This document shows, piece by piece, positions 1-38,801 of a stretch of 38,801 nucleotides of DNA. Position 1 is the first letter of the stretch. Each line of letters begins with the position of its first letter. The position numbers and the translations under genes are program-made. This DNA comes from a virus. The notes beneath the pieces were generated by a model. The model worked only from the letters and a program-made list of their open reading frames with translations, ran no database searches and was not told the origin of the DNA. The stretch is from positions 1-38,801 of the IMG/VR virus record IMGVR_UViG_3300021420_000013; one strand, 5' to 3'.

Positions 1-127
1 GTTGTTTGACGCGTTCAATGCCGCCTTGATGGTCCTCTTTGACCATCCGGTTGTCTATCATCCCTTCTTTTTCGTGGTGTTTTTTCATTGTAATGTCCTT
101 ATTGTTAATTGTTATAATAGGCGCTTT
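1..127. repeat. Left copy of the 127-bp contig end repeat
   Basis: These bases are identical to positions 38675-38801. The contig therefore closes on itself into a circle of about 38,674 bp. An exact overlap of 127 bases equals a common assembler k-mer length, so I infer an assembly overlap rather than a phage terminal repeat. Coordinates 1-127 and 38675-38801 are one locus. A minus-strand gene crosses the joint: its start codon is seen here at 88-86 and again at 38762-38760, where the gene is complete. Confidence 0.95.
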
Positions 128-273
128 CTTGGCCTGCGCGTCTTGTTCGTGTCTTTCGCTACTGGCTTCACAGATTTAGAAACAGACTTAAATGCCTTCT
201 CTGTTACTTTCTCTGAACGACGGTCAAGTGGGTTCTTGTCTTTTTTGCCACAAGGTTTTTTAGTGTCTCTCAT
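112..273 (-). CDS. Small lysine/arginine-rich protein, 53 aa
   Basis: The reading frame encodes 53 residues, starting MRDTKKPCGKKDKNPLDRRS and ending RRPRKRLL. About a third of the residues are lysine or arginine, so the protein should be strongly positively charged. An AAGGA motif lies 7 bases before the ATG, a good ribosome binding site. It lies 17 nt after the 70-aa gene at 291-503 and 23 nt before the basic 66-aa gene that crosses the contig joint, and all run leftwards. I do not recognise the family. By inference from charge and late-gene position it could bind nucleic acid or be packaged in the capsid. The gene is shorter than 60 codons and easily missed. Confidence 0.65.
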   Translation of the reverse strand: MRDTKKPCGKKDKNPLDRRSEKVTEKAFKSVSKSVKPVAKDTNKTRRPRKRLL

Positions 274-290
274 AGTGTGTCCTTAATGAT

Positions 291-503
291 TTAAATTACT
301 TTTCCCCAGTTAGGATCGTTTTTCTTATCACTCAATGAATCATCAATTTCTTTAGGATTGGTATGTAATTTAGTTTCGACGTAATTAATCAAGTCAAGGC
401 CAATAATGCGCAGTTCTGCGAGCAGAATGTCTGCGACCTTGGGCTCCAAGTTAATTAGATACTGTTCAAGATGTGGTAATATAACAGCAGTCAATAAACT
501 CAT
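291..503 (-). CDS. Hypothetical small late-operon protein, 70 aa
   Basis: The 70-residue product begins MSLLTAVILPHLEQYLINLE. Its N-terminal two-thirds looks like amphipathic helix, and the C-terminus is charged and ends near PNWGKVI. The ribosome binding site is strong (AAAGGGGAC five bases before ATG). The gene stands alone between a 187-nt noncoding spacer with a long inverted repeat (upstream) and a 53-aa basic gene (downstream). I see no motif that assigns a function. Small helical proteins of this kind are common beside P22-like portal modules, but that is context only. Confidence 0.7.
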   Translation of the reverse strand: MSLLTAVILPHLEQYLINLEPKVADILLAELRIIGLDLINYVETKLHTNPKEIDDSLSDKKNDPNWGKVI

Positions 504-563
504 ATCAAGTCCCCTTTGATAATCGCCAATCCCTCTGGCTTAAAGTCTTACTGATTTAGTAGG

Positions 564-618
564 ACATGACGATAATAGAAATCATTTGAAAATCCCTTCA
601 AAATTACTATCGTCATGT
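564..618. repeat. Nested inverted repeat (11-bp outer arms) in a 187-nt spacer
   Basis: ACATGACGATA at 564-574 is the exact reverse complement of 608-618. Inside the pair, TTTGAA at 585-590 is matched by TTCAAA at 597-602, so a two-part hairpin is possible. No T-run follows on the minus (gene) strand; a T6 run at 624-629 follows on the plus strand. The spacer 504-620 holds nothing else I can support. It may be a terminator, an RNA processing site or a protein binding site. Confidence 0.5.
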
Positions 619-620
619 GT

Positions 621-701
621 TCATTTTTTCAAACTACTTTTCTTGACTAGTTTGACAATTAAAGCTTTGTCCTCTTTCTCATCAGGATGTTTTACTTTTT
701 T
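621..701 (-). other. Slippery heptamer A AAA AAG and -1 frame extension of the His/Lys-rich protein
   Basis: On the minus strand the preceding gene ends GCA AAA AAA AAG TAA (706-692). This places A AAA AAG (701-695), the heptamer used in dnaX programmed frameshifting, in the correct frame directly before the stop. A -1 slip opens 24 sense codons, beginning VKHPDEKEDKALI and ending KKSSLKK, with stop TGA at 623-621. The extension has the same basic composition as the gene and fills the space up to the inverted repeat at 564-618. Programmed frameshift, polymerase slippage on A9, or a homopolymer error could each explain it. Confidence 0.5.
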
Positions 702-1036
702 TTTGCATGTTTCTCATGGTGCTTAATCATTTTTTCGTGATGTTTAAGCTCTTTCATGTGGTGCTGGTGCATTTGCCTATGGTGCTTATGCATTTCCTTG
801 TGGCCATCATGTTCGCCTTCATGCTTTTTATGTTCTTCTTTTTTATGGTGCTCTTTTTCGTGATGTTTTTTCACTGTTGTTGTCTCCTTGTGACTTTTCT
901 TAGGAATTTTAGCCCCAGATTTCCGCGCTTCACTTAAACTCGCAGCAATTGCTTGTTTTTTGGGATGGCCAGCGGCTTCCATTTCTGAAATATTTTCACC
1001 GATTACTTTACGGCTTTTGCCTTTTTTAAGTGGCAT
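692..1036 (-). CDS. His/Lys-rich protein with N-terminal PLKKGKS-type domain, 114 aa
   Basis: Residues 1-40 (MPLKKGKSRKVIGENISEME, then a GHPKKQAIAASLSEARKSG segment) match a small domain often found in phage hypothetical proteins, recalled from memory as a DUF6496-like domain. Residues 48-114 are almost entirely His, Lys, Glu and Met in HHEKEHHKK-type repeats, giving a highly charged helix that could bind metal or DNA. The gene overlaps the end of the preceding gene by 11 nt. It ends in an A9 run that forms a dnaX-type slippery site before TAA, with a 24-codon extension in the -1 frame, so a longer product near 138 aa is possible. The function is unknown; a packaged or DNA-binding protein is a guess from charge. 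Confidence 0.7.
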   Translation of the reverse strand: MPLKKGKSRKVIGENISEMEAAGHPKKQAIAASLSEARKSGAKIPKKSHKETTTVKKHHEKEHHKKEEHKKHEGEHDGHKEMHKHHRQMHQHHMKELKHHEKMIKHHEKHAKKK

Positions 1037-1289
1037 TTATTCGTTCTCCTCTAAGCGCTGCTAAATTTTCTGATAGGGAAAATTCTGTTTTTTCTTTTTT
1101 AATGCGCCCATATGTAATGTTTTTACATGCCCTGACTTCTTTATTAGAAAAAGTCCAACATTCGCTAGTATCATCAATAAAAACTACCCAGTATAAATCA
1201 TTTTCTATCCCGTAATCTATAATTAAATGTGCAATGCCTACGCCTTTGGGTGTTGATAATGGAATTGCGGGGTCTAATTGTAGTATCAT
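1026..1289 (-). CDS. Conserved phage hypothetical protein, 87 aa
   Basis: The start MILQLDPAIPL at 1289 is preferred over an upstream ATG at 1307 because AGGA lies six bases before it. The segment LDPAIPLSTPKGVGIAHL, followed by IDYGIENDLYWVVF and a Trp-containing ECWTFSNKEVR, is a pattern I remember from many tailed-phage proteins of unknown function. It looks like a compact beta-rich domain. The gene lies 8 nt after the preceding small gene and overlaps the next by 11 nt, so it is translated as part of the late operon downstream of the portal. Confidence 0.75.
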   Translation of the reverse strand: MILQLDPAIPLSTPKGVGIAHLIIDYGIENDLYWVVFIDDTSECWTFSNKEVRACKNITYGRIKKEKTEFSLSENLAALRGERINAT

Positions 1290-1297
1290 AGCTGTTC

Positions 1298-1477
1298 CTA
1301 TCTGCAAGAAATATCTTCAATGGCATAGAGCAATTTTTCTAAGCGCTTCTCAATTCCCTCATTACTAGCAGGACAAATAGCATCGATTGCTTCAACGATT
1401 TTATCTGAACTATCAGCAATTGTGCTAGTTAACTCTTTTATGGTTTGAGCAAGGTATTCGCATTGTTCATCGTTCAT
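1298..1477 (-). CDS. Hypothetical helical protein, 59 aa
   Basis: The product is a short acidic, all-helical protein (MNDEQCEYLAQTIKELTS..., ending EDISCR) with heptad-like spacing of hydrophobic residues, suggesting a coiled coil. I place the start at 1477 because it gives a 4-bp ATGA overlap with the preceding 56-aa gene. An in-frame ATG at 1492 would add five residues but has no better ribosome binding site. No family is recognised. Confidence 0.6.
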   Translation of the reverse strand: MNDEQCEYLAQTIKELTSTIADSSDKIVEAIDAICPASNEGIEKRLEKLLYAIEDISCR

Positions 1478-1644
1478 TTTTTCTTGTCCCATACTTTACT
1501 GTATAAACCACGACGTTCAGCAGCATTGGCACCGTCCAAATGCTTCCTGACTTGGTTTTCAAGTTGCCTGTCATTCAGTTTATAGGTTTTCTTCAGCTCT
1601 TTGAACGTAGCGCTGTGTAAATCATTCCAAGTTACTTTTGTCAT
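1474..1644 (-). CDS. Hypothetical basic protein, 56 aa
   Basis: The 56-residue frame starts MTKVTWNDLHSATFKELKKT and ends SKVWDKKK. It is well placed for expression: GGAG lies upstream of the ATG, it overlaps the preceding gene by 23 nt, and its stop overlaps the next start as ATGA. It contains an RQLENQVRKHLDGANAAERR helix rich in Arg and Glu. I do not recognise it. It is shorter than 60 codons, so automatic callers may skip it. Confidence 0.65.
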   Translation of the reverse strand: MTKVTWNDLHSATFKELKKTYKLNDRQLENQVRKHLDGANAAERRGLYSKVWDKKK

Positions 1645-2035
1645 TTTCGATTGCTCCTATTTCTAGTTCTAGTTCTTCACGGACAGTCACGCTATTTAAA
1701 AAATCATGTAGTGACATAAATTCACTCATAGGTTCTTTTGATAGTTTATCAATTATTTTCATAAAATCAAAAATGTGTATTTTTTGTTCTTGAACGGGCT
1801 TTAGGGCACTCAGCTTTTTATGTAATTTCCAGCCAAAAATAATGTTTTCCAATTCTTCATTGGTCTTGTTTCTGGTAAGTTCAAGGCTTTCAGCAATGCC
1901 TAATTCGACTATCATGTCGGCAAAATCTTCTGAGATTTCCCTTAGCCTTAAGAGATGGTCTAAATCTGCTAGGCCGTATCGATAAGCGTCTTTGACTGCT
2001 TGTTCTACTTTATCTTTTTTTTCTTCGGTCAACAT
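1622..2035 (-). CDS. Hypothetical all-helical protein, 137 aa
   Basis: The product (MLTEEKKDKVEQAVKDAYRY...) is predicted by composition to be entirely alpha-helical, with acidic ends and no Cys. Its start overlaps the preceding 84-aa gene by 7 nt (ATGTTGA), so translation is probably coupled. It follows two short paralogous proteins directly downstream of the portal. Its own sequence does not align convincingly with them, apart from the general helical character. The function is unknown; a virion-assembly accessory role would fit the position but is not shown by the sequence. Confidence 0.65.
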   Translation of the reverse strand: MLTEEKKDKVEQAVKDAYRYGLADLDHLLRLREISEDFADMIVELGIAESLELTRNKTNEELENIIFGWKLHKKLSALKPVQEQKIHIFDFMKIIDKLSKEPMSEFMSLHDFLNSVTVREELELEIGAIENDKSNLE

Positions 2036-2283
2036 TGTTCGTCAAACTCCTGTCCCAGGAGCTTTGTCCTGACATTCAGACATTTTGTTGCGAGAACAAT
2101 TAAATTAATATACTGTTGTGGGGGTAAAGTAAGCAGTTTCTCAATGCACTCCTCATGTGAATTGTTGAACAATTCTTTCATATCTGATATTTCCTTAAGA
2201 AAGCTTAATGCTTGCTGTAGATAGCCCATATCTAAAAGTAGTCTGCTTTTTTCATCAAGCTCATTAAGTAGTTTTGTTGTCAT
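2029..2283 (-). CDS. Small helical protein, paralogue B of the post-portal pair, 84 aa
   Basis: Residues 20-75 align with the 89-aa protein encoded just upstream. Both have a FLK/WLK-x-I...ELF segment, then a run near LLxLPxxxxxNL, then a near-identical ATKCLN/VTKCLD turn. The two proteins are therefore tandem duplicates of an all-helical fold. Translation is coupled by an ATGA overlap upstream and a 7-nt overlap downstream. I do not know the family. The position directly after the portal gene suggests a late role. Confidence 0.7.
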   Translation of the reverse strand: MTTKLLNELDEKSRLLLDMGYLQQALSFLKEISDMKELFNNSHEECIEKLLTLPPQQYINLIVLATKCLNVRTKLLGQEFDEQC

Positions 2284-2549
2284 TGTTCTGAGAGCTCCTG
2301 TTGATTATTTTCATCCAGTCCGACACTAATATCTAAACATTTAGTAACAAGATAAACTAAATTTTTAAGATCATTAGGAAGTAAATGCAAAATATCTTGA
2401 AGACGCCCATGCGGCCAATTCTTAAATAATTCTTCTGTGCTTTTAATTTGTTTAAGCCAAATTAAAATATTGGCCAAATGACGTGCTTCTTCATATAATC
2501 TAGCCCTTCTTTTAAACTCCTCTAGTGGCTCTTGTTCCAGTTGTTCCAT
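2280..2549 (-). CDS. Small helical protein, paralogue A of the post-portal pair, 89 aa
   Basis: The product is a charged helical protein with Leu-rich core segments (ILIWLKQIKS, EELF, DILHLLP, NLVYLVTKCLDI). It is clearly related to the following 84-aa gene. The start is supported by AAAGGA five bases before ATG, although this places the first 38 nt inside the 3' end of the portal gene. The downstream gene starts in an ATGA overlap. Function is unknown. Confidence 0.7.
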   Translation of the reverse strand: MEQLEQEPLEEFKRRARLYEEARHLANILIWLKQIKSTEELFKNWPHGRLQDILHLLPNDLKNLVYLVTKCLDISVGLDENNQQELSEQ

Positions 2550-4632
2550 TTTTTTCCTTTAGTTTATGATGTGTCTCCAGTGCCTCTTTCACATGACGGT
2601 GTTTCATGTCATGGTGTTGCAATTGCAATTCAACTTTTTTCGCAAATTGCTCTGTGAGTGCCTTAATAAGCTGTATATTGCTAGTTTCTTTGCTAATTTG
2701 CAAGTCTGCCATCATCTTCTTTTCATCTTGTTGCAGTTTGGCCATATCAATTTGGAAAGACTGTTGGTCTTTTTGTTGTTGCTGTTGTAATTTGGCCGCA
2801 TCAAGTTGGGCTTTCATTGCGCCTGGGTTTTTCTGTGCTTCTTGCTGCGCCATTTGTTGTGCTTGGGCTTTTTCTTGCTGGTATTGTTGCGTCCATTCTT
2901 TCGTGAGTGCCTTCAATTCTTCGATGCCTTTGCCTTCCATATTGTCTAAAATAAAGTTCAAGCCTTTCTCTGCCATAAATTGCGCAAACAGGGGCGACAT
3001 GCCCATGATTTCTTTGACCATCATAATAGTACGTGATTTTTGTACTTGGAAGCTTGCGCCTGCTTTTAATGCGACATTCAGCACGTTTGAATCAAATTCT
3101 ATTGGGACGCCTTGTTCTTGGTTTATTCTGACATAGTGGCGTTTGCCATCTTCGTCAATGATTGGGATTGTGCGAGGGGTGACCATGTACTTAGGCATTA
3201 GGTCTACGTAGATTTGTGCCAGGCGTTGGAAGCCCTGTAAGCAGCCTACAACGTAAGGCATAGCGGTCGCATTGGATTGGCTTGCACCTTCAACAATCGC
3301 AATCCCTGAGAGCTGATTGTTGTTAATGCCTAGGCTTGCGTCATATGAGCCTAGGACATTTTGTATTAATGAATCAGAACTAGTAAATGCTTGGGCAATC
3401 TCGGGAGGTGCAGGCACGCGTTGTACTTCACGGATGGGATTGTTAATAGGCACCTCTGGGTTTTCTTCATAGACTGAATTAAAGACAAGTACATTTTGTT
3501 TTTGTACGTCTTTGTAGGCTTCTTTATATTCTTCTTCTTTCGGCAATGCTTCTTTTGCCACCATAAATTTATGTTGTACGGTGTTTTCAATTTCATTGGC
3601 AAGTGAGATGCCAGCATAGTTTTTGAGCCTTTGTGCGCCTTTCGCGTGATATACATAAGGGCGCGTTATTTGATGTATATTGCCGTTCATTGGCGTTTTA
3701 ATCATCAATGAGCTGCCGTCTACAAACACGACTGGCAAGAACGCGAAGTCTGTTTCTTCATATTCTAAGACTTGAGTATCGATTAATTTGTAACGGACAA
3801 TCCTGTCGATAAATGTTTTCCTGGGTTTGCCAACGATAGACGGGGGCACTGTGATGTCGTTCCAAGTGTCTACCATTTTGCGATAATCGGCCTGCGTCAT
3901 GACGCGGCCATCACGCACTTGTACGATAGTTTCAGGCTTGCGCTTTTTCTCATAATAATTGGCCATCATGATTATTTTGCTATTGTCGTTTTGATAGGAC
4001 CAGTTAAAACCTGCAAAATCACGACGGTAACTGAGAGAACGGATGTCGACATTAGGGTTTTCTTCTTCAAATTCTTCTTTTTCTTTGGGGAACAATTCAA
4101 AACAGAACTTGCCATCGCCTTTGTGTGACAGTCTTGCAAGACTGTCAAAGCCCACCAGTGTCGGTTCGCATTTTTCGAATTTAATCACTTGGTCAACTGA
4201 CATAGGATGTTCATAGTCTGTGTAGACCTTGACTGCTGAGAAGCCGCCAGACAAGAGGTCTTTGTAGACTTCGTAACGTAGGTGCTCATTGTCAGTGTCC
4301 ATAAACACGTGTTTTAAATGCTGTTGCACGACTTTAATTGTAATGGGGTCTGATTTGCTCTCATCGTAAGCGCTGACTTCAATGTCAGGCTCTTGTTTTG
4401 AGAACTCGCCTAAGAGCCTACTAATATATGCCTCTAAGACATTGAACTCGAGTTGGGGGCGTCCCATTGTCATTAACAATGTGACTTCATCATTCGTCAA
4501 TGATTGTTCAAAAACGAATTTGCGGAACTCATTGTAACGGTCGTAGTTAGGCTTAAAATAATCGTGCGCGTTCCTGACCGTTTTTTTTATGCGCGCAAGA
4601 TTATCTTGATAACGTTTCGCAACATCTTTCAT
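2512..4632 (-). CDS. Portal protein, P22 gp1-like, 706 aa
   Basis: This is the dodecameric portal through which DNA is packaged and to which tail factors bind. Length (706 aa) and layout match P22-like portals (about 725 aa): an N-terminal helical and stem region (SLTNDEVTLLMTMGRPQLEFN, residues about 42-62), a central clip and wing region, and a long Gln/Lys-rich coiled coil (residues about 580-660, with a QQQQQKDQQ run) that corresponds to the barrel helix. I use the ATG at 4632, which has AAGGGA eight bases upstream; an ATG nine codons earlier has none. It follows the 307-aa gene in the TerL-to-portal segment, and its end overlaps the next small gene by 38 nt. Confidence 0.93.
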   Translation of the reverse strand: MKDVAKRYQDNLARIKKTVRNAHDYFKPNYDRYNEFRKFVFEQSLTNDEVTLLMTMGRPQLEFNVLEAYISRLLGEFSKQEPDIEVSAYDESKSDPITIKVVQQHLKHVFMDTDNEHLRYEVYKDLLSGGFSAVKVYTDYEHPMSVDQVIKFEKCEPTLVGFDSLARLSHKGDGKFCFELFPKEKEEFEEENPNVDIRSLSYRRDFAGFNWSYQNDNSKIIMMANYYEKKRKPETIVQVRDGRVMTQADYRKMVDTWNDITVPPSIVGKPRKTFIDRIVRYKLIDTQVLEYEETDFAFLPVVFVDGSSLMIKTPMNGNIHQITRPYVYHAKGAQRLKNYAGISLANEIENTVQHKFMVAKEALPKEEEYKEAYKDVQKQNVLVFNSVYEENPEVPINNPIREVQRVPAPPEIAQAFTSSDSLIQNVLGSYDASLGINNNQLSGIAIVEGASQSNATAMPYVVGCLQGFQRLAQIYVDLMPKYMVTPRTIPIIDEDGKRHYVRINQEQGVPIEFDSNVLNVALKAGASFQVQKSRTIMMVKEIMGMSPLFAQFMAEKGLNFILDNMEGKGIEELKALTKEWTQQYQQEKAQAQQMAQQEAQKNPGAMKAQLDAAKLQQQQQKDQQSFQIDMAKLQQDEKKMMADLQISKETSNIQLIKALTEQFAKKVELQLQHHDMKHRHVKEALETHHKLKEKNGTTGTRATRGV

Positions 4633-4677
4633 TGTGTAGTCCCTTACAATACAAAGCAAGTCCTATGCTTTATTAGT

Positions 4678-5601
4678 TTATTTATTGTTCTTAAGAGGCA
4701 TTGTAATAATAAATTTAGTATCTTTATAGATAAACTCGGTTATTCCTCTTAGATACTTTTCAATATCAATATCGATCCCTTTTTCTAACCTTCGCCGATG
4801 AGCAGCTACCCAATGTAATATCGGACGTTTCCTTCCTGTTTCAGTCAAAGGAAGTTCTCTAGCATAAAATAAACTTTTTATTTGTTCAGGATAGACGGCA
4901 AAAGTCGCTTTGGCTTTACCTTCATTAGCTTGCACATTCCATAGATAACGTCTATCTTGATAAAATTGTATGGTGGCAGAAGCCCATGTGACTACATTAT
5001 CTTCACAAGTTGTAGTCTCTCCGTTAGGTATATCTTTAAAATGGCTCATACGGCCAGTAACTTGGTCGTACATGGTTGCAAATCTATATACAGGATATAT
5101 ATTTCCTTTTGAATCTATAACAACATAGTCACATGTACCAGAAACATGATTATTGGTATAATCCAAAAAAGCTATGCGATATATTTTTCCTTGTATATCG
5201 GTTTTAAAAGGTTTTGGTAAAACTTTTATTCTTTCCATATAATTAACAAATAAATATCCTTCAACATTATTGCCGCTTTCATCACAAGTTTTATCGATAC
5301 AGAATATAGCATTGTCAGGCCTACCATCATTAATTGCGTCAATAGATTGGATCCGACTTGCTTTGCTAGTATTTTCATTAAACGATTCCATCATAATTCT
5401 ATCATTTGCTGGGAAATAACAGCCTAAATTTTGAACCCTTTTGATCAAATCGGAAGAAACTCTACATGCTGGCAATATTTTTTTTATAATCTTTGTTTTA
5501 TTTTCATACATCGCAATTAATGAACGAGTGACTTTATCTTCAAATATCTCGCTTTTCCAATATTTTTGGTCATTTTCAAATAATTTCTTATCATCAAGCA
5601 T
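4678..5601 (-). CDS. Conserved phage protein between terminase and portal, 307 aa
   Basis: The protein has an N-terminal helical part and a central beta-rich part with two short Cys motifs (FCIDKTCDE, and later GTCDYVVID). Its strongly patterned C-terminus (KRPILHWVAAHRRRLEKGID, then a LRGITEF motif) is one I recall in proteins encoded next to the portal in other podoviruses. The conserved HW...HRRR region suggests nucleic-acid or portal contact, but the function is not established. It overlaps the preceding 164-aa gene by 8 nt. Both genes start MLD at a nearly identical junction sequence, TTATGCTYGATGA. Confidence 0.75.
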   Translation of the reverse strand: MLDDKKLFENDQKYWKSEIFEDKVTRSLIAMYENKTKIIKKILPACRVSSDLIKRVQNLGCYFPANDRIMMESFNENTSKASRIQSIDAINDGRPDNAIFCIDKTCDESGNNVEGYLFVNYMERIKVLPKPFKTDIQGKIYRIAFLDYTNNHVSGTCDYVVIDSKGNIYPVYRFATMYDQVTGRMSHFKDIPNGETTTCEDNVVTWASATIQFYQDRRYLWNVQANEGKAKATFAVYPEQIKSLFYARELPLTETGRKRPILHWVAAHRRRLEKGIDIDIEKYLRGITEFIYKDTKFIITMPLKNNK

Positions 5602-6088
5602 AAGACTTTTCTCTTATATTTATTTTATTCAATAAACTTGATAACTCTAATGTGATTGTACTAAGCTCATTAATATTTTGATTCAAGTGATCGTCAATTT
5701 TGTATCTCATGCTTGCAAGTGCTTGGATTAATCCTTGTTTATATTCCGGCATTATATTTTGTGTTAATTCAGCAAATTTTTTTGTTAAGAATCTGTCCAA
5801 GTGCCCGTCCATTAATTTTTTATCAACGAAATTGTCGATAAGTTGGGCGTCTATTTTTAATTTTTTATGCAATTCCTGGTTTCTTTTATACAAATATTTG
5901 ACTAATTTTGAAATTATGACTTCTTCTAGTATTAAACCAATACCGTTAAGCTCTCTTAGTTTTTCATCAAGATAAAGTGCTACTAATTCATCAATTGAAT
6001 TAATATTATTTACTTCTAATATTTCATATAAATAGTTCGGCAAATGTAGTTTGCTGATACTTATTTTTATTGACTTCTCATCGAGCAT
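5594..6088 (-). CDS. Protein with RNA polymerase alpha-CTD-like helix-hairpin-helix domain, 164 aa
   Basis: Residues about 8-65 read ISKLHLPNYLYEILEVNNIN, then SIDELVAL, then LRELNGIG and a LEEVI helix. This is the pattern of the bacterial RNA polymerase alpha-subunit C-terminal domain (L-x-LP-x-x-L...GI-x-S-I-x-E-L...L-x-x-L-x-G-I-G). The remaining 100 residues are helical and charged, with no recognised family. The gene overlaps TerL by 11 nt and the 307-aa gene by 8 nt. From the domain I infer a DNA-binding or RNA-polymerase-interacting role. The family call is from pattern only; other helix-hairpin-helix proteins could look similar. Confidence 0.55.
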   Translation of the reverse strand: MLDEKSIKISISKLHLPNYLYEILEVNNINSIDELVALYLDEKLRELNGIGLILEEVIISKLVKYLYKRNQELHKKLKIDAQLIDNFVDKKLMDGHLDRFLTKKFAELTQNIMPEYKQGLIQALASMRYKIDDHLNQNINELSTITLELSSLLNKINIREKSYA

Positions 6089-7619
6089 AAGCCTTTTTCC
6101 TTAGTTGATTAATCCGGTCCTGAGTGCTATACAGCTCTTTTGCGACTTCATTATGATTGGGCGCATTGACTTGTGCCGACACTAATGTCTTGCGAATTAA
6201 GGCCATGTCAATAGCATCAGCGGCAGTGTCTGCAATGTCGTCCCAACGGTGCGTTTCATTGGCTGTAATTTTACTCATGTGTTGAACGCATAGCTTAACA
6301 TGACGCCCTAGTGCGGGGAAAGAGACACGACGCTCAGCTATGTAGGGCTGGATTGCGAGAAAACGGTTCGTTTTGCTTCCTTGTTCTCGGGTGCGAGGTA
6401 TGTCTATGAGTCTAATTGCTCGTATTTCAGACAATAAACTTAGCAATGTACCGCCAGTTGATTTCTTTTCAATTGCGACCATTTGAGGAGGGACTTTGTA
6501 CCTCATACATACTGACCAGAACTCTAAAAATGCGCCTTTGAGGTCCTTAGGTTCTACCCTACATTCTAATGTGTCTATCCAGTGCAGGCCGTATTGGCCT
6601 GTCTTCATGCCATAAGATTCAATTTCGTAGATCCCCCAGAAACTAAACGCCGTTGCGTCATTATAGCTCTTTGATGTCTCGGCAGTATCGCATGTGATAA
6701 AGCTATAGACCACTTGTGGCTCTTCATCAAGCATGACAAACCATTCAGGTTTAAATAGTGCACCGCCTGCGGGTATTGGCCGCTGCTGGTGCTGACTTGC
6801 AAATACGTAAGGGTCAGTTTCTTGAAGTTTTAAGAGCTTTTGTAGGGGATAGACTTCAGGATATAACGCATTGCCAGCAACATCGATGCTTTCTAAGATG
6901 ACTTTTTCCCAATTGTAGCCGTCTCTCTCATCAATTAAATACGCAGCTAGGTCGTCTTCATGGAGACGTTGTCCAATGAAGATTGTGGGTACATTTATGC
7001 CCCGTGGACGCTGTTGTATTGTTTCTCGATAGTTGTCTATGACTGACTTTCGAATTGTGTCAGAGTGGACTTCATCCGGTTTATGGGCATCATCTATGAT
7101 GACTGCACCTGAAAATCTATTGAGCATGGGCAAACCGGCGTCCATTCCTGTAATAGCTGAACCTGAGCCATACGCGCCGACAATGCCACCATGTGTTGTC
7201 TGGAACAAGTCTTTGGCCTTAGAATCGTGCCTAATCCTGACGTTAAACAAGTGCTGGTACTGCGGCAATTGCATAATGCGCTTAATCATTTCTGTATGTT
7301 TTGCCGCCAATACTTTGGAGTATGAGATGTAAAGAAACCGCGAATCAGGATAAGTGGCCATGACCCATGCTATCCACATTGACAATAGTGTTGATTTACC
7401 AGACCCTGGGTGGATGTTGATTAATAGCCGTTGTTGCGGGATTTCAAGCCTAAATGCCCGTGTCAATGCTTCAGATATCGTAATATGGTGCGATATGCGC
7501 CCAAGAGGCTGTGAGATGATAAACTCACGGCCGGTCAATATCGGATAAAAGAACTGTGTAAATTCTAATAAACTTGACCTCAGTTTAGACGCAATATCTT
7601 CAGTCCTCAGAAGATGCAT
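6078..7619 (-). CDS. terL: Terminase large subunit, 513 aa
   Basis: This is the ATPase-nuclease motor that packages DNA into the prohead. The Walker A motif is HPGSGKST (residues 70-77) and the Walker B is VIIDDAH (173-179). The RNase H-like nuclease domain shows its acidic residues at CDTAETS (D311), VAIEKKS (E384) and RWDDIADTAADA (D460/D461). The length is typical. It lies downstream of the TerS block but is separated from it by six small genes and a 545-bp noncoding region. It is followed without a gap by the alpha-CTD-like gene. Confidence 0.95.
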   Translation of the reverse strand: MHLLRTEDIASKLRSSLLEFTQFFYPILTGREFIISQPLGRISHHITISEALTRAFRLEIPQQRLLINIHPGSGKSTLLSMWIAWVMATYPDSRFLYISYSKVLAAKHTEMIKRIMQLPQYQHLFNVRIRHDSKAKDLFQTTHGGIVGAYGSGSAITGMDAGLPMLNRFSGAVIIDDAHKPDEVHSDTIRKSVIDNYRETIQQRPRGINVPTIFIGQRLHEDDLAAYLIDERDGYNWEKVILESIDVAGNALYPEVYPLQKLLKLQETDPYVFASQHQQRPIPAGGALFKPEWFVMLDEEPQVVYSFITCDTAETSKSYNDATAFSFWGIYEIESYGMKTGQYGLHWIDTLECRVEPKDLKGAFLEFWSVCMRYKVPPQMVAIEKKSTGGTLLSLLSEIRAIRLIDIPRTREQGSKTNRFLAIQPYIAERRVSFPALGRHVKLCVQHMSKITANETHRWDDIADTAADAIDMALIRKTLVSAQVNAPNHNEVAKELYSTQDRINQLRKKAYAR

Positions 7620-7737
7620 AAATCCTGTTCCCTGGATATAGTGATTGCTCGTCCTATTTTAATCCATCTCTCGCAATTTGTCACAATCTGTAAAGCATTC
7701 TATCAAAGGTACACTATCCGCCTTTGACATTTCCTGG

Positions 7738-7771
7738 TTTTCCGGATTTTCCGGATTTTCCCTTTTTTCCC
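7738..7771. repeat. Tandem TTTTCCGGA / TTTTCCC repeats
   Basis: TTTTCCGGA occurs at 7738-7746 and 7747-7755. It is followed by TTTTCCC at 7756-7762 and TTTTTTCCC at 7763-7771. The strand is entirely pyrimidine apart from the GGA units. It lies directly beside the GGGACAA iterons, so it may be an AT-rich or easily melted element of an origin. Confidence 0.65.
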
Positions 7772-7774
7772 TTT

Positions 7775-7809
7775 TCGGGACAATTTTGGGACAACTCAGT
7801 TTGGGACAA
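7775..7809. repeat. Three GGGACAA iterons
   Basis: GGGACAA occurs at 7777-7783, 7788-7794 and 7803-7809, the last two within TTGGGACAA. Start-to-start spacings are 11 and 15 bases, roughly one helical turn and a little more, so a protein could bind them from nearly the same face. Confidence 0.65.
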
Positions 7810-7840
7810 AATGTCACGGACTAGAATTTAATGATAGAAC

Positions 7841-7890
7841 ATAACCGATTTGGCTTTGTTATAACCGAACAAAATCCATTCGGTTTCGGT
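7841..7890. repeat. ATAACCGA direct repeats with inverted TTCGGT copies
   Basis: ATAACCGA is at 7841-7848 and again at 7861-7868, exactly 20 bases (two helical turns) apart. ACCGAA at 7864-7869 is mirrored by TTCGGT at 7879-7884 and again at 7885-7890. This arrangement resembles an operator or replication-initiator binding array. Confidence 0.6.
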
Positions 7891-8007
7891 CATAGTATGT
7901 CAGAACGTTTTCAGTATGAAAAAACAGGATGATATCAGGATGGCATTATTTTGAACTGTCAGGTTTTATCGAACAGTTGGGAATAGTACAGAAAGTACAA
8001 TAAAGCT

Positions 8008-8027
8008 GAGGCCGCCGCAGCGACCTC
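8008..8027. terminator. GC-rich hairpin, possible bidirectional terminator
   Basis: GAGGCCGC (8008-8015) pairs with GCGACCTC (8020-8027) around a CGCA loop, with one mismatch. On the plus strand it is followed by a T4 run about ten bases on, and on the minus strand by AGCTTTATT. It could end leftward transcription after the YkgJ-type gene, but the T-tracts are weak. Confidence 0.4.
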
Positions 8028-8066
8028 GAATGCCTTTTCTACGCTAAGGTAAATAGGTAAGGGAAA

Positions 8067-8131
8067 CAATAAGCACCACCACGAAGTCAACAAAGCAAGG
8101 ATTTCAGTTACAATAAAGATAGTGCTTATTG
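8067..8131. repeat. 10-bp inverted repeat flanking 45 nt
   Basis: CAATAAGCAC (8067-8076) is the exact reverse complement of GTGCTTATTG (8122-8131). It lies 34 nt beyond the stop of the YkgJ-type gene. It could be a protein binding pair, an RNA hairpin or part of the origin-like region. Confidence 0.55.
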
Positions 8132-8164
8132 CAAGTTAATATTAGTTGATAAACTTTCATATGT

Positions 8165-8542
8165 CTATAGCAAATCGATTTCAGCAAGTATTGCGCCTGC
8201 TTCCCTGTCTGTCAGCAGTCTTTCAGGCTTGCAACCGAAGTAACATGTCATTCCCTCGACTACACCGTAAAACCTACAAATCGCTGGACGCATGTTATAG
8301 ATTGTACACTTTTTGTCTTTCAAGGCTTTGCAATCGGGTATGTTGCCGGTGTCTATATTAGAAATGATTTTCTTAACGTCTTTGGGGTCTTTGAAGACAT
8401 CAGTATGTAGACGTGCTCTGGCACGTTTGCGTTCAATCTTTGAAGCTACAATAATCGTGCAGCCACCATGACAAAGTCCTTTACAATCAATGGTAGGGAT
8501 TTTCTTATAGATGGCTTCTAGTTTTTTGTATTTGTTTTTCAT
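8165..8542 (-). CDS. YkgJ-type cysteine-cluster protein, 125 aa
   Basis: The protein has the cysteine pattern of the YkgJ family, putative zinc- or iron-sulphur-cluster proteins. It shows CKGLCHGGC at residues 20-28, then CKALKDKKCTIY, then the family signature RPAICRFYG near residue 84-92, then MTCYFGC. Phages often carry this family beside packaging genes, but the reaction is not known. The gene is the last of a leftward run that starts with the Acb2-like gene. It lies 8 nt after the coiled-coil gene, and noncoding DNA follows. Confidence 0.8.
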   Translation of the reverse strand: MKNKYKKLEAIYKKIPTIDCKGLCHGGCTIIVASKIERKRARARLHTDVFKDPKDVKKIISNIDTGNIPDCKALKDKKCTIYNMRPAICRFYGVVEGMTCYFGCKPERLLTDREAGAILAEIDLL

Positions 8543-8550
8543 CGTCTGTT

Positions 8551-8832
8551 TTACTCATCCGGCGTTTCCTTTCTTAGCTCTGTCAGTTCAGTAAATATTT
8601 TCACAAAGCGCTCAGGGTCAACGGGTTTTGTTGCAAGTTCCTCTAATGCCGCACTTACTAAAGCTAAAAAATCATTTCGATGTTTTATCACTGCATTTTT
8701 CGAGATAATTAATTTTTTTAGATTATAAATTGTTTTGTGTAATTGGACATTTGCGACTTCTGAATTAAATAATTTAGCTCTAAGTTCAATGTTTTCTACT
8801 TCTAATTGTCCTATGGTTTTACTCATAAACAT
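8551..8832 (-). CDS. Coiled-coil hypothetical protein, 93 aa
   Basis: The product (MFMSKTIGQLEVENIELRAK...) has regular heptads of Leu, Ile and Val across residues 8-60, which predicts a parallel coiled coil. The start lies within the last codons of the Acb2-like gene (14-nt overlap). An alternative ATG two codons later, at 8826, would also fit. It sits between the Acb2-like and YkgJ-type genes. No family is recognised. Confidence 0.65.
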   Translation of the reverse strand: MFMSKTIGQLEVENIELRAKLFNSEVANVQLHKTIYNLKKLIISKNAVIKHRNDFLALVSAALEELATKPVDPERFVKIFTELTELRKETPDE

Positions 8833-9073
8833 TAGTCACTTCTTTATTTTCTTTTTGCGCAGGGCTAGCTAAACTCACGGCCTTTGTAGCCCACATACAT
8901 GCTTCCTGCAATCTCAGATATGCTAAATTGCGTTCACGGCCTTCGGGGACCATTAAACACAGCGCCTCAGCCAGAGTTATAAACTCATTTCTGATTGTAT
9001 AAACAATGTCAACGTTCTCTGATACTAGCATTGTGGGTAAAAAATCTTCTCTAATTGATTTTGGTCTTGTCAT
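8819..9073 (-). CDS. Acb2/Tad1-hairpin-like protein (putative anti-CBASS sponge), 84 aa
   Basis: Acb2 proteins are small all-helical phage proteins that sequester cyclic nucleotide signals of the CBASS defence. Here the pattern fits: an N-terminal segment, then VDIVYTIRNEFITLAEALC (residues about 21-39), a short polar turn, and the C-terminal helix YLRLQEACMWATKAVSLA (52-69). The last part matches the EARMWAVKA-type signature I remember for the family. AGGAAC precedes the ATG, and a promoter candidate (9104-9133) lies upstream. The call is from pattern memory, so a plain structural homologue without sponge activity is possible. Confidence 0.6.
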   Translation of the reverse strand: MTRPKSIREDFLPTMLVSENVDIVYTIRNEFITLAEALCLMVPEGRERNLAYLRLQEACMWATKAVSLASPAQKENKEVTNVYE

Positions 9074-9103
9074 TGTAAGTTCCTGCTATTTAAAATGTGG
9101 GGT

Positions 9104-9133
9104 ATGATAGCATAAGTGTAAATTATGTGTGAA
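9104..9133 (-). promoter_or_regulatory. Sigma70 promoter candidate for the Acb2-like operon
   Basis: Read on the minus strand, TTCACA (9133-9128) is followed after 18 bases by TATCAT (9109-9104). The -10 hexamer is the same as that of the leftward promoter of the 18-kb switch. It lies 31 nt before the start codon at 9073. Confidence 0.45.
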
Positions 9134-9168
9134 GATTAATATTAACAGCTCTCTTTGTTCATCGTAAT

Positions 9169-9363
9169 TCAAAAATTATTATGATTTTGGGTCTTTTTAT
9201 GCAGCTTATTTAAAAAATAAAACATAAGACGAATAGAATAACTTATTGCAATAAGTATTATACAAATAAGCGTTATTAATTTTATAGAAAAAATAGAAGA
9301 TGTAAAAAATGCATAAAACAATGTCGCAATGCCAGCTAACGCGATTGTTGAAGTAATTATCAT
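9169..9363 (-). CDS. Two-helix membrane protein, 64 aa
   Basis: Two hydrophobic helices span residues about 1-21 (MIITSTIALAGIATLFYAF) and 27-50 (SIKLITLICIILIAISYSI), followed by a short basic tail (NKLHKKTQNHNNF). I choose the ATG at 9363 because it overlaps the stop of the preceding gene as ATGA; an in-frame ATG five codons earlier is possible. Size, topology and charged tail are compatible with a holin, but the gene is far from the endolysin, so this is only a suggestion. Confidence 0.6.
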   Translation of the reverse strand: MIITSTIALAGIATLFYAFFTSSIFSIKLITLICIILIAISYSIRLMFYFLNKLHKKTQNHNNF

Positions 9364-9575
9364 TGCTCTATTTCCCACTCGTGATTTGGGTCTGGGACGA
9401 AGACCATGCTTATACTTTCATTATAATGCTCATGAGCATGATAATTATATCTTACAATCCAGCCACCAATTACTTTTACTCGAAATGTAGTAGCATCATT
9501 GCCGTCATAATATAGCGGCTCCCATTCAAATTCCATCTTGCCACAAAACTTTCTAATTACATCTTCTATACTCAT
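9360..9575 (-). CDS. Hypothetical aromatic-rich protein, 71 aa
   Basis: The product is rich in Trp, Tyr and His (FEWEPLYYDG, GGWIVRYNYHAHEHYNE, DPNHEWEIEQ) and looks like a small beta-sheet domain. It is translationally coupled on both sides: an ATGA overlap with terS upstream and another with the membrane-protein gene downstream. No family is recognised. Confidence 0.65.
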   Translation of the reverse strand: MSIEDVIRKFCGKMEFEWEPLYYDGNDATTFRVKVIGGWIVRYNYHAHEHYNESISMVFVPDPNHEWEIEQ

Positions 9576-10045
9576 GATGCTTTCCTGTTTTTTTCATCCA
9601 TTTCTGCATAACGTTTTTTGACATCGTCATCTAATTCGTTGTTAGGAAGTTCTTGTGATTTTGCTTCGCCGAATTTTTTCGGAAGTAGTTTTGACGCGTG
9701 CCATTTCATTGTATCAACTTTTAATTTTAATAATGGAACATCGATTTTTATGCTGCCATCTTCATTTTTTGTTTTGTGTGATTCATCGACCATTGTTTGC
9801 ATTGCATCGACCAAAACTTCCGCTTGACTTTCTTTAGCTTTATGATATTTGTCATAAAAATCTGGGTATTGTCGTAACCATAAAAATATATGTTGTCGTG
9901 CTGGCCAGTGTGAATTGTATTGACAAAGATGCGCAAGCCCTTTTTCAGAAGATGCTATTGCCGTGCAAATTTCGTCTGCTAGTTCGGGACTATAAATAGT
10001 CGGGCGTCCTTTTTTTTCATGGGGTGTAGTTTTACGCTTAGTCAT
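9572..10045 (-). CDS. terS: Terminase small subunit, Sf6 gp1-like, 157 aa
   Basis: The protein recognises the packaging site and hands DNA to TerL. Residues 10-50 (KKGRPTIYSPELADEICTAI, then a helix-turn-helix with WPARQHIFLWLRQYP) form the N-terminal DNA-binding domain of the Sf6-type family. The oligomerisation part follows (FYDKYHKAKESQAEVLVDAM), and the family motif LKVDTMKWHASKLLPKKFG lies at residues about 108-126. The tail is acidic and then basic. It is separated from terL by five small genes and 545 bp of noncoding DNA, unlike the usual adjacent pair. Confidence 0.88.
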   Translation of the reverse strand: MTKRKTTPHEKKGRPTIYSPELADEICTAIASSEKGLAHLCQYNSHWPARQHIFLWLRQYPDFYDKYHKAKESQAEVLVDAMQTMVDESHKTKNEDGSIKIDVPLLKLKVDTMKWHASKLLPKKFGEAKSQELPNNELDDDVKKRYAEMDEKNRKAS

Positions 10046-10060
10046 TCCGTGACCTCACTC

Positions 10061-10297
10061 CTAAACTTTATTGTAAGTTTCATTAAATAATTTAATCGCT
10101 TTTTCACGCGTCAATTTCGGATCTGTTTTCATCAAGTTTTTTATTGCTTTTTGATATGCGGCACTTTTGCGATCAATCTTATCTAATGATGGTGCTTTTT
10201 TTTCAGCAACTGCGTCATCGCAATCACAATAGATAAGCATCATGCCTGTCCCGAGATATTGTCCTGTGCCGCCGCATTTAATGCAAAGTTTGCTCAT
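10061..10297 (-). CDS. Small zinc-motif protein, 78 aa
   Basis: The start at 10297 (MSKLCIKCGGTGQYLGTG) is chosen over an upstream ATG at 10381 because AAGGG precedes it. Residues 5-28 hold a DnaJ-like half knuckle, CIKCGGTG, followed by YCDCDD, so a zinc ion is probably bound. The remainder is basic and helical (RKSAAYQKAIKNLMKTD). It is the first gene of the leftward TerS block and is divergent from the rightward small-gene cluster. The function is unknown. Confidence 0.65.
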   Translation of the reverse strand: MSKLCIKCGGTGQYLGTGMMLIYCDCDDAVAEKKAPSLDKIDRKSAAYQKAIKNLMKTDPKLTREKAIKLFNETYNKV

Positions 10298-10415
10298 AAA
10301 ACCCTTGATAGTGTAATCCTCAGCGTAAATTAAACCAAAAACTATACTAAAAGCCAAGGTATTTTCGATTTCGATACGCAAAAGGTAAGATTATTAATTA
10401 TTTTGCAAAGATAGC

Positions 10416-10444
10416 TTGACATATGCTGGATAAGCATGCATAAT
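10416..10444 (+). promoter_or_regulatory. Near-consensus sigma70 promoter of the rightward small-gene cluster
   Basis: TTGACA (10416-10421) is followed after exactly 17 bases by CATAAT (10439-10444). The same -35, spacing and -10 are found at 18042-18070 in front of the recombination genes, so the two rightward operons probably share timing. ATGC...GCAT (10424-10437) and TGCATAATGCA nearby are palindromic and could be operators. Confidence 0.75.
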
Positions 10445-10465
10445 GCAATTGTTTTCTGATAACAC

Positions 10466-10481
10466 AATAACTAAAGGGGAA
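10466..10481. repeat. First copy of the 16-nt initiation-region repeat
   Basis: AATAACTAAAGGGGAA at 10466-10481 recurs exactly at 10726-10741. Each copy carries the Shine-Dalgarno sequence of the gene that follows, so the two leaders are duplicated expression elements. Confidence 0.75.
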
Positions 10482-10485
10482 AAGC

Positions 10486-10698
10486 ATGAACACGACTAAA
10501 TATAAAGATATTTCAATCTTCAGAGGGATTAAGCAATGGTTCGATGAAAAAGGTAATGAATATCGTGCTGAGCGTGATACTTGGAATGCAATTTGGCGTA
10601 TTTATATTAGGTCAAAAAATAATGATTCATTTCTATATCATACAACAATACGCGCTCCCAAAAGAGCAAGTTGCGATCGATTAATGAATGAATTATAA
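10486..10698 (+). CDS. Hypothetical early protein 1, 70 aa
   Basis: The product (MNTTKYKDISIFRGIKQWFD...) is basic and rich in Trp and Tyr. It is the first gene after the strong rightward promoter and has AAAGGGG before its ATG. I recognise no family. The position in a cluster of six tiny genes under a near-consensus promoter is typical of early phage genes that act on host functions, which is inference from context. Confidence 0.65.
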   Translation: MNTTKYKDISIFRGIKQWFDEKGNEYRAERDTWNAIWRIYIRSKNNDSFLYHTTIRAPKRASCDRLMNEL

Positions 10699-10725
10699 CC
10701 TAAAACTGATTTATCACAATATTTG

Positions 10726-10741
10726 AATAACTAAAGGGGAA
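10726..10741. repeat. Second copy of the 16-nt initiation-region repeat
   Basis: AATAACTAAAGGGGAA here is identical to 10466-10481 and provides the ribosome binding site of the 101-aa gene that starts at 10746. Confidence 0.75.
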
Positions 10742-10745
10742 TTTA

Positions 10746-11051
10746 ATGACAGAACTAAGAAAATATTTGAAAGACGAAATGATCGCAATTATAGGCGAAA
10801 ATGAGCTAAAACTAGCTAATTGCGAAACGCCAGATTATCAAACATTTTTTAACGATAATGGATTTGAAAAACCTTGCATAGAGGAGGAATCATATGACGA
10901 AAGCTCGTCAGAATATTATCAAGAAGTTTGGTACGCGCGGCATGAGTTAGAAGATAACGAAAATTACTACGTGATAATAGTATGTTACGTAATTAAAGAT
11001 AACAACTTGGATTGGGATAATTTAGAACCTGATTATTACCATATTAGATAA
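10746..11051 (+). CDS. Hypothetical acidic early protein 2, 101 aa
   Basis: The protein is strongly acidic, with about a quarter Asp and Glu (EEESYDESSSEYYQE, then DNLEPDYYHIR at the C-terminus), and it has a hydrophobic strand YYVIIVCYVI near residues 79-88. The charge pattern resembles DNA-mimic or inhibitor proteins of phages, but no family is recognised and this is only a suggestion. The ribosome binding site AAAGGGG lies in the second copy of the 16-nt repeat. Confidence 0.65.
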   Translation: MTELRKYLKDEMIAIIGENELKLANCETPDYQTFFNDNGFEKPCIEEESYDESSSEYYQEVWYARHELEDNENYYVIIVCYVIKDNNLDWDNLEPDYYHIR

Positions 11052-11082
11052 TTTAAACACAAAAATAAAAGGACTTAATTAC

Positions 11083-11313
11083 ATGAAAATTATATTTTAT
11101 CGAGTAAAAATTGAATGGGACGATAGAGTGGCCTATGGATATTATTCCTCGCTAGCAATTGCTAAAAGAGATTTTAAACAACATCACCAAGACAATATAA
11201 AATCTCCATGGAAAGCCACTATTAATGGTATCAATAGCAATTTGCAAATAGTAAAAAGCTGGATAAAAACTAACGACAAAATTTATTGGTCACAATATAA
11301 AAAGGAGAATTAA
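11083..11313 (+). CDS. Hypothetical basic early protein 3, 76 aa
   Basis: The protein (MKIIFYRVKIEWDDRVAYGY...) has a beta-strand start and a basic C-terminal half with several Trp and Tyr. AAAGGAC precedes the ATG. It ends 1 nt before the next start, so the two genes are probably translated together. Function is unknown. Confidence 0.6.
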   Translation: MKIIFYRVKIEWDDRVAYGYYSSLAIAKRDFKQHHQDNIKSPWKATINGINSNLQIVKSWIKTNDKIYWSQYKKEN

Positions 11314-11314
11314 C

Positions 11315-11524
11315 ATGGTAATTTTCACAGATTTAACAGACACTACTTTTCTGTTTCACTGCGAATATATCGGAGATAAGTCTAGCAATTGGGACTATGA
11401 TTTCCACATTAGAAGTTGTGGTGAAGAACACATAAAAAGCTTAGATGAACTCGACCTTTTGCAACTCAAGCAAAACTGTCAAAACATTTTAAAAGCGATT
11501 AGTAATTCTCAAGGAGGGTATTAA
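11315..11524 (+). CDS. Hypothetical early protein 4, 69 aa
   Basis: The protein has a beta-rich N-terminus (MVIFTDLTDTTFLFHCEYIG) and a helical C-terminus (LDELDLLQLKQNCQNILKAI), a pattern of many small phage proteins. AAGGAG precedes the ATG. The last codons contain AGGAGGG, which serves as the ribosome binding site of the next gene. Function is unknown. Confidence 0.6.
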   Translation: MVIFTDLTDTTFLFHCEYIGDKSSNWDYDFHIRSCGEEHIKSLDELDLLQLKQNCQNILKAISNSQGGY

Positions 11525-11525
11525 A

Positions 11526-11690
11526 ATGAACTCACAACTAAATCTTGTAGGCTGGCATGGAGACGAAGACTTGTGTTATGGTGACTGTGGTTCTTGCAGG
11601 GATTGCGAAGAACAACACGAAATGCGTATAGACAGTCTTATTTCACAATTAATTTTAACAACAAAGGAAGTTGACTATGACTATCAGTAA
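11526..11690 (+). CDS. Cys-rich small early protein, 54 aa
   Basis: The frame of 54 codons is too short for most callers but has an excellent ribosome binding site (AGGAGGG, seven bases before ATG) and overlaps the next gene by 14 nt. The segment CYGDCGSCRDCEEQH has four cysteines and a histidine that could bind zinc. The rest is helical. No family is recognised. Confidence 0.65.
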   Translation: MNSQLNLVGWHGDEDLCYGDCGSCRDCEEQHEMRIDSLISQLILTTKEVDYDYQ

Positions 11691-11904
11691 CTTTGACACT
11701 GCTCGAGAGCTCATCCCAATTTTGTGGGAACTCACTAAGAAAGAAAAACGTTGTTCATTCAACATTTCTACCAGCAATAACGAAATCAGCATTGGTGTTT
11801 TTGTTGGAAAGAAAAGTAAATTGTTTTGCAGAAATTCTAAACTAATGTTAATGCGTGAATTGCATCATTTCATCGAAGACTGTAAGTCTTATTTCAAGCT
11901 TTAG
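11677..11904 (+). CDS. Hypothetical early protein 6, 75 aa
   Basis: The product is MTISNFDTARELIPILWELT..., a helix followed by two or three strands (SFNISTSNNEISIGVFVGKK) and a C-terminal helix with Cys and His. GGAAG precedes the ATG at 11677; a TTG two codons upstream is less likely. It is the last gene of the rightward cluster and is followed at once by a hairpin terminator. Function is unknown. Confidence 0.65.
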   Translation: MTISNFDTARELIPILWELTKKEKRCSFNISTSNNEISIGVFVGKKSKLFCRNSKLMLMRELHHFIEDCKSYFKL

Positions 11905-11905
11905 A

Positions 11906-11930
11906 GACAGGGAGCAATTAGCTCCCTGTC
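11906..11930. terminator. Hairpin terminator at the end of the early cluster
   Basis: GACAGGGAGC (11906-11915) and GCTCCCTGTC (11921-11930) form a perfect 10-bp stem with an AATTA loop, starting 1 nt after the last stop codon. Only a short T-poor tail follows (TTCGTAACTT), so it may work with a factor or as a processing site. The 134 nt up to the primase-helicase stop contain nothing else that I can support. Confidence 0.65.
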
Positions 11931-12064
11931 TTCGTAACTTAACTAAAATACAGGATATCAAAAAGGAACAAAAGGACGTAGAAAACAGTACCGCCCTCTC
12001 ACATCAGGAGTCAGCCCCTATTCTCTAATCCTCGTAAAAGCAAGCGACTTAAAGACATCAGGGC

Positions 12065-13912
12065 TTAAATAAATATTACGCTCTTATTTTCCCCGACGCA
12101 AGAATAATCTACGAACCGTGATGGCCTATGGCTTTCATGCTCTAAATACTGAAATGATTGCTTGTCATACCAAAACGACAATGTCCCTTCCCAATCACCA
12201 TTGCGTTGCTTATCGCATTTCCAAAAACAATCAGGCATTTTTATTTTCTCAAGTTCTTTTTCTGTTAAGAAATAGCCTTCACTGCGTTTGTGTAAACACC
12301 GTTCTTTTTCTTTGTTGCGCCAGATGCTGAAACAATTGTCTGCCAAATCTGATATCGCGCCTGTGCCTTTCATGTCCAGTTTACCAGGGGAGCTGCTTTC
12401 ATCAGCCCCCTTTCTGGGATGTGACACTATGTGTACCTGGCAGTTGTACTGGTTTTTAAAATCACATACTTGTTCAATGAATGATTTTTGCGCTTTGTAG
12501 TCATCTTCTGCAATATCAAGTTTCATCATCGAATCGATTACAAACACGTCAACTCCGTATCTCTGCCTGGCATAAGTAAACACTTCCAGCAATCGTTTGC
12601 TTTTCGCAGTCCCCAACAAATCAAAAACCCACAATTTGTCATTGTACCATTGCAGCACAGCGGCGATGTACTCTAGTGACGGCAATGCAAGTGCTGTGGT
12701 CTGTCGGATTAATCTCATACAAAACATTTCAGGCTTGAGCTCAAGGCTCGCGATACAGACCTTTGCCGCCTGTTTCATCATCCCCAACAATACATGCCCT
12801 AGGAACTGGCTTTTGCCGTGTCCGTTGATCCCAGTCCAAATATTCAATTCTGACGGCCTAAATAAGACCTTGGCGGCACTTTTAGTCCAGGGGGCTTGAT
12901 AACCTATCTCCTTGCCTCCAGGAGGGTAAAATTTGGCGTTAATTTTGTCCTGAAGCGACTTGGGTCTTTTTAGCTCAGCAGGGTCTAGTGTGTCAGCATT
13001 TTGAAAACATGCCATGATGGTCTGCTTGCTGATCCCTTTTTTCAAACACTCGTTTGCATCTTTTTCCGGCAAATGTACAATAGCACATCGGTGTGACCCT
13101 AACCTCTCCGCGAGTTCAGGGATACATTTTTGCCCTTCATGGTCATTATCGAAGCACAGTAAGATTTCATCAAACAGCGCTAAGCGTTCATGCTCATGTT
13201 CAATCCAGGAGAGCTTTTTGCCCGAACCTGCCCCATAGGGGACTGACAAGGCCGTAATCCCGTATTGGTGCAATGTCATGGCGTCAATCTCGCCCTCGCA
13301 AATAGTGATTTGTCTTGCATTGCTGGGCACCAAGTGCCAGCCGAACAAGCAAGGCTCACAGTCTTTTTCAGCGAAGACCACTTTTTTGCCGTCATCACGA
13401 TGTAAGTCCAGGTATTTTACAAAAACGACCTTGCCCTCACGGATGTAAGGAAAAACAATGAGCGTGTTCTGTTGGCTGATTCGAAACTTCTCAATGGTTT
13501 CCCTGGTCAATTTGCGTTCATTGGTCAAATAGGCCATCACTGGTGACTGTGGTACTACCACGGGCATGTTCTGTTTTTTGGCCAGCGTGAATGTTTTTTG
13601 TCTTTGCGGTTCGAATTTCGGGGCAGCTATCCCGAGGAAGGAAAGTGCCTCTTTGACCGTAGAGCCAAAATCAAGCCCGTGACGCGACGACCACAAATCC
13701 AGTAGGTCTCCACTACCCCCAGAGGCGAAGTCGGCCCACAGACCAGATTTGGAGCCTTCAACGCGAATTTTAAGGGACTTGCCCTGGTCACCTTCCACAT
13801 TTCCGACACACCACTCGTTTCCTTCACGTTTTCCGTGTGGGTAGAGGTGCTGCGCGACGTCGAGCGCGCGGGCGGCCAGGAGCTGTGATATCTCCTTTGC
13901 GGTCTTCAGCAT
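12065..13912 (-). CDS. Primase-helicase, T7 gp4-like (TOPRIM plus RecA-type helicase), 615 aa
   Basis: The bifunctional protein makes primers and unwinds the fork. The TOPRIM domain shows CEGEID (residues 205-210) and FDNDHEG (254-260). The C-terminal ring helicase shows Walker A GINGHGKSQ (361-369), Walker B VFVIDSMM (456-463) and the SHPR motif (497-500). The N-terminus (residues 30-75, WCVGN...GLWADFASGGSGDLLDL) is of the primase-associated type but lacks the four-cysteine zinc finger. The start overlaps the winged-helix gene by 7 nt (ATGCTGA). No DNA polymerase gene accompanies it, so host polymerase is presumably used. Confidence 0.9.
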   Translation of the reverse strand: MLKTAKEISQLLAARALDVAQHLYPHGKREGNEWCVGNVEGDQGKSLKIRVEGSKSGLWADFASGGSGDLLDLWSSRHGLDFGSTVKEALSFLGIAAPKFEPQRQKTFTLAKKQNMPVVVPQSPVMAYLTNERKLTRETIEKFRISQQNTLIVFPYIREGKVVFVKYLDLHRDDGKKVVFAEKDCEPCLFGWHLVPSNARQITICEGEIDAMTLHQYGITALSVPYGAGSGKKLSWIEHEHERLALFDEILLCFDNDHEGQKCIPELAERLGSHRCAIVHLPEKDANECLKKGISKQTIMACFQNADTLDPAELKRPKSLQDKINAKFYPPGGKEIGYQAPWTKSAAKVLFRPSELNIWTGINGHGKSQFLGHVLLGMMKQAAKVCIASLELKPEMFCMRLIRQTTALALPSLEYIAAVLQWYNDKLWVFDLLGTAKSKRLLEVFTYARQRYGVDVFVIDSMMKLDIAEDDYKAQKSFIEQVCDFKNQYNCQVHIVSHPRKGADESSSPGKLDMKGTGAISDLADNCFSIWRNKEKERCLHKRSEGYFLTEKELEKIKMPDCFWKCDKQRNGDWEGTLSFWYDKQSFQYLEHESHRPSRFVDYSCVGENKSVIFI

Positions 13913-14643
13913 GGTAGCTCCCAGTAAACATTACCGTCCATGTCCTCGTACAGTGCCGTAGAAGGGTCTCTACCCAGCGGGGCTGTGCTTGCTCCCCTGG
14001 CTGCGGAGGCGCAAGCCTGGAGCGGCCAGCTTTGGAGTTGCTCTATGCCAGCACATTCACCCATGTCCTCAGTGGAATTATTGACGGGATTTTTTAAATT
14101 CTCCCCGTCCCCTTTTTTGAAGAAGGGGACTATAGGGGAAGTAGTATTATCTTTTATTTTTTTCTTTCTTTTATTTCTTGGGGATCTCGGGACCATCTGC
14201 TGATAAACAGGGTACCTGGATGAACGGGGGTTTACTTGGCATTTGTCAAGCTCAAAAACACTGGTTTCTTGTCCAGATACACTGTTTGCGGGCATGTGGG
14301 TTTCTTCGGTGGGTTTTTCTTTATTTTCAATAGGTTGAGGTTCAGGGTATAAAACGGATTCCCATTTAACAATCAGTCCTTTTTTATTCTTAATAGCAAA
14401 TCTTTTTAACAATCCCAATTCTCTTAATTCTTTAAGACGATCGCGAATATAGTTCTTTCCTTTGCCAAAACGTCGCATTAACTCAGTTTCAGAAATTGTC
14501 CAAGATGGCGGTTTTGATGACAGGTAAACATAGAGACCTAATGTAAAGCCGTCTTTGATGAGTTCTAAGGTCTTGTTAAGATTGCGGGTATAAGCAGGTA
14601 CAATATGATGTAAATTATTTGATGCAATTTTAATAATAGCCAT
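13906..14643 (-). CDS. Winged-helix replication-type protein with disordered tail, 245 aa
   Basis: Residues 1-95 hold a winged helix (SWTISETELMRRFGKGKNYI, then RDRLKELRELGLLKRF) resembling phage replication initiators or helicase-loading adaptors. From residue about 100 the protein becomes low-complexity, with Pro, Ser, Arg and Lys runs. The end is GC-rich (WPLQACASAARGASTAPLGR) and unlike the AT-rich first half. An in-frame palindromic stretch encodes VPFFKKGDG near residue 172. I choose ATG 14643, because an ATG at 14670 falls inside a putative operator; neither has a strong ribosome binding site. It is coupled to the primase-helicase by a 7-nt overlap, which supports a replication role. 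Confidence 0.7.
   Translation of the reverse strand: MAIIKIASNNLHHIVPAYTRNLNKTLELIKDGFTLGLYVYLSSKPPSWTISETELMRRFGKGKNYIRDRLKELRELGLLKRFAIKNKKGLIVKWESVLYPEPQPIENKEKPTEETHMPANSVSGQETSVFELDKCQVNPRSSRYPVYQQMVPRSPRNKRKKKIKDNTTSPIVPFFKKGDGENLKNPVNNSTEDMGECAGIEQLQSWPLQACASAARGASTAPLGRDPSTALYEDMDGNVYWELPC
14107..14130. repeat. In-gene palindrome encoding FFKKG
   Basis: GTCCCCTT (14107-14114) is matched by AAGGGGAC (14123-14130) around TTTTGAAG. It lies within the disordered tail of the winged-helix protein. Short palindromes of this form that encode FFKKG-like peptides are known as dispersed repeats in several bacteria, so a small element may have been inserted in frame. Confidence 0.45.
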
Positions 14644-14664
14644 GTATAATACTACTCTGTATGG

Positions 14665-14698
14665 ACACATTACCTAACTAATCACCAAAATAATGTGT
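14665..14698. promoter_or_regulatory. Inverted octamer ACACATTA...TAATGTGT, operator candidate
   Basis: ACACATTA (14665-14672) is the exact complement in reverse of TAATGTGT (14691-14698). The same octamer TAATGTGT lies at 18067-18074 between the two promoters of the switch. The pair sits directly upstream of the winged-helix gene start at 14643. A shared repressor could control both places. Confidence 0.45.
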
Positions 14699-14761
14699 GC
14701 GGTTGTTGGAGCTTGAATGGCAACTTTGGTCGGGAGACATTCAGCCAGTTTCTTATAGTGG

Positions 14762-14785
14762 GCAGGGTACAGGATGCTACCCTGC
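14762..14785. terminator. Hairpin after the paralogue array
   Basis: GCAGGGTA (14762-14769) and TACCCTGC (14778-14785) form a perfect 8-bp stem with an 8-nt loop. It lies 26 nt downstream of the last gene of the seven-gene leftward array. No T-tract follows on the minus strand, so it may be a factor-dependent terminator or a processing site. The other bases of 14699-14810 show nothing else. Confidence 0.45.
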
Positions 14786-14810
14786 TACTAGATTTCAGAT
14801 TATGCCTTAA

Positions 14811-15158
14811 TCATTGCATCGTGTCACTTGTAAATTTATAATAAAAATCAAATAATTTTAGCGTATCATTACGATACTCAGATGTTATCTCAGTGCGATG
14901 ATCATCATGTGTTCGATGTAACACACCCATTAGCCCTAGATAATTCAATCCTTGATAAAAAGATGGACATTGGTCTTCGTCCTTACTCATGACAATGTCG
15001 GCACATTCTAAGAGTTCCATATAGAGCCCTTCTTCAAATTCAGTAATGTCCCGCATAAAATTCCCCATACACGTAGGACAAATCATCCCTTTAAAATAAT
15101 CATTAAGCGCTTTACAGAGACGCTCAATTGATGCTGGCCTAATCTCTAACATACTCAT
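14811..15158 (-). CDS. Array paralogue G, divergent last member, 115 aa
   Basis: This is the last gene of the leftward seven-gene array and starts in an ATGA overlap with gene F. It has the family length and helical layout, but the central segment is reduced to YQGLNYLGLMGVL (residues 68-80) without the N-x3-N motif. It adds a Cys pair (MICPTCMGN, residues 26-33) that could bind metal. I include it as a divergent member because of size, position and coupling. Sequence similarity to A-F is weak and needs a profile comparison. Function is unknown. Confidence 0.6.
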   Translation of the reverse strand: MSMLEIRPASIERLCKALNDYFKGMICPTCMGNFMRDITEFEEGLYMELLECADIVMSKDEDQCPSFYQGLNYLGLMGVLHRTHDDHRTEITSEYRNDTLKLFDFYYKFTSDTMQ

Positions 15159-15511
15159 TTTTCCTTTCGAGGTGGGTATTTTTGAAAATCATAAAACGCC
15201 ATTTTTGAATTTTTGAATATTGCTGTATGTAACCGGTCAAATAATTCAAGTTGTTCGATTTTATCGTCCCTATTGTTTACTGAAATACTGCCTAAAATAT
15301 TAACAACAACGTTGCCCATTACTGATGCGACGAGTTCTAACATATTTAGTTCATACAATGGATTGTCGGTAATGTCCTTTTCCCATTTTTCCTTTAAGTC
15401 GACGATTTCCGTAATAATGTCTCGCATGGTGGTACACGACCTGTCCATGATTTTACCGACTATTTGATGCTTCTCGCTGTCTTGGAAGTGTTCATTGCCT
15501 ATATTGATCAT
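15155..15511 (-). CDS. Array paralogue F, 118 aa
   Basis: The central hydrophobic helix (residues 56-76, LNMLELVASVMGNVVVNILGSI) carries the N-x3-N motif of the family as N67 and N71. An N-terminal charged helix (KIMDRSCTTMRDIITEIVDLKE) and a C-terminal basic tail (KYPPRKEK) flank it. Starts and stops are coupled to E and G by ATGA overlaps. No known family is recognised; the likely fold is a three-helix bundle. Confidence 0.7.
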   Translation of the reverse strand: MINIGNEHFQDSEKHQIVGKIMDRSCTTMRDIITEIVDLKEKWEKDITDNPLYELNMLELVASVMGNVVVNILGSISVNNRDDKIEQLELFDRLHTAIFKNSKMAFYDFQKYPPRKEK

Positions 15512-15840
15512 GAGTTGTTGTCCTTCTGTTTTATTGCCAAAATTCTAGGGATTTCTGTTGTGAAATGTTTTAAAAAGTGGTCTACTAGTTCTTTTTTAAG
15601 TGTATCTGGAGCAGTATTTTTTAAGCCTTTTTGTAATGTTGTATTTAATACTGAGGCAGTGATAGACGAGAATAGCATAATCTCTATATCGAGCACTTCT
15701 TCGAGCCCCATATCTTCTGTATCATTCCCATATTTAAGGCCATAAACAGTTACGATGCTGTTCATAATTTTATTAGAAATATCAAAAATTATTTGGCCAA
15801 TTTGTTCTATGGCTTTATCGCGATTGTTTTGATTAGTCAT
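15508..15840 (-). CDS. Array paralogue E, 110 aa
   Basis: This member has the shared layout: N-terminal helix IGQIIFDISNKIMNSIVTVY (residues 14-33), central hydrophobic helix EIMLFSSITASVLNTTLQKGL (53-73), and C-terminal helix LVDHFLKHFTTEIPRILAI. The family N-x3-N motif is degenerate here. The start overlaps D by 8 nt and the end overlaps F as ATGA. Function is unknown. Confidence 0.7.
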   Translation of the reverse strand: MTNQNNRDKAIEQIGQIIFDISNKIMNSIVTVYGLKYGNDTEDMGLEEVLDIEIMLFSSITASVLNTTLQKGLKNTAPDTLKKELVDHFLKHFTTEIPRILAIKQKDNNS

Positions 15841-16198
15841 TAGGCTTCCCCTCCTTTTTAGAATTGACTAATATTACATGATGGAATATTTCTTCTGATT
15901 TTTTATAGATGCGATCGTTTACGTATTTAAACATTTTTGTGTGTAAGCCTAAATCATATTGTTCCATAGACAGGAGCCCTTTCGCGAGAATATTTGCTAT
16001 TAAATTGCTAAAAACAGTAATTAAAACATCCGATATATCGAGCTTATTAATAAGACTGTCATCATATATTTCGGTAATGTTTGTAAGATGACCGAACGTC
16101 TTCATAGTATGGTTGATTAAGTTAGTCATGATGAGATCAAAATTTTTAACGCCTTCGTCTTCTTTCAATTTTGCATCATTGGTGTGATAGTTTGCCAT
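15833..16198 (-). CDS. Array paralogue D, 121 aa
   Basis: The central helix (residues 54-76, DISDVLITVFSNLIANILAKG) has N65 and N69 in the N-x3-N motif and is closest to that of gene C. An N-terminal helix (FDLIMTNLINHTMKTFGHL) and a C-terminal amphipathic helix (KMFKYVNDRIYKKSEEIFHH) complete the pattern. The start overlaps the stop of C in a TAATG junction, so re-initiation is likely. Function is unknown. Confidence 0.7.
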   Translation of the reverse strand: MANYHTNDAKLKEDEGVKNFDLIMTNLINHTMKTFGHLTNITEIYDDSLINKLDISDVLITVFSNLIANILAKGLLSMEQYDLGLHTKMFKYVNDRIYKKSEEIFHHVILVNSKKEGKPND

Positions 16199-16551
16199 TA
16201 GATCCTGTCCTTTTCTTTTTTATTTTCCATATATAATAAGTCATAGACCTGGCGGGACTTTTCGTTAATGTTCCTATGGAAAAATTCTAGGATTTTTTGT
16301 TGTTTCTCAATTGTGAACTCTTGAGGTGCGTTTATTATCTGAAAACTGACATTTGCCAATACATTTGCAAATAAGGACGTAAGCAAATCAGTCATTTGTA
16401 TATCGGCAATTTCGGGGTCTTCGGTTATTAATTGAAATATTTTAAAAAGTAAATTCCTAAAAATATCGATAGTGTTTCGCAGTAAATCTGTTATTTCTTG
16501 TTTAACTTTATTATCGGTATTATCAAGTCTGATAGAGTGTTCTTTATTCAT
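16198..16551 (-). CDS. Array paralogue C, 117 aa
   Basis: This member shares with D the segment TSLFANVLANVSFQII (central helix, N63 and N67). Both share the N-terminal helix (ITDLLRNTIDIFRNLLFKIF, residues 20-39) and the C-terminal helix followed by lysines. It starts 12 nt after gene B with AAAGGA upstream of the ATG. The hydrophobic core could be buried in a bundle or associate with a membrane; it is too short of continuous hydrophobicity for a clear transmembrane helix. Confidence 0.7.
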   Translation of the reverse strand: MNKEHSIRLDNTDNKVKQEITDLLRNTIDIFRNLLFKIFQLITEDPEIADIQMTDLLTSLFANVLANVSFQIINAPQEFTIEKQQKILEFFHRNINEKSRQVYDLLYMENKKEKDRI

Positions 16552-16563
16552 CGTAAATTTCCT

Positions 16564-16929
16564 TTAATTATATTGCCCATTAAACCTGCTCTTTACATAG
16601 TTAGAAAAGATATCATTAACCGTTTTATGGAACAGTCCCATTGTATCTTCATAAAAAACGGTCAAATCAGAAGGTTGCACCAACTGGTCAAAATCCACCA
16701 TCTTAAAAAAAAGATTAATGTATAAATTTGTCGTGACGGCGATAAACACATTGAACGTCCGTAGTTGCGCATCGTCTGTATCATAATTGGGAAAGTCCTT
16801 TTCAGTATGACTGGCAGCTTCCACTTTTTGCATCGTGTAATATGCCTCCTTTACGAGGACAGCAAGTGCTTCCTTAATGTCTTGAAACGATTCATTATCA
16901 TCGTTGAGGTCTTTTATTATGGTTTGCAT
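16564..16929 (-). CDS. Array paralogue B, 121 aa
   Basis: The central helix (residues 59-80, FNVFIAVTTNLYINLFFKMVDF) with N68 and N72 is nearly matched in gene A, including the following acidic DFD. The N-terminal helix is YYTMQKVEAASH-like, as in A (IYAMKQIKHLSD). A and B are thus the most recent duplicates of the array. The start overlaps the stop of A in a TAATG junction. Function is unknown. Confidence 0.75.
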   Translation of the reverse strand: MQTIIKDLNDDNESFQDIKEALAVLVKEAYYTMQKVEAASHTEKDFPNYDTDDAQLRTFNVFIAVTTNLYINLFFKMVDFDQLVQPSDLTVFYEDTMGLFHKTVNDIFSNYVKSRFNGQYN

Positions 16930-17282
16930 TAGGCGTTTTCCTTGTTTTTTATAAGGTGTTGTAATAGTTTTTGAGTTGACTCAGTATGATGTTGAAGTAC
17001 TTCATCAAAACATTCTGACAGCCATTTAAGTGAAGTATGTTCATCAAAATCTATCATTGTCATAAAAAGATTAACGAACAAATTGGTCATTATAAATGAA
17101 AATACACCGACTGTAGGAAGCGATTTGCCCTCATCATTTTGCAAATTAGGATCGCTATCGGACAAGTGTTTAATTTGCTTCATCGCATAAATTGAATCTT
17201 CAACAAGCGAAGCAATCACTTTATTACAACGTTTAACTGACGGTGGAAGTTCTCCATTATTAACAAATATCTTGTGTGTCAT
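16929..17282 (-). CDS. Array paralogue A, first member, 117 aa
   Basis: The protein shows the full pattern: N-terminal helix VIASLVEDSIYAMKQIKHL (residues 22-40), a polar loop, central hydrophobic helix VFSFIMTNLFVNLFMTMIDFD (60-80) with N67 and N71, and a C-terminal helix ending in lysines. AAAGGAG lies five bases before the ATG, so A may be the main entry point for ribosomes on this array. It follows the membrane-protein gene by 31 nt in the leftward operon of the switch. Function is unknown; superinfection control or anti-defence would fit the place but nothing in the sequence proves it. Confidence 0.75.
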   Translation of the reverse strand: MTHKIFVNNGELPPSVKRCNKVIASLVEDSIYAMKQIKHLSDSDPNLQNDEGKSLPTVGVFSFIMTNLFVNLFMTMIDFDEHTSLKWLSECFDEVLQHHTESTQKLLQHLIKNKENA

Positions 17283-17313
17283 AAATCTCCTTTAGTTAAA
17301 ATTGAAATTGTTA

Positions 17314-17514
17314 TTAAAACCCCACACTGGACAACAGCCCAAAGCCAAAGCCAATAAGCATGCCCTCATAAATAGAAAATTCAACATTAAAATGTTTCAT
17401 CAATGTAAAATAAACACTATAAAATCCAAGTAGTCTTAAAAATGCAGTACTAATACCACTCATTAATAAAAAATTGATGATTCTATATCGTCTGTTTTTT
17501 AGATATCGGTACAT
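17314..17514 (-). CDS. Two-helix membrane protein after the repressor, 66 aa
   Basis: The product begins with a basic segment (MYRYLKNRRYR) and then has two hydrophobic helices: residues about 12-36 (IINFLLMSGISTAFLRLLGF) and 48-66 (IYEGMLIGFGFGLLSSVGF), the second with Gly-x-Gly spacing. Its start overlaps the repressor gene by 16 nt, so it is cotranscribed. Small membrane proteins next to a phage repressor are often superinfection-exclusion factors, which is inference from context. A holin is the alternative. Confidence 0.6.
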   Translation of the reverse strand: MYRYLKNRRYRIINFLLMSGISTAFLRLLGFYSVYFTLMKHFNVEFSIYEGMLIGFGFGLLSSVGF

Positions 17515-17816
17515 TGGCTTTGCTCCTTATTAATTATTGTCCGTGTCTTATCGATTGCTTCTAATTGTTCTTTTTGTATCTTAATCAAATCTTCATTGGT
17601 CCTACCCAGCAAAAAATCGGTACTGACATCTAATGCGTCGGCCAATTTTACTAAATTGCCAAGGCATGGCTGTCTTGCTTCATTAATACTTTCAAAATGG
17701 GAAATAGTAGTTTTGTTCCTACCTATTTTGCAAGCTAATTGTGTTTGGGTCAGCCCTCGCATTACGCGGGCTGTCCTTAGCCTCTCTGCAAACCCTCTAT
17801 TATTCGGTCTCACCAT
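17499..17816 (-). CDS. XRE-family repressor, CI-like, 105 aa
   Basis: Residues 10-65 form a five-helix XRE domain: FAERLRTARVMRGLTQTQLA, then CKIGRNKTTISHFE (recognition helix around TTISHFES) and LVKLADALDVSTDFLLGR. The C-terminal 35 residues are helical and charged and could dimerise. There is no LexA-type autoproteolysis domain, so RecA-driven cleavage is not expected. The gene is in the same operon as, and 17 nt overlapping with, the Cro-like gene upstream, instead of divergent from it as in lambda. GGGAG lies before the ATG. Confidence 0.85.
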   Translation of the reverse strand: MVRPNNRGFAERLRTARVMRGLTQTQLACKIGRNKTTISHFESINEARQPCLGNLVKLADALDVSTDFLLGRTNEDLIKIQKEQLEAIDKTRTIINKEQSQCTDI

Positions 17817-18015
17817 GTTTACGTCTCCCTCTTGTTTCTTTTACTAAGTCCGCTTTTAACTTTCCCTTGGTCAATATTTCCAATTCACATTGCCGCCCAT
17901 AAGGGACTTCGTCATTGTCTTTCCATTGTGAGACTGCCTCACGCCCAATATTAAGCGCCCTTGCGATATTAGACATTTTGTAATCAAAATGCACCATTAC
18001 TTCACTAAACTTCAT
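17800..18015 (-). CDS. Cro-like DNA-binding protein, 71 aa
   Basis: The helix-turn-helix (KMSNIARALNIGREAVSQWK, residues 13-32) followed by VPYGRQCELEILTKGKLK is the pattern of P22/lambda-type Cro and YdaS-like proteins. The C-terminus is basic (KETRGRRKHGETE). AGAGG lies before the ATG, and the leftward switch promoter begins transcription about 27 nt upstream. It is the first gene of the leftward operon and precedes the XRE repressor, an unusual order for a Cro homologue. Confidence 0.75.
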   Translation of the reverse strand: MKFSEVMVHFDYKMSNIARALNIGREAVSQWKDNDEVPYGRQCELEILTKGKLKADLVKETRGRRKHGETE

Positions 18016-18041
18016 AAACTACCTCTTTTTGCAAAACTAAC

Positions 18042-18070
18042 TTGACAAATGATAGTTGACCTTACATAAT
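18042..18070 (+). promoter_or_regulatory. Rightward sigma70 promoter of the switch
   Basis: TTGACA (18042-18047) and CATAAT (18065-18070) are separated by 17 bases. The predicted start is near 18077, ahead of a short leader frame and the recombination genes. The whole element overlaps the leftward promoter 18049-18077, so two polymerases cannot bind at once. Confidence 0.8.
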
Positions 18071-18077
18071 GTGTCAA
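18049..18077 (-). promoter_or_regulatory. Leftward sigma70 promoter of the switch, interleaved with the rightward one
   Basis: Read on the minus strand, TTGACA (18077-18072) is followed after 17 bases by TATCAT (18054-18049). Each -35 box lies just outside the other promoter's -10 box, so the pair is nearly mirror-symmetric over 36 bp. The two TTGACA boxes form the arms of an inverted repeat, and a second TTGAC...GTCAA pair (18055-18059, 18073-18077) lies inside; these are likely operator half-sites. Confidence 0.8.
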
Positions 18078-18109
18078 TGCTTAATTACTTAAGCAGCACG
18101 GAGGGAATT

Positions 18110-18172
18110 ATGAAAAGTGGACTTTCATATTTTAATATACGACTAGATAATTGGAGATTTTATGTTGACTGA
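18110..18172 (+). CDS. Short leader peptide, 20 aa
   Basis: A 20-codon frame (MKSGLSYFNIRLDNWRFYVD) starts after GGAGGG, one of the strongest ribosome binding sites in the window. It ends inside the start of the exonuclease gene (11-nt overlap with ATG 18162). It may be a true microprotein or a coupling leader that feeds ribosomes to the exonuclease start. The short length limits confidence. Confidence 0.45.
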   Translation: MKSGLSYFNIRLDNWRFYVD

Positions 18173-19001
18173 TAAACAACTCAAAGACCGTCAATTAGGC
18201 ATTGGCGGCTCGGACATTCCTATTATTATGGGACTGTCTAACTACAAAACGCCTTATCAATTGTATCTCGAGAAAATAGGCGCGCTAGCGTCAAAAGACG
18301 AGATGTCAGAAGCGCAATACTGGGGGCACAAACAAGAGCCGATGCTTCGTGAAGAGTTTGCACTGAAGAACAGCGTTGCAGTAGAACTTCGCGATTCTGC
18401 GGTACATCCCGAACACAGCTTTTTACGCGGTAATCTTGATGGCTTTATTCCTGAATGGAACGCAGTACTTGAAATCAAGACGGCATCAGCTTTTATGGAA
18501 AGCCAATTAAGAGAAGACGACCCAGGGCCGTTGCTCTACCAATACTTATTACAGGTAGCACATTATTGCATTATCACCAATGCAGACTGTGCCTACATCG
18601 CAGTATTGATTGGGGGCAACCAGTACCGGCAATTCAAATATGAACGCAACACAGAACTCGAACAAGGGCTTATTGCGGCGGCAACTAAATTCTGGGACGG
18701 TGTTACCAAGAAGATACCACCTCAGCCTATCAACCAGTTTGATTTGCGGCTGATGTTCCCAAAACACAGCCCAGACAAGGTCATGGCGGCAGCCCCACCA
18801 GTACTGGAACAGTTAAGCAACCTAAGCGAAACACGGTTCCAAATCAAAAAGCTCAATGAGATTGAAGAGCAACATAAGTTTAATATCATGCAGTTCATGC
18901 AAGATGCGGAGTGCTTAGTCGATGCAACAGGTAACCCGATTGTTTCCTGGAAAGCAGACAAGCGTGGTAGTAGACGGTTTTTATTAAAAGGGGAGCGATA
19001 A
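18162..19001 (+). CDS. YqaJ-type (lambda exonuclease-like) recombination nuclease, 279 aa
   Basis: The enzyme is expected to resect double-stranded ends 5' to 3' for annealing by its partner. The N-terminal IGGSDIPIIMG (residues 14-24) and YWGHKQEPML (53-62) are family marks, and the PD-(D/E)xK core is seen as GNLDGF (D93) and VLEIKTA (E104, K106). GGAG lies five bases before the ATG. It leads the rightward recombination operon, with a TAATG junction to the next gene and an annealing-type protein and SSB beyond. Confidence 0.88.
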   Translation: MLTDKQLKDRQLGIGGSDIPIIMGLSNYKTPYQLYLEKIGALASKDEMSEAQYWGHKQEPMLREEFALKNSVAVELRDSAVHPEHSFLRGNLDGFIPEWNAVLEIKTASAFMESQLREDDPGPLLYQYLLQVAHYCIITNADCAYIAVLIGGNQYRQFKYERNTELEQGLIAAATKFWDGVTKKIPPQPINQFDLRLMFPKHSPDKVMAAAPPVLEQLSNLSETRFQIKKLNEIEEQHKFNIMQFMQDAECLVDATGNPIVSWKADKRGSRRFLLKGER

Positions 19002-19252
19002 TGAGCGTAGTGAAATTTCCAGGTAAAGGCCATCACCATGACGATGACATGTGCCCAACTTGCACTTGTAAATACCAGTACAGATTACAACAACATATTA
19101 AAACTAAAAAATGGGGATTTCAAATAGCAGAAAACCTCGGAGAGGAACTAGACATTATATATGGAATGGAACCATTCAATACTGAAGAAGAGGCCGAAGC
19201 CGCAGCTAAAGGTTTTCTTGAAGCATTACATTTTATAGAGGAACAACAATGA
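19001..19252 (+). CDS. Small His/Cys-motif protein in the recombination operon, 83 aa
   Basis: Near the N-terminus the sequence GHHHDDDMCPTCTCKYQY (residues 10-27) clusters three His and three Cys, so a metal is probably bound. The rest is a small alpha-beta domain rich in Glu (EEEAEAAAKGFLEALHFIEE). It starts in a TAATG junction with the exonuclease and ends in an ATGA overlap with the annealing-type protein. No family is recognised. An accessory to the exonuclease/annealing pair is a guess from position. Confidence 0.7.
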   Translation: MSVVKFPGKGHHHDDDMCPTCTCKYQYRLQQHIKTKKWGFQIAENLGEELDIIYGMEPFNTEEEAEAAAKGFLEALHFIEEQQ

Positions 19253-20205
19253 GTACAAATTTAAGAGACCTTGGTTTTGAAAGCAATAACGATAACGAGC
19301 CATCAATGCTCCAAGTCGCTGAGAACCGCGCAATGCACGAAGTACAAGCGGCCTATGTCATCGCTAAAAAATTCCCACGGGACGAGAAAAAAAGTTATTT
19401 AAATATTATTAAAGCTTGCAAAAGGCCATCGCTAGCAGAACAAGCGTTATATGCTTACAAAAGAGGAAGCGCCATTGTGGAAGGCGCTTCTATTCGACTT
19501 GCTGAAACTATAGCGCAATCATGGGGCAATATTGATTTCGGTATAAGGGAACTCTCACAGAACGATGGTATTTCAATCGCAGAAGCTTATGCAATCGATT
19601 TAGAAACCAATATGCGCGTCACTAAAGTATTTCACGTGCCTCATGTGCGATATACCAAGACCTATACGGCCAATTTGACTGATCCACGGGACATTTATGA
19701 ATTGGTGGCCAACAATGGTGCGAGAAGATTGCGGGCCTGTATCTTGGCCGTAATCCCAGGCGACATTATAGAAGCGGCAGTCGATGAATGTAAAAATACA
19801 TTAAAAACGAGTAATGTCAAAATCTCTACTCAAATGAAAACATTGACTCTGGCTTTTGAACAATTTGGAGTGACAAAAGCTAATCTTGAAAAAAGATTAG
19901 GGCACCCAATAGAACGGACTGTTCCAGAAGAAATAGCCACCTTAAGGGGCATTTACAAATCAATCAAAGACGGCATCGCCGACAAATCAGATTTTTTTGA
20001 TAGTGGCACACCTATTATAAAACTAACAGCAGCAACAAAAGAAGAAAAGCTCAACCAATTATTAGGCATGGGACAAGGACATCTCACTAATAAGGGACCA
20101 GCCAGCGACACTCTTGAAGTGATGGAACACACTAAAAATGATACTAGCGAACCAACCAGCAATGACGATGACATCAACCATGAACTCTTGGAGATAATAG
20201 AATGA
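19249..20205 (+). CDS. Putative single-strand annealing protein, 318 aa
   Basis: The segment EVQAAYVIAKKFPRDEKKSY (residues about 31-50), then CKRPSLAEQA and EGASIRLAETIAQSWGNIDF, and later PRDIYELVANNGARRLRACI, is a pattern I recall in a widespread phage family. Members lie next to YqaJ exonuclease and SSB genes and are taken as recombinases of the RecT/Redbeta type. Position between exonuclease and SSB supports an annealing role. The tail after residue 200 is variable and acidic at the end. The family has not been checked by search, so the name remains provisional. Confidence 0.65.
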   Translation: MSTNLRDLGFESNNDNEPSMLQVAENRAMHEVQAAYVIAKKFPRDEKKSYLNIIKACKRPSLAEQALYAYKRGSAIVEGASIRLAETIAQSWGNIDFGIRELSQNDGISIAEAYAIDLETNMRVTKVFHVPHVRYTKTYTANLTDPRDIYELVANNGARRLRACILAVIPGDIIEAAVDECKNTLKTSNVKISTQMKTLTLAFEQFGVTKANLEKRLGHPIERTVPEEIATLRGIYKSIKDGIADKSDFFDSGTPIIKLTAATKEEKLNQLLGMGQGHLTNKGPASDTLEVMEHTKNDTSEPTSNDDDINHELLEIIE

Positions 20206-20684
20206 TAAACACAGCAATACTACTAGGACGTGTAGGCAAAAAAGAAACGAAGCCATTAAAAAGCGGCACAGGGCAATATACATTGCTCTCCGTCGCTACG
20301 ACTAAATACATAAAGGACGCACAAGGCGGCGGTAAAGAGGAAACTACCTGGCACAATTGTACTTGTTTTGCGAAGATTTCAGATTATGCCGACAAATTCA
20401 TTAATGTGGGTGACGTGGTCTTTATCGAAGGTGACATCATGAACCGCAAAGTGCAGCAGCAAGACAGGGAAGTGTACCTGTACTCAGTACATATCAATAA
20501 GCTGAAATTAGTGCCTAATGCGAACAAGGATTATACCAAAAAGGCCGATTACCAAAACAACCGGCAGAATTATAGCCAGAGCAACCAGGGGAACTTTGGG
20601 GCGCAGGGGAGTTTCCCTAATTCGGCAAACCAGGGGGCACAACCATCAGGCAATAATTTTTATAACGATGATATTCCATTTTAG
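20202..20684 (+). CDS. ssb: Single-stranded DNA-binding protein, 160 aa
   Basis: The OB-fold covers residues 1-105, starting MINTAILLGRVGKKETKPLK, with the typical TTWHNCTCFAKISDYADKFI and VGDVVFIEGDI. The linker is rich in Asn, Gln and Gly, and the acidic tail ends DDIPF, the conserved tip that binds partner proteins. It overlaps the annealing-type gene as ATGA. It is the last gene of the rightward operon and faces the late VRR-NUC gene end-on. Confidence 0.95.
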   Translation: MINTAILLGRVGKKETKPLKSGTGQYTLLSVATTKYIKDAQGGGKEETTWHNCTCFAKISDYADKFINVGDVVFIEGDIMNRKVQQQDREVYLYSVHINKLKLVPNANKDYTKKADYQNNRQNYSQSNQGNFGAQGSFPNSANQGAQPSGNNFYNDDIPF

Positions 20685-20707
20685 CGTAGCCCATTGTATG
20701 ATTGGTC

Positions 20708-20785
20708 GCTGTTGCTAATATGGCTTGTGTGATAATTGTTATAATGGCAATTTCCAAATACAGGCAGGCACGTGTTAGCAACAGC
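20708..20785. repeat. 11-bp inverted repeat between convergent operons
   Basis: GCTGTTGCTAA (20708-20718) and TTAGCAACAGC (20775-20785) are perfect reverse complements, separated by 56 nt. They lie between the SSB stop and the end of the leftward VRR-NUC gene. A bidirectional termination structure or a protein-binding pair is plausible; the long loop is unusual for an intrinsic terminator. Confidence 0.5.
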
Positions 20786-20786
20786 C

Positions 20787-21164
20787 TTACCCAATCTCAC
20801 AATACCATGATATCACCTTAATTGTTTCATCTATGGACCAGCAGACCGCTGTAAAATAGCCCTGCTGGCGCATATCATCAATAAAGGTTTGTTGTTCGCT
20901 GCTGACTTTACCATTAGCGCTTTTAAGTTCAATCCAGGCGCCTAAGAACCCTCTACGCCCCATTGCTATAAACAAGTCACTAACACCTGCCCTCATGCCG
21001 AGGTCTTTCAGCAGGCCACCAAATCGCTTGGTACGCTTGCCTTCATTGGGGAAATGCAACACCAGCCCCCGCAGTACAGGTTGCGCCCTACACCACTCTA
21101 TGACTGTCCTATGGATAGATTCTTCTGCTAGTGTCCCTGACTTAAGTACCTTGGTACGACGCAC
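20787..21164 (-). CDS. VRR-NUC domain nuclease, 125 aa
   Basis: The protein has the compact VRR-NUC fold of the PD-(D/E)xK superfamily, which in phages cleaves branched DNA. The motif GVSDLFI (D63), then AWIELKSANGKVSSEQQ (E79, K81, Q91), gives the catalytic set. The FPNEGKR segment near residue 38 is a further family mark. The start is a GTG inside the endolysin gene (23-nt overlap) with AAGGA upstream. It ends the late leftward operon, where it could resolve DNA branches before or during packaging. Confidence 0.85.
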   Translation of the reverse strand: MRRTKVLKSGTLAEESIHRTVIEWCRAQPVLRGLVLHFPNEGKRTKRFGGLLKDLGMRAGVSDLFIAMGRRGFLGAWIELKSANGKVSSEQQTFIDDMRQQGYFTAVCWSIDETIKVISWYCEIG

Positions 21165-21690
21165 GTTTGAGCCATCCTTTTAAAAAGACTTCAAGCCTTG
21201 GGTGTTGTTCTACTAGCATCTTGTAAAAAGCAATCTGGTTCGTTGTAATGATGGCCATCAAGCGTTCCTGTTTCCCTGCTAAGTACATTCTATTTAGCAC
21301 ACGTAATGTCTTGCTGCCCATGACACCGTCCACTATCAATGATTCGCCCATGGCATTACAGCTACGCTGTACGATTTTATGTGCCTCCATTGCGCCCATG
21401 TTCACGGCCATATCAAATATTTTGCTGGCCAATTGTGATGAGATAATGGAATAGTAGTTGTATTTATACCACCAGTATTTTTTGTAAATCTTCTTGGCGG
21501 CTTCTACTGTCATAGTATGATCGGGATCGTCATAGTCCGTGTCTTCGAGAAATCGCAGTGATATGCCATATTGGGTCACGCCAGCAAGATCGTTAGGATT
21601 GTCTTCGGTCTTGCCTTCGTGTTTTAGGACATCGTTGACGGCGACATCGAAACGTTGGTCTGGTGTTAATAGTGCATTGTTGGTAGTCAT
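21142..21690 (-). CDS. Endolysin, GH108-type muramidase, 182 aa
   Basis: The enzyme cuts peptidoglycan at lysis. The N-terminal domain has the catalytic motif VLKHEGKTEDNPND (Glu25), then VTQYGIS, which corresponds to the GG-x-T-x-YGI part of GH108 proteins. The second half (residues about 95-180) is of the PG-binding-3 type, with VDGVMGSKTLRVLN. No signal peptide or N-terminal membrane helix is seen, so a holin must release it. Its first residues (MTTNNALLTP) resemble the MATNNA start of the fibre genes upstream. It overlaps the nuclease gene. Confidence 0.88.
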   Translation of the reverse strand: MTTNNALLTPDQRFDVAVNDVLKHEGKTEDNPNDLAGVTQYGISLRFLEDTDYDDPDHTMTVEAAKKIYKKYWWYKYNYYSIISSQLASKIFDMAVNMGAMEAHKIVQRSCNAMGESLIVDGVMGSKTLRVLNRMYLAGKQERLMAIITTNQIAFYKMLVEQHPRLEVFLKGWLKRASYQGT

Positions 21691-21699
21691 CTATATGTC

Positions 21700-23022
21700 C
21701 TATACAAAGTAAAACCCTGATCCTAAAAATTCATACGCTGTACCTGTCGCGAATGATGTAGTAGTAAGTGTTGCAAATGCTTTGCCACTACCACCTTCAA
21801 CAAAAAACGAGTTAGTAGAGCCGGAATGTATCTCACCTGCCAAATAGGTATAACCACTGGTAAATGTAAAATTAGTGTTATTGCTGAGCATTGTATAAAA
21901 TGAATAACCATTGCTCGCATTAGCACTCACAGGGAAGCTTGAAATCAATGCCGAACCTGATGACGTGGTAAAAGTAGGTGTGAAAGCGAGATCGAAATTA
22001 AAAAATACAATATTGCCTATCTGAAGGTAATTGCCTTGTTGGGTCACATAAGCGACCGATAGGTTCCCAACTGTCGCAAATGAAAACGTAGGCGTCCAGG
22101 ACGTTTCGGTAATGCCAAACACAACTGTGCCGTTTGCATCAGGAAATGTGACGGTCCTGGCGGCCGCAGTGTTTGAAAAGCTAAACAAAGTAGAATGTTG
22201 TAACGCAGTCCCGTTATAGACAGCTAAAGGTTGTGTTCCCCCTACACCACCTTTTATTGCGACAACAGAGGAGCCTTTGGCATTTAGGCCTAATGCAATA
22301 TTAGTATCACTACCAGCAGCTTCAATGTCCAACTCCGCAGTAGTAGGAGAATTTAATATCTGTACATAATTCACGGCAGACGCTTGCGGGGACAAACTCA
22401 GAATAACATTACCATTCGTGTCCAATATTCCATTGGTTGTATTGAGTTGTACGGTATTAAATTGTACTGCACTTGTGGTGGCAATCGATTGTGGTAAGCT
22501 CAATGTCACAGCACCAGTCGATGCAGAAGCAATCACCTGGTTAGCAGTACCTGTAATCGAGTTCACTCCTGCGACCGTCGCATTATAATCACTGGTCCAA
22601 GAGGCGGCCGTCGTGCCTGAAGTCAAAATACAGGTAAATACAGCAACAGTGCTTGCGGCCATCGCCACAATATTATTGAGCCCTGATGATTGTACGGTCA
22701 CCACACCACTGGAATTGTTAGCAATATAGAACGACTGTCCCAATACTAATGTGGACGTTACAGGCAAAACGACGGTCTGTGTGGTAGAACCAGTAAAATA
22801 TTGTAGGTGTGTACTCCCTACAGTCAACGTAGTGGTACCTGCCGCTGTTGCTGTCGTTGTATAAGCGTCAATATGATTATTGGCCGTCAAGTTCTTGTTC
22901 GCGTCCCAACCGGCAAACGCAGTCGCCGCAGGGACTACGGTCACAGATGTGACCTGCGTCCCGCCGTCAACTATTGGTAATGGTGTTGTGGAGTTTGCAT
23001 TAATCGCATTATTGGTAGCCAT
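21700..23022 (-). CDS. Tail fibre-like protein, 440 aa
   Basis: The sequence is low in charge and rich in Thr, Ser, Val, Ala and Gly, typical of trimeric beta-structured fibres. It contains a TLTVGST...QTVVLPVTSTLVLGQ module like those of the next two genes. Then comes the GTANQVIASASTGAVTLSLP repeat found in many phage fibres, and a C-terminal half with Phe/Tyr-rich beta strands (ISSFPVSANASNGYSFYTML). The start MATNNA is shared with the gene upstream. It probably forms part of the adsorption apparatus. Confidence 0.75.
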   Translation of the reverse strand: MATNNAINANSTTPLPIVDGGTQVTSVTVVPAATAFAGWDANKNLTANNHIDAYTTTATAAGTTTLTVGSTHLQYFTGSTTQTVVLPVTSTLVLGQSFYIANNSSGVVTVQSSGLNNIVAMAASTVAVFTCILTSGTTAASWTSDYNATVAGVNSITGTANQVIASASTGAVTLSLPQSIATTSAVQFNTVQLNTTNGILDTNGNVILSLSPQASAVNYVQILNSPTTAELDIEAAGSDTNIALGLNAKGSSVVAIKGGVGGTQPLAVYNGTALQHSTLFSFSNTAAARTVTFPDANGTVVFGITETSWTPTFSFATVGNLSVAYVTQQGNYLQIGNIVFFNFDLAFTPTFTTSSGSALISSFPVSANASNGYSFYTMLSNNTNFTFTSGYTYLAGEIHSGSTNSFFVEGGSGKAFATLTTTSFATGTAYEFLGSGFYFV

Positions 23023-23035
23023 AATTGTTCCCTCA

Positions 23036-23524
23036 TTACACTATTGTAAAGTTACCTACTGATGACACGACTACCCAAGTAGTATTGGCCGTAATACAAC
23101 GCAATCGAATGCAGTCGTATTGCAAAGTAGATGACACACTACCGGTAGTGGTTGTGGTGGGCAAATTACCGAAATGGATGCTTTGTCCAGACGCCTGTAC
23201 AATAGTATAAAGCCCAGAGCCTTTACCATTGATTTCTACAAAGTCACCAATCGATGCAGTTGCAGGTAAGGTAAACGTCACAAGAGATGCCCCGTCATCT
23301 GAGGTATAACCGGTGTTGACGGCCATTGTGACTGATGCGGTGGTCTGGTCTACCCATCCCCCACTACCCGAACCAGAAATTGTGATGCTGCCCGCGCCAT
23401 TGGTAATTGCGATACCAACGCCTGCGGTCAATGTCGCTGCCACTGGATTAACACCAGTAGAACCTATAAATGTTTGCCCATTTGCTGTTAGCTCAGGGGT
23501 ATTTGTTGCATTATTTGTTGCCAT
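23036..23524 (-). CDS. Tail fibre-like protein with duplicated C-terminal domain, 162 aa
   Basis: The C-terminal 110 residues align with those of the 210-aa gene upstream: GASLVTFTLPATASIGDFVE against GASLITFTLPTTAAFGTTIE, GQSIHFGNLPTTTTTGSVSS against GQQIHFGALATTTTTGSVAS, and TANTTWVVVSSVGN against TANTTWNVVGSIGN. The N-terminus instead starts MATNNA like the 440-aa gene. AAGGAC precedes the ATG. It reads as a recombinant of the two neighbours. Confidence 0.75.
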   Translation of the reverse strand: MATNNATNTPELTANGQTFIGSTGVNPVAATLTAGVGIAITNGAGSITISGSGSGGWVDQTTASVTMAVNTGYTSDDGASLVTFTLPATASIGDFVEINGKGSGLYTIVQASGQSIHFGNLPTTTTTGSVSSTLQYDCIRLRCITANTTWVVVSSVGNFTIV

Positions 23525-23536
23525 AGTAGTAAGTCC

Positions 23537-24169
23537 TTATACTAATGTTATGTTTCCTATTGATCCCACTACGTTCCATGTAGTGTTAGCTGTGACACAC
23601 AGCAATTTGATGTAATCGTATTGATTAGCGGAGGCGACACTACCTGTAGTAGTCGTGGTAGCTAATGCCCCAAAATGTATTTGTTGCCCGCTGTTCTGTG
23701 TCACCTTCCAGCCCCCTGATGAAAACCCTGAGATTTCAATAGTCGTCCCAAAGGCCGCAGTCGTTGGTAAGGTAAAGGTAATGAGGCTAGCGCCGTTGTT
23801 GACCACGTATTTCATGTCGGGCACTATTGTGATATTGCTGGTAGTGGCGTTTGTCCAATTGCTTTGTGAGCTAATACATTGTTGCCAGACGGCCGTACTC
23901 GCGGTGCCTGATGTGGTACAGACCCATAAGACATCATCAACTGAGTCCCAAAGGAGTTGGTAAACAGTACCGGCAACAAACCCGTTAGGGTTGCCAGGAT
24001 AGGTCAACACGATGGTCCCTTGAAACAAGTTGTAAACTTGCTGCAATGTCTCTTGTACAGACGTACCGAGTACGCTCGGACTAACATAGCCCTGTACTGC
24101 ATAGATTATGTCTTGCATGGTCGCTGCCGATACTGTCGGCAGCGATGTAATCATCTCTTCAACGGCCAT
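23537..24169 (-). CDS. Tail fibre-like protein, 210 aa
   Basis: The N-terminal half (MAVEEMITSLPTVSAATMQD, then YQLLWDSVDDVLWVCTTSGT) resembles short attachment domains that use a W-containing beta motif. The C-terminal half is the module duplicated in the next gene. AAGGA lies before the ATG. It probably belongs to the host-binding tip, encoded between the large fibre and the endolysin. Confidence 0.7.
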   Translation of the reverse strand: MAVEEMITSLPTVSAATMQDIIYAVQGYVSPSVLGTSVQETLQQVYNLFQGTIVLTYPGNPNGFVAGTVYQLLWDSVDDVLWVCTTSGTASTAVWQQCISSQSNWTNATTSNITIVPDMKYVVNNGASLITFTLPTTAAFGTTIEISGFSSGGWKVTQNSGQQIHFGALATTTTTGSVASANQYDYIKLLCVTANTTWNVVGSIGNITLV

Positions 24170-24199
24170 CTTTAAGATCCTTTTAAAGTTTGGTTGATG

Positions 24200-24565
24200 T
24201 TATTGTCGTAACGATACGTTATAAAAACTGACGGAAATATCACAGGTCGTGTTGGGCGTAATAAAACTAATGACGTCCGCGGCATAGACCAAACGCCTAT
24301 ATTCAATCGTACCTGCAATCAATTCAGATTTCGCAGAAGCGAACGTGCCTCCCGCAGGGACGGCCGCAGTCGTAGTACGTGATGTCCAGCACCAACCATT
24401 CGGTTGTACGCGGACATACATGATCCAAACAGGGTAATTTGAGGGTATCGTAATTGATTCAGCAGCACCGGCCGCTAATGTCGCAGTATAGATATCAGTA
24501 GGATATTGGGGCGCATAGGCATTATAGCCCTGCATGTCGCGCCCGAACGATAATTCGGTAGTCAT
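24200..24565 (-). CDS. Small structural protein of the fibre module, 121 aa
   Basis: I choose the ATG at 24565 (MTTELSFGRDMQGYNAYAPQ), which has AAGGAC six bases upstream, instead of an ATG 13 codons earlier. The protein is a compact beta domain (TLAAGAAESITIPSNYPVWI, TPNTTCDISVSFYNV) like decoration or fibre-tip proteins of other phages. No family name can be given. Confidence 0.65.
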   Translation of the reverse strand: MTTELSFGRDMQGYNAYAPQYPTDIYTATLAAGAAESITIPSNYPVWIMYVRVQPNGWCWTSRTTTAAVPAGGTFASAKSELIAGTIEYRRLVYAADVISFITPNTTCDISVSFYNVSLRQ

Positions 24566-24641
24566 GTACACGTCCTTATGTTTAAGTCCTTTTAAGCGTG
24601 ACAAACTCCCTGTTCATCGCGCTATCCAATTATGTCACAAA

Positions 24642-26663
24642 TTATAATTTAATAAAAACATTCGTAAAGGTACCTGGTTGGGTCACGTTAAACGGCACCT
24701 GTGTACCATAATTTGATACCGTACCAGTAGTGGCAGTATGCCCTAATGAACTTCCTACGCCGGCCACACTACTGCCACCTTGCCCTACATAACTAGACAA
24801 TGGTGAGAGTGGGTCATGAGTATGGTTGACCATTTCATTAAGCAGATCTAAGTGTCCATATTCGCCTTCAATATTGCCTGCTGGATATAAGAATGCAGTA
24901 ATACCAGTACCTGAAGTACTATTATAAGCAATTGCTGTTCCGGCCAGCGCATTAGCAAAAGTAGTCGCTATATTGAAAGTAGTTGTTGAACCTGGGATTG
25001 TAATCACAAAATACACAGCATTGGCCACAATGGCATTAGGCAATGTGCCGGTAAATACAATGGGCGCGCCTTGAAATATATTAAACACGCTTGCAGGAGC
25101 ATAGGTAAACACTAAATTAGGGCTACCATTTGAGGCAGTCACTGCAATTTTATATCCGGTAAATCCACTCACGCCAGGCAATAGCGCTGAAAGCGGAACA
25201 GTACCCATCATCACCCTGCCCATACTATAAGGCAATGATAATGCCAGGGACGGTAACGTCGCTACAAAATCACCATAGGCCGTAGTCCCATAGTTAGTCG
25301 GCGTTATCGTGCCAGCAGTATTGGAAAACATTTGGAACATGGGATTAAAGTTGCTGCCCGAATCGTAAATTTTACCTGCTGTCCAGAGCAAGTTAAACAA
25401 CGGCCACGTATCGGCATTGGCACGGACATATGACACATTAGTACCAGGATTGGTAAGCCCAAACAACCCATTGTTCATCGGCAACCAACCGAAATTATAG
25501 AAACTGTTTTGCGCCATTCGCACGTCCCCAGTCCGTGGCGAACTAATGATGGAGTTGACTTCATCATAGGTCTGAAAATCATTGACCGGCAATGCGTTAG
25601 TTGTCAAATAGATCGCAGGTTTCGTAAAGTTGATTGAACAGGCGGCATTAAACGGCATTTGTACTTGTAGGTAAAACGCATCGTCTTCACCTTGGCTTAG
25701 TGTTAATCCTACAATCGAAGGAAAAATGTCCGTCAATGTATAGTTGGTCCAATCTGTATCTAGCGTTATAGTAGTGCCACCAATCAGCATAGGATTAGGC
25801 GATGAAACTCCAGAGCCTGCATATTGTAATATATTCAGCTGGATGACATTGGCACCACTCACGGATTGTGCTTGGATTGAGACACTGTAAGGGATGTTCG
25901 CTAAATTATTAAGGTGCAATGCGATTGGGAACTGGTAACATTTTTCGGTTTCACCTGTGCCTACAGCTGAACAGGTATGATTGATGTAATACTCAGGTGT
26001 CGTATAGGTCACGCCGCCTTGTACAATCACAGGGCTTGTAGAAGCAGGGAACGGAGTAAACGTCAGTTCATCAGTGCCTGTCGTATTGTTCTTGAGGAAC
26101 AGTATATCAGACATAGTATAACCGTCGTGTTGGCTGGGTGCCACCACAACACTCACTGAGCCGTCTACTGCCAAAGTGTTTAATGCAATGCTGGTAAGCG
26201 ATAGTGAATTAATATAATTCGGTTGTAAGTTACGCCAAAAGCCATTGTTGACAATCAGGTTCTGGACGTTCTCAATTTCTGTCACGTTACCACCGCCTGC
26301 TGCGCGATTGAACGGGAAGTTTGCCCTTGTTATTTGGTTCGTACCGAACTGGTTTACAATCGTGATGAAATACGGCTGTGATACGGTCTCGTCCAGCTCA
26401 CTATAGGGATAGAAGAACGGGATGGTATCGACCCCATTGATATCACAAATCGTGCCAGCAGCGCTTAAGGTCAGCGGGTTAGGCAATGGGATGTAGGTGT
26501 AGTTCCCTGGGGTGCCTGATTGGTAGTACCAGTTTTTTAATGTAGTACGGCTGTTGTCTTGATAGCACGTGACTACACCGTTAGACATGGGTGTGCCGTC
26601 TTTATCTACGAAAGCGTCTTGCAGCATTGGCGCTGCGATCAGTAAATCTGGGTTAATTGGCAT
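24642..26663 (-). CDS. Large tail fibre protein with collar-type C-terminus, 673 aa
   Basis: Residues 10-75 (MLQDAFVDKDGTPMSNGVVT, then CYQDNSRTTLKNWYYQSG and LTLSAAGTICDINGVD) form an N-terminal domain I recall from phage fibres that attach to a tail hub. The middle is beta-rich. The C-terminal 200 residues resemble tail-collar fibres (MGRVMMGT, EYGHLDLLNEMVNHTHDPLS). In P22 this place would hold the gp9 tailspike; here a fibre replaces it, with no sign of a spike endorhamnosidase. AAGGAC precedes the start. Confidence 0.75.
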   Translation of the reverse strand: MPINPDLLIAAPMLQDAFVDKDGTPMSNGVVTCYQDNSRTTLKNWYYQSGTPGNYTYIPLPNPLTLSAAGTICDINGVDTIPFFYPYSELDETVSQPYFITIVNQFGTNQITRANFPFNRAAGGGNVTEIENVQNLIVNNGFWRNLQPNYINSLSLTSIALNTLAVDGSVSVVVAPSQHDGYTMSDILFLKNNTTGTDELTFTPFPASTSPVIVQGGVTYTTPEYYINHTCSAVGTGETEKCYQFPIALHLNNLANIPYSVSIQAQSVSGANVIQLNILQYAGSGVSSPNPMLIGGTTITLDTDWTNYTLTDIFPSIVGLTLSQGEDDAFYLQVQMPFNAACSINFTKPAIYLTTNALPVNDFQTYDEVNSIISSPRTGDVRMAQNSFYNFGWLPMNNGLFGLTNPGTNVSYVRANADTWPLFNLLWTAGKIYDSGSNFNPMFQMFSNTAGTITPTNYGTTAYGDFVATLPSLALSLPYSMGRVMMGTVPLSALLPGVSGFTGYKIAVTASNGSPNLVFTYAPASVFNIFQGAPIVFTGTLPNAIVANAVYFVITIPGSTTTFNIATTFANALAGTAIAYNSTSGTGITAFLYPAGNIEGEYGHLDLLNEMVNHTHDPLSPLSSYVGQGGSSVAGVGSSLGHTATTGTVSNYGTQVPFNVTQPGTFTNVFIKL

Positions 26664-26688
26664 AGCAAGTCCTTTGCTGAGTTGTTGT

Positions 26689-26748
26689 TTAATCGTCCAT
26701 TAAATATGCAAATATAAAAAAAACTATAAAAGTAATGAAAAAATCCAT
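26689..26748 (-). CDS. Tiny membrane peptide, 19 aa
   Basis: The frame MDFFITFIVFFIFAYLMDD is one hydrophobic helix bounded by acidic residues. It has a strong ribosome binding site (AGGAG, six bases before ATG), and it sits in the 133-nt gap between the gp16-like and large-fibre genes, where no other frame exists. Such microproteins in phages can be lysis regulators or membrane modulators. The function here is unknown, and 60 nt is short enough that chance cannot be excluded. Confidence 0.5.
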   Translation of the reverse strand: MDFFITFIVFFIFAYLMDD

Positions 26749-26796
26749 GGCGGCTCCTATTGTGAGCTATATAATAACACAATGAGAACAATAATG

Positions 26797-28479
26797 TCAT
26801 TTTCCTAATATCTTTTTAATGGCTTCATCTACCCCTGCCGCACCTAAACCATATGCGGCGAATTTTTTAACTTTACTTAAATGTTTCTTTTTATTTTTTA
26901 TGGCTTCCTGATATTGTTTTTCTAAGTTTTCAAAATTTTCTTGGGTGCTGGTCTTAGGATAATTAGTCTTGAATAAATCAATGTTAGCTTTTGATATATT
27001 AACGTTTTGATTATGTAATCGTAAACGGTCAAGCATTTTTTGTAATTCAGGTAACTTATTGACAAATTCCTGCTCATGCAATGGAAGTGATAATAATTTT
27101 TCAGGGGCTTTTGCGTAAGTATGCCCCAATGCTAATCGGGTCAGTTTAGGATTGGCCAGCAATAGTTCTTTCATTTTTTCTTGCCCCATTCCTTTGCCTC
27201 TTACTTCATTCATAATATTAGGAACATCAATCCTGCCATATTTCTTTGCTTGTTCACGGATTTTGTTGCCGTAAAATGGCGTTATTTCCTCTTTCCAGAG
27301 TTGGTCAGCCATTCGTAATTTATTAAAATGTTCTTCTGGTAATTGCTCTTTTAAAACCTGGAGTTGTTTGTCTGCCAATTCTTTTAAATTAGCTGCTTGG
27401 TCTTGCCAATAGGATTGGTTCTCACCACCTTCCATAAACCCTTTTCTTCTTGCCTTAGATGCGGCTTGTTTTGTTTCTTTCCATTGTTTAACAAAATCAT
27501 GCGCGGGCACTAAATCTCGTTTAGTAGGCCGGTCTTTAATAAGTGCTTCTTTCATTCTTTCAAATCCAGGGGATTTCGCAAATTCTGGATCTTTGGTCAA
27601 TCGATGCAATTGTCGTTCAATTTCATCCATATTTATAGTACGTGGCAATTGAACATAATTATCTTTAGTATATTTTTCTACTGGCTCATAATAATTTTTT
27701 TGAATATGTACTTTAGCTTGTTTTAATGAATTATTAATTTCATCAGCCAATGCAACATCAAGTGTTTTACCTTTTCCTAAGTGTTGCTCAATTTCACGAA
27801 GGTGCATATTTTTTTCTTCAGAAGCTCCGGCATGTTCTTCAGCTTGTTTTTTACGTAATGATTCAAGCAATGCTTGTTCTTGTTCATAGGCTGCTTGAGC
27901 AGCGCTTCTTTTAGCTCCTAATTCTTTTAAATTAGCCATTCTTGGGATTTTTGCTAGCATTGGTGCCATTGCCTCTGTGGCTTCTGACATTGCGCCACCT
28001 AATGGTGCCATAGCAATAGAAGCTGGAATGCCTCTTAATAATGCATCTCCAGGTTGTTGGCCTCTAATTCCTGCCGCTTGGGCATAATCAAAGTCTTTTG
28101 GTAGCATTGATTCTGGAAGCCTCATGCTTGGGGCATTTTGCGATATAATGTCTTTTTTAGCTAAATAATCACGTACATTACCAGGCGCACTTAAGATCCC
28201 ATGGCCTAATTCCCCGAAACCAGCGCCTACGTTTTGTAATGCTCTTGTATGGTCGGTCAGTGCTTGTTTGCCAGCACCATATGCCTCACCTGGTAGGTTC
28301 ATCACCGCTGATGGTAGTCCCATGAGTGTTTCAATGCTTTTACTCAGGGCATCTGAAGCAACGCCTTTGAAGCCTTTAGTTTCTTGAGGTATATCGATGT
28401 CTTGTTGTTCAAACAAATCAACAGGTTTTTTCTTTTTCTTAGGCGCTATGCCATATTCTTCAAAAAGGTCTCGTGCCAT
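26797..28479 (-). CDS. Putative ejection protein, P22 gp16-like position, 560 aa
   Basis: The protein has a Lys-rich start (MARDLFEEYGIAPKKKKKPV). A Gly/Ala-rich segment (residues about 80-180) could insert in membranes, and long charged helices with coiled-coil character fill residues 190-540. Size and place (third of three genes after the tail hub) match P22 gp16 (about 609 aa). Such proteins leave the capsid ahead of the DNA and form a conduit through the envelope. Sequence identity to gp16 is not visible by eye. It starts in a TAATG junction with the preceding gene. Confidence 0.65.
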   Translation of the reverse strand: MARDLFEEYGIAPKKKKKPVDLFEQQDIDIPQETKGFKGVASDALSKSIETLMGLPSAVMNLPGEAYGAGKQALTDHTRALQNVGAGFGELGHGILSAPGNVRDYLAKKDIISQNAPSMRLPESMLPKDFDYAQAAGIRGQQPGDALLRGIPASIAMAPLGGAMSEATEAMAPMLAKIPRMANLKELGAKRSAAQAAYEQEQALLESLRKKQAEEHAGASEEKNMHLREIEQHLGKGKTLDVALADEINNSLKQAKVHIQKNYYEPVEKYTKDNYVQLPRTINMDEIERQLHRLTKDPEFAKSPGFERMKEALIKDRPTKRDLVPAHDFVKQWKETKQAASKARRKGFMEGGENQSYWQDQAANLKELADKQLQVLKEQLPEEHFNKLRMADQLWKEEITPFYGNKIREQAKKYGRIDVPNIMNEVRGKGMGQEKMKELLLANPKLTRLALGHTYAKAPEKLLSLPLHEQEFVNKLPELQKMLDRLRLHNQNVNISKANIDLFKTNYPKTSTQENFENLEKQYQEAIKNKKKHLSKVKKFAAYGLGAAGVDEAIKKILGK

Positions 28480-29789
28480 TATTTTGACGCCTCTTTTAGT
28501 TTCTTTCTTACTTCATCTTCAGAAATGCCATATTTAGCTGCTGTTGCTTTAATATCATCGTCAGTATAACTAGCTTTTTTGTTTGATGTTTCAGATTTAA
28601 CATGTTCTTCAGGATTAAAATACTCTGTTTTAAAAGCTGGTACTGATGCTTGTGCCTGTTTAGTTGCATCGTCTAACATTTTCTTAAAACGAATGTTTGC
28701 TTTCCAAAAAGCTTCTCCTGGTATTTTTAATTGATTGCCATATTGTTGTATCAACGTTGATACATCAGAACCAGGAAATGATTTTGCTAAATTTCGATAA
28801 GTCATATTAGTTTTGCCAGAACCCAATGTTGCAGCTTCATTAACAACACCAGCACTCACTAATTTTTGAGCCAGCAATAAATCATCAATTTTTTTAGTCG
28901 CATTTCGGTCTTTACCGTAAGCGTCGGCATATTTAACAAAGTTAGTTGCAGAACCTTTGCCAATAAAGTCTTTAAAACCATTATTTATCGTAGGGTAAAC
29001 TTTATCAAAAAATGTTCGCCCTACAAGTGTTTCTTTTTCTTTTGGAGAATAAGGTTTTTGAACCCCTATTTTTTTATGTGTTTCTGGATCATAAACATAA
29101 TGTTGGCCTTGTGTTAGCCCACCTAATTTTTCACGATAAGGTGCTGCATATTCTTCTTGGACTTGTGGTGATTCAAATGGCCGTGTTCGATTAGAGCCTG
29201 GATAATATCCTGCTTCAACATCTTCATACTCTTGTTGTTCTTTGCCTAGATTGCTAGGGGCGTAATGGTGTTGTGATGGCGTATAGGTATTAATGCCAAA
29301 AGCTATTTTATTTAGCATGTCTTCTCTGCTCAATTTAGAAGGTTGCGATGCGCCATGAACACTAGGTGGCGGCATAGCTTTTGCCAATCGCTGCATTTGT
29401 TCTGGTGTTAAGGCATATTGGCCTTGTGGTGAAGAACTATTAATGTCCGGCATATTAGACATATTCGGTTGTGTCTCGCCACCGTTGCCTAATAATTGTT
29501 GTTGAAGTTTTTGTATAAATTGTGACTTTTGAGCATTCGCTTGTGCTTGCTCTAACTGTGCTTGCCTCAAAGCCATTTGTGACTTCATATTAGGCGCATA
29601 ATATTGATTTTCTTGTTGAGCATGGACATTCTCAAGCTTCGCTTTTTGTATTTGCGCGTCTTGCAACGCTTTCAATTGCCGCGCTTTTTGAGCATCACTA
29701 ATCCCACTAATGATTGCATTAAGCAAACTGCTCCCACCTCCCGCTTGGGCGCCCGATAATGTAGGAGGTGCGTAAAAAGAAAATGTCAT
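28479..29789 (-). CDS. Putative ejection protein, P22 gp20-like position, 436 aa
   Basis: The protein begins MTFSFYAPPTLSGAQAGGGS and then has a long Gln/Ala-rich helix (residues about 30-100), a Pro/Gln-rich middle, and a helical C-terminus that ends in a charged DEVRKKLKE helix. This composition and the length (P22 gp20 is 471 aa) fit an internal virion protein. It lies between the gp7-like and gp16-like genes. The family is inferred from order and composition, not from a clear motif. Confidence 0.65.
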   Translation of the reverse strand: MTFSFYAPPTLSGAQAGGGSSLLNAIISGISDAQKARQLKALQDAQIQKAKLENVHAQQENQYYAPNMKSQMALRQAQLEQAQANAQKSQFIQKLQQQLLGNGGETQPNMSNMPDINSSSPQGQYALTPEQMQRLAKAMPPPSVHGASQPSKLSREDMLNKIAFGINTYTPSQHHYAPSNLGKEQQEYEDVEAGYYPGSNRTRPFESPQVQEEYAAPYREKLGGLTQGQHYVYDPETHKKIGVQKPYSPKEKETLVGRTFFDKVYPTINNGFKDFIGKGSATNFVKYADAYGKDRNATKKIDDLLLAQKLVSAGVVNEAATLGSGKTNMTYRNLAKSFPGSDVSTLIQQYGNQLKIPGEAFWKANIRFKKMLDDATKQAQASVPAFKTEYFNPEEHVKSETSNKKASYTDDDIKATAAKYGISEDEVRKKLKEASK

Positions 29790-29803
29790 CGTATCGCCCC
29801 TTA

Positions 29804-30430
29804 TTAAAACATGTTCGCAATGCCAGACGCAAAGCCGCCAATCGGGTTGCTAAAGGTCGACAATCCCCCAATAAGCCCTTTGGTCAAATTGCCAAACAAC
29901 CCACTATTAGCTGCATTTTGTCCTGCTTGGCCTTGGTACGCATAAGCGCCCTTCTGTGCCAGCATCTGTGCAATCATGTCTGCCATGCTTGTACCTGCTT
30001 GTTGGCCTTGGTGCGCCATGTCTTGCTGGCCTGCAATCCCCGTATTGAACATGCCGGTCGCTTGTTGTAGCCATTGGTTATAGTCCTGGTTGGCCAAGTC
30101 TGTTGCAGTGCCCATAGAGGTAAACTGGTGCTCTGGTGTGCCTGCCATCCCTCCGGCCGCTGCCGCATGGTTGCCAGCAGTAAGTGCGTTCTTTAATGCT
30201 GATTGAAAGCCAGGGGACTGTTGATAAGAAGCGCCTATCTTATTCAAGAAACCGCCAGGGTCACTGGTGAGAGAGCCATATTCTTTCTCAAGACCTGGCA
30301 ACATGCTTTTGCCAGCTTGGAAGTAAGGATCTAAATACTGGGACGTTTGCCCAGGGATTTTGTCAAGATACGGCATTGCCGCATCAGCGGGGTTTTTGCC
30401 ACCGCCAAATAGTTGTGATAACCAATCCAT
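29804..30430 (-). CDS. Putative ejection protein, P22 gp7-like position, 208 aa
   Basis: The product starts MDWLSQLFGGGKNPADAAMP and is rich in Ala, Gln and Gly, with a long Gln-rich helical middle. The C-terminus is hydrophobic and Gly-rich (LFGNLTKGLIGGLSTFSNPI), a possible membrane-active segment. Size is close to P22 gp7 (229 aa). It is the first of the three consecutive ejection-type genes. The call rests on order, size and composition. Confidence 0.65.
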   Translation of the reverse strand: MDWLSQLFGGGKNPADAAMPYLDKIPGQTSQYLDPYFQAGKSMLPGLEKEYGSLTSDPGGFLNKIGASYQQSPGFQSALKNALTAGNHAAAAGGMAGTPEHQFTSMGTATDLANQDYNQWLQQATGMFNTGIAGQQDMAHQGQQAGTSMADMIAQMLAQKGAYAYQGQAGQNAANSGLFGNLTKGLIGGLSTFSNPIGGFASGIANMF

Positions 30431-30465
30431 AGTAGTACGTCCTTATACTATTGTATGAAGTCCTA

Positions 30466-30837
30466 TCATACATAAGCGAATGTTCGCCACGTTGCCGTTA
30501 CAATGTTCGGCGGCGTGGCACCATCATATGTTATAACAAATTGCTTTGATACTCTATTAGTAGTGTCAAATACTGTCTGGCCGCTGATATCAGGTAGATT
30601 GCTAGGCAATGGTGACCCTATAAATGGTGTATAAAGTGACTGTATTTGTGCAATCTCTGTAGCGCTTAAAGGCGGAAAAACAATGCCTTCGTTTTTAAAA
30701 TTGGTCTGTAGCGCTTGAAACAATGCCGACAGTCCTAAGCTCCACAGAGGCGTAAAGTTCCCCCAGCGGTCTACCGCGGGTGAATGCCTTGGCAAATCGG
30801 GGAACGTTGATTTAGGGTTGTTCGGTGTTGCTGCCAT
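30466..30837 (-). CDS. Virion structural protein of unknown family, 123 aa
   Basis: The product starts MAATPNNPKSTFPDLPRHSP and has a central helical part (LWSLGLSALFQALQTNFKNE) and a C-terminal beta part that ends in a Trp/Phe-containing strand (ATWRTFAYV). Its place after the gp10-like hub is where P22 encodes gp26 and gp14, but it does not look like the long coiled-coil gp26 needle. A tail or head-completion protein is likely from context only. Confidence 0.6.
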   Translation of the reverse strand: MAATPNNPKSTFPDLPRHSPAVDRWGNFTPLWSLGLSALFQALQTNFKNEGIVFPPLSATEIAQIQSLYTPFIGSPLPSNLPDISGQTVFDTTNRVSKQFVITYDGATPPNIVTATWRTFAYV

Positions 30838-30838
30838 A

Positions 30839-32542
30839 TTAAGTCCTCGTGTTCACAAAACCGTTCGTTACGACAAACCGTCCCATGCCCCAAAATTTAA
30901 ATTGCGGAACAAAATCATTTGCAATCCCTGCTTGCCACCATTGTAATTTGTTTTTTCTATGCCCGATTGGCGGCAAGTAATATGCCCATTCATTACCGAA
31001 CGATGCACCACCGTCTGTGGATATTGACAAGTCAACGTGTGGCAATGATAAGTTAGAAAACCCTGTATTTGCTTCTTGTTGTGCTATTAAAATCGCCTCA
31101 GTCCCTAATATATTTTGTTGGCTGACAATCCAGTTGCCGTCCTGGGTAATAATTAATTCACCGTCTTGGGTGATAAGCCCTAAGAAATCGCCCTGGGTCG
31201 CGATTGGATGGCCGTCTTGAGTAATGAGTATTATTGGTCCCAAGCTTTGTTGTTGGTAATCGGTCTCACCAGATTCTATCGTGAAACCTAAATCATTAAT
31301 GATTTTATAATCTTCATCAACTGTACGGATGTTTGCGCACGTCCTGATCCTAGGGATTTCATTGATCGTTCGATTGCCTAAACTGTCTACATCTTCATAG
31401 GTAGTGATTTGTGTATCAAATACAAACAAGTTGCCATTGTTCTTGGTCACAAAATAATATTGGTTATTGAAAAATGCGACATCTGATGCGATGAAATAAT
31501 TGAGGTCTTTATCAGACGCATGATAAAACTTTTCAGTCTTGAAATCATAGAACAATGATAAATTGTCAGTATAAAAATTAATATGGTAAATCAAATGGCC
31601 GTCTTGACGATATAAAAATGCTTGGGAATCGCTAGGGTCTTGCAATGTTGAAAACAGATAATCAATACCGTCTGCGTTATCTGAACTAATCTTTTTGGGC
31701 ATGCCCCCGTCCGAGTACATGATGGTAGGACCTGATTTCTCGTTCTGGGCAAGCCATACGACTACCTCGTCCATATAAGCAACAGTCGCAGGCTGTAGGC
31801 ATCCGTAATCGATGTTATATTGGTTCTGGCGTTGGTAAGGGAACAACTGTGCGCCGATGTCAAACCAGGACTCTGTCACAATGCTTCCCATCACGAATAT
31901 CATGTTTCCTTTGGACGGGAACCGTACGACTGCCTGGACATTGTCGGGCTTAGTTTGTAATGCTCCCACACTAAATTGGTCATCAGGCCATGACGTACCG
32001 TCATTATTGGCCGACAGTCTCCAAAGGTTTGTGCCTTTTGCCACCAATATAAAATAGGTATCATGGAAGGTCAGATATCCTGGTGTAAAACCAGGGGTCG
32101 TTATTGTTTGGAACGACGGCGTCAAAGTAGGGTCATAAATATAAAATGCTGTCCCGTCAGAAATCCCAATTTGTGGCTTGTTGTTTTCTGCAATATAGAC
32201 GACGCCTGTTTGGGTCTGTAATGTGCCTATTGGGATTACTTGATAGAAGGTGACTTTCTGTTGTCGTTGGGAATATTGGATATTGACGAGATAGACGGTA
32301 TTGCCCTCTACCACCACGAGTTTATTAAACTTGGTGCTGGTGAAATTCCCACGCCCTTCTTTGGCGTTTTTAAATTGGGACGACGGCACGCCAATGGCAT
32401 AACCTGGGTAAGGCACCAAAAAGCCGTCCGACTCAAACATGTTGTAGGTCTTCTCAATGCTGATTTTGGGGTATCTCCCAAAAATGCTTGAGCCTACAAT
32501 GTTAAGCGGGTACTGTTTAAAGTTCTGTCCACGTGCAACCAT
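30839..32542 (-). CDS. Tail hub / packaged-DNA stabilisation protein, P22 gp10-like, 567 aa
   Basis: The protein plugs the tail and keeps DNA inside. The N-terminus (MVARGQNFKQYPLNIVGSSI, then a SIEKTYNMFESDGFLVPYPG motif) and the long beta-propeller-like series with YLxx and DGxxY units match P22 gp10 proteins (about 472 aa), with an extra part. The insertion near residues 420-480 contains repeated ITQDG units. The C-terminus ends NGFVNTRT. It lies between the XhlA-like gene and the 123-aa gene, after the gp4-like adaptor, as expected. Confidence 0.78.
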   Translation of the reverse strand: MVARGQNFKQYPLNIVGSSIFGRYPKISIEKTYNMFESDGFLVPYPGYAIGVPSSQFKNAKEGRGNFTSTKFNKLVVVEGNTVYLVNIQYSQRQQKVTFYQVIPIGTLQTQTGVVYIAENNKPQIGISDGTAFYIYDPTLTPSFQTITTPGFTPGYLTFHDTYFILVAKGTNLWRLSANNDGTSWPDDQFSVGALQTKPDNVQAVVRFPSKGNMIFVMGSIVTESWFDIGAQLFPYQRQNQYNIDYGCLQPATVAYMDEVVVWLAQNEKSGPTIMYSDGGMPKKISSDNADGIDYLFSTLQDPSDSQAFLYRQDGHLIYHINFYTDNLSLFYDFKTEKFYHASDKDLNYFIASDVAFFNNQYYFVTKNNGNLFVFDTQITTYEDVDSLGNRTINEIPRIRTCANIRTVDEDYKIINDLGFTIESGETDYQQQSLGPIILITQDGHPIATQGDFLGLITQDGELIITQDGNWIVSQQNILGTEAILIAQQEANTGFSNLSLPHVDLSISTDGGASFGNEWAYYLPPIGHRKNKLQWWQAGIANDFVPQFKFWGMGRFVVTNGFVNTRT

Positions 32543-32544
32543 TA

Positions 32545-32742
32545 TTAAAAAACCCCAAATCCCTTAGTCAATATCCCAATAATCGTGGCATTAAGGCTGA
32601 AGATGAGCCCTATTGCCCAGCGTAAATTAGCTTTGATTTCCTTCAAGTCGTTGAGGATTGCCTCGTCACGCGTTTCTAATTTGATGAGGCGTGCCTCTAG
32701 TGTGTTTTTGTAATAAGCCAAAACGCTTTCTTGGATGGTCAT
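32545..32742 (-). CDS. XhlA-like protein with C-terminal membrane helix, 65 aa
   Basis: The first 40 residues form a charged coiled coil (LEARLIKLETRDEAILNDLK), followed by one hydrophobic helix (LRWAIGLIFSLNATIIGILT) and a short tail. This is the architecture of XhlA-type haemolysin/holin-accessory proteins. In tailed phages such proteins can take part in lysis or in virion-membrane contact. It lies 2 nt before the gp10-like gene and 28 nt after gp4-like. No true holin is recognised elsewhere, so it is the main lysis-membrane candidate. Confidence 0.55.
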   Translation of the reverse strand: MTIQESVLAYYKNTLEARLIKLETRDEAILNDLKEIKANLRWAIGLIFSLNATIIGILTKGFGVF

Positions 32743-32770
32743 TGGTGCTCCTTAAAACTAGCTGTACAAA

Positions 32771-33553
32771 TTATGGACGGTAGCCGTGGCCCAAATTTAC
32801 ATCGCCCCAGTTATATCCTGGATTAGAGTCAGCATATAAAATTGATAACTTCTTGCCGCTCAGGTCCGGCGGAGATTCATACATCAGCTTCCTGACCATG
32901 GACATGTAAATCTTTTCAGATTCTGGGTTAAACAAGACCCCGTACTCGGAGCACATGTAACGGGCAAGTGAATAGCGTAAATACTCAATATACGCCGTGT
33001 CATAGCCTTGAATGCCATTGTTGATGAAGGTATAGGGCGTATAGTTCGGCACATTGTAAGTATTAACAAAACTCTCAGTAACGTTCTGCAAGTCTGTTTG
33101 CAAGGTGACGTCTACTAAGAATATTTTGACCTTCATCTTGATTGGGTAATTTTGGTCTGGGATAAAATACATCCCAAATGTGCCACCGCCAACGCCGCGG
33201 TCGTAGTTCCAGGAAAACGGCAACGTATAAATATTATCAACGCGTGATGAGCCGAAATAATTCGTGCGGCTGGTTGATACCATCGGGTATCGGACTACAT
33301 TAATGTTAAAGGTAGACGTCTCAATTGCCGCCACATATGGCAAGAAATAATATTCTTGCTGCGGTACTGCGTTGAACGTGATGTACTGCCAATAGGGGAT
33401 TAAATCAGTCTCGATTTGCTTAAAGTTAAGCAAGTCATTAAGCATTTGGAGGCCATCATTGATTTGGTCTCCTGTCGGGACTTGCAAGTTGCGTGCAACA
33501 ATGCCAGACAGGAACCAGGAGCGAGTCACTAATTGTTGTGCTGTATAAGCCAT
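32771..33553 (-). CDS. Tail accessory/adaptor protein, P22 gp4-like, 260 aa
   Basis: The N-terminal segment MAYTAQQLVTRSWFLSGIVA and GLQMLNDLLNFKQIETDLIP, followed by YWQYITFNAVPQQEYYFLP, are the marks of the P22 gp4/T7 gp11-type adaptor that docks on the portal ring. The length fits the family (gp4 is 166 aa; related adaptors are longer). Beta-rich parts and the helix YIEYLRYSLARYMCSEYG support this. It lies in the P22 position between coat and gp10. Confidence 0.78.
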   Translation of the reverse strand: MAYTAQQLVTRSWFLSGIVARNLQVPTGDQINDGLQMLNDLLNFKQIETDLIPYWQYITFNAVPQQEYYFLPYVAAIETSTFNINVVRYPMVSTSRTNYFGSSRVDNIYTLPFSWNYDRGVGGGTFGMYFIPDQNYPIKMKVKIFLVDVTLQTDLQNVTESFVNTYNVPNYTPYTFINNGIQGYDTAYIEYLRYSLARYMCSEYGVLFNPESEKIYMSMVRKLMYESPPDLSGKKLSILYADSNPGYNWGDVNLGHGYRP

Positions 33554-33571
33554 TTGCTCGCCCCCTTTTCA

Positions 33572-34438
33572 TTACACCAATGCAGGATATGCACTGTTTG
33601 AAACGCCTGCCCATTCGACTACAGATACGCTAACAGCATCAGAGCCAGAAGTGAGCTTGTAGTCAATTTCTGGTTTAGATGAGCCAACGCCTGCAATCAC
33701 TTGTATATACTGGCTTTGGGCAATGCCCGCAGTCACACCGGTAATAGTAGGCAAGTTGCCCGTGGCACTTGAGCCTGTTGGCCTAAATTGCACAATGTCA
33801 CCAACTGCCGCAGGAGTAAAAGTGACTAATAAAGTCACGATTATGTTTTGCAATGTGGTAGTAGGGATTGCGCTATTAGTTGTTAGGTCAATTGCCGTAA
33901 AGCTAGTTGCAGTACCGCCAGACAACACAGAAACAGCAGGGGAATTGAAATAGGTGAGTAACCCGCCAATGTTTTGTGGTTTATGAGTGGCGTAAACAAA
34001 GTTACTAGAGCCGTCAGTTTCCCAGAAGCCTATCAACCGATAGGAATCATAGCCAGATGGCAATGTGGGCGCGACATTGCTAGTCAAGCTCAGGACTGCG
34101 GCAGTGTTGTTGTAATTGCGAGAGTCACCTATGAGATAAATCGCATATTGGGTGCTAGCAGCAATAGTGCCAGTGTCCAGGGCATTCACTCCATTTAAGG
34201 CAGAGTTAACAAACAAACCAGGTTGATAGCCACTGAATAGTTGCGCAGGGTTGTCAATACCGAAATAGTTTTGTAGCCCTACGACCATGTCAATACTATT
34301 AGTGGAGTCCCTTGCTGCACCTGGTGATACCGCAATTACAGTAGCGGCCGTCGGGGCCGCAGCAGACAGTTGCAAGCCTTGCACATATAAATGTGGCAAT
34401 GCATAAATTGTTTCATTTTGGATTTGTGGTATAGCCAT
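33572..34438 (-). CDS. Head decoration/structural protein, 288 aa
   Basis: The segment VIAVSPGAARDSTNSIDMVV (residues about 35-54), then GVNALDTGTIAASTQYAIYL and APTLPSGYDSYRLIGFWETD, is a pattern I remember from structural proteins next to coat genes in other phages. The protein is beta-rich and poor in charge, like a capsid fibre or decoration protein. P22 itself has no counterpart here. It is encoded directly after the coat gene. Confidence 0.65.
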   Translation of the reverse strand: MAIPQIQNETIYALPHLYVQGLQLSAAAPTAATVIAVSPGAARDSTNSIDMVVGLQNYFGIDNPAQLFSGYQPGLFVNSALNGVNALDTGTIAASTQYAIYLIGDSRNYNNTAAVLSLTSNVAPTLPSGYDSYRLIGFWETDGSSNFVYATHKPQNIGGLLTYFNSPAVSVLSGGTATSFTAIDLTTNSAIPTTTLQNIIVTLLVTFTPAAVGDIVQFRPTGSSATGNLPTITGVTAGIAQSQYIQVIAGVGSSKPEIDYKLTSGSDAVSVSVVEWAGVSNSAYPALV

Positions 34439-34487
34439 TTTTTAAGTCCTCTAAATAAGTTATACGGCACCCGCAGGTGCCGTCAGA

Positions 34488-36053
34488 TTAGCCCTGTGAT
34501 AATGGGACGATATAACGCATGGAGTACTCAGGTACTATTACAGAGCCGTGGGTCTCGTCGTAAATCATGCCAGTTTGGTTTTGGCCGAATTGAGAACCGT
34601 AGGTCAACCGTAATGATGCGCCAGTTGTCTCATCATATTCGTTGGCTGTTGGGAACGGGCTTTGCTCTGGCAATTGAGGCATTGCTAAGTAAAACGCGTC
34701 GCCGCCTAAAATCCCGCCGCAACGGTGTGATGGCAACCCAAGCACTTGCATTCCTGCAATAATCGGGGTGTTCACGTTTTGGTTTTGTCCACCAGCCCAG
34801 TTCAATGCAGGAGTAATGTTGATTGTGACATTGCCTGAGCCATTGGCTGCTGCATTGGCAGTTGCTCTAAATTGCACCGGATTGGCACTTGGAAAATGAC
34901 CAATAAATGTGAGGTAGCGCAAATTGGTCAATCCTGATACACCATCTTGGAACTGGAACAAGTCACCAGAGAACACCGCATTGGCATCGCTCGCCGTCGC
35001 ACCACTGAATGTTATTTGAGTAACGTTATTGCCAGTAGGGTCATTAGTGCTTACAACCGTCAAAGTTTGTTGGTTTACGCCAGTGTCACCAGACACGTGT
35101 AGTGGCATTAAGTTTGATTGGTAGTAATCAACTAATGGTGTACCAAAGTCCCCTATTTCCCATGACATTGCGATCTCATCATTTCGATGTGGAACAAATT
35201 GGTTCAATCCGTTGCCTACGACACTTGGCACGACTGTGTCAGGCAAGTAGATTTTCATACCTTCTGCAACGCTGCCATAGTTCTTGAAGAACATTACGGA
35301 TTGAGCTAACTGTTGATCATTTTTGTTCAATTAAGGTCGTTACTCTTAATCCGCCTTTCGGCCGCTACGTATTGCCACGTAGATCAGACTATATCTTCAC
35401 CCTTTCGGGGCTCGGCGCTTCCGCTCACTTGAGCGTACTCCCTTGCGGGATAGTCGTTGCACCTTCCTCTTTCGAGGCTTGGCTCAGGATTGTCTACTTG
35501 AGAGTTTCCCTGAGTTCACCGAGTTATTATCAGCATATTTCTATGCAGCGAGCCTGTCATCAGTTAAGCTCGATAATGCCACGCTGCCATTACCAAAAAA
35601 TCGGTATGGACCTGAGAAAGTATTGGTCGTACCGTCTAATTGGCTCACAACACCTGATGCCCAGTTTAAAGCTATATTGCCTTCTACAAGCGCAGCTAGT
35701 TCAGCAATTGCACTCTTGCCAAAAACTTGCATGTAGTCCTCTTCACCTTTTTCTAGGTTAAAAATTCTCTGTTGTGACGTAACACTGAACGATGTGTTGT
35801 TTGCTTGATCACATGCTAAGCTCTGTACGCGTTGTACTGCTGGTTGAAATGCAGCGACTAGTCCTGCTGTAGTTGTAAACCGTGGAGGTAAGTCGAATGT
35901 AACTACTGACCCAAGATTAGCTTGAATCTTATCAAAGTCTTTAAATTTTGTATTAGCTGTCGCAATGTGACAACATAAGTTCTGTAATAGTGCAAGTCCA
36001 GACCGTTGATAGGTTTGTACTTGTTGTAAAATATTTGTGGGGAAAACTGCCAT
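34488..36053 (-). CDS. Major capsid protein, P22 coat-like, split by a group I intron (438 aa after splicing)
   Basis: The coat protein is encoded in two exons, 36053-35567 and 35317-34488. Translation of the unspliced message stops at TAG 35543-35541. After removal of 35566-35318 the frame continues ...VALSS-Y-QQLAQSVMFF, where Tyr163 is built from T at the end of exon 1 and AT of exon 2. The joined product has 438 residues, close to P22 gp5 (430). The second exon carries LPDTVVPSVVGNGLNQFVPH and RNDEIAMSWEIGDF, conserved in this coat family as I remember it. TAGGAGC precedes the ATG. The gene follows the scaffold by 44 nt. A broken pseudogene is unlikely because both exons are intact. Confidence 0.9.
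35318..35566 (-). ncRNA. Group I intron (249 nt, IA-like, no endonuclease) in the capsid gene
   Basis: All the core helices can be drawn on the minus strand. P1 pairs exon CGAGCU (35572-35567) with GGCUCG (35554-35549), with the conserved U.G at the splice site. P2 is GCAUA-GAAA-UAUGC (35546-35533). P3 is CUCGGUG/CGCCGAG (35523-35517, 35417-35411). P4 is CUCAGG/CCUGAG (35514-35509, 35488-35483). P6a, P7 (GACUA/UAGUC), P8 and P9 follow, with two extra hairpins P7.1 and P7.2 typical of subgroup IA. The text AATCCTGAGCCAAGCC and GGTGCAACGACTA resembles the Anabaena tRNA-Leu intron core as I recall it. The intron ends in G at 35318. No open frame lies inside. Confidence 0.93.
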
Positions 36054-36097
36054 GTAAGTTGCTCCTAACGAAAATTATGTTAGGGCGCAGGTCTTTG

Positions 36098-36799
36098 TTA
36101 ACCTTTGTACTTACGTTTTAAGTCAGCCATCGACAACGTAGACCCTTCGCCCGTCCCTGTGTTAGAAGGCCGTGTTTGTGACAGTGGTGCATTGGCATGT
36201 TTGGTCTGAGTAGTTTGTTCGTTGGCTTTGATTGAGTCAGATAGACGTTTGATTTCGTAAATTGCATCTCGCGTATTGTGTGTACTCAGAGACTCGAGCC
36301 TGTAAAGCTTGTCCCTGTTGTGTGCTAGATGGTAAAGTACGTCTGCGCTATTATCGACTTGTTCAGCGAGTAGCTGTACTACGTTCGGATAATATTGCAT
36401 CTCAACGTTACCTGTCACAGACTCAAAGTCATCGTAGCGGTCTTTACCTGCCACAATCTTGTCTTTGAAAATGCCGACAATCCGGTTAGCTGCTTCAACG
36501 TTTGCACGTTCCTGTGCTTCTTGTTGCAACTGGCCAAATGTCTTTTTAATTTCATCACTCGCGACCCGTTTAATATCATCTTCTGATATTCGACTGACTT
36601 GCGATTGGTGCGCATTTTCATGTTGGTGTGCTGCCGCTTCGCGCTTATATGCCTCAACGGCACGTTCTGCTGCTTCGCGTTTTGCATGACCAACAATGTC
36701 ATTCACTTGTGATTGTGGCACCATTTTCTCAATTACTTGAGCTGGCGCTTCTTGGGTATTTCCTATACCAGACGTGTTGTCCATAACACTATTGTCCAT
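36098..36799 (-). CDS. Scaffolding protein, P22 gp8-like, 233 aa
   Basis: The protein directs coat assembly and leaves the prohead. It is charged and helical throughout, with long Glu/Arg/Ala helices (HAKREAAERAVEAYKREAAA) and a C-terminal segment MADLKRKYKG whose basic helix resembles the coat-binding end of gp8. I start at ATG 36799 (MDNSVMDN), which has GAAGGA five bases upstream; an ATG 17 codons earlier has none. It lies between the structured leader and the coat gene, as in P22. Confidence 0.78.
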   Translation of the reverse strand: MDNSVMDNTSGIGNTQEAPAQVIEKMVPQSQVNDIVGHAKREAAERAVEAYKREAAAHQHENAHQSQVSRISEDDIKRVASDEIKKTFGQLQQEAQERANVEAANRIVGIFKDKIVAGKDRYDDFESVTGNVEMQYYPNVVQLLAEQVDNSADVLYHLAHNRDKLYRLESLSTHNTRDAIYEIKRLSDSIKANEQTTQTKHANAPLSQTRPSNTGTGEGSTLSMADLKRKYKG

Positions 36800-36914
36800 A
36801 ACATTCCTTCTAGCTATTGCCCCGCCACGGTAGGTCCTTGTTTGTCGCACAAGTCTCGGATTATTACGCCATCACGCTAAATTTGCCCCACATACGCATG
36901 GGTCTCGGTAGAGA

Positions 36915-36960
36915 GTGGAGAGCTACAGTCCCTTGCAGCCCTGCGTAAAGCACAGTCCAC
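36915..36960 (-). ncRNA. Compact three-way-junction RNA at the 5' end of the scaffold/capsid transcript
   Basis: On the minus strand, GUGGA (36960-36956) pairs with UCCAC (36919-36915). Two hairpins fill the space between without free bases: CUGUG..CGCAG (36955-36941) and GGGCUGCA..UGUAGCUC (36941-36920), which share base 36941. The second contains two G.U pairs that work only in the minus-strand RNA. The predicted promoter start is at about 36960, the first base of the structure. The rest of 36800-37139 shows no coding frame that I can support. Confidence 0.5.
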
Positions 36961-36966
36961 GTTGTC

Positions 36967-36995
36967 AATTTAATGTCTTTATATAAGAGATACAA
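36967..36995 (-). promoter_or_regulatory. Promoter candidate of the scaffold/capsid operon
   Basis: On the minus strand TTGTAT (36995-36990) is followed after 17 bases by TAAATT (36972-36967). The predicted start is about 36960. A terminator lies upstream at 37335-37378, so a promoter is needed here for the head and tail genes. Confidence 0.5.
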
Positions 36996-37139
36996 TAGCG
37001 CCAGAATGGTTGTATGAAACAATATGAGAAAGGCTTACACAATATTGGGTTATAGTGCATTTATAAATAGATGGAGATGTCTTATGATGTTGTCTCAGAT
37101 TTTTTTGCCTTTAAAAACAATCATAACTTAAGGAAGATT

Positions 37140-37334
37140 ATGCTTAACATAAATGGAAAAAAATATTTATCAGAAAAAGAAATGTCAGTGAAATTTGGGC
37201 TTTCAGTACATTGGTTTCGTAAAACGAGATATAGCGGCAGGAGCCCTTCTTATTATAAATTTAATAAGAAAATTTATTATTCGGAAAATAGTGCCGAAGA
37301 ATGGTTCAAGCAACACTTGATCTTATGTGAGTAA
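37140..37334 (+). CDS. Lone winged-helix protein, AlpA/excisionase-like, 64 aa
   Basis: The start at 37140 (MLNINGKKYLSEKEMSVKFG) has AAGGAAG directly upstream; an ATG at 37071 lacks one. The segment KKYLSEKEMSVKFGLSVHWF, then RKTRYSG and Y..SENSAEEWFKQH, is the MerR/AlpA/excisionase winged helix. It is the only plus-strand gene within the late region. No integrase is present, so a regulator is more likely than an excisionase. The stop is followed at once by the terminator 37335-37378. Confidence 0.75.
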   Translation: MLNINGKKYLSEKEMSVKFGLSVHWFRKTRYSGRSPSYYKFNKKIYYSENSAEEWFKQHLILCE

Positions 37335-37378
37335 AAAGCAACGCAGAAACTAAAGGAGTCGAAAAACTGCGTTGCTTT
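37335..37378. terminator. Bidirectional terminator, 12-bp stem
   Basis: AAAGCAACGCAG (37335-37346) and CTGCGTTGCTTT (37367-37378) form a perfect stem with a 20-nt loop. On the minus strand the stem runs into TTTTTAC, a good intrinsic terminator for the 337-aa gene. On the plus strand it closes the winged-helix gene. Confidence 0.75.
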
Positions 37379-37405
37379 AGAGAACAACGATAAGCACATG
37401 CCTTT

Positions 37406-37442
37406 ACTATAGATGCCTGAGTAGAGGTTTCACTCCTATAGT
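37406..37442. repeat. Nested inverted repeat ACTATAG...CTATAGT
   Basis: ACTATAG (37406-37412) and CTATAGT (37436-37442) enclose GAGT (37419-37422) and ACTC (37432-37435), giving a two-step hairpin. It lies between the 337-aa gene stop and the terminator and may protect the RNA end or bind a protein. Confidence 0.5.
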
Positions 37443-37469
37443 CCAAACATGCCGCCTCGGATTATAACA

Positions 37470-38483
37470 TTACATCACTAAATAGGAAATTATAATTGTC
37501 CCATTGAGTGCTGTGGCCGCTGTATTATTGTAAATAGTGAGCGTTGCGGTGCCTGAACCAGGAGTTACTTTTAAAGTAATGTTTTCGGTGGTGTTCGTGC
37601 CGCCTGCTAATGTCAACAATACTGATGATGTTGCAGTTATAAAAGTGTTCGTCCAAGTAATTGCATAACTTCCACCGCCTGCGGTAGACAGCGAGGACGT
37701 TGTAATGGCCCCTGCCATTCCACTTGCCGTCACTGCATTGGCTGCTTCAGTGCCATTGACTTTGTTTGCAATGATGCGTCCTGAGCTAGTCAATGTATTA
37801 GTAACATTGACTTCCATTAAATTTGCTACAGCAATCCCAGAATCTACCATCAGTCCTGCTGTACCAGAATTTTGTGGGAAATTGCCGCTTACAAACGGTG
37901 TCGCTGTTGCCCCTACTACAAATTGCCCTACTGCATTGGCAGGATCAGGAATATTGACCGTAGTCGCTTGCCCCATTGCATCATTACTGATTGTCGTTAC
38001 TGTATTGCCAGTGTTGGCAACCGCTGTGACTTGTAATGAACCTTTGCTAGCGGTCGCGGGGAACGATGACAAAATACCGGCAGTGCCAGACAAGCCAGCA
38101 GCAATGTTACCTGGATTAGTAACGTTTGCAGCAGCAGAAGAAATCGTGCCCGTAGTATTGGTAAAATGTGCCAAATAATTGGCGGTCGTTGGTAATACCG
38201 CATCGCCTGGGTTAGACCAACTCGTTATTGTAATTTGGCCATTGGAAGCTGTAATGCTAACAGTAAATATTCCAAAAGTACCGGATTGGGTCGATTGGCT
38301 ATAACTATAAAGCGCCATAATGACATCGCCATTAGACAAAGGCATGCCTGCTTCAATGCTGCTTGAGTTTAAATAACCCGCAGTCGTAACAACTGTTAAA
38401 GTATCACTAAATACTGCAAACTTTAACTGTGGGAAATTGCCGTTTGTAACGGGTATTGGTGTAGGAAATTGTATAATGCCCAT
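37470..38483 (-). CDS. Phage appendage/tail structural protein with repeated beta modules, 337 aa
   Basis: The protein is rich in Thr, Ser, Ala, Gly and Asn, with a repeated pattern near AGILSSFPATASKGSLQVTA, TGNTVTTISND and TTVNIPDPANA. I recall these from large families of phage tail or head-fibre proteins. The C-terminus is a beta-sheet domain (TENITLKVTPGSGTATLTIY). It is separated from the main tail genes by the lone winged-helix gene and a terminator. Its exact place in the virion is unknown. Confidence 0.65.
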   Translation of the reverse strand: MGIIQFPTPIPVTNGNFPQLKFAVFSDTLTVVTTAGYLNSSSIEAGMPLSNGDVIMALYSYSQSTQSGTFGIFTVSITASNGQITITSWSNPGDAVLPTTANYLAHFTNTTGTISSAAANVTNPGNIAAGLSGTAGILSSFPATASKGSLQVTAVANTGNTVTTISNDAMGQATTVNIPDPANAVGQFVVGATATPFVSGNFPQNSGTAGLMVDSGIAVANLMEVNVTNTLTSSGRIIANKVNGTEAANAVTASGMAGAITTSSLSTAGGGSYAITWTNTFITATSSVLLTLAGGTNTTENITLKVTPGSGTATLTIYNNTAATALNGTIIISYLVM

Positions 38484-38517
38484 AATTATTGTCCCTAATA
38501 TAGTTTTAATATGTTTA

Positions 38518-38539
38518 ATAGCAAACGTCCTTTTGCTAT
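38518..38539. terminator. Terminator-like hairpin after the 66-aa gene
   Basis: ATAGCAAA (38518-38525) and TTTGCTAT (38532-38539) form a perfect 8-bp stem with a 6-nt loop, 22 nt past the stop of the 66-aa gene on the minus strand. The following bases are T/A-rich. The 78-nt gap otherwise shows nothing. Confidence 0.5.
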
Positions 38540-38561
38540 GACCATTTTGTTGATGCCAACA

Positions 38562-38762
38562 CTATGCTTTTCGTGGCGTCAAAGAATCGCCTTTGCGTGA
38601 CCAGTTTGACTCTCTGCCTTTTTTCATGCCCATTTTGCCATAATGGCCTTCGCTGTCTTTTTTGTCATGGCCACGTTGTTTGACGCGTTCAATGCCGCCT
38701 TGATGGTCCTCTTTGACCATCCGGTTGTCTATCATCCCTTCTTTTTCGTGGTGTTTTTTCAT
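38562..38762 (-). CDS. Basic His/Lys/Gly-rich small protein, 66 aa (spans the contig joint)
   Basis: The product is MKKHHEKEGMIDNRMVKEDH..., followed by VKQRGHDKKDSEGHYGKMGM and a C-terminus LTPRKA. It is strongly basic, like the proteins at 112-273 and 692-1036. AAGGAC lies before the ATG. Because of the 127-bp overlap its first 88 bases also appear at 88-1. I do not recognise the family. A packaged DNA-binding protein is possible from charge. Confidence 0.65.
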   Translation of the reverse strand: MKKHHEKEGMIDNRMVKEDHQGGIERVKQRGHDKKDSEGHYGKMGMKKGRESNWSRKGDSLTPRKA

Positions 38763-38801
38763 TGTAATGTCCTTATTGTTAATTGTTATAATAGGCGCTT
38801 T
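38675..38801. repeat. Right copy of the 127-bp contig end repeat
   Basis: These bases are identical to 1-127. They complete the circle and should be counted once. Confidence 0.95.

Follow-up and report, generated by a model that had tools for sequence, protein, structure and literature searches.

An insertion in the coat protein gene of the virus contig IMGVR_UViG_3300021420_000013 (analysed as one stretch of 38,801 nt, hereafter the window) was identified, with strong support, as a group I intron that lacks an endonuclease gene and interrupts a coat gene of the P22 type (Table 1). This endonuclease-free intron with P7.1 and P7.2 helices is almost certainly functional and self-excising from the coat pre-mRNA, and is best interpreted as a near-neutral selfish element of a lineage that resides in coat genes. 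Sequence, structure, covariation, empty sites and relatives were observed directly, and from these we infer splicing, a ribosome stop and near-neutrality. The window consists of one metagenomic contig, but the same intron was also present in other contigs.

Table 1. Coordinates of the coat gene, its intron and associated head genes in the window (/, splice site).
Feature	Coordinates	Strand	Description	Evidence
Coat gene exon 1	35567..36053	-	162 codons and first nt of Tyr codon; ATG start at 36053; 3' end ...GCA TTA TCG AGC T	ORF list; uninterrupted homologues
Group I intron, 249 nt, without endonuclease gene	35318..35566	-	5' end TAACTGATGAC; 3' end ...AAAAATG; terminal omega-G at 35318	RF00028; covariation; empty sites
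P1	35549..35572	-	exon CGAGCU/U with internal guide AGGCUCG; U.G pair at 5' splice site	pairing check
In-frame UAG inside P2	35541..35543	-	closes unspliced frame at 170 aa (...RLAA-stop), ahead of ribozyme core
Coat gene exon 2	34488..35317	-	last two nt of Tyr codon, QQLAQSV...LSQG, stop	ORF list; phrog_283 major head protein
Head scaffolding protein gene	36098..36850	-	directly upstream of coat gene	phrog_8865, E 3.5e-10
P22-like portal protein gene	2512..4659	-		PF16510, E 4.9e-91
Sf6-like terminase small subunit gene	9572..10045	-		PF20901, E 4.7e-25

Excision of 249 nt, with cuts after U 35567 of AGC-U and after G 35318, joined the exons as AGC-U/AU-CAA (Ser-Tyr-Gln) and yielded one frame of 438 codons that matched homologues from end to end. 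The minus-strand coordinates 35566-35318 and the 249-nt length given by the first-pass annotation were borne out by the sequence, the ORF list and the homologue comparison, as were its premature TAG, phase 1 insertion, ALSS-Y-QQLAQSV junction and 438-aa joined product. When each exon was used to scan IMG/VR, well over 100 related coat genes were retrieved, and these were counted by distinct exon-2 DNA (n = 102, window not included). In 101 of these close relatives, the frame was uninterrupted and the empty site consisted of exactly 6 nt, as against 6 + 249 nt in the window; its two codons encoded Ser (Thr once) followed by Tyr (Phe in a few cases). The single exception was intron-bearing; with the window counted, the intron is present in two among 103 distinct alleles of these close coat genes. 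Placement of the splice sites rests on the P1 U.G pair, the terminal G and the 101 distinct uninterrupted relatives: cuts at 35566/35318 gave an uninterrupted product and satisfied both the U.G and the terminal-G rules, and the empty sites indicated that removal of the intron restores the host gene.

Identification of the interrupted gene as encoding a major head protein is safe, and the P22 type of this protein is likely. The major head protein family phrog_283 was matched by 11 of 20 coat homologues (best E 1.3e-13), and the top PDB matches of the coat protein, all weak (E 0.012-0.07), were to 'Gene 5 protein'. Pfam yielded no match to the coat protein, and no relative of it was found among known phages. 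An AlphaFold model of an intronless homologue (L002; 20 aligned rows) was discarded in view of its pLDDT of 37.6. The head module was assigned to the P22 type because a scaffolding gene directly precedes the coat gene and genes for a P22-like portal and an Sf6-like terminase small subunit were present. Host assignment gave two MAG matches in unrelated phyla, which may be mis-binned.

A cmscan search against Rfam, a check suggested together with the first-pass annotation, returned a significant minus-strand match to the group I model RF00028 at 35576-35365 (E 3.7e-19; 80.8 bits, with the gathering score at 50; model positions 1-253, its full length), which was the sole Rfam match in the whole window. 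All 15 helices examined (P1, P2, P3, P4, P5, P6, P6a, P7, P7.1, P7.2, P8, P9, P9.1, P9.2, and P10) were fully paired in the window sequence. Every helix named earlier for the group I core claimed from the sequence was among them, and P2, P5, P6, P9.1, P9.2 and a possible P10 were added. P7.1 and P7.2, located between P7 and P3 (UCCC/GGGA and CGCUC/GAGCG) and supported by covariation, are a feature of subgroup IA and place the intron in that subgroup at a level that does not tell IA1, IA2, and IA3 apart.

Two contigs, L070 and L072, which were counted as one virus because they were identical over 9175 nt, carried a 245-nt intron at the very site occupied in the window. Identity between window and L070 was 86.5% for the intron and 74% for the exons. 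In both alleles the unspliced frame ended in ...RLAA-UAG within P2, although the two differ by a 3-nt indel. By halting ribosomes, early in-frame stops are considered to aid intron folding (PMC3984707); two alleles are too small a number to demonstrate selection for the early stop here. In the coat tree, window and L070 were each placed beside an intronless neighbour and the AU test did not reject a single clade (p = 0.44). Tree and test together fit an intron history with or without inheritance from one coat ancestor.

A pattern scan with the exact 44-nt intron core gave no match, and looser core patterns led to L150 and then to L245. L245, a 4-kb contig, encodes a divergent P22-like coat protein (47% amino acid identity to window exon 2) whose gene is interrupted at 766-1012 (+) by an intron without an endonuclease gene (RF00028, 75.1 bits). 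This intron lies in phase 0 between NLG and DTVSFDLPP, approximately 345 nt upstream of the window site, in a motif that was unbroken in about fifty other coats of the L245 clade. A scan with the L245 coat yielded L281, a 39-kb contig with a 252-nt intron at 3294-3545 (+) (RF00028, 72.4 bits), which is inserted in phase 2 (phase 1 in the window) at TAC-CU/A-CAA, 4 nt downstream of the window site. The four coat introns (window, L070, L281, and L245) therefore occupy three sites. Relatives found by intron sequence alone were located in capsid genes (L245 and phage C72C1) and in a DNA polymerase gene (L150).

The U.G pair at the 5' splice site was shared by the L070, L281, and L245 introns, and P3, P4, P6, and P7 were paired in all four coat introns. 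Outside P1 and P10, 61 modelled pairs were common to all four, with 99.2% of pair cells standard. Double changes occurred at 22 of these pairs, as compared with 1-2 in slid controls (of which 31-43% was paired), and none of 500 shuffles scored as high; among five introns from different genes, the number of double-change pairs was 27. P10 was the weakest helix. Its window form (UGAU/AUCA) is separated by 3 nt from the P1 strand, and in L070 it changed jointly with the exon to an adjacent UGGU/ACCA; UGUC/GAUA was found in L245, and in L281 P10 was no more than partial.

An alignment of the coat introns with introns from polymerase, terminase, reductase, and SU10-type capsid genes (14 rows, approximately 190 columns) gave a tree that, at this size, is suggestive rather than decisive. 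The four coat introns formed one clade (ultrafast bootstrap 94, SH-aLRT 98), in which those of L281 and L245 were sisters (97/96) and yet occupy different sites. The nearest non-coat relative was the L150 intron (IMGVR 3300037805_000110; 88% identity over 154 nt), which differs from the window intron in its host gene, encoding a family B DNA polymerase, and in P9.1 and the 5' region. This polymerase gene [7581-10761 (-)] has its group I intron at NSLYGA and, beyond the intron, an intein-like sequence (VYDIEVKNNHNFFANDILVHNS) after GDTDSV. Among annotated phages, the best megablast match of the intron was to phage C72C1 (OQ984150.1, L313; RF00028, 81.8 bits), in which, by our reading, the intron spans about 1133-1383 and splits an SU10-type major head protein gene. 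Its insertion site (GCG U/AC CAG) and that of the window (U/AU CAA) have the phase and a Tyr codon followed by Gln in common, but the capsid family is different (PF17236, SU10_MCP) and the C72C1 intron fell outside the P22-type coat intron clade. The C72C1 record annotates the head protein as two separate CDS, accompanied by small antisense ORFs, and no intron, illustrating how automatic annotation splits intron-bearing coat genes in two.

In the preferred interpretation, two guanosine-initiated transesterifications would excise the intron from the coat pre-mRNA and thereby restore a 438-aa P22-type coat protein. The 5' cut would follow the U of AGC-U, which is the partner of G in P1, and the 3' cut would follow omega-G 35318. 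The in-frame UAG in P2 probably halts ribosomes ahead of the ribozyme core, which would allow the core to fold. Splicing in the virus is predicted here from sequence. If the insertion did not splice, the coat would be made as two chains, a 170-aa N-terminal part and a C-terminal part initiated at TTG 35330. A TTG-started exon 2 ORF is indeed present and its counterpart is open in L070, but the intact, covarying ribozyme core, the lack of a convincing ribosome-binding site ahead of the TTG upon inspection by eye, and the single chain running through the conserved motif in all intronless homologues make such a two-chain coat extremely unlikely. Misjoining of an intron-bearing read during assembly, conceivable because the window is one metagenome contig, is a still more remote prospect in view of the orthologous intron at the same site in L070 and L072, the related introns in L281 and L245, and the fit of the internal guide to the local exon.

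The first-pass annotation had further proposed that splicing may link capsid production to host physiology, a proposal that found no support. The coat is essential and splicing requires guanosine and correct folding, and nothing further favoured a domesticated regulator. Absence of the intron in about 98% of close relatives, its sporadic distribution and the lack of any conserved domain besides the splicing helices render a regulatory role very unlikely. The intron is better interpreted as a near-neutral selfish element from a small lineage that inhabits the coat genes of this phage group.

Absence of a homing endonuclease gene, as claimed from the sequence, was corroborated: the 249-nt intron contains no notable coding frame and lacks the intron-encoded homing endonuclease by which mobile group I introns are recognised. 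HNH, HNH_3, and GIY-YIG gave no match in the window record or C72C1, nor in the other virus records with related introns, three of which are fragments. No second group I intron (RF00028) was detected in the window, the other intron-bearing records or C72C1, and none that was credible in the other coat-bearing records searched; these were picked for their coat gene and many are fragments, and they give no basis for calling the lineage restricted to the coat gene. Weak RF00028 matches in G070 and G071 (22 bits) failed in cmscan and were treated as chance.

The lineage could have spread through homing with the help of an unseen nuclease, by homologous recombination between coat genes, or by reverse splicing into new sites; the last of these routes is slightly favoured because sister introns sit at different sites. 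Location of the two closest introns at different sites is circumstantial evidence that an intron may have moved within one phage gene. Movement of the endonuclease-free coat-gene lineage among three sites (the Tyr codon of SSYQQ, a position 4 nt downstream, and NLG/DTVSFDLPP approximately 345 nt upstream) is a tentative and rather unlikely scenario, for which the simplest mechanism would be reverse splicing into coat mRNA and recombination of the cDNA. If true, it would give, in a protein gene, the equivalent of the rDNA cases, which supply the best circumstantial evidence for reverse splicing as a route; a 2014 review found circumstantial rDNA evidence only (PMC3984707). In T4-like phages and cyanophages, group I introns without an ORF are described as being moved by endonucleases acting in trans (PMC3984707, PMC10448857), a precedent for collaborative homing, in which a free-standing homing endonuclease, rather than plain recombination or reverse splicing, would have spread the lineage. 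This history, compatible with a self-excising, near-neutral intron, appears improbable given the negative HNH, HNH_3, and GIY-YIG searches described above. With sister introns at three positions in one gene and no nuclease detected, these coat genes form a small natural system for studying how endonuclease-free introns reach new sites.

That a group I intron occurs in a capsid gene is already known; the window intron is a real and well-supported further example, surrounded by an interesting multi-site lineage. The first-pass annotation considered the intron unusual in a P22-type coat gene, which held locally (2 of 103 alleles) but not generally, as introns have been published in the major capsid genes of LittleE, where splicing occurs in vivo, and Tuc2009 (PMC3706429) and of crAss-like phages (PMC7886860). 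Mycobacteriophage LittleE resembles the window in having a probable group I intron in its major capsid gene that shows a U at its 5' splice site and terminates in G; in contrast, its intron measures 819 bp, contains a LAGLIDADG-like reading frame, interrupts an HK97-type capsid gene of an actinobacterial phage and was demonstrated to splice by RT-PCR and N-terminal sequencing, whereas splicing in the window is predicted (PMC3706429). The BAKA/Optimus intron is likewise small (265 bp), without an endonuclease gene and located in a virion structural gene, but this is a tail gene and its splicing was demonstrated by experiment (PMC3706429). In crAss-like phages (Delta, Zeta), likewise uncultured, group I introns also interrupt the major capsid gene, but there are often several per gene, they were detected via their endonuclease domains and the phages belong to another order (PMC7886860). 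Introns of Jug phages are similarly short (mean about 206 nt) and abundant, with 37 of 76 predicted introns backed by metatranscriptome reads, but these are gut jumbo phages with introns in, e.g., terL, nrdD, and polymerase genes (PMC12363816). In a literature search of partial coverage, no paper was found that reports a P22-like coat protein gene together with an intron. The window ribozyme is compact, lies in a gene that is essential and highly expressed, and belongs to a coat gene with natural alleles that carry or lack the intron.

Several further features of the window were observed. Packaging genes lie at the left and coat genes at the right, all on the minus strand, the layout to be expected if a circularly permuted map had been opened close to the ends of the window (1-692 and 38762-38801). 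A small opposite-strand ORF [37071-37334 (+)] located upstream of the scaffold gene resembles a small DNA-binding protein, without a Pfam match, and a similar ORF occupies the same place in L148 (10999-11259). A row of ORFs of 115-121 aa [14811-17282 (-)] resembled, by eye, diverged tandem paralogues. The 260-aa product of 32771-33553 (-) has a 442-aa homologue in L148 [6162-7490 (-)], which contains a long internal insertion.
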